A stretch of DNA of 64,000 nucleotides from Nymphaea colorata (lineage: Eukaryota > Streptophyta > Magnoliopsida > Nymphaeales > Nymphaeaceae), in NCBI RefSeq assembly GCF_008831285.2, contig NC_045148.1, forward strand, positions 1,304,001-1,368,000, written 5' to 3'. The notes beneath the pieces were generated by a model. It worked only from the letters and a program-made list of their open reading frames with translations. It was not told the DNA's origin and made no database searches. This document shows positions 1 through 64,000 of this stretch, piece by piece. Numbering within the stretch: position 1 is the stretch's first letter; each line of letters begins with the position of its first letter. The position numbers were made by a program, and so were the translations under genes.

Positions 1-1332
1 TCCCTTAAAGAATAAGAACAAAAGTATTTTAATAGTTCAAGAAATGAATGGATCTTCTAGGACAAGAATATGAAATTTTGTTTGATTTTGGAGAGAAAGA
101 GAGGTTCTTAGAGCTCCATGACATGAACGAGAACATGTGGCACATGATTTTTGCCAACTTGATGCTTAGTTCGTATGGAGTAAAACTGAATTTCATCATT
201 TTTCAAGAGTCAAATACTCTTAGAATCAATATTTTAATTTTAATCAATTTAAATCAGAATAAAATCTGATTTTTATGACAATTTTGAGGAAAAAGGATGA
301 TATCCACATTTCTTCTATATTTTAAAGTTTGATTTCATCCTTATTTGCCTAATTCTTATTTGTTTCGAGTTTTTCATCTATGACTCAAGCTTATGGACTA
401 TATCTCTAATTCATGTGCTTAACCATATAATAAGCACATTTAGAGAAAGCCTTATATTTTAATTAAAATCAATCTTCACGCATAGATTGTATAACGTGTG
501 ATTGCAATGAATGAATCTTGAGAGATTATGAGAGAGAGAAGAATGAATGTTTCATATAGTCTCTCTTCTCATTTCATGCATTCATTTTCACTTAAAATCA
601 ATAGCACCACGTGCACATTCTCAAGAAGTTAAGTGATTCAACTTTGAGTTGCAAAAAGTGACCAAGTAATATTGCAACAAGAATTTATAAACTTTGCAAC
701 AAGAATTTATAAACTTCACTTAACTTCCAAAGAAAACATAAGCAATGCATTCATAATTTCGATCAAAATATATTTAGAAAACAATACATTTTCTAACAAT
801 TTGGACTTATGTCCTATCAAAATAATGAACTCTACACAAGTTTTTAAATCACACCATTTGACAAAAGAAGAATTCAAAATCAATTTTGATCATAAGATCA
901 TCATTTCAACTCATGAATCAAATTGAATTTACAACAAAGAACTCAATTTCAAAATTTCTAAGAATTGTGGATTTCAAATGACACCAAAACAAATGTTTTT
1001 AAATCAATTTAAAAACCCTTCAATCTTCAATTTTCAAAACAAGTTAAAATCACTTATAAACTTTGAGTTTTGAATCCAGCAAATCACTTTGGTTTTTGAA
1101 TCCAAAACTTCAATGCATAAGCATATAGGACTTGCATCAATAACTCATACATTATCCAAATGATCCTTATTCCTTGGTCTAATTATCCCTGTTAAAGGCG
1201 GCAGGAACGGATGGACCTCATACCGATGAGCGGATCCATTTCTCTTAAAAATTTTCTTCAAAACCTCAATTTTAAAAGAATTTTGTTGATTCACATTTCG
1301 ACCCCCTTTGAGAAAGGGGTGGGGTGTGAACA
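1..1332 (-). mobile_element. Possible end of an LTR retrotransposon (LTR reading leftwards out of the window)
   Basis: No convincing gene is present. The stretch is AT-rich and ends at 1332; on the minus strand it opens TGTTCACACCCC, the kind of TG-plus-CACACCC start common on plant Ty3/gypsy LTRs, followed by a C-rich block and AT-rich sequence. Nothing recognisable as pol is present and the other end would lie outside the window, so this is an inference from the terminus alone. Two short ORFs (48-269 and 672-926) have no recognisable domain. Confidence 0.3.
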
Positions 1333-1454
1333 ATGCCTCTAGCCATAACGTACTCGGATACGACGTATTTTTATTTTGGATTGCTTCATTATCTATCTTT
1401 CAATTTTGAATTTGCTGTTTTCTTAGTCGTGGCTGTCGCTCTTCGTATGATAAG

Positions 1455-1659
1455 CAGGGGCGGAGGGAGGGGGAGGGGGCACCTAGGCCATGGCTCCACC
1501 CCAACCAAATGAAAAAAAAAATACTGTGTAAAAATTAAATTTTTTTTTGCTTTTATGTATTTTTCGAGTGTGAGTTGAGTTTAGCCCTACCCAAATTCAA
1601 CCCACAAAACCCAGCCCCCATTTGACTCATCATTGAAGAAAATCTTGGCTTCGCCCCTC
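1455..1659. mobile_element. hAT-type MITE, 205 bp
   Basis: The element starts CAGGGGCGGAG and ends CTTCGCCCCTC, giving short imperfect terminal inverted repeats. It is flanked by ATGATAAG (1447-1454) and ATGATAAA (1660-1667), an 8-bp target duplication with one mismatch, which is the hAT signature. The interior is AT-rich and non-coding, so it would need a transposase in trans. A related copy sits at 39878-40051. Confidence 0.6.
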
Positions 1660-1667
1660 ATGATAAA

Positions 1668-2730
1668 TATATGTAGGTGTGGCCAAGGAGAGATAGAACA
1701 AGAATCACCCACCTTTCTTCCTGATCATACACCTGCCAAAGCTATGAAAAAACGGACAGCCCGGATCATCCACCATAGTGTGAGCTGGGAGCATCTCTGA
1801 AAAGCTAGGCCTACTCAATCATTTGCCAAGTACCAAATGCTGTATATTTCCAACAGCGAAGCCGCTCCCTCTCTCGATCATATGGTTTGGCTAAGGGAGC
1901 GCGTAGAGCCTGGGAGGTGCAAAGCTCATTTTCCTTCCTGAGTAAAGCAACACATAAAAAGGCAGTCTGCCAAACAATCCTTTTGATGCATAAGATATGG
2001 AAAGCCGTTGGTTTGGGTCCCTTAGCATACTTCCTTAGAAAAAGACTTGATACATCGTAAACAGCAAGCGGCCTTGATATGCTAATGATCTTCCAATTGA
2101 CAATCTACAATGAGGGTCTGTTGAGATTTCTCAGGTGAGTGCTCAGATTGTATCCTATTTTCATTTCTTTTCTTTCTTATCTTCTCGTCTCGTTGGGCGG
2201 CATCAGCACACGAGGAAAGTTGGTGTTGTATCGCTCAAGAACCGAGAGCCGTTCAATCCCTGGCCAGGGGAGCTTGCTTATAGAAAGGCAGTGGCACAAG
2301 GAGTTAACGACGGGACATGTTGCAACCTATATGGATCATCAGGCAGCTTTTTACATGAGTATGCCTAGAAGATAAAAGAAAGAATCGCCTATTGTCAATC
2401 TTAGCGAAAGTTCTACACCCACAGCCAAGTAGACGGATAGCATTGCAGGAAACAATCCACCTAAGGGGAAACCCCACTTGCTGCGAGAAAGATATCAATT
2501 TTCATGGTACTGCATTCTCACTAATGCACTTAGCAACTTCAAAGGATGAGACCGTTTCTTGAAAAACTCCCGATCATGTGCCTAGAAAGTTGATCTCTTC
2601 TATTCCCCTGTGAAGCGTGATTAAAGGAAGGCGAGCTATGAGTGATGACTCTTATCGAGTTGAGAGCAAGCCTTCTCTTCTAAACAGGAACAACAACAAA
2701 GCCTAGAGTGGAAATGAAAGAAGGCAGGGA
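1668..2730. other. Unrecognised moderately GC-rich intergenic block, possibly organelle-derived
   Basis: About 1.1 kb with more even base composition than its AT-rich surroundings. Short ORFs (2135-2368, 2139-2375, 2304-2498) overlap in different frames and none has a recognisable domain. The texture resembles plant mitochondrial intergenic DNA, but this is an impression only. A short piece (about 2636-2700) recurs in the same orientation near 39710-39770. Confidence 0.25.
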
Positions 2731-5609
2731 AAGAAGCAACCACCGCTAATCGTACGTAGTAGCAGTGGTAGCCTTGAACATCCTCGCTTTGAAGCTTTCA
2801 TAGTCCACATCGCTTGCCCTTCCTGCGGAGTTGTCATCCGAAAGCAACAAACAATTAGCATCTCCGATTTGAGAGAACGGTTCACACAGAGAAGGCGAGC
2901 CCTTTCATAGGCTACAATACTGCATGCATCTGGCCTATTCCTTAGTAAACTTGTCATCCACACATCATATGATAACCCAGATTCATGACATTGTGGTATA
3001 GTTTTTTAATGTTTTGTAAGCTGTCAATAGAAAACCTTATCAAACCTGCTAGGGTTTTAAGAGAGGCCTCTAGCAATCAATAATGTCCAAATCTGTATCG
3101 TTGCTATGTCGTTTAATTAATGTGATCGCCATGCGGCATATTGGCCCCTCTTTTCCATTTTTTGAATTAAAAAATTAAATTCTGATAGTTTAAAAACGGA
3201 AAAAAGGAAAACGAATATAAACCCTATTTATATTTCACTACTTTGTTGTATAGATATTTCAATTGTAAGGACCCAGTCACACTGAGGGTGTTCTTGATAC
3301 GCTTTTAATTTTACACGTAGCAGCTATATCAGATCCCCTGTTTGTTTAGACAGTGGGTCTCATTTAGCATGGCTTTGCATGGCCTTCAATCAGATCCGAA
3401 GCTATAAAACAAAACCTGAGTCTCTTCTTTTCTAGATTTTGATTTTCCTTTTATGGGACATAATTATTGAGACATGTTGTCGCATGCTCTTCTTTACCTA
3501 CGAAAAGTCACACACCCAACTTGGACTTTGTAGCAAAAGATAAATTATATCTCCGGAAATCATGCAAGGTGATACATCACTACTAATAAAAGCATAAATA
3601 TAAATTTTGCCTCATAATCAGAAAGATCTCTTCAAAGGAAACAAGGTCCCTTATTAGATGCTTTTGCATTCAAGGTTGCTGCATAAAGTAAATGAGCAGG
3701 TTTCCTTCAATCCGCAAATTAGGGTCTGATCATTGAATTCCTGCGGGCAGAAGAAAAATGGAAACGCAGTGCAGTTCCCCGAGCGTTATGAAATGATTCA
3801 AAATTATGCCACGCATTACTTTTCAGAAGTTCTAAATATTTTTAAGATTCTTCTTTATTTTTAAAATTATCCATATGTTTTCCCATTTACTCGTTTAATT
3901 TCCAGTTCACCGCTTCCAATTCAGCTGAATCGCTAAAGAATACGCTGAATCAGTAGCTTGGCCAAGAACTTAATTTATTAGCACTGGTGTCACAAAATTT
4001 TACTTTGTTTAGTTGCCAATTGAACTCCGCACATAGGCCGGACATGTTGGAGTACAAATCAACCAGCCACGAAACCAAATTCTATAGGCTTCAGTCGATC
4101 CAGCTCATATGTATGTACTATGATCATATTAAACCATGGAGTGATGAAGAAAAAGATTATGTTATTACTTCACATGAGCTTACCTTTCGCATCTCATAAT
4201 TTTGACATATGAATATAACCAAGTTGATACATAATTAAGGCATTTGTAGAGCCTAAAATCCACAGAGAGAATCTTTTGCAACGAGTACAAAGTTAGTGTA
4301 CTTCACGCTGGGAAGAGACCTCAATGGTATTTTAATCAGCTACCCTGCTGGTATTGAGGTGTTTTCTCCCTACCCACTTAATGAACTTGTTAGTGTTATG
4401 GGAGGATAACATATGGCTGCCTTTAAAATATCAGGTTGTGAAATTTGGAATTTCAGATCTAAACATCCAATGACTAAAACAACTAGCTTTTTTCACTTCT
4501 TTAATTTGGTTTCCTTACCACAGGGACACACTATTTAGGGCTTCCATGTCCACTGGGCACGTGCCATGTGATCACATGTTGATGTACAGACATTATTTTG
4601 ACACCAATAATGTTTAGACTTGGATAATACCTTTCATAACAAATTAATATTCTATAATAAAATATATCAAATAGTTGCAATCAATTGCATTATTGAGAAC
4701 TAATCCACATTTTTTTCCTATTTAATTTCTTGAACCAAATTTGGATTTCAAGCTTAGGGCATAAACTCTCTACCCTCTAAAAGAAAGGTCACCGACATAC
4801 AAGTTGAAACGCAACATGAGTGACACCCTAGGCATAGAAAGCTGACGCTGTATCGTAAAGGGACGAGAGGTTGGGTAGAAACTTCAAGTTTTTTCTAAGT
4901 GGTAGAATAAAATAACATTCCTCCTGCTCACCCAATAGTAATATGAATAAACCCAATACTAATATGAACAAAGTATATGTAAGAGAACAAAAGTAGATGT
5001 TTGCTCACAAAGGCCAGCTCCACTCATGTAAGGGCCAATATTTGAATTCGAAATTAACCAGAACATTTGAAACGTCGATACCCAAGTTCGGTTTCTTTTT
5101 CCTAACTAAATTGAAGTTTTCATCTTTTAGTTTCATTAACTATGATCTAGATTAGGATCAGCTTCTTATGTACTAATAAATTGAAATTTCTCGGATAATA
5201 CAATTCATTATAACTCAATCTTATCCATTTCAACAAATTTTTGCATCATCTTTCCACTGGTCTATCTTCGATTGCCCATCCATTTTTAATTCTCAAAAAC
5301 CAAATTTAACTTAGATGTGATCGGACTTCACAACCTTGCATTAATTACTAAAGACCGATCGAAAAAGAAATCAATATGCTATCCGGATTGCAGCTCCAGA
5401 ACAGATAGTTGAAATCATAATTAAAGTACGCTAAACAAAAAGGATCCAAGAAGATATATGTGAAGATATGTAGCTGAACAATATTATATTAGTCCAAGCA
5501 ATGGCATTCGATGATCAGTGTGTAGTGAAAGGCCAGTTGAAAGTGAAGAAACTGAGATCAAGGTAACTGTGCTGGTGATAGTTTCTAGGGCATCCACCTG
5601 AAAACTGCA

Positions 5610-6530
5610 TGATTCCTGGGCTCATGTGCCTTGTTCTTCGCAAGAGGAGTTATCGGCGCATCGGCAGTTGAATGAGCAGTAGCTTGTTAGTTAGAATACG
5701 TTCAAAAATGCTACCTTCGAGTCGGTCTTCACACTGTGGATGATTGATTGCACATGCCAATTCCTAGTTTAAATAATGAAGGCAGAAGAAGATTAAACTG
5801 AGATCTTGATTGTGGGAAATCAACTGTAAATAAATCCAAAGTCAAATTTGTTCTTTTCTGCCCGAAAACTGTGAGAACCCCTAAAAAAATGGCGTCCTCA
5901 TATCACGCTGCTCGCTCACATGCCGTTTGGGGTCGCGCCAATTTTTTTTTTTTTGTCTTTTTTTTGGGCAATGGCGTCTGGGCACACTCCTTGATATTTT
6001 AACAACAGAATCCTAACTTCCATGGAACCACTCTTTGTACCACAATGTGTCCTGGCCTCTCCGTATAAGATAATCTTAGTTTCTTCTTCACATCTATATA
6101 TAATCGAAGCTGCATAACCTTCTTCTGATCTCTGGATTTCGACACATCTGATCACCCGTTTATATTTGTTGGTTTCTTGTTTTTGGCGATTGATGAAGAT
6201 GGGTTGTTGTAGATTTATAATTTTGTATGCTTGTTTTCTTCTTTAAAGTTGTTTTCACTTCTTTGTGAAGATGTTCAAAGGAAGAAAATGGCGTGAATGT
6301 TAGTTTTGGTATATCTGGAATCACATGTTGGACGTTTCTGCTGCAATTTTTATTAGTTTTTCTCTTGTGATGCATCATTCGCTTTCAAGGAAACCGAAAA
6401 CAATGGACTACTGACTGCCCAATGTTAAATTAGTGTATACATTTGACTGGCTGGATTCTTGAAATGAATAAGATACCATCTCAAACTATGGTAACTTTTA
6501 GGATACATTTAAAGAAGAAAAATGCTTTCC
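5610..6530 (+). other. Left-arm-specific block with a promoter-like TATA motif, no gene recognised
   Basis: The right arm of the inverted duplication joins the two flanks of this block directly, so it was either gained here or lost there. It contains poly-T runs and, at 6094-6103, a TATA-like motif (CTATATATAA). Downstream pyrimidine-rich leader-like sequence follows, but only tiny ORFs. It may be an orphaned promoter and 5' leader fragment. Confidence 0.25.
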
Positions 6531-7057
6531 TCACTTTTTTTGAATTTTTTACTTTGGGGAAACTGCCTTAAGCTTAAAAGGCTCAAGACCATATCCTTAT
6601 GCTCGATTAATGCATACAAAACAGATAAATCTGTGATTTTCCTATATGGAAGGCACTTTTGTTGGCATGAAACTGCGCTCTAGTCTTAGAATTTCCATCT
6701 TTTCCAATGGCGTCTTTAGTACTTTCAATTGCTCCCAAAAAAGTAAAGCGACACGAAGCCAATTGAATATTTGATGAACACAAATATAAAACAGCAAGTG
6801 CAACAAATCATCGACAAAATACGCCTTTATACCTGCAACTTGTTCAACGACAAGGACTACTCCAAGCAGAGACCCAAAAGAGAAAACCACCGACCAACTA
6901 CGTAGTTTTCTATAAACCACTTAAAAAAAAACCACCCACTTGCACACAGAATCCAAGCCAAAAATATTACTAAAATATTAACAAAACTAACTGAATATAT
7001 ATAGTATTAAAAAAGATTGCATGTGATTCGAATGCCATCGAGTGGGTAGCCTTGCAC

Positions 7058-7067
7058 TTTAAATATG
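7058..7067 (+). promoter_or_regulatory. Putative TATA box of the SAUR gene
   Basis: The motif TTTAAATATG lies about 90 bp upstream of the SAUR ATG at 7156, a normal distance for a plant TATA box with a short leader. The disrupted SAUR copy on the right arm lacks a 17-bp segment that includes this motif, while the flanking bases are conserved. Confidence 0.5.
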
Positions 7068-7155
7068 TAAGCAAAAGTCCTCGTCTCTTGCTCTCTCATG
7101 CAACTAAAGTTTGCGGCCTTTCTGCTGAATCGCCTTCCTTCTTGATCTTTTGCCC

Positions 7156-7665
7156 ATGGATCCCAAGAAACCCAACAAGATCAGTGAGATCGTTCGCCTG
7201 CAACAACTGGTAAAGAGATGGAGGAAGCTAGCAAGCGCTCCCAAGAACGGTGGGAAGAAGAGCATAAGCTTTCTGAAGAGGACGCTCTCCTTCTCCGACT
7301 CGTCCAAGTTAGGAGACGTGCCCAAAGGGTACCTGGCGGTGTGCGTGGGGAAGGAGATGAAGAGGTTCGTCATCCCCACAGACTACCTCAGCCACTACGC
7401 CTTTGCTGATCTGCTGAAGGAGGCAGAGGAGGAGTTTGGGTTCCAAAACGAAGGGGCTCTGAGGATCCCCTGCGATACAGATGCCTTTGAAAAGATACTG
7501 AAGGTGGTGGAAGAAGATGATGGGGACAGCTTCTACGTGAGGGATCAGGGTGATGCCGCCGCTGCGTCGATGGGTGAGGAGATGGGAGTGTCCTGTGGGT
7601 CTCAGGCCGACGCCATTGCTGGCCTGGTTCGCTCTCATTCGCACCACAAGCCCATGTGTAGATGA
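7156..7665 (+). CDS. SAUR: SAUR family auxin-responsive protein, intact
   Basis: This is a 169-residue, single-exon protein of the plant SAUR (small auxin up RNA) family. The best-known family role is inhibition of PP2C.D phosphatases at the plasma membrane, which keeps H+-ATPases active and promotes cell expansion. A basic N-terminus (residues 1-45, rich in Lys and Arg) leads into the SAUR domain at about residues 55-120. The domain shows VPKGYLAVCVG, the RFVIPTDYL segment, EAEEEFGF and an IPCD motif. The C-terminal tail is Ser/His-rich. The ATG at 7156 fits the basic SAUR start; a TTG codon two residues earlier is not a plausible plant start. Lack of introns is normal for SAURs. The gene lies in the left arm of the inverted duplication, and its right-arm sister is disrupted at 28797-34177. 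A TATA-like motif sits about 90 bp upstream. Identity is secure; the subgroup is not assigned. Confidence 0.95.
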   Translation: MDPKKPNKISEIVRLQQLVKRWRKLASAPKNGGKKSISFLKRTLSFSDSSKLGDVPKGYLAVCVGKEMKRFVIPTDYLSHYAFADLLKEAEEEFGFQNEGALRIPCDTDAFEKILKVVEEDDGDSFYVRDQGDAAAASMGEEMGVSCGSQADAIAGLVRSHSHHKPMCR

Positions 7666-7943
7666 TCATCGTTCATGATGACAATTTACAGTAACTATAT
7701 ATGATAACCCTGATGTTATATGACTCTTCTCTCTTTCGCTAGGTCTCTCTCTTCCCCCCCTCCTTCCTGGTTGTATGTACATGGCGAAGGAAGCCATAAA
7801 CATTTTCAAATGAGCAATGAGTTTTGTGAATCAAGTGACTGATAATTGAGCATATTGTATTCTTGCTTCTTCTCTGTCTGTGTGTTGTGTGTTTGTAAGA
7901 TTTGTTTTTGGTCTTTCTGATTTGGTTGGTTTGCTGGTTTGGA

Positions 7944-9112
7944 GTTTGCGTTGAAGTCACGGGCAGCGTGTAGCTGTGTGACCATGTGCGTCGCCATTAA
8001 TCGCTCATAAATCACAGGCTGCACGAGAGATGCCATATGGGGAGATCTCCCAAGTTGTACCGCAATATCTACTCAGAAAGGGACGGCTCCTCCGCCACTT
8101 GCTGTGACTTTGTCTCGATCAGTGTCTCCCCAGAATATCGTTTCTCGTTGGCACTTCAAGCCACGAACCATTGATGACTTCTTGTATGATAAACAAGCGA
8201 CCAGATCTTGCAGAGTTCATCTTCTCTGTGTGCGTGTGCGTGCGTGCTTCATCTGTACGTGCTTTTTGGGTTGCATCTGATGCTGATCATGAACATCTTT
8301 TACGATGCGATGTAGAAAGATTTATTTGTTGAGGAAATAAAAAGGCAGGCCCTTGATAAATACGCACAAGGAATTCCTTTGGCTTTTAACATGCGATGGC
8401 CCCTGAATTGAAGTGCCAAACTTTTCCATATAAAACATCATGGGTTTATTTTAACTAAACCACGTCCAACTTCCAAGCAGGGGAAAAATAAACTTTTCAC
8501 CGAGGATTTAAATAGAGCAAGATATAAATATTGATGTCTTCATGTTTTTTCGTGGCCTATTGAAAGCATGAACGTCTGTGTATGTTAAGAGAGAGTGGTG
8601 CAGTGGATTGGCTTTTTTCGTGATAAAGTAATCATAAATGGAACATATTGGTATGAATCTATGCAGATTCATGAACACCTCCTCAACAGGGACGGAGTTA
8701 TGATTCTATAATTTCAAAATTTTAACTAGAATCAAAATAAAAAATTTTAAATTTTTTTATATAGGTGTTAAACTAAAATTTTTGAAAGTTTAAGAAGTTT
8801 TTAAAATTTAAGGGGACGTCTTACACCACTCTAGTGCTGAAAAAAAAAGGTGGAGATTTTGGAGAATCCATCCTTTTATTTTTCATCTTTAATTTTCCAG
8901 TGTAAAGGGATTTTCTTTTATTATAATAAGGTTATTATGGTGATCTTTCAGGCCAATGCACAAAACAAACAAGCTGGTAACATATGTCCCCACATGTCAT
9001 GTGTTCTGGACCTCTGGTGACAGAAATTACAATACTGTCTTGAAAAAATAAAAAAATAAAGAACTGCACCACTACCTAAACAAAATGTGAAAAGAAAGAT
9101 CTTTTCTATTTT
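7944..9112. other. Left-arm-specific intergenic block, no gene seen
   Basis: The right arm joins sequence matching about 7935 directly to sequence matching about 9113, so this 1.2-kb block is absent there. It contains a short GT-rich run near 8230, AT-rich DNA and a degenerate GGGACGGAG motif near 8690 resembling a MITE end. No ORF has a recognisable domain. Confidence 0.35.
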
Positions 9113-9835
9113 GTCCTCATGAGGGGGGCAAGGTGGTGCATTATATGTGAGAAATATATCTTCATAATTTCCAATTTTAAGTGAAAGAAATCAAATAAAA
9201 TAGGGTAACGGTTAGTAAAAAACTTAAATGAGTCAAGCTTGAGCCAAGACTCGACTCCATCTATTGAGTCAAGCTGATCATGTACAGCCTGCCTCCAGTG
9301 TTTTAGACAAACCAGACACGAACAACATATGAGTCGAGTGGACAGAGCTGGATCTTGACTTGGATCGTGTACAGCCCTAGTTATGTGAACCTAAACATCA
9401 GGTGAATTGACCTTGAGGCCGTGATTAAGGTGCCGTTTGATTCCACAAGAAAAGTTGGGAAATGGCGAGATCATGTCCCGTTTGGAGGTGAGCCCCATCG
9501 CGTAATATCAAGCACGGGACAGCAGAATGGGTGGAACACAGTGTTCCCCCGTCCAGAAGGCTCGTTCGGACGTACGTGTAGGATGCGAAGAGCATGTTGG
9601 ATGATTTTCTGGTGCACATCTGCAAGTACAATAAAAGTCGTCGGCAGCTCACAAATTTCCATGACCGTGTTTGCTTCTACTTTTGAAAAAATGAATGAAC
9701 GGTTTCATTACTAAAACCTGGACACGATGAGCCTCTCAATTTAAGGCGAAGCATTTACAAACGATGCCGCTTTCAAATTGGGCATCAAACTTAGTGGGTT
9801 CCTATTTTCTTCCCGACTGGGCTCTCTTCTCACGG

Positions 9836-10327
9836 TCAAGCGTACCGGCTCGCGGTAAGAGAAGGCCTCGCGTGGGGAAGCAAGGAAGGAACGGCGGCGA
9901 GAAGGCCGATAAAGGAGGAGGACCTACTGAAGAGGCTTCCGAATGCGGCCTTCTTCCGGCAGGTGCTCCGGCCGCGCTCTCTCCTCGCCATGGCCTCCAC
10001 GAGCTCCTCGAACTCGTCCGCCTCGCAGGGAAGCGTCAGGCCGCCCTCGTGCTCGAACCCGAACTCTTCCTCTGCCCGCGCCAGAAGCGCCCGAAACTCC
10101 GCGTGCCGGAGGAACGCCGTGGGAATAACGAACCTACGCAGCTCGCTCCCGACGTACACCGCAAGATAGCCCTTCGGCACCGCGGTCGGACGGTTGGCCG
10201 TAGCGCCGTCGGAGAGAAGAGACTCCCGCAGGTGTTGGCCGCCCGTGAAGGAATTCCAGGGGCGGAGGACGCTCCTGAGCCTCACGATCTGCTTGCTGCG
10301 GCCATCGTCCGAACCGACGGCGCTCAT
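9836..10327 (-). CDS. SAUR: SAUR family auxin-responsive protein, GC-rich, intact
   Basis: This is a 163-residue single-exon SAUR protein read on the minus strand from ATG at 10327 to TGA at 9838-9836. The N-terminus has the basic SKQIVRLRSVLRPW segment typical of SAURs. The SAUR domain spans about residues 50-113, with VPKGYLAVYVG, RRFVIPTAFL, RAEEEFGF and a LPCEADEFEEL segment. The last 50 residues are a Ser/Arg-rich tail without a known domain. The expected role is the family one, regulation of auxin-induced growth. Codons are strongly GC-biased at third positions, unlike the SAUR at 7156, so the two belong to different SAUR branches rather than to a recent tandem pair. The gene lies just outside the large inverted duplication, about 2.2 kb from the other SAUR and in convergent orientation. 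No lesion is visible. Confidence 0.93.
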   Translation of the reverse strand: MSAVGSDDGRSKQIVRLRSVLRPWNSFTGGQHLRESLLSDGATANRPTAVPKGYLAVYVGSELRRFVIPTAFLRHAEFRALLARAEEEFGFEHEGGLTLPCEADEFEELVEAMARRERGRSTCRKKAAFGSLFSRSSSFIGLLAAVPSLLPHARPSLTASRYA

Positions 10328-10732
10328 CGCTGCTTTAATCCCGGCAATGGAACCGTCACAATATATTCGGTCCTCTTCTCACCGAGCAATGGCCTCTTCC
10401 TTTCCCTCTCCGCTTCGTATTCTCGGTTTTGATTTCGGAATTGAGGTGCAGGCTAGAGCTTCCTTTGCCGACGAGTAGGACAACGGAGCAACGGAAGAGA
10501 AGGGGTAAAGAGATAAAGGATGAAGGTTGGAGTTCCGATCGGCCGCGAGAGATCGCTCATCTACAACGCGATTAAAACAACCGCTTTTTCAGGAGGAGAG
10601 GGAGTCTCAAAGCGCCTCTTCCACGGAATGCTTTTCCGCTTTCAGAGATTACAAAACAACAAAAAGAAAATTGAATTAGGTTCTTCTTCTCTCCCTTCCA
10701 AGACTCTATTCTCGCGGATCGCGAACCTCCCA

Positions 10733-10741
10733 AATAAATAG
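10733..10741 (-). promoter_or_regulatory. TATA-like motif upstream of the minus-strand SAUR
   Basis: Read on the minus strand this is CTATTTATT, about 400 bp upstream of the ATG at 10327. That would imply an unusually long leader, so the assignment is tentative. Confidence 0.2.
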
Positions 10742-10959
10742 ATGCATTGCGAACCACTACAGGGAAAAGTTGATCAAAATCGCCCTGTCAAGAGAGAGAG
10801 AGAGAGAAAGAGTCAAGACCGATGATCGGCGAGCGGATTGCGGGGAGGAGGGGGAATGATGGAGCCGTGATTTCAGGGGAGATGGGAGAGAAGAGTGTTG
10901 TCCAGCGAGGAACTCCAGCGCTCCATGACCAACTCTTTAAACGTGGAGGGAAACAAGGC

Positions 10960-12250
10960 TGGGGAGGGGGAGGCCCCGCCACTCCCTAGCCCGGGAGCGG
11001 GTCCCGCCGTCCGGTTCGCTCCCCGAGAATTCCTCCGCAGTAAAGGAAACCAGACACCTTCTTTTATCTTTGCTGAAAGTTGTTTTTTGCAGTCCCGCCC
11101 TTTTAACTTTAGCCGCAACTATTTTTTAAATATTATTTTTCGATTAAACTATTACTTTTATTCTTTACTGATAATAAATAACATTAAAGAAACTACGTCC
11201 GCCTTTTTATGTTTTCAAAGTCAACATTATTGGTGAAAATTCTATTCTCAAGTTATAAAATCATAGAAGATAATTTTTTTTTATGAGGAGGAAAATGAAC
11301 AATTTACTTATTTTGTTGCTCGAAGTGGTCTGCCACTATGTGACTGGCCCTCCACTCTGTGCAGGATTCAAACAGACGGGTTCTTTTGCAACTCTAACCA
11401 GATCAAGCTGTCGCCTAACCTATTTGCTGCCATCGGGTCCGTTAAGAGTGCAAATGGGTCGGACTTGGTATCTTTATACCATGTACCTACCAAATTACTT
11501 GCCTGGACGTGTTCATAAGTTATAATTAATTAAAAAAAAGCTGGACGACTAATAAGGTAGAACAACCAAGTCCTCCGACCCGATCCGTTATTACCATAAC
11601 CCGTAGGGTTCGTTCCAAGGTCCGAACCATAAACAAGGACCAAATCAGTCCTTTCCCCTTCGGCAGATAACCGCCTTTTACGGAGAAAGGACGTACGACC
11701 GTCACTGGGAACGGCAGGGCCCGCGGTCGGGCAAGATCCTGACCGTCGTACTTGGAGGTGCTGCCCTGCCGTACGACCGTTGAATCCTCTCCGTTCGTCA
11801 CGTCCAGTCGCTGTTTGGATGCATCTTTCTTTCCCTTGACCGTGCGTCTGCCCGCGAAGGTCGGTCCCACAGCCAATGCGTCGGATTCGGACCTCATGGG
11901 TCACCACAACCGACCCATACACTTTAAGTGAATATCATACACCTTTATATATATATATATATATATATATTTCACACTAAAAGACTGTGGATCTTGGACG
12001 AAACATGGGTTAGAAGAAGAATTCGTATATGTTAAATTAAAGTTATAAGAAAACAAGTTTTAGAAACGAATTAAGAAGAGAGATCAGAAAGGCCATTGAG
12101 AGACGATGGGAGGTCCAAGTTCCAACGACGAACAAGTGGATCCTAGGAGCGGGTCCACAACGAACTTCAGATGGACTGGACCACCCACCTCCCCTAGGGT
12201 CCGAATCTGACTAGCTGCCATATCTTCGATTCTTTTATCACTTGTTTCGA
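10960..12250 (+). repeat. Direct repeat, copy 1 (matches 40260-40740 plus 43155-43900)
   Basis: The block from about 10960 to 11470 recurs at about 40260-40740. The block from about 11480 to 12250 recurs at about 43155-43900. In the second copy the two halves are separated by about 2.4 kb that includes a DNA transposon. A GC-rich island at 11560-11920 carries overlapping ORFs that are not conserved in frame between copies. An (AT)n run lies at 11946-11970. From about 11990 the sequence also matches unit B at 22530. Confidence 0.75.
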
Positions 12251-15200
12251 TTTCTTCAAACTACGATCGGGAGATACGGTTTATATTCAAATTATTGGCT
12301 ATTCACATATACGCACCCTTTTTTTTCCTATTTGGCTACTAATATTTTTTTATTAACATGGTCTGGTCCTTAGTTTATCTTTAAAATGACCACTTGATTG
12401 CTTGATTTGTTTTCTTTTTTCTTGACGGCAATCTAGCATATAATATAAATGTTGAGAAAGTTAAAACTTCCTTCAGGGAATTCAAATTGTCAAGGGGTGG
12501 GGGACAAGTGGACGCACTCTTTAGGTATATATCTTGTTGCATAAACAGTCAATTAATGATCTCCTGGAAAGTCTGGGTTTCGACTTTTTAGAGTAATAAA
12601 AACAACTGTAAAAATAAAATCTTTTTATTGTGTTGTTGGTAGATGAATCTCGTTACTTAGTTGTATGACATGCTCTCTACCATTTTGGTTGAAAATCAAT
12701 TAACGAGGTCTTTACTAGTTAGAGTCATCAGCAGATGAAATTCTAGCGCTTTTCAGAAATTCAAGAAACATCCCTTCCCATATTTTTCTACGCTTGATAA
12801 CTCTTTGCTTGTGTTTAAATTATGCTTCCACAAAACGACTTGTGCGAAAATTGGGTTTTTATATGAACTGCATTATCTTGTAAATAACTTGACTTCTCTT
12901 GTAAATTAACGCTTGGTCAAAACTAATGGCATTACGGTTGTTACACCTTCATCTAGCCAGTCTTATGCAAATCAAGTTTTTTTAATGAGTTCTGAAAGCT
13001 TGATTTATTTATTTGAATGACACACTCAAAACTTTTTTTTTTTTTATGAATAACCTAAACGAAGTCGGGTTTTTCGTTCTCCTTTACAAAAGCTAGATTT
13101 GGGTAAATTGAATTTTCGTGGAGATGACACCCAAACACTCTAAAAACCACAATGGGAATTTTATAAAAAGCTTTGCCCAAGTTTGATTTTGGGCTACCAT
13201 CCATGACTCAAACACAAGTCAAACGTGTTTTGGACTCAAAGTCTTATAGGACCCTAAAAATGTATGTACGTCTAAATTTTGTCCCTAATTTATTTATTGG
13301 CGGTCCATCTGAGCGCTAGTGGTTTTGTAGAAGGCCGTGCCCCTCCGATCCCATCACGTTTGTCATCTTCGGCACCGGGAATCTGCTTCATCTTTTATGC
13401 TACAGGATGATTTTGCCCTTGGACGCTAAGAAAACAGGCCATTTCAGGTTAGTATCACGGCAAGCTCAAGTATTATGGAGGTTGGATAGGGTTAGATTCA
13501 GTTTTGTAAATTAAAATGGCGAATGGGCCGAACCAAATGAATTTGACCTAAGTTTGATGACATGGAAAATGTTTAGGGTTCTTCAACCTATCTTAAAGTA
13601 AAAATGACAACCCGAACAAGTTTAATTTTGCGGATGTTTAATAGAAAAACTTATTTAGGAAGAGATTATTAGTGTATGACTTCTCTCGTATTTGAATGTA
13701 TATACATATAGGAAATGTGTGCTTCACCAACATTTTTTTGTTCAAAATGAAGAAAAAAGACTTAGTTGGAACACCATTTTCATTTTCTTGCTTTGATTTG
13801 TGAATTTCGGTTGAGATGACAACTGAAACTACCCTCTTCTTTTTTTTTTCCCTCAGGTTTAGGGTTGCTTCTGGACATAAGTGGACTTATAGTACACCCT
13901 TCAACTCGAGTAACATATATGTCATCGTTGGTACTTAAAAAAAGTAGTATTTATAAAAACTAAACTAAAGACATATCGCCTGCATGACACTCAGATCGAT
14001 CAGACCAGCTATGCTATACCTCTTGGAACTCAATGAAACAAAATGAAGCGTTAAACTTATCATGGGACGAGGCGTATGCCTCAAAGATGTAGAAGCATAG
14101 GCTTCAAGATCAAAGTAATGAACTGTATAAAAATAATGATTAAATAAAAAAAGGACAACCTAAAGAGGCATGTCTCCAACTAAACAACATAAAACCAAAC
14201 TAAGCCCATTTTCATAATTTTACATGACAAAAAATTTTGAGACTTTGTTGAAAAAACTCTTACATGTTTCACTACACATTTTTGAAAGATTCATATTTGA
14301 CAGATTTGAGACTCTCAACTTTGGTTGAGGCTCTTAGTTTATTCATATTTGACAGATTTGTCTTATTGACTCGAGTTGTCAAAAGCAGAAAACTTAACTT
14401 ATGGAGCCAAGTCTTTGGCTTTCACCATGAATTTTCTTGAGTTCAGTATAGATACATAAACATGTTCATCTTCTTAATTTGGTTACCATTGAACTATGAG
14501 AACAACTTGTAACTATTTCATAAATGCATGTATATAAAAAACAGAACAACTTGTAACTATTTTATAAATGCATCTCTCAGCAATTGGGGCAGATTTATAG
14601 AACTATTGTGAAATGGTTTCGTGAACCAGTCTCAATTTTTAGGGCACAGTCAAAGGTAGGGTAAGCTGTACCTGTGGGACTGTGAGAGAGAGATTGTTTT
14701 TCTTTGTATTTTTTATTTGTAATTGATTTTGGTTCAATAAAAAGTAGAATAAGGAGACCTAACTGCCACGCCGGATGGATACAGACATCTAGAACAGGAA
14801 CAATGTGTGGCCCCACTAAAGTCAGATTTATTTAATTTATACCAATTATAAACATCGTCAATATAGATAATAAATCTAACAGATGAGTATTATCAGTGGC
14901 ATATATAACAACAAAATCCCGACTTTCCATCTCTTTTAGTAAGAAAAAGGAAAACAATTTGTGGCCCCATCAAAGGCGGATCTACAAATACCTAATTACC
15001 AATTATGAAGGCTGCCAATATAGATAATAAATCTACCAGATGACTCTCATATTGAAGGAGGTTCTCCATTTTCAGGATTTAAGTGCACCTCGCCCATCGA
15101 GCTTTATCAACCACTGGATGGTTGAACAGCCGGATCGCAGTGACATTGCGCTACTGCCTCACTCCGTCAACCATTCACACTGCTTTCCTTGACTAGATCT

Positions 15201-15424
15201 GATCACCCATTTTAAATTTAACGACAGGCTTGTTCAAAAGCTACATTTTTGTATGCCTGCTACGTATAATTCTCTTGTAAATATAACAAACGCATATAAT
15301 CTTGACATGATGTTCTCATGCGTTTTTAGATCTTGCAAATACGTGAAAATTTGAAACTCTCAGGTGATTGGAGAGATAACAGATGTAAGGTGGTGGTGAT
15401 GGTGGTGTTGAAATATAGCGACAT
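11990..15424 (+). repeat. Repeat unit A (first of four diverged copies)
   Basis: AT-rich non-coding sequence that recurs in the same orientation at 22530-25740 (unit B), 43680-43900 with 46200-50140 (unit C), and in truncated form at 61055-62487 (unit D). At 14640-14690 it has the empty site that holds hAT-type MITEs in the other units. No supported gene is present; short ORFs such as 14595-14816 and 15326-15548 are not conserved between copies. Units A, C and D all lead directly into the UPF0496-derived foldback. Confidence 0.7.
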
Positions 15425-16482
15425 CATTGTTGAGTGTAAACCTAGAGCTGCTGGCATGCCCCTTTCTTCCCATCTCTCTCCCTCTCTTTCACCCGGTTTG
15501 CGTATGAACCCGTTATGCACGAACACGAAACTGGTTGGTGCAATGTAATGTGACCTTTCCTTTTATAATTTCTTTCGAAGTCAGTTGCCTACAGCACTCT
15601 GTGCACGCAGACTTTAGTTGGTGCATCCTCCTTTCACCCTTTTCTTTAACTATCTCATATGTCACAAATGCAATAGCAATCGATGGCACTACCTACAATA
15701 TGAGAACAATAATTCAGTCGGCTAAAGTACTTCTCACATACAGATGACAAACAGATAACTGTTGAAACAAACGGTACCACCAACCATGAACCTAAAGCTA
15801 CCATGGACAGGCAGCCATGACTTCATGCTGATGCATAGTAGTGACATGCACAAACATAGACAAGGCGTAAAACAGACAAGGTGATTCCTTTTGTAGGTCA
15901 TAAATAAGGATTAAAGACCTTTTCCTATATTGTTGGGGCATCACCCAGATTCAAAATGCTGAATTCTCAGATTGACCTACCCAACCAGCTAAATCGTTAA
16001 TCCTACGAAGTAGTTCTTAATGAGCAGACACACCAGCTGACAAATTTGCGATTCCCTGTCTGGGTCTTGTGCATGTTTGTCATGCTACCACCCATCTGTA
16101 AATCTCCTAATCCCTACCAAAAATTCGATAACAAGGGAAGCAAAATGCCTCCACATTCTTACTAACCGGCTGGTGGTACTGTTTGTTTCAAGAGAAATCT
16201 ATTTGTCATGAGATATCTATTTGTCATCTGTATGTGGAAAGCACTTTAGCCGGCTGAATTATTGTTCTAATATTGCACGTTGTGCCATCGATTTTTATTG
16301 CATTTGTGACATATGAGATAGTTAAAAGGGTGGGAGGAGGATGCACCAACTAAAGTTTGCTGCGTGCACAGAGTGCTCTAGGCAACTCACTCCGAAAGAA
16401 ATTATAAAAGGGACACCAACCAGTTTCATGTTCGCGCATAATGGGTTCATACGCAAACAGGGTGAGAGAGAGGGAGAGAGAG
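15425..16482. repeat. Foldback H1: inverted repeat derived from the UPF0496 5' region
   Basis: The left arm (about 15425-15780) is the reverse complement of the right arm (about 16180-16482, resuming after the copia insertion at 21444-21530). The arms share the marker GCAGACTTTAGTTGGTGCAT, a polypyrimidine tract, and sequence running up to the start codon of the UPF0496-like gene. A spacer of about 400 bp separates the arms here, much longer than in the related foldbacks at 50142, 50745 and 62488. The copia at 16483 is inserted into the right arm. Confidence 0.75.
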
Positions 16483-16765
16483 TGTGAAATATTTTTCTCA
16501 TGAGTATGGGCACGTTGAAGAGGAACAAGAAAAGAATGTTTATCAATGGAAGGTGATAATATTTTTATTAACAATTCAAGGTAATATATACAATGGGTTC
16601 ACAACGGTAAGGAGTGAGCTCTCCTTCCTTCACGTTAAAAGTTTTCCAAAGATACATTTGATATTCAAGGCAGGTTGAGTTGGAGAGCCTTGACATGAAC
16701 ATTGAAGTTGAGGAAGACGTTGAGATGGAATGCCGTTGGATTTGAACGTTGACTTTCTTTTAACA
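16483..16765 (-). repeat. 3' LTR of copia element 1, 283 bp
   Basis: Bounded TG...CA. Compared with the other LTR it has about 60 extra bases (roughly 16620-16680) and lacks the 15-bp tandem duplication seen there. Substitutions between the two LTRs number only two in about 220 aligned bases. Confidence 0.9.
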
Positions 16766-19700
16766 CTCCCCCTTCAAACAGGTGTGTAAAGATTGATGAC
16801 ACCCAGTTTGAATATAAAAACCTTCTTTTCCTAATGCTTTCGTAAATAGGTCTGCCAACTGGTCTTTGCTTCGAATGTAGCATGTGGGTATTGTCCCCTG
16901 AAGCAATTTTTCTCGTACAATGTGACAATCTAGTTCGATATGTTTCGTACGCTCATGAAAACTGGATTTGCAGCTATATGTAATGCTGCTTGATTGTCAC
17001 AGAAAATTGTTACTGGATGTAGTTGACGTACTCAAAACTCGTTCAATAGATATTTCAACCATGTTATTTCGCATACCACATTTGCCATGGATCTATATTC
17101 AGCTTCAGCAGAGGATCGTGATACTGTTTGTTGTTTCTTTGACTTCCAAGATATAGGAACTGGGCCAAGAAACACACAATAACCAGTGACAGATGTTCGC
17201 GTTTGACAGCAGGTGGCCCAATCTGAATCACAAAAGGCACTTAACTTCAAATTATTCGACTTACTCATTAGGATGCCTTGGCCTGGATTTTTCTTGAGAT
17301 ATCGAATCACTCGAAGTGCCGCTTGTAGGTGAGGTATGCGTAGTTGTTGCATGAACCTGCTTAGGACGTGTACAACATATTGTATATCTGGGCGTGTAAT
17401 GCTGAGGTAGATTAATCTCCCAACAAGTCGACGATATTGTGTTGGATCCTTGATGTAGTCTCCATGATCTTCGTCCAACCCATGTCTTTGTTCCATGGGT
17501 GTTTCTGCTGGTTTTACTCCCAAAAGACCTGTTTCATGAATAATATCTAGTGCATATTTTTGTTGTGAGAGATATATACCTTTTGAAGAACGGGCAATTT
17601 CAATTCCCATTCCCAAAAAATACTTAGGTTTGCCTAAGTCTTTCATGTGGAATTTTTGACATAAAAATGATTTGAAGTTATCAATTGCATCCTTCACGTT
17701 TCCTGCAATCATTAAGTCATCAACATATACAAGAATGACAAGAAAAACTTTATCATGCTTGAATGTAAAAAGGGAGTGGTCAGCTTTAGATTGCATAAAA
17801 CCATACTCTTTCAGAGCAGTTGAAAGCTTGTGAAACCAATTTCTTGGAGATTGTTTTAAACCGTAAAGAGATTTGTGTAATTTACATACCTGATTCTCCC
17901 CCTGTTGAACATACCCTTGAGGTATTTTCATGTAGACTTCCTCATGCAAGTCACTATGCAGAAAGGCATTATTGACATCCATTTGACACATGACCCAATC
18001 TTGATTAGCTGCTATAGTGAAAAAGGTACGTACCGTGACCATTTTTGCAACTGAGGCGAAAGTTTCATTATAGTCCAATCCCTCTTGTTGAGCATACCCT
18101 TTGGCCACCAGCCTCGCCTTGTAACGTTCTATAGACCCATCTGAATTTAGTTTAATCTTATAAACTCATTTGCACCCGATTGGTTTCACACCGATTGGAA
18201 GTGAAGTAATAGTCCAAGTCTTGTTTTCTTGTAAGGCACTAATCTCACTATCCATGGCGTCTCTCCATTCCTTATGTTGAACTGCTTCTTCAAAGGTTTG
18301 TGGCTCAAACTTGGAAACAAGAGATGTGAGAAACGCAAAATGATTACTAGAAAACCGATGAAAAGAAATAAAATTTCTTATAGGATACCTCGTTCCTTGT
18401 TGATAACCTGATTTGGAGATGTCGTTGGTTGAGGGTGAGGTAAGGAGTGAACATTGGAAATCTTTCAACCATACCGTTGGTTTTCTTACACGGGTAGATC
18501 TCATAGATACTAAAGATGGATGTGGATCTGAATCTGGATCAAACGAAGATGGGTTTGGTTCATTTAAAGATGGATCTGGATCTGGATTAGACAATGATAG
18601 GTTTGGTTCATAGGTTTCCTGATCAATGTTTTCTAGGTTAAGGGGATTAGAAATGGACGTGTCATTCCTTATAGCTTGAGTAGGATAGATGTCTAGATCA
18701 TAAGGAATGGGTAAAACAATATTTTTTTCACCAACTTTTTATTTTGAAAAGGAAAAACATTTTCATGAAAGATTACATCGCGACTAACAAACACCTTTTG
18801 GGTCTCAAGATCATAAAGTTTATAAGCTTTTTGTCCGTCAGGGTACCCAACAAAAATGCATTTAATCGCTCTAGAATCGAATTTGTGTTTGTGTTGGCAT
18901 GTATTTGTGGCATAACATAAGGATCCAAAAACTCTAAGATGTTTGATGTTTGGTTTTTTTCCAAATAATATTTCAAAAGGGGATTTTCCGTTTAGTTTTG
19001 ATGATGGTAATCGGTTAATTAGATATGTGGCTGTCAAAACACATTCACCCCAAAAATGCAAAGGTAAGTTGGCTTCAAACCATAAGGCCCTTGCAACTTC
19101 AAGAAGATGGCGATGTTTACGTTCCACAACGCCATTTTGTTGAGGGGTAGCCACACAACTATGTTCATGAGTGGTACCTTGTTTTTGTAAAAAATCTTTC
19201 ATTTCATGTGAAAAAAATTCAGTCCCATTATCCGTTCGCAAAGATTTAATTTGACAATTAAACTGCGTTTTAATCAAAGCAAAAATTTTTTTGATGAAAT
19301 GCAAGGTTTCATATTTATGTCTCATTAAGAAAATCCAAGTAGCACAAGAGTAATAATCTACAATGCTAAGAAAATAATGTGCACCAGAAATAGTGGATTG
19401 AGCATACGGGCCCCAAATATCACAATGAATTAAATCAAAAGGATGCATTGTAGATATTTCACTCAAACCAAACTTAAGTCAAGTTTGTTTTGCTCGATGA
19501 CAAGCATCACAAACATAATCATCATTCAAGTCAAAGTTTAAATCTAAATAATTGTTCACAAGCTTTAAGCGAGAATGAAAAACATGACCTAATCTTTTGT
19601 GCCAAAGTTCATGACTAGAAACGGCAAGACAAGCTTGAACAAATGGTGGTCTTTGTTGAAGAACATATGGTCCACCCTTTACCTCACCCTGCCCAATCGT

Positions 19701-21188
19701 CATCTTCGATTCTAGGTCCTGTATAATACAATGATTAGGTAGAAAAGTTATGGAACAATTCAAATTTTTAGTTAATTCACTAAATGAAAGTAAATTAACT
19801 TTAAAAGATGGAATGCATAATACATCGTTAGCTTCAAACAAAGGCAATGATAGTTTACCCGCCTGATGAACTGGAATTGTTTTTCCATTTGGTAGTGTCA
19901 TGGGAACATTGCATGATTTTAAGTTTTGGAGCATATTTTCATCAGCACAAATATGGCGACTCGCTCCCGAGTCAATAATCCAAGTACAAGATTGAGTATT
20001 AATAGAACAAATGTTACCTCCATGAACGACATTACCTGCAAAATTGATATTGGTATGCTGGTTTTTCACCAATGATAGCAATTTGTGATATTCTTCAAGA
20101 GTAAATGCTGGAGCAGAACCTTTAGTGTCTAGTCCTTCACAATCTAGACCCCCAACACCATCAAAGGGAGTCGATTTCACATCAAGTGTATTGTTCTTTT
20201 GAGACACATTAGCTGCAATTGAAGATTTAAAATTAGGATCATAGAAACGATGTTCCGGAAGTTACCCAATGAGTTTGAAGCACTTTTCTTTAATGTGTCC
20301 GATTCCTCGACAATGGCTACAAACAGGCTGATTTTGACGTCCTCCTTTGGTTCTATAAAAGCCACCATAGTTAGCATCGTAACTTTTAAATCGCTCACTT
20401 TGTTTGACTGCCAAGGCTGCAGTCCCTCCATTAGCCGAACCAAAAAATCGTGCCTCACGCTATTTTTCTTCTTGAAGAACCATCGCATAAACTTTGTTGA
20501 CGTTGGGAAGGGGATCAAGAAGTAAAATCTGGCCTCTAACGGCATTATAAGAATCATTGAGACCCATTAGGAATTGGATAACATGTTCCCTTTGGATTTG
20601 TTCCGAATACGACTTCATGGCCCCACAAGAACACATGGGAATGAGAGAATATGAACTAAGCTCGTCCCAAAGAGCTTTTAATTTGGTAAAATATAATGCA
20701 ACAGTCATAGTATCTTGTTGTAGACGACTAATAGAACTCTGGATTTGATCGATCCGAGGGGCAAGACTTTGAGTAAATCGTTCTCGCAAATCTTCCCAAA
20801 CTTCTCTAGCATTAGTCGAATAAATAACACTCTCTACAATATCTTTGTTGACTGAATTTAAGATCCAAGAAAGTATCATATTGTTGGACCGAACCCATAG
20901 ATGCTAGCTCGGATCATCTTTTTCTGGTTCCTTGATAGAACCATCAATGAAACCAATTTTGTTTTTTGCTGAAAGAGCCATCAACATGGCTCGGCTCCAC
21001 GTCCCATAATTTTCTCCATTAAAATGTTGTGAAACCAAGACATTTCCAGGGTTGTCAGAATGGTGAATAAAGAATGGGTTAGACATCACCTGGGACAGAT
21101 CTGCGCCGTTGGGATCAATATGAACGACATCATCCGCCTTTTGTCTATCGTTGTTCTCATCAACTCCACGGTCTGCCATTCCCCTCAT
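16763..21188 (-). pseudogene. copia element 1 gag-pol polyprotein, multiple stops and frameshifts
   Basis: The frame reads gag from ATG at 21188 or 21179, a CCHC zinc knuckle near 20320-20290, the protease motif DSGAS near 19965, and integrase with its HHCC and DDE regions at about 19650-18850. Reverse transcriptase with an intact YVDD lies near 17725, followed by RNase H to about 16770. In-frame stops occur at 20906-20904, 20462-20460, 20264-20262, 19481-19479, 18168-18166 and 17034-17032. Frameshifts lie in an A-run near 18719 and in a T-run (minus strand) near 16960. The element cannot make its own polyprotein. Short plus-strand ORFs inside are antisense shadows. Confidence 0.92.
16766..16776 (-). 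other. Polypurine tract of copia element 1
   Basis: On the minus strand the G/A-rich run (TGAAGGGGGAG) directly abuts the 3' LTR, the position where plus-strand DNA synthesis is primed. Confidence 0.85.
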
Positions 21189-21189
21189 G

Positions 21190-21201
21190 GCTCTGATACC
21201 A
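21190..21201 (-). other. Primer binding site (initiator Met tRNA) of copia element 1
   Basis: Minus strand TGGTATCAGAGC lies immediately next to the 5' LTR and is complementary to the 3' end of plant initiator Met tRNA, the usual primer for Ty1/copia elements. Confidence 0.92.
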
Positions 21202-21443
21202 TGTGAAATATTTTTCTCATGAGTATGGGCACGTTGAGTATGGGCACGTTGAAGAGGAACAAGAAAAGAATGTTTATCAATGGAAGGTGATAATATTTTT
21301 ATTAACAATTCAAGGTAATATATACAATGGGTTCACAACGGTAAGGAGTGGGCTTGGAGAGCCTTGACATGAACGTTGAAGTTGAGGAAGGAAGACGTTG
21401 AGATGGAATGCCGTTGGATTTGAACGTTGACTTTCTTTTAACA
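21202..21443 (-). repeat. 5' LTR of copia element 1, 242 bp
   Basis: Bounded TG...CA. It contains a 15-bp tandem duplication (GAGTATGGGCACGTT, about 21220-21250) that is absent from the 3' LTR and lacks the latter's extra 60 bp. Confidence 0.9.
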
Positions 21444-21890
21444 GAGAAAGAGATGGGAAAGAAGGGGCACGCGAGAAGGGGCACGCGAGCAGCTCTACGT
21501 TTAGACTGGACAATGACGATGATGATCTCTTCCAAGAGCTTCGCCGCTTCCTCAAGATAATAGAGCCATAGAGGAATCTCGCCGCTCAGTCCGTGGCGTT
21601 TCCGTCAACGTCGTCATCCGTTCGGTGTCCCTCATCGATGACTTCAACCGGCAAACTATGATGGAGCTGCGACATGATGGGGGCCTCCTGGCCGGTCATT
21701 CAGGAAGATAAATTCATCGACATTTTTTTGGGAAACCGTGCACACCAACATGAAGAGAACGAACGAAGAGCTCGATGGCCTACTAGCGGCCCTCCAGGAG
21801 CCGCTCGCTGAAGCGTTCGCTACATCCGAAAACGCCATCGATGACTTCTCCTTCTCTGCTCGCGTGCCTCTTCTTACCAAAAACTGACCC
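21444..21890 (+). pseudogene. UPF0496-like gene fragment A (N-terminal part only)
   Basis: This matches the first 80 or so codons of the UPF0496-like copy at 26570-27544, starting at the ATG near 21516, but it is badly broken. It has the 8-bp insertion CCATAGAG that shifts the frame and creates a stop (shared with copies C and D), extra bases around 21658-21690, and a deletion after about 21715. It then jumps to the GAGCCGCTCGCTGAAGCG region before losing homology near 21840. A 16-bp duplication of an AAGGGGCACGCGAG motif lies just upstream (about 21470-21492). It is cut from its promoter-like arm by copia element 1. Confidence 0.75.
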
Positions 21891-22529
21891 TTCGTCATAT
21901 TCGAAAACTAAATTTTGTTATCGTTATTCTTTTTATTGTTTATGTTCAAAATTTTAGTTACGGTAAGAAGTCACATTTTTTCTCAAAGAAACTAGTGAAA
22001 ATGCCATTCTATTTTTGTGGGATATTATTTCTTTTTGCCAAAAGTGTAATGAAAATGTTATAGTTGGGTTCAAAGATTGTTGATTGAAACTTAGTTAGAC
22101 TCTTCTTTTAAACTTCCTTACTATGGAAAACCACATTAAAAAAAGGAAAAAGGGTGGTACATGAAGTTCTAACTTAAAAGAAATAAGATAAATATAATTG
22201 GCCTACCATCCAAGTTAATTAGTTTATTTATGCTAATAAAAAGTGATATATTTTATTGAGAACCTAAGGAAAGAATGTGGTGCCATTAATTTATGGCGGA
22301 ACTATCATGCATATTTTTAAAATTTGTTAAAGTTTTTTTTTTTTTTAAACGGTCATTGACAAAGTGATAAACTACTAAAACAAACAATGCCTATGAAGAA
22401 ACATAATAAATTAAGTTGTTTGACTCTATAAAACAAAAACCAATGCCGGTAAAGAAACATAATTCTTAAATTACTATGAAATCCACGAAACAATTAGGAA
22501 CGGAAGAATTGCCAACGGTCTAAAAAACT
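21891..22529. other. AT-rich spacer, nothing recognised
   Basis: About 640 bp of AT-rich sequence with poly-A and poly-T runs between the UPF0496 fragment and repeat unit B. No ORF, RNA gene or element end is visible. Confidence 0.5.
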
Positions 22530-23225
22530 GTGGAACTTGGACCAAACATGGGTTAGAAGAAGAATTCGTATATGTTAAATTAAAGTTATAAGAAAACAAG
22601 TTTTAGAAACGAATTAAGAAGAGAGATCAGAAAGGCCATTGAGAGACGATGGGAGGTCCAAGTTCCAACCACGAACAAGTGGATCCTAGGAGCGGGTCCA
22701 CAACGGACTTCAGGTGGACTGGACCACCCACCTCCCCTAGGGTCCGAATCTGACTAGCTGCCATATCTTCGATTCTTTTATCACTTGTTTCGATTTCTTC
22801 AAGCTACGTTCGGGACATACGGTTTATATTCAAATTATTAGCTATTCACATATATGCACCTATTTTTTTTCCTTATTTGGCTACTAATATTTTTTCAGAT
22901 GGTCTGGTCCTCAGCTTTTGTTTAAAATGACCCACTAGTTTGACGTGAGGACCTTGATATGTTTTTTTTTTTTCTTTTTCTTGACGGCAATCAAAAATAT
23001 AAATGTCGAGAAAGTTAAAGACTTCCTTCACCAAGGTCACTGACCCAGAAATTGGAGGGTGGGGGGAGGGGCTAAATTTCATGATGCTACTGTACTTTTT
23101 AAGTATGAATGCAAGTATCAACAAGGACATAAATTTCAAGAACATCATGACACAAGAATGGCCAAGAGAAATTAGATTGACGTACAAAAAGTGGTCCATC
23201 CATTGATGGTCAAGATCTGCACCAA

Positions 23226-23406
23226 CAAGGACGAAACCAGAAATCTTCATAGGGTCCAATTAAAGTTTTTAAATTTTGATAAGGACCGAAATGTCATTTT
23301 TCAAAATTTTTAAATAAGACAAGTAAATTTTTTTAAAATTTATATAATTTAAAAAAAGTTAAAAGGGGATCAGAGCCCCCTTGAAAGCCCCCTTCATTCC
23401 GTCCTG
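23226..23406. mobile_element. Degenerate hAT-like MITE remnant
   Basis: It begins CAAGGACGAAACC and ends TTCCGTCCTG, weakly inverted, with an AT-rich core. Unit C holds the matching element at 46624-46782 and unit A has no equivalent. The target duplication is eroded. Confidence 0.4.
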
Positions 23407-25267
23407 TGTGTCACCTGTACTGTAACATGAGAACTGAAGCCTGTGAGCCCACTTGTGTCTGCTAAGACAAACAATCAATTAATGATCCCCTGAAAAAATT
23501 GGGTTTAGCTTTTTAGAGTAATAAAATCAACAATAAAAATAAAACTTTTTCATTTTGTTGTTGGTAGATTGATCTCGTTCATGCTATTAATTAGTTCTAT
23601 GAAATACTCTCTACCATTTTGGTTGAAAATCAATTAACTAGATCTTAATAGTGAGAGTCATCTGCATATGAAAATTTAGCGTTTTTCAAAAGTTCAAGTA
23701 AAGTCAATAACTTGATTTATTTATTTGAATGACACACTCAAAAGTTATTATTTTATGAATAACCTAAACGAGATCTGGTTTTTCGCTCTCTTTTTACAAA
23801 CTAGGTTTGAGTAAATTGAATTTTCGTCCAACTCAATTCTGATGACACCCAAATACTCTAAAACCATCACGCAAACACACATCAAACGTGTTTTGGACTA
23901 AGTCTTCTACGACCGTAAAAGTTTATGTACATTTAAATTTTGTCTCTAATTTATTTATTGGCGATGTGCCCCTCCGATCCCATCATGTTTGTCTTCTTCT
24001 GTGCCGGGAATCTGCTTCATCTGCATGTACGGCTCTTTTATGCAACAGGACGATTTTGTCCTTAGAAGCTCAAAAAAACTGACGAGAAATCGGATCGGGT
24101 CGCCAAGCGTGAAATGCAGGCAATTTCAGGTTAGGATCTTGGCAACCTCAACTATTATGGTTCGAATGAGCCAACTAAATGAATTTGACCTAAGTTCGAT
24201 GACATGAAAACTGTTTAGGGTTCTTCGCCCTATCTTAAAGTAAAAATGATGACCCGAACAAGTTTAATTTTGTGGATGTTTAATAGAAAACCTTATTTAG
24301 GAAGAAATTATTAGTGTATGACTTCTCTCGTATTTGAATGTATATACATATAGGAAATGTGCTTCACCAACATTTTTTTTATTCAAAATGAGGAAAAGAC
24401 TTAGTTGGAACAACATTTTCATTTTCTTTGATTTGTGAATTTCGGTTGAGGTTTTTAAAAGCAACGAAGCAAAGTGGCAGTAAGAAACTACCCTCTTTTT
24501 CTTTTTCCTCAAGTTTAACATTACGGTCTTTTGGTACATCTTTCAACTTGAATGACATGAATGACATGCATGTCATGATGAGTACTTAAAAAAGTAGTAC
24601 CTAGTTAGCATGACATTCAAATAGACTTAACCAGCTGTACTATACCTCTTGAGGCTCAATGAAACAAAATGAAACCTTAAACTTGTCATGAGACAAGGTG
24701 TAGGCCTCAAAGATGTTGAAGCATAAGCTTCAAGATCAAAGTAATGAACTGTATAAAAATAATGATGAAATGAAAAAAAGCACAACCTAAAGCAGCATGT
24801 CTCCAACTAAACAACATAAAACCAAACTAAGCCCATTTTCATAATTTTACAGGATAAAAAATTTTGAGACTGTTGTTGAAAAAACTCTTACATGTTTCAC
24901 TATACATTTTTGACACATAGGAGACTCTTAACTTTGATTGAGGCTCTTAACTAATTCATATTTGACAAATTTGACTTAATTGACGAGAGTTGTCAAAAGC
25001 ATAAAACTTAACTTATGGAGCCATGTCTTTGGCTTTCACCATGCAATTTCTTGAGCTCAGTATAGATACATACACCTGTTCATCTTCTTAATTTGGTTAC
25101 CATTGAACAATGAGAACAACTTGTAACTATTTCATAAATGCATGTATCTTAAAAATAGAAAAACTTGTAACTATTTTATAAATGCATCTCAACAACTGGG
25201 GCAGATTTATAGAACTATTGTGAAATGGTTTCATGAATCACTCTCAAGTTTAAGGGCACAGTCAAAG

Positions 25268-25632
25268 TAGGGCTGGGCGTCAGGCCGGGCTGCCCGGCCC
25301 GGCCTGGTATGGGCCGGGTTAGGGCTGGGAAAATCCTGGCCCGGGCCCGACAGCCAGGCCCGGGTCAGCTCGGCCCGGCCCGTTTAGGCTTGATAAATTA
25401 AAAAAAATGTTTTTTAAATTTTTTGTTTTAATAATATTTTCTATTCTTAATAAATATATCTTATATTAAAAAATATTATTTTGTAATTAAAAAATATTTT
25501 TTAATTTAAATGGGCCGGGCCGGGCCCGGAACGAGACCCGAGCTGGCCCGACGGGCCGGATCGGGCAGGAACTTACTGGGCCGGGCCGAATCGGGCAGGC
25601 CCTTACTGGGCCGGGCCGGATAACCACCCTTA
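25268..25632. mobile_element. hAT-type MITE with GC-rich ends and AT-rich core, 365 bp
   Basis: A perfect 8-bp target duplication AGTCAAAG flanks the element (25260-25267 and 25633-25640). Ends are TAGGGCTGGG and ACCACCCTTA. Long arms of repeated GGCCCGGCCCG-type words enclose an A/T core of about 120 bp. The empty site is visible in unit A near 14650. No transposase is encoded. Confidence 0.85.
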
Positions 25633-25740
25633 AGTCAAAGTAGGGTAAACTGTACCTGTGGACTGTGAGAGAGATTGTTTTTCTTTGTATTCTTTATTGT
25701 AATTGATTCTGTTTCAATAGGTAGAATAAGGAGGTCTACC

Positions 25741-26238
25741 GATCATCTTATGATCAAACAATTCAGGGTAAATGACTGCAGTCATGCACTCACTGACAAT
25801 ATGATTCCTTCGGATAAAAAAATAACTCTTTGCACGATATGAAGTTACAAGCCATGCATGGTGGTAGAACTCTGGACGTGGAGGTACACCTAGAGGCATC
25901 TGCCATTATTTCTAAAGGGACTCAAGTGTGTGATCACTGTTGAATTCTTTTTTTTTTTTTTTTTTTAAAGGAAGTGGTTAAGTTCCTGGCTTGAATTCTG
26001 CAGGTGAAATGATGTTGATAGTTCCCATCAGTTTTCATCTTGTCTGAATAGATTCTCACTAGAGAAAATACACAATTGAGGCGTCAATTTCACAGTTGCC
26101 TTGTATTCTTCTTCAATGTTCACACTCATTTTAATTGAGCCATACCTTACCTGAATCATTTCTTGGACTTGTTTAAATAGATTGAGCCCGAACCACGATT
26201 AGTAACCTTGTCCATGAATGCATGTCTTACTAATTGTT

Positions 26239-26324
<86 letters not shown>

Positions 26325-26569
26325 AATTAATCTTTCCCAAGATATTCATATGTGGAGCAGTGAAAAGAAAGATGGGCAAGCGATGATGCACAAAGTAAGC
26401 TTGATACCACAAAATCGACTATTACAACAGCAAACAGATGCTTAGTAAGTCCCACTGATAACGAGTAGGACCAAATTATTCTGTCGGGATACTAGGATCA
26501 GAGTTTATGTAGGGTGCATAAGAAGTTTTTGTCTTTCGCTGCCCGATTCACCAACACGCCCTCCTTTGT
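25741..26569 (-). repeat. 3' flank of the UPF0496-like gene, inverted copy of about 54990-55800
   Basis: The reverse complement of this block follows the other UPF0496 3' part (copy C). It includes a mirrored microsatellite and a segment matching the short ORF at 55624. It has no coding sequence of its own that can be supported; the junction with unit B is at about 25738. Confidence 0.65.
26235..26323 (+). repeat. Compound microsatellite (GT)n(GA)n
   Basis: About 14 GT units pass directly into about 30 GA units. The same compound tract, read as (CT)n(CA)n, occurs at 55239-55297 in the inverted homologous block, so it is ancestral to both copies. Confidence 0.95.
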
Positions 26570-27544
26570 TCAATTCAAGTACTTGTTCCTTCTGCCTTCG
26601 ATGTTGTTCTTGCTCAACTCGACTTTCTTTATCGATTTGTTAATGGAGCGGATCACCAGGCATAATTCGTTCTGGAGGCTTTCCTTTATCTGAATCATCT
26701 GAAGCAGCTCCTCACTAGAGTGCCCGTTGTCTAACACCTCTTTCAACTGGTAAACCAACGAGTACATCGGCTGTAAGTCACGCAGCACGTATGCCTTATT
26801 GAACTCCACAGGCTGCAGCATGGTACAGAGGTCCTTCCCCTGCTGCAACTCATTCAACTTTACCATCCCTAGCTTGTCCACCCACAAGGCCAACGGCTGC
26901 CAACTCGCTGCTGATGTCGCTGCTGCAACAACGCTCGCACATACAGGGCCGGCATGCAGCGCGGCCGCTATAATTGAACAAACCGAAGCAACAAGAACGA
27001 AGCCGGCATAAATAGCGGAGACGGCCTTCTTGAGCCATTTCAGCCTTCTGAACTTCCTCTCTAGTGAAGCCCCCTTCTGCTTGACCTTCTTCATGATGTT
27101 TTCGTGATGCTTCAACCAGCCGCGGAACGACTCCAGGAGTCGCTCGCTAAAGCGTTAGCTACATCCGAAACGCCACTGCTTATCTAGTACTATTATCTCC
27201 TTCTTCTCCTCCCGGTGCCCAGACGGCTTCCACTGCAGTAGGGCCGCTAGCAGGCCATCGAGCTCTTCGTTCAAGTTCTTCATGTTGGTGAGTACGGTTT
27301 CCAAGAAATCCTCGGTTTCGTAGCAGAGCTCAAGGAAGCCTTTCGTAAGGCAGGAGAGGAATTTATCTTCCTCGATGACCGGTCAGGAGGCCGCATCATG
27401 TCGCAGCTCCATAGTTTGCCGGTTGAAATCATCGATGATGGACACCGAACGGATGACGAGGTTGACGGAAATGCCATGGCCGGAGCGGCGAGATTCCTCT
27501 ATTATCTCGAGGAAGCGGCGAAGCTCTTGGATCATCACCGCCAT
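26570..27544 (-). pseudogene. UPF0496 (DUF677, AT14A-like) protein gene, copy B, two in-frame stops
   Basis: This is the most complete UPF0496-like copy: 324 codons from ATG at 27544 to the stop at 26572-26570, all in one frame and interrupted by TGA at 27385-27383 and TAA at 27157-27155. The part after the second stop shows the family hallmarks. A basic segment (KFRRLKWLKKA) leads into a hydrophobic hairpin rich in Ala/Val, then a tryptophan-bearing WVDKLGMVKLNELQQGKDLC stretch and a C-terminal coiled-coil-like region. Family members are plant proteins of poorly known function; AT14A has been linked to integrin-like wall-membrane contact. Copy C has Trp at the first stop position. The gene has a 5' flank related to the foldbacks and lies inverted relative to unit B. 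The first part (residues 1-140) is less clearly family-like, and an upstream exon may be missing. Confidence 0.8.
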
Positions 27545-27740
27545 TGTCGAGTGTAAACCTAGAGCTGTTCGCTTGCCCCTTCCTTTCCATCTCTCTCTCC
27601 CTCTCTTTCACTCTGTTTGCGTATGAACTATTATGGTTGGTGTCCCTTTTATAATTTCGATTCGGAGTGAGTTGCGTACAACACTATGCGCACGCAGACT
27701 TTAGTTGGTGCATCCCCCTCCCACCCTGTTCTTTAGCTGA
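27545..27740 (-). repeat. Single arm of the UPF0496 5' region (no foldback)
   Basis: This block upstream of copy B matches one arm of the foldbacks at 15425, 50142, 50745 and 62488, including the polypyrimidine tract and the GCAGACTTTAGTTGGTGCAT marker. No second arm is present. It shows what the un-inverted UPF0496 5' flank looks like, and so which way the foldbacks arose. Confidence 0.7.
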
Positions 27741-28037
27741 TGCTTGGAAGCTTCGGTCTGAAGCTTGGTATATATAGCCATACTTTGTAGGTTCATACGA
27801 GCTTTCTGGACGGAGAAACAAGGTGTTCCACACATTCTGCTGTCCCGTGCTTGATATTAGGCAATGGGGCTCACCTCCAAACGGGACATGATCTCGCCAT
27901 TTCCCTACTTTTCTTGTGGAATCAAACGGCACCTTAATCAATCAAGGTCCGAACTGTTAAGTCACCACGGCCTCAAGTAAGAAGTAAGGTCAAGTCACCT
28001 GATGTTTTATACATGTTAATCCAGGATCACGTATAAT

Positions 28038-28421
28038 TAGGGCTATATACGATTCAAGTCAAAATCGAGCTCTGTTGACTTGACTCATTATCTTGCTCGT
28101 GTCTAGTTTGTCTAAAAACTGGAAGCAAGCTGTATAAGGTCAGCTTAAGCTTGACTCAATAGACCAAGTCAAGCACTTGGCTGGAGCTTAACTCATTTAA
28201 GTTTGTTTACTAACTCCTTATTTAACTTGATTTCCTTCACTTACAACTGAAAATTATGAAAAAAAAAGATAAACCCAAATTAAACAAGTTAAATCCAGCG
28301 ATCTACACTCATGTAGCTCGAACTTGATTAATTTACAAGCTCGAATTTTTAGTTAAACTTGAACTCCAATGAACCGAGTATGAGTTGAGCTGGAGTTGGT
28401 TGAACTAGTTGTACAGCTCTA
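28038..28421. mobile_element. hAT-type non-autonomous element, 384 bp
   Basis: Flanks CGTATAAT (28030-28037) and CATATAAT (28422-28429) form an 8-bp target duplication with one mismatch. Ends are TAGGGCTATA and TGTACAGCTCTA. The interior repeats words such as GAGCTTAACTC and has no ORF. A truncated homologue lies in the left arm around 9190-9380, so insertion predates the inverted duplication. Confidence 0.65.
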
Positions 28422-29164
28422 CATATAATGTTATATGCTCAAGTGATTGATTTTGTCAGCATATCAGTGGTACAATGCTCACATACAATACACGACCCTG
28501 CGCCCCTCATGAGGACAAACCAGCAAACCAAGTAAATCAGAAAGAACAAAAACAAATCTTATGAACTCATAACACACACACAGAGAAGAAGCAAAAATAC
28601 ACTATGCTCAATTATCAGTCACTTGATTCACAAAACTCATTGCTCATTTGAAAACGTTTATGGCTTCCTTCGCCTTGTACATACAACCAGAAAGGAAGGA
28701 GCGAGAGAGACCTAGCGAGAGAGCGAGAGAGAGGATAGTCATATAACATCAAGGTTATCATATACAGTTGCCGTAAATTATCATCATGAACGATGATCAT
28801 CTACACATGGGCTTGTGGTGCAAACAAGACGAACCATGCCAGCAATGGAGACCCACAGGACATTCCCATCTCCTCACCGACGCAGCGGCAGCATCACCCT
28901 GATCCCTCACGTGGAAGCCGTCCCCATCATCTTCTTCCACCACCTTCAGTATCTTCTCAAAGGCATCTGCATCGCAGGGGGTCCTCAGAGCCCCTTCGTT
29001 TTGGAACCCAAACTCCTCCTCTGCCTCCGTCAGCAGATCAGCAAAGGCGTAGTAGCTGAGGTAGTCTGTGGTGATGACGAACCTCTTCATCTCCTTCCCC
29101 ACGCACACTGCCAGGTACCCTTTGGGCACGTCTCCGAACTTGGACGAGTCGGAGAAGGAGAGCG

Positions 29165-29169
29165 TCCTC
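29165..29169. repeat. Target-site duplication, left, of copia element 2
   Basis: TCCTC, identical to 34051-34055. Comparison with the intact SAUR at 7156-7665 shows a single copy of these bases at the insertion point. Confidence 0.92.
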
Positions 29170-29417
29170 TCTTGAAGTTGGGGAAGATCGTAGTTGAGAG
29201 AGAAGGACCGACTGGAGACGTAAGGTAACAGAGAAACAGGGAGAAAGGGCCAATGTTATGCGAGGGATTAAAATCCCGTATTCTTATTTATCATATATAT
29301 ATATACAGTGTAACTCAGATGTATATACATGTATGAGACCCATTGTCAATGGGATACAGCTGTAGACAACTATATTACAGCTGTTTATTCTAAACTTTCT
29401 AGGCAAACCTCCTAACA
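29170..29417 (-). repeat. 3' LTR of copia element 2
   Basis: 248 bp, 99.6 percent identical by eye to the other LTR. Contains an AT-rich promoter-like stretch (TATATATATATA) near 29293. Confidence 0.95.
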
Positions 29418-29428
29418 TTCTCCCCCTC
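29418..29428 (-). other. Polypurine tract of copia element 2
   Basis: Minus strand GAGGGGGAGAA abuts the 3' LTR. The polyprotein stop codon (29429-29427) overlaps it. Confidence 0.88.
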
Positions 29429-32400
29429 AAGTTAGATCTTCCAAATTCTGAAGACCTAACTTGCAGCATAACTTGTGAAATGTATCTTTACACACAGCTT
29501 TGGTTAGAATATCTGCAAATTGGTTCCTTGAGGCAACATGTTCTGTTTTTATGATTCCTGATTGAATTTTCTCTGTAAGAAAGTGACAGTCTACTTCAAT
29601 GTGTTTCGTTCGTTCATGAAACACAGGATTATTTCCAATGTAAATTGCAGCCTTGCTGTCACAGAAGAGGCTTATTGGCTGTTCTACATTCATCTTCATA
29701 TCCTGTAGCAAGTATTTTATCCATAGCAATTCACACACAGTGAGAGCCATTGCTCGATATTCACTTTCTGCGCTTGATCTGGCCACGACCGTTTGTTTCT
29801 TACTCCTCCAAGAGACTAAATTATCACCAACGAAACAACAGTAACCAGTGGTTGATCTCCTGTCATCTTGATTTCCTGCCCAGTCAGCATCTGCATATCC
29901 ATATATTTGAAGATGATTGTTTCTTCTAAACGTGATGCCCTTGTTACTTGTCTTCTTAAGATACCTGAGCACATGATGGGCAGCTTCTACATGAGGTTTT
30001 CTGGGGCTGTGCATAAACTGACTTAGCAAATTTACTGCGTAAGTGATATCTGGTCTAGTAGCTGTCAAGTATAGCAATTTACCAACTAACTTCTGAAAAC
30101 TTCTTGCTTCATCTATTAGCTCTCCGCCATCATGCATCAACTTCAAGTTTGTTTCCATTGGAGTATCGGCTTCTATGCAATCTGTCATTCCTGTTTCATG
30201 TAGCAGGTCTGCAACATATCTTTTTTGACACACGAATATGCCTTTTGGTTTATGTATTATTTCCATGCCAAGGAAATAGTGTAATACTTCTAGATCTTTG
30301 ATCTCAAAGCATTTCCTCAAAACTTTCTTGGTTTTTTCAATAAAACTCAGATCTTCTCCCGTTAAAATTATATCATCAACGTAGATAGCAGCAATGACTG
30401 TTCCCTTATTGGTAGATGCTACAAATATAGAATGATCAGCACTACTCATCTTATATCCTCCTTCAATCAGTTTTGAGCTCAACTTTTCATACCACGCCCT
30501 GGGCGACTGCTTAAGCCCATATAGTGACTTCTTTAATTTGCACACCTGTGATTGAGTACCATGTTGAACATGTAGTCCTTGAGGTAATTCCATAAAGATC
30601 TCTTCTTCTAAATCTCCGTGAAGAAAAGCATTCTTCACGTCAAGTTGATACATTTTCCAATTCTTTACTGCAGCTACTGAAAGTAATATTCGTAATGAGC
30701 TCATCTTTGCAACCGGGGCGAACGTCTCATGATAGTCAATGCCTTGTTCTTGTGTAAAGCCCTTCGCTACCAGTCTTGCCTTGTAGCGCTCCACCTGCCC
30801 ACTACTGTCATACTTGATTTTATATGTCCATTTGCAGCCAATCAATTTTTTGTTTGGGGGTCTATTTACTAGTTCCCAGGTCTGATTTTTTTCCAGGGCA
30901 GCTAATTCCTCATGCATTGCTTTCCTCCATTTATCTTCAGTGTTAGCTTCTTCATAAGTATGTGGTTCTCTTTCATGGCAGGGAGCTATGTTGACTTTGT
31001 CGTTTTTCTGGACATGATATGTATAGTAGTCATTATATCTGGCTGGTCTTCTTCTTATGCGGTCAATCCTTCTATTTTGAGCACTTTCAGCCACACCCAC
31101 CTCCAAGTGGGAGTTGGTGCTTGCTTCTTCATTAGCCAAACTGGTTCCAGATATTACCAATGCATCATCATTTTCATTTGCTATTGGAAGAGGTATAGCA
31201 GGCATGAGATCATTGTCTGGGTCATTCTCCCCCTTGCTGAAAGCATCTGATATAGTTTCAGTGTAGAAAGGTGTATTTTCCATGAACTTGACGTCTCTAG
31301 ATACATACATCTTTTTTCTTATAGGGTCATAGCACTTGTATCCTTTCTTGTTAAAGGAATACCCTAGAAACACACACTTAACAGCTCGTCTTTCAAGCTT
31401 GTGTCTTGAACTTTCTTGTACATGAACATAACACACACATCCGAAAACTCGTAAGTGTTGTAAAGAAGGGGGTCTATCATTCAAGATTTCTAATGGGCTC
31501 TTGTTGCCTAGTCTGTGGCTCGAGGTTCTATTCATGACATGGCAAGCACAGGCCACTGCTTCACACCAGAATTGTGAAGGAACATTCATGTAAAACATTA
31601 GAGATCTGGCGATGTTTAGCAATTGTCTATTTCGTCGTTCACTTACCCCATTCTGTTGAGGAGTACCCCTACAAGTGGTTTGATGTAATATTCCTTGTTT
31701 GTTTGTGAATTCCTCAAATTCTGCATTAATATATTCTCCTCCATTGTCTGACCTCAATGTCTTAATTGTGTGATTGTACTGAGTGACTATGTACTGAAAA
31801 AATTGCTTAAACGTAAGAAATACATCGCTTTTCCTTTTCAAGAAATAGATCCAGGTGGCTCGAGATTTGTCATCTATGAAAGTAACAAAGTATTTATATT
31901 CAGAATGTCCAGTTATGGGGGCTGGTCCCCAGACATCAGTATGTATCAAGTCAAAACATGACTCAGCAACATATTCAGAGTCTGTAAAAGGCAACCTGGT
32001 CATCTTAGCCAGGGTACATGCCTCACAATCATCTACTAAGAATCTAGAACCTGGAAACATATTCAACAGGACCTTATTGGAGGGATGACCCACTCTGCAG
32101 TGCCATATGCGAGCATCACTGGCAGTTTTTATTGCAGTGTATACACTGGAGTTGTGCTCTTGAGTCAAGTAGTACAGGCCATTTTCCTCTTCACATTCAC
32201 CAATCTTCGTCTGATTCTTGCTGTCTACTAGTATCACCTTTTTTCCAACAAAAATTATATAGCAGCTCAGAGTATTACTCAGTTTGCTAACAGATATCAA
32301 GTTTGTTGTGCACTTAGGCACATACAACACGTCTTGCAAAGTAATATGTTGATTTATGTAAACAGAGCCATATCCTACTGCAGATGTGGTCGACCCATCA

Positions 32401-33551
32401 GCTAGTTTTACAGATATATGTTTATCATACTTGACATTATGTAACAGTTCTAAACAAGCAGTCATATGGTCTGTAGCTCCACTGTCGACTATCCATGCTG
32501 AGTTATTGGAACGAGCCAAGAAAGAGCAAGGTAACGGGTTTGAAGTCTTACCTGTTTTTGTTCCTAGTTTAGTTGTAATAGCAAGATTGCTGCAGGTGAT
32601 TTGTTTGAGCAAACGTGTAAGTTCAGCAATGTCACCTTCACGTCTGAGTCCAGCATTACGAACTTGTCCTCTCCCTCTGTTTGGACGGCCATTCAGGTTC
32701 CAACAACATTCCCTACTGTGGCCTTGTTTTTTACAGTAAGTACAGAACAGAGAATTTCGTCCTCGACCGAACCTGGTATCTACTGTGAAGTTGTTCTTGT
32801 CTCTTGGAGCAATATGAGATGTTTCTGTCTTAGCGACAAATGCAGCCTTGTCAGCAGGCGCATATTCTTTTTTGAAGTCGTCTTCAGTCTTCATGACTTT
32901 TCGCCTGGTTTCTTCTCGTTGTATGATAGAACAAACATTGTTGAAGGACGGGAGAGGGGAAGACATGAGAATCTGACTTTTTAGATAGTCAAACTCTACC
33001 CCTAACCCAGCGAGAAGCTTGAACACTTTATCTTCGTCAGCTCTCTGTTTCAGTACTTCCATATCAGGAACGAGGGGACGATATTGGGATAATTCATCCC
33101 ACATCGCTTTAAGGGAGCTTAGATATACGTGAAATGGCTTCTCTCCTTTGGTGACTCGTGCGATATCCTATTGCAGAAGATAGACCCTGGCCAGGTTTTG
33201 GCCTTCACCATAGATCTCCGCTAAGGTGTCCCAGATCTCTTTGGCCGAATCCAAGAATAGGAAGCTCTCGGCGATGGTGGGCTCCATTGAATTTAGCAAC
33301 CAAGACATTACAACTCGATCGTTAGCTTCCCATTCTTCATAACTCAGATCATCTTTCTCAGGAGCTGTAATCTTGCCATTGATATAGCCTATTCTTGACT
33401 TTCCACAGAGGTATAAGCTTGCTGATTTCGCCCAAACCACATAGTTTCCACCGTTGAGAGGTGCTGTGGTGATCTTGAGAGCCGGATCTGATTCCTTCAT
33501 GATTGCTTTTACAATAGAGATTTGGGGGTTTTGGTTTTCTGATTCTGCCAT
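29427..33551 (-). pseudogene. copia element 2 gag-pol, one amber codon in gag
   Basis: A single frame of 1,374 codons runs from ATG at 33551 to TGA at 29429-29427, interrupted only by TAG at 33170-33168 (codon 128, in gag). In order it shows a gag domain, a CX2CX4HX4C zinc knuckle (CTYC near 32744), the aspartic protease motif DSGATDHM near 32485, and integrase with HHCC plus catalytic Asp, Asp and Glu residues (DVWGP, RSDNGGEY, GVSERRNRQ). Reverse transcriptase follows with YVDD near 30370, then RNase H ending in DILTK. Length and order are those of a complete Ty1/copia polyprotein. Whether the amber codon is a mutation or is read through is not decidable here; the downstream context is not the known CARYYA type. 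The first long uninterrupted frame starts at 33104. Confidence 0.95.
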
Positions 33552-33790
33552 CGCTGCTGAGAATCCCTTGATCTGCAGAATCCACGCTCACCGCACCAGT
33601 TGGGAAGCTGAGACCAGAAAGCCGAGCCCTAGCCTGTCGGTTCCTTCCTCTTTTTGTGCAGGAACAAAAAAACCCTAAACTTTCCCTAAACTTTGGGAAT
33701 CCGTCGACGTCTACAGAAACCTTGACATGGAGGACCTGTAGCTTGATCAGCTGTAGGTGTTCACGCCTGTCCTTGAGTTTCAGCCTGCTG

Positions 33791-33802
33791 GCTCTGATAC
33801 CA
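33791..33802 (-). other. Primer binding site of copia element 2
   Basis: Minus strand TGGTATCAGAGC, complementary to the initiator Met tRNA 3' end, directly next to the 5' LTR with no spacer. Confidence 0.94.
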
Positions 33803-34050
33803 TCTTGAAGTTGGGGAAGATCGTAGTTGAGAGAGAAGGATCGACTGGAGACGTAAGGTAACAGAGAAACAGGGAGAAAGGGCCAATGTTATGCGAGGGA
33901 TTAAAATCCCGTATTCTTATTTATCATATATATATATACAGTGTAACTCAGATGTATATACATGTATGAGACCCATTGTCAATGGGATACAGCTGTAGAC
34001 AACTATATTACAGCTGTTTATTCTAAACTTTCTAGGCAAACCTCCTAACA
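33803..34050 (-). repeat. 5' LTR of copia element 2
   Basis: 248 bp. On the minus strand it opens TGTTAGGAGG at 34050 and is followed by the primer site at 33802. Confidence 0.95.
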
Positions 34051-34055
34051 TCCTC
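34051..34055. repeat. Target-site duplication, right, of copia element 2
   Basis: TCCTC, identical to 29165-29169. Confidence 0.92.
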
Positions 34056-37000
34056 TTCAGGAAGCTTATGCTCTCCTTCTCACGGTTCTTGGGGGCGCTT
34101 GCTAGCTTCCTCCATCTCTTTACCAGTTGTTGCAGGCGAACGATCTCACTGATCTTGTTGAGTTTCTTGGGATCCATGGGCAAAAGATCAAGAAGGAAGA
34201 CGATTCAGCAGAAAGGCCGCAAACTTTAGTTGCATGGGAGAGCAAGAGACGAGGACTTTTGCTTACATACCCATTCGATAGTATTCGAATCACATGCAAT
34301 CTTTTTTAATACTATATATATTCAGTTAGCCATGTTATTATTTTAGTAATATTTTTGGCTTGGATTCTGTGTGCAAGTGGGTGGTTTTTTTAAGTGGATT
34401 ATAGAAAACTACGTAGTTGGTCGGTGGTTTTCTATTTTAGGTCTCTGGTTGGAGTAGTCCTTGTCGTTGAACAAGTTGCAGGTATAAAGGCGTATTTTGT
34501 CGACGATTTATTGCACTAGGTGTTTTATATTTGTGTTCATCAAATATTCAATTGGCTTCGTGTCACTTCATTTTCTTGGGAGCAATTGAAAGTACGAAAG
34601 ACGCCATTCGAAAAGGATGGAAATTTAGAGACTATAGCGCAGTTTCATGCCAAAAAAAGTGCTTTTCATTAAGGGAAGTCACAGAATTATCGGTTTTATA
34701 CGCATTAAACGAGCAGCACTGTGGTTAGTATTTAAGGGCTTTGAGGTTCGAAACTTCTTGAGCCTAAGTCTCAAGCAAACCAAAATCTAAGAAGCAAAAG
34801 ATACTGTCTTGAGCCTTATAAGCTTAAGGCAGTTTCCCCTAAGTAAAAAATTCAAAAAAAATGAGGCTTTCAGGTGGATGCCCTAGAAATTATCACCAGC
34901 ACCGTCACTTTGATCTCAGCTTCTTCGCTTTCAACTGGCCTTCCGCTACACACTGATCATCCAATGCCATAACTTGGACTAACATAATATTTTTCAGTTA
35001 CATATCTTCACAAATTATCTTCTTGGACCCTTTTTGTTTAGCGTACTTGTAATTACGATTTCAACTATCTGTTCTGGAGCTGCAATCCGTATAGCATATT
35101 GATTTATTTTTTGATCGGTCTTTAGTAATTAATGCAAGCTTGTGAAATCCGATCACATCCAAGTTAAATTTGGTTTTTGATAATAAAAAATGGATGGGCA
35201 ATCGAAGATAGGCCAGGGGAAAGACGATGCAGAAATTTTGTTGAAATGGATAAGATTGAGTTATAATGAATTGTATTATCCGAGAAATTTAAATTTATTA
35301 GTACACAAGAAACTGATCCTAATCTAGATCATAGTTAATGAAACTAAAAGATGAAAACTTCAACTTGGTTAAGAAAAAGAAATGGAACTTGGGTATCGAT
35401 GTTTCACATGTTCTGGTTAATTTGGAATTCAAACATTGCCCCTTACATTGGTGGACAAACATCTATTTTTGTTCTCTCACATATACTTTGTTCATATTAG
35501 TATTGGGTGAGTAGGAGAATATCATTTTATTCTACCGCTTAGAAAAAAAGTTGAAGTTCCCACCCAACCCCTCATTTCTTTAAGATACATGGTCTACTTT
35601 TTGTGCCTAGGATGCCTTCTACTTTTTGTGCCTAGGATGCCTCTCCCGTTACGTTTCAACTTGCATGTCGACCACCTTCCTTTTAGAAGACAAAGAGTTC
35701 AAGCCCTGAGTATTCAAAATGGAGACAAGCAGTCCACTTCCCACCCTGTCCAATGTGCCAATCCCCATGGCGATTAGTTCGTCTTAGTACTGGGAGTTCA
35801 TTGTTTTACAAGGAACGTAAGAAAAGGGTCCATCAACTGATGGATTCTGCCTCAGACAAAGCAAGAAATCCAAATTTGGATCAAGAAATTAAATAGGAAA
35901 AAAGTGTAGATTAATTCTCAATTTGATATATTTTATTATAGAATATTAATTTGTTATGAAAGGTATTATCCAAGCCTAAACATTATTGGTGTCGAAATAC
36001 TGTCTGTACATCAACATGTGATCACATGGCACGTGCCCAGTGGACATGGAAGCCCTGTGATAAGGAAACTAAATTAAAGAAGTGAAAAAAGCTAGTTGTT
36101 TTAGTCACTGGATGTTTAGATCTGAAATTCCAAGTTTCACAACCTGATATTTTAAAGGCAGCCATATGTTATCCTCTTATAGCACTAACAAGTTCATTCA
36201 GTGGGTAGGGAGGAAGCACCTCAATACCAGCAGGATAGCTGATTAAAATACTATTGAGTTCTCTTCCCAGCATGAAGTACACTAACTTCGTACTTGTTGC
36301 AAAAGATGCTCTCCGTGGATTTTAGACTCTACAAATGCCTTAATTATATATCAACTTGGTTATATTCATATATCAAAATTATGAGATGAGAAAGGTAAGC
36401 TCATGTGAATTAATAACATAATCTTTTTCTTCACCACTCCATGGTTTAATATGATCATAGTACATACATATGAGCTGGATCAACTGAACCCCATAGAATT
36501 TGGTTTCATGGCTGGTTGATTTGTACTCCAACATGTCCGGCCTATGTGCAGAGTTCAATTGGCAAATAAACAAAGTAAAATTTTGTGACCAGTGCTAATA
36601 AATTAAGTTCTTGGCCAAGCTACTGATTCCGGGTATTCTTTGGCGATTCAGCTGAATTGGACAAGGTGAATCAGCAGAAATATTAACAAATTTATTTACT
36701 GGAAATTAAAAGCGTCAATGGGAAAACATATGGATAATTTTAAAAATAAAAAAGACTCTTAAAAATATTTAAAATTTCTGAAAAAGTAATGCGTATGGGT
36801 GGCACACTGTTGAATCATTTCATAACGCTTGAGGAACTGCACTGCGTTTCCATTTTTCTTCTGCCCGCAGGAATTCAATGATCAGACCCTAATTTGCGGA
36901 TTGAAGGCAACCTGCTCATTTACCATGTGCAGCTACAAGCATCTAATGAGGGATCTTGTTTCCTTTGAAAGAGGTCTTTCTGATTATGAGGCAAAATTTA

Positions 37001-37509
37001 TATTCATGCTTTTATTAGTAGTGATCACCTTGCATGATTTCCAGAGATACAAAGTCCAAGTTGGTTGTGTGACTTTTCGTAGGTAAAGAAGAGCATGTCC
37101 CATATAAGGAAAATCAAAATCTAGAAAAAAAAAAAGTCTCAGGTTTTGTTTTATAGCCTCGGATCTGATTGAAGGCCATGCAAAGCCATGCTAAATGAGA
37201 TCCACCGTGTAAACAAACAGGGGATCTGATATCGCTGCTACGTGCAAAATTAAAAGCGTATCAAGAACACCCTCAATGTGACTGGGTCCTTACAATTGAA
37301 ATATCTATACAACAAAGTAGTGAAATATAAATGGAATTTGAATTGGAAAAGAAGGGCCAATATGTGACATGGTGATCAAATTAATTAAACGACATAGCAA
37401 CGATATAGATTTGGACATTATTGATTGGTAGAGGCCTCTCTTGAAGACCCAGCAGGTTTGACAAGGTTTTCTATTGACAGCTTATAAAACATTAAAAAAC
37501 TATACCATA

Positions 37510-38440
37510 ATGTCACGATATATTGCATCAATATTTCTAAATAATGCCTTTAGGTAACAACAATAGATCGAGAGTATGTAATTGCATGCATAAAAGTTGT
37601 TCAGATACATACATACGACTCGATCTGAAATCAGAGTTTGAAATGACTTTTCCAAATTCTAGCCACACAAATTTGATCTCATGGGCTCATAACTTCGGAA
37701 TCCACTCTTAGATCAGCCTATTGCAATGCATAAATGAGCCTACAGAAGGACCGAGAAATTGATTATCTTATTGTATCTTCTGCAATCATTCAATTTTGAT
37801 CATCCGATACGTCTAGGTTATCGAATATGATGGTTATGCCGGCGCAGTTTTGGTTCGGAGCAAAAGAAATTTTATTTCTAAAATATAATTGCATAGAATT
37901 GTACAAATATTTGTGCTTTTTCACCTTGTCCTTGTTCCGTTAGAGCATAATTAAATAGCAGGTTATGATTTATGTGTGGAATATATATATACTTGGGACC
38001 ACTTTTACGTGCCAGATTCTACTTGGATATTGGATGTGGAAAAGAGATCGATGATTCAATTAGAAAGATTTTGATAATACAAAGTTTCAGACGGTGTCCT
38101 GAGAAATAAGAAACTAATTAGCATTGATCACCATTAAACGTATAAGATCTGTTTAGTTTTAGGGAATTCACTTGTTGACTTTGAGTCTGAAAAATTTAAA
38201 CAATGAAGCCATTTTTTCCTTTGAGCCTTCAGATTGTAATAATAAGGGCAATTTATTGTCTAACTAAATTTATCTATTTAGTTACAGTCATGTCATTGCT
38301 AGCTGACTTCCTGTGATAATTTCATCTTGGTCTCGTCTTGTTATGTTGTATCGAGCAGAGAAGAATCCATGGATAATTATAGGTGAGATCATGATCCGCC
38401 CAATTCATGTATAACTTTGAGGCGATCCCATCTCGAATCC
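37510..38440. other. Right-arm-specific block, partly an inverted copy of 39765-40262
   Basis: Sequence matching 2990 and 2960 of the left arm flanks this block, so it is extra here. Its part 37785-38130 is the reverse complement of about 39765-40262. The rest shows no gene. The partner copy holds a MITE (39878-40051) that is absent here, giving an empty site. Confidence 0.55.
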
Positions 38441-38861
38441 GGGTCATCATATGATGTGTGGTTGACAAGTTTACTCAGAAATATGCTAGATGCACGCACA
38501 AGTGTAGCCTATGAAAGGGCACTTCTTCCGTGTGTGAACCCTTCTCTCAAATCGGAGATGCTAATGGTTTGTTGCTTTCATGACAACTAGGCGAAGTGGA
38601 CTATGCAAGCTGCAAAGCGAGGATGTTCAAGGCTGCCACTGCTACTACGTACGATTAGCCAGCCTTGTAGATGTAAAAGGATTCGACGTTCCCCTATATC
38701 TTCTTGGGTAGATAATCAAACGTCTTTCATTTTAGCCATGCCAGCTCGATGGAAGCCTCAGAAGAGTGGATTTATGTGAGTATATAACTGCGTGAGTGAA
38801 GGTCCCTCTCCCTCCTCTCTCTCTCTCTCAATTTGTCGAACCTCTTTGGGAGAGCAAAAAA

Positions 38862-39278
38862 ATGTGCTGCCCCGTAGCCGCCATGATTTGGATTAAGGGA
38901 GTTGCAGCAGCCGTCCTTTCTTTTGTTCATCGCCTATCATCACTCGTTCAACAGGCCATCAACATGCTTCCTCGATATCCAGATCCTGATTGCACTGAAG
39001 CACGTCTTCCAGGAAGTGGAGGTTCCCTCCCGACCAAATCCAACCGAGACGAGAAGCTCACCTCGTGGGCCAATGTCAACTTGATTATACAAATAAAAGA
39101 CTATAAATGTTACCATTGTGTCCATTTCCTCTACATTGGCCCACAAGGTGAGCTTCTCGTCTCGGTTGCATTCAGTCGGGAGGGAACCTCCACTTCCTGT
39201 GTAAACCGGAAGACGTGCTTCAGTGCGATCGGGATCTGGATATCGAGGAAGCATGTTGATGGCCAATTGAACGAGTGA
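38862..39278 (+). CDS. Hypothetical ORF in the left palindrome arm
   Basis: An ATG-started ORF of 138 codons running through the loop into the other arm. The first 70 or so residues are mirrored in the ORF on the opposite strand (38940-39356) with mostly conservative changes. It starts MCCPVAAMIW, has a hydrophobic amphipathic stretch to about residue 30, then a Pro/Arg-rich part. No known family is recognised. The second half is just the reverse strand of the other arm, so if anything is translated, only the first part is likely meaningful. Confidence 0.25.
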   Translation: MCCPVAAMIWIKGVAAAVLSFVHRLSSLVQQAINMLPRYPDPDCTEARLPGSGGSLPTKSNRDEKLTSWANVNLIIQIKDYKCYHCVHFLYIGPQGELLVSVAFSREGTSTSCVNRKTCFSAIGIWISRKHVDGQLNE

Positions 39279-39356
39279 TGAGAGGCGATGAACAAGAAAA
39301 AGGATGGCTGCTGCAACTCCCCTAATCCAAATCATGGCGGCTACGGGGCAGCACAT
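38940..39356 (-). CDS. Hypothetical ORF in the right palindrome arm
   Basis: Mirror of the plus-strand ORF, 138 codons from ATG at 39356, opening MCCPVAAMIWIRG. It differs from its partner at scattered positions (K to R, V to I) and by a 3-residue insertion in the TGSGGS region, without breaking the frame. That pattern might hint at past constraint on the peptide, but two arms of a palindrome can also homogenise by conversion. Function unknown. Confidence 0.25.
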   Translation of the reverse strand: MCCPVAAMIWIRGVAAAILFLVHRLSSLVQLAINMLPRYPDPDRTEARLPVYTGSGGSLPTECNRDEKLTLWANVEEMDTMVTFIVFYLYNQVDIGPRGELLVSVGFGREGTSTSWKTCFSAIRIWISRKHVDGLLNE

Positions 39357-39446
39357 TTTTTTGCTCTCCCAAAGAGGTTCGACAAATTGAGAGAGAGAGA
39401 GGAGGGAGAGGGACCTTCACTCACGCAGTTATATACTCACATAAAT

Positions 39447-40259
39447 AAGTTTGTGTAGATCACTTCTCTTCAAATATTGTGTAGATGTGTTTGTATGTAT
39501 GTGTTTGTGTATATGTGCATACATCAGCCTTGGATTGTGTGTATGTGCATACATCAGCCTTCGGCCCTAATGCCCAAGATACTGTATGTGCTAGTGTTTG
39601 TTTGTGTTCAGTGTTTAAAACCCTCGAGACGGGTAATTGTTTTCGCTCCTTAGCAAAGTTGCTCCCAAGACCCACCTATTGCTGCTCTCCCTTTCATTAT
39701 GGAATGAAATGAGGAGCTACGAAGGATGACTCTTCTCGACTTCAGAGCAAGCTTTCTCTTCTCATGTGCTAAACACCGAGAAACATTGTATTATCAAAAT
39801 CTTTTTAATTGAATCATCCATTTCGTTTTCACATCCAATATCCAAGTAGAATGTGACACATAAAAGTGGTTCCAAGTAGAGGAGAAGGGAAGGGGGGGGG
39901 GGGCGCTTATATAAATTTTCTTTTACATTGAAACAAATAATATTTTTTAATTTCGTAATACATTTTTTTTGTATTAAAATGTAGTTTGGCCCTACCCAAA
40001 TCAAAAAATCAAACTGTGGGCTTGCTTCTGAAAAAAATCCTGGCTCCCTGATCCCAAATATATATATCCCATTCATAAATCATAACCTGATATTTATTTA
40101 AGTATGATTTAACAGAACCAGGACAAGTGTAAGGAATCAAATATTTGTACAATTCTGTGCAATAACATTTCAAAAATAAAATTTCTTTTGCTTCGAACCA
40201 AAACTGCACCGGCATATCATCATATTGGATGTCGGGTGATTCAATTCAAAAATGAATGA
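39447..40259. other. Intergenic block with GT-rich runs and an inverted partner at 37785-38130
   Basis: About 39485-39620 is a GT-rich low-complexity stretch whose short ORFs on both strands are composition artefacts. About 39705-39770 repeats 2636-2700 in direct orientation. About 39765-40259 is the inverted partner of 37785-38130. No gene is supported. Confidence 0.5.
39878..40051. mobile_element. hAT-like MITE related to the one at 1455
   Basis: The empty site in the inverted partner block (near 38010) defines the insert. Imperfect 8-bp duplications TTCCAAGT (39870-39877) and TCCCAAAT (40052-40059) flank it. Its internal GGCCCTACCCAAAT word and its end (CCTGGCTCCCTG) match the family of 1455-1659. 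The left end has become a long G run. Confidence 0.5.
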
Positions 40260-40840
40260 TTGGAGGCCGCCATAGCCCGAGAGCGGGTCCCGCCGTCTGG
40301 TTCGCGCCCTGAGAATTCCTCCCTGGTAAACGAAACCAGACGTCTTATTTATCCTTGCTGAAAGTTTTCTGCAGTCCCGGCCTTTTAGCCGCAACCACTT
40401 TTAAATATTATTTTTCGATTAAATGATGTTTATTATTCTTTACTGATAATAAATAAATATTAAAAGAGACTACATCCACCTTTTTACGTTTTTAGGTTAA
40501 CATTATTGGTGAAAATTATATTCTCAAATTACAAAATAGTAGAAGATAATTTTTTTTTTATGAAGAGGAAATAAACAATTTAATTATTTTGTTGGTTGAA
40601 GAGGCTGCCAATATATGACAGGCCCTCCACTCAGTGCAAGATTCAAACAGACGGGTTCTTTTGCAACTCTAACCAGATCCAGCTGTCGCCCAACCTATTT
40701 GTTGCCATCGGGTCCGTTAAGAATGCAAATGGGTGGACTTGATATCTTTGATTCCGATTCTTCGAATTTTATAATCGCGATTCGAATTCAATTGGTAATC
40801 TAACTTTTACATTCACATTCGAATATGAACTCGACCTTAA

Positions 40841-42767
40841 GGGCCCGTTTGATGGGCGGGTGAAATTTAACGCGGTAAGTTTATCATGGTAAATTTTTTT
40901 AGAAAAATTTAGTGGATGAAATTTCACCCTCTTCCAATACGACACCCTGTTTAATTGTCGGGTGAAATTTAACGTGGTAAATTTAACCATGTTTGATGAA
41001 CATGAAGAATTTAACGTGGTAAATTTAACCCTGTTTGATGCACAAGAAAAATTTAACCTGGAAAATGTTGTTTTTTTTTCTCCTCTCCAATCTGACGGTG
41101 GAAAAAGTAGGAATGTGATCTTCCAAAACAACAAAAGATCACCACTCAAATAAATCTCACAAAAGCTTGTGTCAAGAAGCTGAAACATCTAAAGGCACGA
41201 TACAAAGTTGCCACAATCATGAGAAAACGTCACAACTGGATATACTCGACATAGCCACTTCCAGGTATGAATCTAGCATGAACAACAGTTGTACGAGAAA
41301 CAACCACAAAGGAGCATCAAAAACCAAGGCATGTTTGAACACATGCCATATTAATTACAAACCCTAACATATGTCATATTAGTTACAAACCCTAACATCT
41401 AAGAAGAAAATGATAGAAGAAAAAAGAAATGGCAGAAGCCCAGTTCAAACTACAGACAAAGGGAATCAGATTGGCCTAAACTTTTGACACAAGAACTAAA
41501 ATCTGTAAGCAACATATGGCAGTTCCATGTAACTGCGCTTTGAGACCCCATTTCAGTGTCTTGTTGATTAACATTCACCTGTCCAGATAAGTCTACATCT
41601 GTTGGTTGATGTGCAAGCAACAGGGTCTTACAGTTCATGGTTCAAGATTAAAAATGGTAATGTACGAGTGCTGAATGAGAGCTCCAGAGCTCCATCTTAT
41701 GCGTAACTTAGATTGCGCAGTGAGTAGCTTTGGACTGTAGGTTGGAGAGGGGCAGTCTACATGCTTCCCATTTAGCACCTGCAAGTCAGCTGCAGAAGAA
41801 CAGGATCGAGATGTACCGAGCATCCGTTACTGTGCATACCATGCTTCCAACCTACATGAAGTGTCCCTCCCTCTCTCTCCCTCTCTCTCTCTCTCTCTCA
41901 CATTTCAAGTCATCATGATGCATATATCATCCATTTTAAACATATACATGTTCAACATTATAAGCCAAAATGAACAAGCGTCTAATGAAGCAGGAGTCGA
42001 AGCTCTGATGATGGGAGGCCGCAAGAGTCAACAGGGAAAGATGTCGAGGATGATGTCCGAAATCAAAAAACAGTGAATTTAGTATTTCTACACTGATAAG
42101 CAGCAGGAGCTAAAGAAATCAAAAGACGAAAAATGAGCGACAACTTAGGGCATCAAACGCCCAAATTAGACGCCTATGCACCTCAACTACAGTGGCAAAC
42201 TGTCTCTGTGGCAGAGGGGAATGAGCGACAACTTAGGGCATCAGAGAAAGGGGGAAAGGGAAGGCATCAGAGAGAGAAAGGGAGAAAGCGTACCGGCGGT
42301 GGAGCGGAGACGCGACGGCACAGAGGCGACGGTCTCTGTGGCAGAGGGGAAGAAGCGACAACTTAGGGCATCAGAGAAAGGGAGAAAGGGAGGGAATCAG
42401 AGAGGGAGAAAGGGAAAAAGCCTACCGGCGGTGGAGCAGAGAGGCAGCGGCACGGTGCGACCTCCTTCCACTTTGGTGCGATGTGAGAAGGCTCGAGGGA
42501 GGAGGAGCTGCGGTGCGATGTGAGCTGCCGAAGGAGGTCGTGCATTGAGGAGGGAGGTCGAGCGGCCGAAACAACGAGCGGGTGAAATTTCACCCACTCA
42601 AAGAGCTCGGACTTTCGAGCGGGTGGAATTCCACTGGCTCCCTTTTGGGTTAAACGGGTGGAATTCCATCCCGTTTGACGGGATTTCAATCGGGCGGGTG
42701 AAATTTCACCCGCCCGTACAAATTTCCCCTCCCCCGGTGGATTTCACCCGCCCATCAAACGGGCCCC
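40841..42767. mobile_element. Non-autonomous PIF/Harbinger-like DNA transposon, 1.9 kb
   Basis: The 3-bp target duplication TAA (40838-40840 and 42768-42770) and the terminal inverted repeats beginning GGGCCCGTTTGATGGGCGGG fit the PIF/Harbinger superfamily. Short subterminal repeats (GGGTGAAATTT and TTTAACGTGGTAAATTTAACC words) cluster at both ends, as expected for transposase-binding regions. The interior has a CT run near 41868-41900 and a 130-bp tandem repeat. The ORFs inside (for example 42176-42523) are low-complexity and resemble no transposase, so the element is probably mobilised in trans. Confidence 0.65.
42202..42461 (+). repeat. Tandem duplication, unit 130 bp, inside the PIF/Harbinger-like element
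   Basis: Two units start at 42202 and 42332, each opening GTCTCTGTGGCAGAGGGGA and containing GCGACAACTTAGGGCATCAG and a CTACCGGCGGTGGAGC-type word. The second is diverged by substitutions. Confidence 0.8.
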
Positions 42768-43900
42768 TAAATACATGCGATATGAGTTCAAAATACAGGG
42801 ATATATGATGCAGGATTTCCCTAATCATACATTTGCTTAAAAGTGTATACAAATCCGAATTAGAATAATGTCATCTATTAAATCATTAAATAAGAATGTG
42901 ATCGGATTCCTTAATAGGATGCTACATTTTTTTCCCTTCAACATCGAATCCAACTTCGAATTCGAATAATGTCATCTATTAAATCATTAAATAAGAATGT
43001 GATCGATGCTACATTTTTTTCCCTTCGACATCGAATCCAACTCCATTTGTTCCTAAACACTATGAAGCTATGTGGAATCCAACTCCGATTTGTTCCTAAA
43101 CACTATGAAGCTGTTGGAGATATCTGATTTGAATCAGATTTATTAACATCTCTCGATTATACCATGTACCTACCAAATTACTTGCCTGGACGTGTTCATA
43201 AGTTATAATTAATTAAAAAATGCTGGACGACTAATAAGGTAGAACAACCGAGTGGGGAACCAAGTCCTCCGACCCGATCCGTTAGTACCATAACCCGTAG
43301 GGTTCGTTCCAAGGTCCGAACCATAAACAAGGACCAAATCAGTACTTTCCCCTTCGGCAGATAACCGCCTTTTACGGGAAGGGACGTACGACCGTCACTG
43401 GGAACGGAACGGCGGGGCCCGCGGTCGGGCAGGATCCTGACCGTCGTACTTGGAGGTTCTGCCCTGCCCTACGACCGTTGAATCCTCTCCGCTCCTCAAG
43501 TCCAGTCGCCGTTTCGGATGCATCTTTCCCTTGACCGTGCGTGAAGTGCGTCTGCCCGCGAAGGTCGGTCCCACAGCCAATGCGTCGGATTCGGACCTCA
43601 TGGGTCACCACAACCGACCCATACACTTTTAACTGAATATCATAAACCTTTACCTATATATATATATATACCAAAAGGCTGAGACACCATGGGAGGTCCA
43701 AGTTCCAACGACCAACAAGTGGATCCTTGGAGCGGGTCCACAACGAACTTCAGGAGGACTGGACCACCCACCTCCCCTAGGGTCCGAATCTAACTAGCTG
43801 CCGTGTCTTCGATTCTTTTATCACTTGCTTCGATATCTTCAAGCCACGTTCGAGAAATACAGTTTATATTCAAATTATTAGCTATTCACATATATGCACT

Positions 43901-44555
43901 CAAAAACTCAAGATTTAGAGAACATAAGGAAAAGATAAAAACTCAAGATCTAGAGAACATAAGGAAAAGATGATTTAGAACCTGGAATGAAATTGCAATC
44001 AAATTTACTAAAATATTGATATCCTGATATTTATTTAAGTTTTAATATTTTATTTGGAATTGAGTAGTTATAAGTTTTAATATTGTATTTTTCTAATAAA
44101 AATGTGAAGAAAACTATAATTGAAAGCGACTTATATGAGAATTAAGTAAACCTGCCGGTGCGGTAAGTCATAAGTGTGCACAATTTCAGCCCGAAAATGT
44201 CGATCCTACCCTCATCGCGGACCCTCCCTTACTATTGAGCTCATGAGTTGTGAGTTGCTTTCTCTGTGCAACTTGTGAGTGGTAAGAGTTTGTAGTTTAG
44301 AGGGAGAATAGGTTTAGTTTCGTAACCATTTATGCTTCTGCGTTGCACCGCTATACGGGATGATGCTTATATTAAGGAATCATTCTCTGGGCGCTCGAAT
44401 TCCTTCTCAGTGGCTTCCCCTCTCCCTACTCTTCAATTCCCTGATCAGATTCTGATCGCCACCACCGCCTCTTTCCCGTCCTTCCGCTGCTTCTTTCATC
44501 GTTAGATCTCACGCGCACTAAAAGAGAACAAAGATATTTCAAAGAGAGAAGGAAG
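43901..44555. other. AT-rich spacer and leader-like region
   Basis: A 46-bp near-exact tandem repeat lies at about 43912-43970 (ACTCAAGATCTAGAGAACAT type). It is followed by AT-rich DNA and, from about 44330, more GC-rich sequence that could be the 5' flank of the UPF0496 pseudogene beginning at 44556. Confidence 0.4.
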
Positions 44556-45200
44556 ATGCAAGCCCCCATGATCACCATGTGGAGGAGATTGAAGGGACAG
44601 ACCGCCGGGGCTCCCCCTCCCCCCAAGAGGCAAACTTCTACCCCCCTTTCTCGGTAACGTCCCATCGCTTGTATCAAATTTAGCTGAAGATCTCTCATGC
44701 ATTCAAGATTTTGTCTTTTTGGTATTCATTCAATTCCTTCGTGTTCTTCTTCCTGATTGATGGCTTTGTTTTATTAGGTACAGAAAGAGGGGAGGCTAAC
44801 TTGTTGCCCAAGCAAGTGTTAATGAGGAGTACCTGGAAGCTTTCAGAACCGGATCATACATAGAGATATGGAGCAAGGTCCAATGTCAGATACGGCAGAC
44901 GAGCGGACCTCATTAGCCTCTTCATCTTCGTCATCGTTTTCACAGCCACCACCATCGTTGTCTTCCCTGTACAACCACTTGCCTGAGTCCCTCTTAGAAC
45001 TAGACAAGACACCATAGACTTCATTCTCCAGCAGCAAATCTCCGCCTCCAACTCCCAGCTACGCGATCTCGTCCATGATTACTTAGACAGCAGCACCGAG
45101 GCTGGCAAGACATGCGCCATTCTCCTTCAGTGCATCAACCAGGCGAGGACAGAAGGTCCTCAGCATGACGCAAAATCCACAGTACTTCACAAATGAATAA
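44556..45200 (+). pseudogene. UPF0496 (DUF677) gene 5' part with one intron, nonsense and frameshifts
   Basis: Exon 1 (44556-44653) encodes a short basic start, MQAPMITMWRRLKG, followed by a Pro-rich segment. A plausible GT-AG intron is at 44654-44777. Exon 2 contains peptides characteristic of UPF0496 N-termini in order: SVNEEYLEAFRTGSYIEIW near 44815, a Ser-rich linker, SLYNHLPESLLELDK near 44965, and ISASNSQLRDLVHDY near 45035. A TAA follows the splice site (near 44799) and two frame changes are needed, near 44900 and 45010, so this is a pseudogene. Homology fades near 45200. It differs from copies A-D, which lack this N-terminal part, so it is either a separate family member or the missing first half. 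Confidence 0.65.
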
Positions 45201-45337
45201 CTCAATTTGGTGATGGGAGAACTTTCCTCCTTTTTCGTATCAAACAACTCTATGGGACAGAGCGGATATCTAAAAAATACATGACATAATTAAAATTTTT
45301 TTTTTTTTTCAATGTAATTTTTTTTTCATTGACTAGG

Positions 45338-45682
45338 ATGAGACCATGGCCTAGGCGGCCCCCAACCACTCCCTCTGCCCCGTCCATCTCCCCTCCCACC
45401 CAGTTCCAAACCATTCATGACCTTGATGCAGCTGACCAAGAGGAAGAGGAAAATAACGAAGAGAGTGAAGCTCATAGGGCTCGTCAAGAAGCTCTCATTT
45501 TGGCGTGCACGGCAGTGGGCGTCGTCCTATCCTTGCATGGCTGTGCTGGTGTTCTTGCTGGCTGTGCTGGTGTTTTAGCAGCTCTGCCTGGCTGCACAAA
45601 AGTGGTGATGAAATTGAAGAGATTGAGAGCATTTAGAACCAGTTTTCTGAATACTCTAGTGTCTGGTACGTACCTCCATTGA
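45338..45682 (+). CDS. Hypothetical ORF, 114 residues
   Basis: ATG-started ORF with a Pro-rich start, an acidic Glu/Asn run, and a hydrophobic stretch rich in Ala, Gly, Val and Cys (about residues 54-85), then a basic end. It lies 140 bp downstream of the UPF0496 pseudogene fragment and could be its decayed membrane-segment region, but no diagnostic UPF0496 motif is visible. No other family is recognised. Confidence 0.25.
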   Translation: MRPWPRRPPTTPSAPSISPPTQFQTIHDLDAADQEEEENNEESEAHRARQEALILACTAVGVVLSLHGCAGVLAGCAGVLAALPGCTKVVMKLKRLRAFRTSFLNTLVSGTYLH

Positions 45683-46200
45683 CAAGATGTTTTCATGACA
45701 TTTTGGGGTATTTTAGTCATTTTTGAAAAAGAAATGGATATTTTCAGATTTTTTTATTTTTTTCTTCCGTTTTAATTTTTTTTTTTGGCGGCCTTTTGCT
45801 ATTTGATAAGATAGGAGTGTTTTTTTGTCGTGTCACTCTAATTCTTTGGCACTCTAAATTCGTGAAAGACCAAAGTTGCAGTAACATCAAGTTGCTGCAC
45901 TACAATGGTGCCTACAACAAAAAAAAAAAACAAGTGAGGAAGTTGACGAATTTCAGATAATTTTTCAAAAAGATTTTTTTTTTTTGGAACTAACCTCTTC
46001 TATCCTTATAGGAGGGCTTCCTTTTTACTAGTCAGGTATTCTTACGATGTACTTTTTTCTTTTCTTTTTTTTTGTGCTTGGCATTGGAGCACCATAAGTG
46101 GTATGATGGGAGGCATCTTGGCTGGAGAAGGTTATATGTTTGGGCCTTTAAGTTCAAGAGATGCCATTCAAATCCTAAGGGGATTGCATAAATTAAATTA
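45683..46200. other. AT-rich spacer with poly-T and poly-A runs
   Basis: About 500 bp with repeated homopolymer runs. No ORF, element end or RNA gene recognised. Confidence 0.5.
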
Positions 46201-46623
46201 AATCAGCATTGAAAGTTTTCTAATGCTGCACGCAATGGTAAGGCGACCTCAAAGTGAATAATAAATGCACTTGTTTAAAGGCGTCTCAACGGATGAAGAG
46301 AAAGTTGGACGTTTGTTCGATGGTTTCTTCCTAGAGGCGCGCAAGGGACAACTAGACGCACTCTTTATGTATATATCTTGTTGCTTGAAACCTGAATCCC
46401 ATACTACTGTACTTTTGTTTAGTATGAATGCAAGTATCAACAGAGACATAAATTTCAAGAACATAGAATGGTCAAAAGAAAGTAGATTGACTTAAACCTG
46501 AATCCCATACTACTGTACTTTTGTTTAGTATGAATGCAAGTATCAACAGGGACATAAATTTCAACAACATAGAATGGTCAAAAGAAAGTAGATTGACTTA
46601 GGCCCATCAATGATGTGCACTTA

Positions 46624-46782
46624 CAAGGGCAAAACCAACTTTTTTTTTTTAAATGAGAGCCGAATTAAAGATTCTAAATTTTGAGTCAAAATATCATTTT
46701 TTAAAATGTTTTAAAATTTATATGTAATTTAAAAAATATTGGTTGGGGGTTAAGGCCCTGAGCCCCCTTTGACTCCACCCCG
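46624..46782. mobile_element. Degenerate hAT-like MITE, homologue of 23226-23406
   Basis: Flanked by TGCACTTA and TGCATCTA, an imperfect 8-bp duplication. Ends are CAAGGGCAAAACC and CTCCACCCCG. Confidence 0.45.
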
Positions 46783-46828
46783 TGCATCTATACTATAACA
46801 TGATGACTGAAGACTGTGAGGCTGCCTG

Positions 46829-47099
46829 TAGACTTGAGCATCGGGCAGGCACGACCCGGCCTGGTAAGAACCAGGTTCGGGTCGGCCTGATGTCTGAAAC
46901 TCGAGTTTGGGTCTGGTTACAATAAAAAATTATTTTTTAAAATATAAAATAAAATTTTTGAATATAAATATATTTTTAATAATAACATATATATTATCAT
47001 TTTTAAAAAAATATTATTTAAAAGTTATCAAGCTGGATCGAGCCAACCCAGACCGAGTAATGAGCACCCGCCGATGGCCTGGCCTGGTGCCTAGGTCTA
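46829..47099. mobile_element. hAT-type MITE, GC-rich ends, older copy
   Basis: The imperfect 8-bp duplication GCTGCCTG (46821-46828) and GCCACCTG (47100-47107) flanks an element with GGCCTGG-type arms and an A/T core. The homologous site in unit B (near 23450) is empty. Confidence 0.65.
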
Positions 47100-49186
47100 G
47101 CCACCTGTGTCCACTAAGGCGAACAGTCAATTAATGATATGATAAATCTGGGATTTAGAGTAATAAAAACAGCAGTAAAAATAAAGACCTTTGTATTGTG
47201 TTGTTGGTAGATTAATCTGGTTACCTAGTTTATGACATACTCTATCATTTTGGTTGAAAATCAATTAAAGAGGTCTTTATTAGTGAGAGTGAGATGAAAA
47301 TCTAGCGTTTTTAAGAAGTTCAAGTAGAAGGAAAAGCTTCGCTTCTCATATTTTTTCTTGAACTACTATCTACTAGGCTTCATAACACTCTGCTTACTTT
47401 TAAATGATACTTTCGCTCCGAAAATTGGGTTTTATATAAAATTGGTAAGGGCCAATCAAAACTTCTTTTTTTTTTTATGAATAACCTAAACGAAATGGGG
47501 TTTTTGGCTCTCTTTTACAAAAACTAGATTTGGGTAAATTGAATTTCCGTAGAGATGACACCCAAATACTCTAAAAGCCATAGTGCAATGTAATAAAAAG
47601 CTTTGCCCAAGTTTGATTTTGGGCTACCATCCATCACTCAAACACACATCAAACTTGTTTTCGACTGAAAGTCTTCTGTGACCGTAAAAGTTTATGTACA
47701 CCTAAATTTTGTCTCTAATTTATATATTGGCGGTCCATCTGAGCCCTAGCCGTTTTCTAGAAGGCCGTGCCCTTCCGATCCCATCACGTTTGTCTTCTTC
47801 GGTGCCACTAATCTGCCTCATCTTTTATGCTACAGGAAGATTTTTCCATTTGAAACTCAAAAAACAGGCCATTTCAGGTTGGGATCTCGGCAAGCTCAAG
47901 TATTATGGAGGTTGGATTGGGTTAGATTCAGTTTTGTAAGTTAAAATGTTGAATGGGCCGAACTAAATGAATTTGACCCAAGTTTGTTGACATGAAAATT
48001 GTGTAGGGTTCTTCACCCTATCTTACAATAAAAATGACGACCCAAACGAGTTTAAATTTCCAGATGTTTAATAGAAAAACTTATTTAGGAAGAAATTATT
48101 AGTGTATGACTTCTCTCATTTTTGAATGTATAGGAAATGTGCTTCACCAACATTTTTTGTTCAAAATGAAGAATGTCAGTCAATTAATTTAACAGACTTA
48201 ATTGAAACAATATCGGTTGAGGTTGTTAAATGCATCGAAGCAAAGTGGCAGTAAGCAAACCTACCATCTTCTTTCTTTTCCTTGGGTTTAGGATTGCTTT
48301 TGGACATAAGTGGTTTTATGGTACACATTTCAACTTGAGTGACATGCATGTCATCGTTGGTACTTAAGAAAAGTAGTACTTATAGAAACTAAACAGAAGA
48401 CATATCGTCAGCATGACACTCAGATCGACCAAACCAGCTAGAAAGCACTTGCCATTTGTTGGTTATTAGGGGCATCCCCAAAACGTCCGGGTTACTATAC
48501 CTCTTGCGGCTCAATGAAATAAAATGAAATGTTAAGCTTGCCATGAGACGAGGTGTAGGCCTCAAAGATGTTGAAGTGTAAGCTTCAAGATCAATGTAAT
48601 GAACTGTATAAAAATAATGACGAAATAAAAAAACCAAACTAAGCCAATTTTCATAATTTTACAAGATAAAAAATTTTGAGACTCTTGTTGAAAAAACTGT
48701 TACATGTTTCACTAGACATTTTTGGTACTTAGGGTGTTTTTGGACATAACTGTTTCATATTTGACAGATTTGACTTATTGACCCGAGTCGTCAAAAGCAC
48801 AAAACTTAACTTGTGGAGCAAGTCTTTAGCTTTCACCGCGCATTTTTGAGCTCACTATAGATACATACACATGTTCATCTTCTTAATTTGGTTACCATTG
48901 AACAACGAGAACAACTTGTAACTATTTCATAAATGTATGTATCTTGAAAACAAAACTTGTGACAATTTTATAAATGCATGTTTCTAAAAAATTGGGGCAG
49001 GTTTATAAAATTCTCATGAAATAGTTTCATGAATATGACTTATTTTTTAGGACACATTCAAAGATAAGATAAGTTGTACATGTGGGGCTGTCTGTAGGGG
49101 TGGGCACCGGAACAGGCGGGATTAATCTGACTCAAGTTTTAGGACACATTCAAAAATAGGATAAGTTGTACCAGTGGGGCTGTGTG

Positions 49187-49451
49187 TTGGGGCTGGATTA
49201 TTGCACGGTTAACAATAAAAATAATTTTAAATTATAAAATAAATTTTTATAATATAAAATTTTTTAATAATAAAATACATGTTATTAAAATTAAATATAT
49301 ATATTTTAAAATATGTAACGAGTCGGATCGGGCCGGGCCGCACCATCGGGCCCAGGCCCGGCCCGGGACCGGGTTTTCCCGGCCCGGACCCGGGCCCAAC
49401 CGGGCTGGGTACCGGGTACCCGGTGGCGGCCCGGCCCGACGCCCAGCCTTA
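49187..49451. mobile_element. hAT-type MITE, GC-rich ends, 265 bp
   Basis: A perfect 8-bp duplication GCTGTGTG flanks it (49179-49186 and 49452-49459). Arms of GGGCCGGGCC-type words enclose an A/T core. Unit D has the same insertion at the same site (61446-61800); units A and B do not. Confidence 0.85.
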
Positions 49452-50141
49452 GCTGTGTGAAAGAGATTGTTTTTCTTTGTATTTTTTATTTGTAATTGAC
49501 TCTGGTTCAAAAAGAAAAGGAACAGTTTGTGGCCCCACTAAAGGCAAATTTATTTATTTATACCAATTATAAAGATCGTCAATATAGATAATAAATCTAA
49601 CAGATGAGTATTATCAGTGGCATATATAACAACAAAATCCTGACTTTTCATTTCTTCTAGTAAAAAAAAGGAAACAATTTGTTTCCCCATCAAAGGAAAA
49701 TCTACATATACCTAATTATCAATTATGAAGACTGCCAAAATAGATAATGAATCTAACAATGACTCTAACATTAAAGGAGACAAATAAAATCGTCGGAGGT
49801 TCTCCATTTTCATTTGTTGTAGCACTATTTAAATGCACCTCGCCCATCGATTATTATCAACCACTAGATGACCGAATGCATCACACCATCAATCATTCAC
49901 ACTGCTTTCATTCAACTAGATCCGATCAGCCATTTTAGATCCAACGACAGGCTTGTTCAAAAGCTACATTTTTGTAGGCCTGCTACGTATAATTCTCTTG
50001 TAAATATAACAAAATCATATAATCTTGACATGATGTTCTCATGCGTTTTTAGATCTTGCAAATACTTGAAAATTTGGAACTCGCAGGTGATTGGAGAGAT
50101 AACAGATGTAAGGTGGTGGTGATGAAGGTGTTCAAATATGC

Positions 50142-50640
50142 CTAGAGCTGCTGGCGTACCCCTTCCATCCCATCTCTCTCTCCCTCTCTTCCACCTGGTT
50201 TGCGTATGAACCCATAATTCGCGAACACAAAACTGGTTGGTGCAATGTAATGTGACCTTCCCTTTTATAACTTCTTTCGTAGTGAGTTGCCTACAGCACT
50301 TTGTGCACGCAGACTTTAGTTGGTGCATTCTCCTTCCACCCTTTTCTTTAACTATCTCATATGTCACACATGCAATAGCAATAGATGGCACTACCTGCAA
50401 TATTAGAACAGTACTTCAGCCGGCTAAAGTACTTTCCACACACAGCCGGCTGAATTATTGTTCTAATATTGCATGTTGTGCCATCTATTGCTATTGCATT
50501 TGTGACATATGAGATAGTTAAAGGGTGGGAGGAGGATGCACCAACTAAAGTTTGCTGCATGCACAGAGTGCTGAAAGAGAGGGATAGAGAGAGATGGGAA
50601 AGAAGGGGCATGCGAGCAACTCTAGGTTTACACTCGACAA
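50142..50640. repeat. Foldback H2 from the UPF0496 5' region, right arm truncated
   Basis: The left arm starts at about 50142 and the centre lies near 50445. The right arm lacks about 95 bp between GAGTGCT and GAAAGAGAG near 50572. ORFs spanning it on either strand (for example 49957-50400 and 50237-50512) are arm shadows, not genes. Confidence 0.75.
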
Positions 50641-50750
50641 TGACAATGATGATCTCTCCCAAGAGCTTCGCCGCTTCCTCAAGATAATAGAGCCATAGAG
50701 GAATCTCGCCACTCAATCCATGGCGTATGATGATCTCTCCCAAGAGCTTC
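50630..50750 (+). pseudogene. UPF0496-like N-terminal scrap between foldbacks H2 and H3
   Basis: About 120 bp matching the start-codon region of copy C (the CAAGAGCTTCGCCGCTTCCT word and downstream). It carries the CCATAG insertion and ends where the next foldback arm begins. It marks a tandem duplication of foldback plus gene start. Confidence 0.65.
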
Positions 50751-51305
50751 GCCCCTTCCATCCCATCTCTCTCTCCCTCTCTTCCACCTGGTTTGCGTAT
50801 GAACCCATAATGCGCGAACACAAAACTGGTTGGTGCAATGTAATGTAACATTCCCTTTTATAACTTCTTTCGGAGTGAGTTGCCTACAGCACTCTGTGCA
50901 CGCAGACTTTAGTTGGTGCATTCTCCTTCCACCCTTTTCTTTAACTATCTCATATGTCACACATGCAATAGCAATAGATGGCACTACCTGCAATATTAGA
51001 ACAGTACTTCAGCCGGCTAAAGTACTTTCCACACACAACCGGCTGAATTATTGTTCTAATATTGCACGTTGTGCCATCTATTGCTATTGCATTTGTGACA
51101 TATGAGATAGTTAAAGAGTGGGAGGAGGATGCACCAACTAAAGTTTGCTGCATGCACAGAGTGCTGTACACAACTCACTCCAAAAGAAATTATAAAAGGT
51201 ACACCAACCAGATTCATGTTCGCGCATAATGGGTTCATATGCAAACATGGTGAAAGAGAGGGATAGAGAGAGATGGGAAAGAAGGGGCATGCGAGCGACT
51301 CTAGG
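50745..51305. repeat. Foldback H3 from the UPF0496 5' region
   Basis: Two arms of about 260 bp meet near 51035 with a very short loop. Almost identical to H4 at 62488-63094, and in tandem with H2. Confidence 0.8.
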
Positions 51306-51688
51306 TTTACACTCGACAATGACAATGATGATCTCTCCCAAGAGCTTCGCCGCTTCCTCAAGATAATAGAGCCATAGAGGAATCTCGCCGCTCAGTTCAT
51401 GGCATTTCCGTCAACTTCGTCATCCGTTCAGTGTCCCCCATCGATGACTTCAACCGGCAAACTATGGAGCTGCGACATGATGCGGCCTCCTGGCCGATCA
51501 TCGAGGAAGATAAATTCCTCTTCAACCTTGCTAGAGGCTTCCCTGACCTCAGCTTTGAAACTGATAGTGTTTGGGAAATCGTGCACACCAACATGAAGAA
51601 CTTGAACCAAGAGCTCTATGGCCTACTAGCGGCCCACCTAAGTGGAAGCCAACTGGCCATCGGGAGGAGGCGAAGGAGATAATAGTAT

Positions 51689-52157
51689 TGATGGGACAGA
51701 AAATTTCCTCATGCATACAAAAACAAATGAATATGCCCTAAAACAAGATCTTGCACATGCTAAATCATTAAATCAATACTTTAAACTGTAGAAAAAACGT
51801 ATCTAAATCCATTTAAACAACCGGATGGTGAGATCGCAGTAGAATCTTCCAGAGTCTATGTGGAGTACGTGCGGTTTCTCTCAAATGGGGAAGAGACAAC
51901 CCTAGAAAGCGATGTTTTAAGCAATCATGCACGACCCCAAGGACCACTACCTTTTATATTATAAGCAATTAAGGGTTCAACCCATCAAAGAAATCATAAT
52001 TGCGTATAGGTATCTATACATTATAAAATTATCACATACCATATAAAATGACATAATATCCCAAAACGCAATCACTTAAGTGAATATTTACATTAAGATT
52101 GTCATAATGTTTGAAATTTCTCGTTGACATATGTTGATCTACCAAACGATCCTTACA
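51689..52157 (-). repeat. 3' LTR of copia element 3, 469 bp
   Basis: Bounded TG...CA; on the minus strand it starts TGTAAGGATC at 52157, immediately after the polypurine tract. Confidence 0.75.
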
Positions 52158-52168
52158 ATCTCCCACTT
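52158..52168 (-). other. Polypurine tract of copia element 3
   Basis: Minus strand AAGTGGGAGAT next to the LTR, a sequence typical of copia elements. Confidence 0.75.
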
Positions 52169-52554
52169 GGGCCAAATATGCCTTTATACACTCAGACATT
52201 ACATAAAACCTTAGGGGCTCATAACCGCTATCTTACTAAAACTTATTTTTTACAAATCTCGTCAATGATAATATCAACACAGAACCAATACGACTTTCGC
52301 TATATTAAAATGAGCTAAACCTTCAATGATTACAAATGTTGACATAATCAATGACATAGATTTAGTATGGATGTATAGCATGAGAATTACATGTAATGTG
52401 ATTACAACATATCTATTCTCAACTGGTCTTACTTTAAAACCTTATGGAGATAAAAAAACACAAGCACAGAATGAAACCAAAGAACTTTAAATTATATTCT
52501 ACAGAAAACTGAATATGTGTCTATACATAAGAGCAAAAAAAATATAAACTCCCA

Positions 52555-54387
52555 CTAAACTAGCACATCATCCAAGGATAAAACCCCCATATGAACAACA
52601 TGTTCGTGAAAGACCTTGGGTGTTAAACTTTTAGTAAGCGGATCCGCAATCATAGAGTTTGTCCCAATATACTCTAAAGACACCTGACCATTTTGTATCA
52701 TCTCTTTAATAGTCAAAAGCTTAATGTCAATATGTTTTGACTTTAACAAACTGCTGCTGTTATTAGAGTACATAACTGCTGAATTATTGTCACACAATAA
52801 CCTTAGTGGTCTTTCTATACCATTCATAATGCACAGCCCATGACAAAATTCCGTAAGCACAAAGCATGATTGAATGTCTCATAACACGCTATGAATTTTG
52901 CTGCCATGGTTAAAGTAGCTACTAGTGTCTGTTTGATACTTTTCCATGAGATAGCTCCTCCAGCCAATAGAAATACGTAGCTTGAAATAGACTTTCTACT
53001 GTCCTGGCACCCAGCACAGTCAGAATCTGAATACCCAATGATCTCCAACTGGTCTAACTTCTTGTATGTGAGCATAAAATCTTTTGTTCTTTGTAAGTAT
53101 CTCAATACTCTTTTGGATGTTTTCCAATGATTCATACAAGGATTACTTAAGTATCTGTCTAACATTCCAACAATAAATGCAATATCCGTACGAGTACAAA
53201 CTTGAGCTTACATAAGGCTTCCCACAACAGATAAATAAGGAATCGTTTCCATTTCTTTAGATTCGAGTTAACTTTTAGGGTACTGTTCGAGACTAAACTT
53301 GTCTCCTCTAGCAAATGGAGTATCTCCTGGTTTACAATCTTTCATGTCATATCGCTGAAGCGCCTTATCAATATAAGTCTTTTGTGATAATCCATGAATA
53401 TTCTGAGAATGATCTTGAAATATTTGGATCCCCAATACAAAAGATGCATCACCAAGATCCTTCATGTCAAACTTTGTTGACAAAATTTTTTTAGTTTTAT
53501 GCAATATACCCACATCATTACTTTCCAGCAAAATATCATTGATATATAAAACCAAAAAAATAAATTTACTTTCAATAAACTTTGGTATACACATTCATCA
53601 ACCATATTAGTCTTGAAACCAAATGAAACTATAACGTGATGAAATTTATAATACCACTGATGGGAAGCTAGCTTTAGCCCATAGATGGATTTCTTGATTT
53701 TGCAGACCATTTTCTTTGCATCCCTTGAAACAAAGTTTTCTTGTTGCACCATATATATCGTTTCATCAATGTCTCAATTTAAAAACGTTGCCTTTAGATT
53801 CATCTGATGCAGTTCTAAGTCAAAATGAACCACATGTGGCATTATGGTCTTAAAAGAGTCTTTTGACGAAACTAGAGAGAAAGTCTCTGTATAATCAATG
53901 ACTTCCTTTTGAGTAGAGCCCTTTACGACAAGACGTGCCTTATACCTTTCAATGTTTCCTAATGAATCTCTCTTGGTTTCAAATATTCATTTACAACCAA
54001 TGAGCTTCACACCTTCAGGCAAGGGAACAACGTCACATATGTCATTATCCATCATAGACTTTATTTTCTCATTCATGGCATCTATCCACTTGTGAGATTT
54101 AGAACTCTTTATCGCTTGCTGAAGGTTGATATGATCATGTTCCATTAAGCCCATATCAACATGATGTTCTTGGAGATAGACAAAATCATTTGAAATTGTA
54201 CTTCTCCTCTCTTTAGTGGATCTTCTCAGTAGCACATCTACTTGATTTTCTTAAGGTTGTTGAGTTTGTTCTTCAGTGGTTTGAATAGAAAAACCATCAT
54301 CATTGCCTTCTTCTAAATATGTTGATGGAACAATAGCAGGAATGAAGACCTCACTATTGCTTATAATATCTGTATGAGTAGACTCAT
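52555..54387 (-). pseudogene. copia element 3 pol remnant (integrase end, RT, RNase H)
   Basis: Pieces in several frames show the integrase C-terminal linker (54235-53987), reverse transcriptase (53752-53268) and RNase H (53165-52555, with SDSDCAGCQDSRKS and CDNNSAVM). The RT catalytic YVDD is YIND (near 53530), losing its first aspartate. Frame changes occur near 53760, 53590, 53260 and 52840. Inactive. Confidence 0.88.
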
Positions 54388-54990
54388 ACAGATAAGCTAT
54401 GGCATTTTCTGATGTAGTGAATGCTTCAGCGAGCGGCTCCTAGAGTCATTCGGCGGCAGATTGAAGCATCATGAAAACATCATGGAGAATGTCCAGCAGA
54501 AGGGGGCTTCGCTAGAGAGAAAGTTCAGAAGGCTGAAATGGCTCAAGAAGGCCATCTCCACTATTTATGCCGGCTTTGTTCTTGTTGCTTCAGTTTGTTC
54601 AATTATCATGGTCGCGCTGCATGTCGGCCCTATATTTGCGAGCATTGTTGCTGCGTGTTGGCAGCCGTTGGCCTTGTGGGTGGACAAGCTATGGATGGTA
54701 ACATTGATTGAATTGCAGCAGGGGAAGGACCTCTGTACCATGTTGCAGCCTATGGAGTGCAATAAAGCATATGTGCTGCATGACTTCCAGCCAATGTACT
54801 CATTGGTTTACCAATTGAAAGAGGTGTCAGAGAACATGCACTCTAGTGAGGAGCAGCTTTGGATGATTCAGATAAAGGAAAGCCTCCTGAACAAGTTATG
54901 TCTGGTGATCGCTCCATTAACAAATTGATAAAGAAAGTCAAGTTGAGCAAGAACAACATCGAGCGCAGAAGGAACAAGTACTTGAATTAA

Positions 54991-55262
54991 ATAAAGGAGG
55001 GCGTGTTGGTGAATCAAGCAGCGAAAGACAAAAACTTCTTATGCACCTTACATAAACTCTAATCCCAGTATCCCGACAGAATAATTTGGTCCTACTCGTT
55101 ATCAATGGGACTTACTAAGCATCTGTTTGCTGTTGTAATAGTCGATTTCGTGGTATCAAGCTGACTTTGGGCATCATCGCTGGCCCATCTTTCTTTTCAC
55201 TGCTCCACATATGAATATCTTGAGAAAGGTTAATTGATCTCTCTCTCTCTCTCTCTCTCTCG

Positions 55263-55296
<34 letters not shown>

Positions 55297-55623
55297 AAAC
55301 AATTAGTAAGATATGCATTCATGGACAAGGTCACTAATCACGGTTCGGGCTCAATCTATTATAAACAAGTCCAAGAAATGGTTCAGGTAAGGTGTGGCTC
55401 AATTAAAATGAGTTTGAACGTTCAAGAAAAATGCAAGGCAACTGTGAAATTGATGCCTCAATTGTGTAATTTCTCTAGTGAGAATCTATTCAGACAAGGT
55501 GAAAACTGATGGGAACTATCAACATCATTTCACCTGCAGAATTCAAGCCAGGAACTTAGCCACTTCCTTTTTTAAAAAAAATGAGTTCAACAGTGATCAC
55601 AGACTTGAGTCCCTTTAGAAATA
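54991..55623 (+). repeat. 3' flank of UPF0496 copy C, inverted partner of 25741-26569
   Basis: Contains the compound microsatellite (CT)n(CA)n at 55239-55297. The short ORFs here are shadows of the repeat. Confidence 0.6.
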
Positions 55624-56025
55624 ATGGCAGAAGCCTCTAGGTTTACCTCCACTGCCAGAGTTCTACCACCATGCATGGCTTGTACCTTCATATCATGTAA
55701 AGAGTTATATCCGAAGGAATCATATTGTGAGTGCGTGCATGACTGCAGCCATTTACCTGAATTGTTTGATCAAGGGCCAGTTACTAAGATGATTTCCAAC
55801 TCCTTCTCTCCATATTACACAATGGCTGGAGACGAAGTAACAGAGATTTATTGTCGAGAAAGGCATCACATACAAAATAGAATGGCAAAAAAAAAAGTAT
55901 TAGACTTAATATCCCTGTTCATATTCAAACTTTTCGTATATTACAAGGAAATAGAATCCAAGAAGAATTCAAATGCTCCAGCCCCTCTAGCACGAGCGAA
56001 CTTCATAGAAAAGAATTGCCCGTAA
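55624..56025 (+). CDS. Hypothetical ORF, 133 residues
   Basis: ATG-started ORF with a Cys-rich first half (CMACTFISC, ESYCECVHDC) and a basic second half. Part of it is repeated, broken, in inverted form at 25714-25899, so it is not conserved as a reading frame. No family recognised; probably not a gene. Confidence 0.15.
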   Translation: MAEASRFTSTARVLPPCMACTFISCKELYPKESYCECVHDCSHLPELFDQGPVTKMISNSFSPYYTMAGDEVTEIYCRERHHIQNRMAKKKVLDLISLFIFKLFVYYKEIESKKNSNAPAPLARANFIEKNCP

Positions 56026-57493
56026 ACATTTTCTCCATGCTCATAACAGTCATAGACCAATGTTAACCTATATGAATGAGGATATGTTATTTCCGAGAGC
56101 TTCTTTCAATCATGTAACATGACTTGCTTTTTGTCTTCTTGTGTGCCTGCATGAAACGCGAAATCATTCCAAGAACATGCTGCCCCTGAAGATCCAGAAT
56201 TCCTGATGCCAACACTTCACACACCAATCGAATCTTGCATCTCTGCAAAAATGACAATTCCCTCTTTTTCTGACCCAGCTGCTGTTAAGTCCAATGGTTT
56301 AACAGTCTTTCCCAGCAAATTTGAGAATTGATCACAGTTGTCCTTGAGCCTTTGTTTAGCTCCATCTTCAATCATGTCTTTCGTCATTGTAAAGCAGAGC
56401 AAGAAAGTTAGAATAGCCACTATGTCTGGGTTGAATAGATGGAGTATATATGAGATTTTTCTTTTGAACTGATGGAGTATACAAGAATGGCAGAAAAGGA
56501 TCTTTTCTTTTGATCATCAATTTACTTTTAAGTCCAAAGTGGTTTTTGTATTTGAAAGTCCATATGGACTGCAAAACTTTTGTCACTCTGATTACTTTCT
56601 CTTTATATGAGCTCATGATAATTGTCCATTGTTTTCAAAGATATATATTGTAGCAAAATTGATTTTGGAAGCACTTCTGTATATCAACCCTTATGGGAAG
56701 TGGCGCATTCTAAACAGGAGTCTTCTTGCCTTTGTCATCATTTGAACGAATGACTTTAGGTGTTGGAGTCGATATGGTTGATTTATCATGCATCTTTGCC
56801 GACTGATTTTGCACGCCGAGTGGGGCCACTTTTGAGCTGAGTAACCTGTCTAGTGCAGCACCATTTAAAGGGTGTACACCCGCCAGTCCAAACCAGATCG
56901 GATGTCCTTCTTTAAATCTGAAATCCGATCTGATTTCTTAATCGGGTATTTAATTTTTTTAAATATATGATTTTGTCATAAAGGATTACATGCACGTATC
57001 TGATTCATCAATGAACCAAGGATCCATGAACCCACTTTTTATTCACTTTACTGTCTTTATATTTTTCTCTTTATCTCCTCATTTCAACCTTGCACATATA
57101 TGCAAATTCAGACCTAATGTATCCAATTCCGTATGAAGCATACACATGAATTTAACTTTCTAATGATGGCCTTGTGACATGTGCTAACCAGAGTGATACC
57201 AGTTTTGACATGGAAGAGGTGGCCTCTCACTGTCAGTCTTTGCTAATTGCTACCATGAAAATTTCTTATGATTATTGTCTCCTATACACGTTTATTGTTT
57301 TCATTAATCTTCAGCTGGAAATTAATTATATATTTGGGGTACATGATAACTCATACTTGTGGCCCTTGTCCTCTCTTTTTCAAGCTGAATATCAGTTGCT
57401 TTCTTCGAAAGAAAGGCTGCTTGTTTTCAAAATCTATAATCTGTTCATCAATGAAATTTAGTGGAAATTTTTTTTATATTTTCTAGTGTATAT
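56026..57493. other. Intergenic region with one possible exon-like remnant
   Basis: Mostly AT-rich. On the minus strand 56387-56217 encodes MTKDMIEDGAKQRLKDN and a further 40 polar residues without a recognised domain; its reading may continue in another frame to about 56060. It could be a decayed exon of an unidentified gene. 56860-57480 shows nothing. Confidence 0.3.
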
Positions 57494-57872
57494 TGTTAGT
57501 TACAAAGAGATGGGGTGGAAATCTCGTATCTTCCATAAAAAGAGATTAGAAGATCTGCCATTTTTGGGAGAAGATTGGACGCTGATCTGTTGCGTGATCC
57601 TTATCAAATCGTCCACACCAAGATCATCGGGATCAAGGAGCATCTCTAACAGCAGCAACTGAAGATTCCTCAAAATTTGTTTCTATCTAAATCTGATAAG
57701 TGGAATCTATATAATGGGGTGTACCCTGCTGTAAAGTATGAAAAACAGAATGAAGAAAAGAAATTCTCCCTTTCTCTCGTGGATGTAGGCTTCAAGCCAA
57801 ACCATGTAATTACTGTCTTCCCTGTTTTTCCTCCTCTTGCAGTCTCTGTTTTCCATTATATACTTCTTAACA
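57494..57872 (+). repeat. LTR of a plus-strand copia element (part of scrambled element 4)
   Basis: Starts TGTTAGTTAC and ends CTTCTTAACA, directly followed by a primer binding site. The start is inferred from the TG only, since no second LTR is found. Confidence 0.5.
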
Positions 57873-57884
57873 TGGTATCAGAGC
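57873..57884 (+). other. Primer binding site of a plus-strand copia element
   Basis: TGGTATCAGAGC, complementary to initiator Met tRNA, abutting the LTR. The sequence right after it is the end of a minus-strand gag, so the element is rearranged. Confidence 0.8.
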
Positions 57885-57887
57885 AAG

Positions 57888-58795
57888 ATCAACTTGAGGA
57901 GTGGTTGTCACCTTGTCTCTTGCAGGTTTGCCAACGAGTTCCCAACATCTTTCTGGAAGATGACCTGTTTTCTTGCAATGAGAACATTTTAGTTTGTTGT
58001 GGTTTCATTGGAAATTTCTGCCACCACTTTGATTTTTTGAATTGCCTTTCCATGTCTTTGATTCAGATCGAGCTAGACATGCCATCGTCTCTGGATTTTC
58101 TTCATATATTTCTGTTTTAGATGTGGGATTCATAACTTTTCTTCTGGCATATTCTCTTTGAATTGCTTGGCAAACTTGATTATAAATCGGCAAGGGAGTA
58201 GTCATGAGAATCTGGCTACGAAGATTCTCATAGTCAGGTCCAAGACCAGCAAGCACTTTAAATATTTTGTCTTCCTCAAATCACTTTTGATAGACATCGG
58301 CATCGGCAGTGGCTGGTCTTTATTGGGCGAATTCATCATACAGGTTGTGAAGTTTGTTTAAGTAGAGGCTGGTTTGCTTACTGTCTTTGGTGAGATTGGC
58401 AATATCAAGTTGTAGTTGATAGACGCAGGCAAGATTGTTTTGCTTGTTGTACATCTCTCTCAATGTATCTCATATTTCATCATTGTTTCCTTGTATAGAA
58501 ATAAACTAGAGATGTGAGGTTCCATAGAATTCATAAGCCAAGCCATTACCATATCATTCTCAGATTCCCAATCTTCGTAGTTGGGATCGTTCTTTGCTGG
58601 AGGTGTGATTCATCCACTGATATATCCTACTTTGGATCGCCCGCTTAAGAAGAGATGGTCAGCTTTAGCCCAGCTGAGATAATTAGTGTCGTTGAGGAGA
58701 ATAGAAGTGATCTTGAGCATCCCATGGCTCTGATTGTGTCCTCCTTTCATACTGCTGGAGTTGCCGCTGGATTGGTTACTAGACGTATTTGCCAT
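57888..58795 (-). pseudogene. copia gag fragment (element 4)
   Basis: Read on the minus strand from ATG at 58795 (MANTSSNQSS), it has the gag N-terminal region with a LSWAKADHLFLSGRSKVGYI segment, a stop right after, frame breaks, and a second open part at 58256-58005. A zinc knuckle (CSHCKKTGHLPERC) is found near 57985-57945 in another frame. It runs into the plus-strand primer site at 57884. Confidence 0.8.
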
Positions 58796-60560
58796 GGTAG
58801 AGGCAGAGTAAGGGAAGCAAACGGCCAGCGATCACTTTCAGCAGAAGCTCCTGTTACAAGTGTGCAGTCGCAGCTTGTGCAGCGTATTGCAAGGTTAATC
58901 TCAACAAAGGATAATCAGTTGCCAACTATTGCAGGCAATTTCTTGATGACAGACGATATTTAAAAACAATGGACTACAACTTTCCATATTCTCAAAAAAA
59001 ACCAAGATGTGTAGGAATGATCGTCAGACACCTGGGAAGCTATTGATCCTTTGTTCGACAGCTGAAAAATATCAAAACTAACAATGCCACCAGATTGAAA
59101 CACCATAGGTTTGTTGGTTTTGGTTTTTGGTATGAGTTTGAAAAACATCAACAAGAGGAAGAGAGAGAGGAGCTAGAGCAAGAGGAGTAGTAACAAAGCT
59201 AGTGCCTTGATCTTGAGTCTCCCCCTGACTTGGTGCCTCATAAAAGGATTCATTCTCAAAAAAATTTCATGTCTCGAGTCACAAAAAACTTTCTTGATTT
59301 TGGGTCAAAACATTTGTAGCCACTTTTCTTGCTTGAGTACCCAAGGAAGATGCATTTCAAATCTCGTTTTTCAAGTTCATTTGGGAATCTCTCATGTATA
59401 TGCACAAACATTTGCACCCAAAAATTCTAAAATGTCTAATAGAGATTGTTTTGTGCATTAAAACTTCAAGAGGAAGTTGATTTTCAATACTAGAACTGGG
59501 AATTCTATTAGCAAGATAGTAGGTGGTACCAACTGCTTCTACCCAAAAAACTTGAGGCACGTTCATATGCATCATAAGAGCACGGGCAATTTTAAGAAGT
59601 TGTCTGTTTTTTCATTCTAACACCCCATTTTGTTGGGGAGTCCTTGAACACGTAAGTTGAAGTTGTATCCCTTTTTTGTTCATGAATTCCTCAAATTGTT
59701 GGTTCACATACCCCCCCCCGTTATCAGATCGAAGATTCTTAATTTTTGCACCATACTGAGTGTATACCAAATTGTAATAATCTTGGAAAACCTTAAAAGC
59801 TTCACTTTTATTTCAAAAAATATCCATGACATGCAAGATTTATCTTCGATGAAAGACACTTGATACCTGTATCCCATATAGGATTCCATGGGTGCTGGTC
59901 CCCACACGTCTGAATGTACCAAATAAAAAAAATCCATAGATCGTTCAGTGGATGTTTGAAACGGCAGCCTAGTTGACTTCGAATATTTGCAAGCAACACA
60001 AGAGTGTTCGTTAGTGGTGACATTAGGAACACATATTTTCAAGCTTCTGTCTGAAATATGCCCAAGTCTTGCATGCCACATCTGGTATTCTTGCCTCTTC
60101 TTTTCATTATTGGTGTGTACTAGAAATCTTGACTCTGGATTCTCCACCACATAAAGCCCATTTTGTTCCTGTCCTCTACCCATCTCCCTCTTCGTTTCCA
60201 GATCCTGAAATATCACATTTTTGGTTGAGAAAAGAGCCATACAATTGTAGTCTTTGTCAACTTACTAACTACATCAAACTAGTGGAGAGATTTGGTACAT
60301 AAAGAATTGAGGATGATTTGTTTTCAAAAAAAGAAAATTTCTCCGTTCCATCAACTCCAATATGTGATCTGTCGGTTGAGAAGACGGGTTTTTTGTTCAT
60401 ATGATCAATAGTGGTCAGTCTTGTCGGATCATTTGTCATATGATCGGTGGCACCAGTATCAACAAGCCACATAGATTTACTAGAATGAGTGAGAAGGGCA
60501 AGGTTGTTACCTTCAATAGAGTTGCGACCGGTTGAGAAGAGACGAGATTCGTTTTTGAGA
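58796..60560 (-). pseudogene. copia protease and integrase fragment (element 4)
   Basis: Minus-strand pieces show the protease motif DTGATDHMT (near 60460), the integrase HHCC zinc region with HARLGH and CVACKYSKSTRLPF, DVWGPAP, and the C-terminal part to about 59210. Frame breaks and stops are frequent. In reading direction it lies before the gag fragment, the reverse of normal gene order. Confidence 0.82.
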
Positions 60561-60599
60561 ATTTTTGGAAAATTTTCTCTAAGTCCTCATTTGTTGCTA

Positions 60600-61054
60600 T
60601 TTGATCTTCAAAAATAACTATTATACTTGTTTATGTAGATAAAATCATATTGACAGGTGATGATAAAGAGTTCATAGCACACGTCAAAACTTATCTCAAT
60701 CAGCAATTTGAAATAAAAGACCTTGGAACCCTACGGTACTTCTTGGGTATAGAGGTGGCGCACTCAGAAAATGGAATCTTCATATGCCAAAGAAAATATA
60801 CTCTAGACCTTCTAAAGGAAACTAGATGCCTGGGAGCAAAGGCTACAGACACACCTCTTGAGATAAATTGCAAATTAAAGAAAGATGAAGGAGAAGGAAT
60901 TGAAAACATTCAAAGTTTTCAGAAATTGGTTGGGAATCTCATAAACCTGACTGTCACTCGACCAGACATCACTTATGCAGTCTCCCTGGTAAGTCAATTT
61001 ATACACAACCCGAAGTCAAGACACACTGAAGCTGCTCACAGGATCTTGAGATAA
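60600..61054 (+). pseudogene. copia reverse transcriptase fragment (element 4), opposite strand
   Basis: Plus-strand reading shows VYVDKIILTGDD, DLGTLRYFLGIEVA, ICQRKYTLDLL and TRPDITYAVSLVSQF, the end of a copia RT. The catalytic YVDD has become YVDK. It ends abruptly at 61054, where repeat unit D begins. It is inverted relative to the protease-integrase and gag pieces. Confidence 0.85.
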
Positions 61055-62487
61055 AAGCACAAAACTTAACTTATGGAGCAAGTCTTTAGCTTTCACCATG
61101 CATTTCTTGAGCTCACTATAGATACATACACATGTTCATCTTCTTAATTTGGTTACCATTGAACAACTAGAACAACTTGTAACTATTTCATAAATGTATG
61201 TATCTCAAAAACAAAACTTGTAACTATTTTATAAATGCATGTTTCTTAACAATTGGGGCAGGTTTATAAAATTCTCGTGAAATAGTTTCATGAATCTCAC
61301 TCAATTTTTAGACACATTCAAAAATAGGATAAGCTGCACTTGTGGGGCTGCATGTAGGGGTGGGCATCGAGCCGGCCGGATGAATATGACTCAATTTTTA
61401 GGACACATTCCAAAATAGGATAAGCTATACCTGTGGGACTATGTGTAGGGGTGGGCATCAGGCCGAGTCGGCCCGTCGGGCCCGAAGCCCGGCCCCGGCC
61501 CGATATCCTGGGTCTCGGCCTGGTTAACAATAAAAAATAAATTTAAATTTTAAAATTATTTTTTATAATATAAAATTTGTTTTTTAATAATAAAATTATG
61601 TTATTAAAATTAAATATATACGTATTTTAAAATATTTAACAAGCCATATCATGCCGGGCCAGGCCGCACCATCGGGCCGGGCCAGGCCACACCATCGGGC
61701 CCGGGCCCAGCCCGAGACCCGGTTTTCCCATCCCGGACCCGGGCCCAACCGGGCTGTGTACCAGGTACCCGGCGGCGGCCCGGCCAGATGCCCACCCTTA
61801 GCTGTGTGAAAGAGATTATTTTTTTTGTATTTTTTATTTGTAATTGACTCTGGTTCGAAAAGAAAAGGAACAATTTGTGGCCCCACTAAAGGCAAATTTA
61901 TTTATTTATGCCAATTATAAAGATCATCAATATAGATAATACAGATGAGTATTATCAATGGCATATATAACAACAAAATCCCGACTTTTCATTTCTTCTA
62001 GAAAAAAAAGGGAACAATTTGTTTCCCCATCAAAGGCAAATCTACATATACCTAATTACCAATTATGAAGACTGCCAAAATAGATAATGAATCTAACAGA
62101 TGACTCTAATATTAAAGGAGACAAATAAAATCGTCGAAGGTTCTCCATTTTCATCTGTTGTAGCACTATTTAAGTGCACCTCGCCCATCGATTATTATCA
62201 AGCACTGGATGATCGACTGCATCATGCCGTCAATCAATCACACAGCTTTTATTCGACTAGATCAGATCAACCATTTTAAATTCAATGACAGGCTTGTTCA
62301 AAAGCTACATTTTTGTAGGCCTGGTACATATAATTCTCTTGTAAATATAACAAAAGCATATAATCTTGACTTGATGTTCTCATGCGTTTTTAGATCTTAC
62401 AAATACTTGAAAATTTGGAACTCGCAGGTTATTGGAGAGATAACAGATGTAAGGTGGTGGTGATGGGGGTGTTGAAATACGCTGACA
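61055..62487 (+). repeat. Repeat unit D, 5'-truncated
   Basis: Homologous to the last third of unit C (from about 48800). It carries the hAT-type MITE at 61446-61800 at the same site as unit C and a local duplication just before it. It leads into foldback H4. Non-coding. Confidence 0.75.
61446..61800. mobile_element. hAT-type MITE, GC-rich ends, 355 bp
   Basis: Ends TAGGGGTGGGCA and TGCCCACCCTTA. The 8-bp flanks are ACTATGTG and GCTGTGTG, diverged from the perfect duplication still seen in unit C. ORFs inside (61596-61895) are composition artefacts. Confidence 0.8.
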
Positions 62488-63094
62488 TCATTGTCGAGTG
62501 TAAACCTAGAGTTGTTGGCTTGCCCCTTCCATCCCATCTCTCTCTCCCTCTCTTCCACCTGGTTTGCGTATGAACCCATAATGCGCGAACACAAAACTGG
62601 TTGGTGCAATGTAATGTAACATTCCCTTTTATAACTTCTTTCGGAGTGAGTTGCCTACAGCACTCTGTGCACGCAGACTTTAGTTGGTGCATTCTCCTTC
62701 CACCCTTTTCTTTAACTATCTCATATGTCACACATGCAATAGCAATAGATGGCACTACCTGCAATATTAGAACAGTACTTCAGCCGGCTAAAGTACTTTC
62801 CACACACAACCGGCTGAATTATTGTTCTAATATTGCACGTTGTGCCATCTATTGCTATTGCATTTGTGACATATGAGATAGTTAAAGGGTGGGAGGAGGA
62901 TGCACCAACTAAAGTTTGCTGCATGCACAGAGTGCTGTACACAACTCACTCCAAAAGAAATTATAAAAGGTACACCAACCATATTCATGTTCGCGCATGA
63001 TGGGTTCATATGCAAACATGGTGAAAGAGAGGGATAGAGAGAGATGGGAAAGAAGGGGCATGCGAGCGACTCTAGGTTTACACTCGACAATGAC
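62488..63094. repeat. Foldback H4 from the UPF0496 5' region
   Basis: Arms 62488-62790 and about 62811-63094 are reverse complements, starting and ending at the UPF0496 start-codon region (CATTGTCGAGTGTAAACC and its complement). The loop is only about 20 bp. It is nearly identical to H3. Confidence 0.85.
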
Positions 63095-63439
63095 AATGAT
63101 GATCTCTCCCAAGAGCTTCGCCGCTTCCTCAAGATAATAGAGCCATAGAGGAATCTCGCCACTCAATCCATGGCGTTTCCGTCAACGTCATCATCCGTTC
63201 GGTGTCCCTCATCGATGACTTCAACCGGAAAACTATGGAGCTGCGACATGATGCAGCCTCCTAGCCGGTCATCGCGGAAGATAAATTCTTCTCCAACCTT
63301 GTGAGAGGCTACCCTGACCTCAACTTCGAAACTAACAAATTTTGGGAAACCGTGCACACCAACATGAAGAACTTGAACCAAGAGCTCTATGGCCTACTAG
63401 CGGCTGAGCATTGGGAGTAGGCGAAGGAGATAATAGTAT
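63084..63439 (+). pseudogene. UPF0496-like gene fragment D (N-terminal part)
   Basis: Matches copy C from the start-codon region to the copia insertion point, with the shared CCATAGAG frameshift, a TAG near 63263 where copy C has Trp, and a shortened end before the LTR. Confidence 0.75.
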
Positions 63440-63889
63440 TAATGGGGGAGAAAATTTCCTCATGCACACACAAACAAACGAATATGCCGTAAAACAGGAT
63501 CTTGTACATGCTAAATCATTAAATCAATACTTTAAACTGTAGAAGAAACATACCTAAATCCATCTGAACAACCGGATGGTGAGATCGCAGTAGGATCTTC
63601 CACGGTTTGTGCGGAGCACGTGCGGTTTCTCTCAGATGGGGAAGAGACAAAAGCAACCATGCACAACCCTAGGGACCACTACCCTTTTATATTATGAGCA
63701 ATTACGAGTTCAACCCATCAAAGAATTCATAATTGCGTACAAGTATCTATACATTATAAAATTATCCTATACCATATAAAATGACATAATATCCCAAAAT
63801 GCAATCACTTAAGTGAATATTTACATTAAGACAGTCATATGTTTGAAATTTTTCGTTGACATATGTCGGCCCACCAAATGATCCTTACA
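63440..63889 (-). repeat. LTR of a copia element, same insertion as copia element 3
   Basis: About 450 bp, closely matching 51689-52157 and inserted at the same base of the UPF0496 sequence. The polypurine tract follows at 63890-63900, and internal sequence continues to the window end at 64000. Confidence 0.75.
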
Positions 63890-64000
63890 ATCTCCCACTT
63901 GGGCTAAATATGTCTTTATACACTCAGACATTACATAAAACCATAGGAGCACATAATTGTTATCTTATTAAACGTCATTTTTCACCAATCTCATCAATGC
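63890..64000 (-). mobile_element. Start of copia element 3 internal region, cut by the window end
   Basis: Matches 52158-52270, beginning with the AAGTGGGAGAT polypurine tract on the minus strand. The rest lies outside the window. Confidence 0.65.

Follow-up and report, generated by a model that had tools for sequence, protein, structure and literature searches.

Palindromic foldbacks of UPF0496/DUF677 5′ ends around a mitochondrial-carrier gene fragment in Nymphaea colorata

Do palindromes made of the 5′ ends of a gene constitute loci for hairpin RNA? The question is raised by a stretch of 64,000 nucleotides from Nymphaea colorata (C11:1304001-1368000, hereafter the window), in which the initial annotation recognized foldbacks of a UPF0496-like gene at four places and proposed that transcription through them could give double-stranded RNA, which would make them potential hairpin-RNA loci. 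A published account from rice describes inverted pairs of paralogous pseudogenes that form hairpin RNAs, with small RNAs mapping to the duplex (PMC2708354). Furthermore, the inverted-duplication model of MIRNA birth, as set out for rice (PMC3237417), needs both a transcript spanning the foldback and complementarity to the parent gene. The present analysis points to another reading, to which we give a probability of roughly three in four: the foldbacks would be relics of one divergent pair of UPF0496/DUF677 5′ ends that enclosed a carrier-gene fragment, captured and inverted, and was subsequently copied locally. They look like genomic debris, poorly arranged for making silencing RNA. This reading builds on the content of the arms, their outward orientation, the carrier-derived centre, the grouping of left and right arms, the common flanks and the broken genes, all of which can be read directly from the DNA. 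Genome-wide searches covered the same assembly (408 Mb in 783 contigs), whose contig labels, such as C1, C3 and C8, are not chromosome numbers.

Composition and orientation of the foldbacks

Inverted arms were found at all four of the annotated places, here called A, C, D and E. The left arm of foldback E (62488-63093) occupies positions 62488..62709 on the minus strand and is the reverse complement of a UPF0496 promoter, leader and first ~18 codons, with a TATA-like site at 62625-62634 (minus strand). The centre of E (62710..62887) consists of two inverted pieces, of ~80-100 nt, of a mitochondrial-carrier gene fragment, and the right arm (62888..63093, plus strand) comprises a UPF0496 promoter (TATA-like site at 62961), leader, start codon (63044) and first ~17 codons. 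The corresponding UPF0496 remnant (63044..63420, plus strand) has an early stop after KIIEP and is without its 3′ half. In foldback A (15424-16482) ~450 nt separate the arms. Its left arm (15424..15643, minus strand) is followed by a centre (15643..16326) composed of a carrier-gene fragment (15643-16167) and an inverted copy of the first ~160 nt of that fragment, and its right arm (16327..16482, plus strand) is interrupted by an LTR element ending near 21443. The arm resumes at 21444..21795 (plus strand), together with a UPF0496 remnant, A′, that starts at 21453; the place originally given for A was thus right and its length was not. Pieces of the two LTRs (16483-16765 and 21202-21443) are 89.5% and 94.4% identical, and since an element with diverged LTRs was inserted into it, A is not young. 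Foldback C (50141..50643) has an internal deletion of ~86 nt in its right arm, which measures 121 nt as compared with 207 nt in E. Foldback D (50746..51305) goes with a UPF0496 remnant whose 5′ part lies at 51273..51687 (plus strand) and whose 3′ part lies at 54390-55040. The simple, unmirrored form that had been assigned to copy B was borne out: B is a UPF0496 pseudogene (26570..27738, minus strand) with an unmirrored 5′ flank (27542-27738) and without the carrier fragment. A further UPF0496 copy, F, lies beyond the window on C11 and has retained only the left arm.

The outer arms are made of the core promoter, 5′ leader and first ~17-18 codons of a UPF0496/DUF677 gene. Membership of this family is documented by the PF05055 profile, which scores 30.8 bits at 26570-27115 and 29.8 bits at 54461-54928, above the Pfam cut-off of 29.1; E, as a 5′ fragment, lies outside the scored stretches. 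Three paralogs on C8 start with ATGGGGAAC or ATGGGAAAC (MGN...), and the equivalent start in E is ATGGGAAAG at 63044. The arms, earlier thought to end at the ATG, thus extend ~50 nt into the coding region, and the ATG near 63092 is an internal one in another reading frame. A TATA-like TTATAAAAGG is located ~80 nt upstream of the start codon. It is found on the plus strand in the right arms of A, D and E and on the minus strand in the left arms of A, C, D and E and in B; it is also kept in F, and the site has been lost from the right arm of C. When the flanks of the three C8 genes were aligned, a clear TATA counterpart, TTATAAATGG, was visible in one of them (L006).

According to the TATA-like sites and start codons, both promoters of each palindrome face outward, away from each other. 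Transcription starts ~30 nt downstream of a TATA box, so each transcript would include ~95 nt from a single arm and nothing from its partner; neither promoter should transcribe both arms. In addition, the early stop after KIIEP recurs in A′, D and E, the three gene copies of right arms that were read, so the break in the right gene probably predates copying of the unit. Stops are also present in pseudogene B. Searching the genome with PF05055 yielded 17 places, 15 of them outside C11, and several of those on C3, C6, C8 and C9 are without internal stops.

In each arm the innermost ~80-160 nt are not UPF0496 flank, and neither is the spacer of A; both derive from a mitochondrial-carrier gene. 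The inner segment of A (15643-16326) has a single relative outside the cluster, C1:39620377-39620943, which is 87% identical to it along 525 of the 688 bases used as query and straddles the boundary between the last intron and the last exon of the carrier gene. This last exon (VVPSIAIAFVTYEIVK) continues in C1 with DVLGVEMRISD, followed by a stop, and the C1 exon just upstream of the match scores 84 bits with PF00153. Foldbacks C, D and E retain only 80-100 nt of each carrier half, and the fragment is absent from B, which continues into its own upstream DNA, and from F, which continues into a P450-like palindrome. A transposon with terminal inverted repeats was also considered for the centre and dropped, the sequence being that of a carrier gene with one place elsewhere in the genome.

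Fold stability and silencing targets

The predicted RNA folds of the foldbacks are very stable: -540 kcal/mol for A, -308 for C, -382 for D and -436 for E, versus shuffle means of -263, -136, -144 and -155, respectively (15 shuffles each). A separate run on E (62488-63093) gave -435.6 kcal/mol versus a mean of -158 (z -37), and none of 20 shuffles was equally good. All four are thus far more stable than shuffled sequence, a property that is asked of hairpin-siRNA and MIRNA loci. An RNA spanning both arms would indeed form a near-complete hairpin, as first proposed.

Targets were sought by comparing exact matches with 17 UPF0496 loci on C3, C6, C8 and C9, a set that covers all 15 PF05055 places outside C11 together with three further C8 places. 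No exact 21-mer, the length of an siRNA, was common to any of the four foldbacks and these 17 loci of the parent family outside the cluster, and the longest exact match was 16 nt. The foldbacks have 5-11 21-mers in common with pseudogene B and 41-137 with the carrier locus on C1. Judged by exact matches, any hairpin RNA produced would thus find its counterparts in the carrier gene and the local pseudogenes and not in the other UPF0496 genes.

The foldbacks might still be hairpin-siRNA or proto-MIRNA loci if read-through transcription spanned both arms and the diced RNAs acted on the UPF0496 copies of the cluster or on the carrier gene. The stability of the predicted folds and the 21-mers common with B and with C1 would suit such loci, and inverted pseudogenes of rice that yield hairpin small RNAs provide a precedent (PMC2708354). 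As in the rice pairs, inverted pieces of paralogous pseudogenes are present whose joint transcript would fold; unlike in those pairs, to whose duplex small RNAs map, the arms in N. colorata are outward-facing promoters. The foldbacks resemble the starting point of the inverted-duplication model in that a piece of a gene is mirrored, and differ from what the model requires in that all 17 UPF0496 loci are without a common exact 21-mer (PMC3237417). The outward direction of the arms' own promoters, the lack of any such 21-mer in the outside loci and the early stop common to the right-arm gene copies read all speak against hairpin loci of this kind, which we regard as improbable, and neither a hairpin transcript nor silencing of UPF0496 genes was supported.

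If the foldbacks have a role as DNA at all, it would be that of two back-to-back core promoters with short outward transcripts and not that of a hairpin-RNA gene. This arrangement resembles divergent gene pairs with a bidirectional promoter, from which it differs in that both halves duplicate one promoter and in that the genes are broken or deleted. Hairpins built from gene sequence, even near-perfect ones, are not necessarily small-RNA loci; the features that decide are the direction of the duplicated promoter and whether the arms are matched by each other or by the corresponding sequences at other loci. No Rfam family matched at gathering level within the window.

History of the arms and origin of the foldbacks

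The two arms of each palindrome differ: left and right are identical at 89% of 202 aligned columns in E, at 86% of 173 in D and at 93% of 152 in A. A 16-nt block is present in four of four left arms and in F, and is absent from B and from the three right arms that reach the site. A 3-nt CAA insert characterizes all four right arms and occurs in none of the left arms, in B or in F. Since the left arms have one indel state and the right arms another, each common to the copies, a head-to-head event would have come first and local segmental duplication afterwards. From the earlier description of a 5′ flank mirrored on itself up to its ATG, the UPF0496 5′ content is thus retained, and both the ATG limit and the separate self-mirroring of each palindrome are corrected.

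The arm tree points the same way, with some reservations. It comprised nine rows, the right arm of C being excluded for its deletion, and placed the five left-type rows on one side of a branch (support 73/75). Constraining the two arms of E to group together was rejected (AU p 9e-8), and the same constraint for A was borderline (p 0.048). The three right arms were not one clade in the best tree, and a constraint joining them was not rejected (p 0.112). The arms of the carrier fragment are likewise split into left versus right (85/83), C1 falling on the right side. The borderline value for A, the placement of the right arms and the limited support for the left-type rows would also fit a more complicated history or partial gene conversion. 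Moreover, two C8 genes seem to carry a counterpart of the 16-nt block; the right arms and B may therefore have its deletion in common, and the two kinds of arm may go back to a pair of source copies that had diverged beforehand. Upstream flanking DNA is common to A, C, E and F, and downstream flanking DNA is common to D and E, in both cases far beyond the palindromes.

A search of the genome for further copies, which the initial annotation had recommended, returned arms only in the C11 cluster among the matches listed: 11 of the 12 fall within one 66-kb stretch of C11, the twelfth is the inner carrier-gene piece only, and these counts are lower bounds. A dispersed foldback transposon or MITE was ruled out by this distribution, in which the matches listed include no dispersed copies at independent sites, and by the flanks, which are common to several units and at E show no target-site duplication by eye.

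Pack-MULEs and other Pack-TYPE transposons carry gene fragments between inverted repeats. A transposon of this type, whose terminal inverted repeats had taken in UPF0496 5′ sequence and whose interior held captured fragments (carrier in A to E, P450-like in F), would account for the inverted repeats of ~210 nt and for what they enclose; captured fragments of other genes were indeed found, both inside the foldbacks and beside F. The likeness ends with the dispersed copies, which are missing among the matches listed, and with the target-site duplication, none being visible by eye at E. The left junction is identical in A, E and F, so one ancestral site could be assessed for such a duplication. 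The right arm, furthermore, continues in frame into UPF0496 coding sequence, as in the C8 genes, and a Pack-MULE-type origin appears unlikely. That the palindromes are assembly or library artefacts is barely conceivable: inverted copies are a known type of chimera, but the arms differ at 7-14% of aligned columns and by indels common to the copies, and an LTR element with diverged LTRs has been inserted into A.

A divergent pair of UPF0496 5′ ends copied locally could have come about in a few steps. Break-repair or template switching may have joined a UPF0496 promoter to the carrier fragment, possibly through a short match of the UPF0496 flank and the carrier exon (CTTTAGCT in B, CTTTAACT in the foldbacks and C1), and a fold-back or template-switch step would then have made the inverted half. 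The left gene body would have been lost, leaving ~18-20 codons, and the right gene would already have been broken when local copying of a unit several kilobases long produced A, C/D and E. Genome debris is known to include pieces of pseudogenes that have been inverted, copied segmentally and combined with captured fragments. The cluster offers a dissected example in which gene fragments of different origin appear to have been joined into palindromes and later spread via segmental duplication; no published account of such a structure was found in the open-licence literature, as judged by titles and abstract openings.

Other palindromes in and around the window

Palindromes whose arms measured 100 nt or more and whose spacer was at most 700 were counted in an extended region of 83.9 kb, which gave seven entries at six places and of three unrelated kinds. 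Twenty control pieces of 9 kb (180 kb, at positions chosen by the authors) gave four entries (L019, L023, L024 and L029), among which L024 is a repetitive element with 257 matches and L019 is low-copy. With three kinds in 83.9 kb versus four control entries in 180 kb, a palindrome hot spot was not shown. The control palindrome L019:1897-2915 (C1:15001897-15002915) spans 1019 nt, is 93% identical to its own reverse complement, and is matched over about half of its length at a single further place in the genome, which lies on C4.

Two palindromes unrelated to the UPF0496 foldbacks appear to have the opposite polarity. The first, at 38770-39446, is 677 nt long, with 88% inverted self-identity and a predicted fold of -592 kcal/mol. 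It is made of a gene 5′ end with a TATA-like GTATATAA and a start near 38863, and by eye its promoters would be outermost and face inward. Its relatives lie on C5 at 2.96-2.98 Mb, and nine 21-mers are common with the one C5 locus compared. The second, L003:7613-8181 (C11:1385513-1386081), lies ~18 kb past the window and adjoins copy F. It derives from the 5′ end of a gene that we take to encode a P450, from the look of the protein; a 110-aa piece of this protein had no match in Pfam. The fold has a z of -44, the promoters would face inward (by eye), and stretches of up to 62 nt are identical to C11:10.50 Mb, with which 106 21-mers are common.

The hairpin-RNA idea would fit these two palindromes better than the four foldbacks, and the inverted-duplication route to hairpin-RNA genes could be tested better on them. 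A broader proposition, which we consider speculative and rather doubtful, is that palindromes arise in this genome from low-copy fragments of genes copied from elsewhere, without transposon ends, and that promoter orientation acts as the switch between silencing locus and debris. It would draw on the three kinds in the extended region (UPF0496 plus carrier, the 5′ end with relatives on C5 and the P450-like 5′ end) and on the similar low-copy palindrome L019 among the controls. If it were true, a palindrome with promoters at its outer ends would from its origin be a complete hairpin-RNA gene directed against its donor, and one with promoters inside, as in A, C, D and E, would not.

The window also contains a large inverted duplication, 3226-9565 versus 27797-37332, in which pieces are 76-90% identical and which includes, at 7150, a gene that is presumably SAUR-like. 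The right copy (27797-37332) is split by an element that by eye is of the copia type, with LTRs at 29170-29422 and 33803-34055 that are 99% identical.
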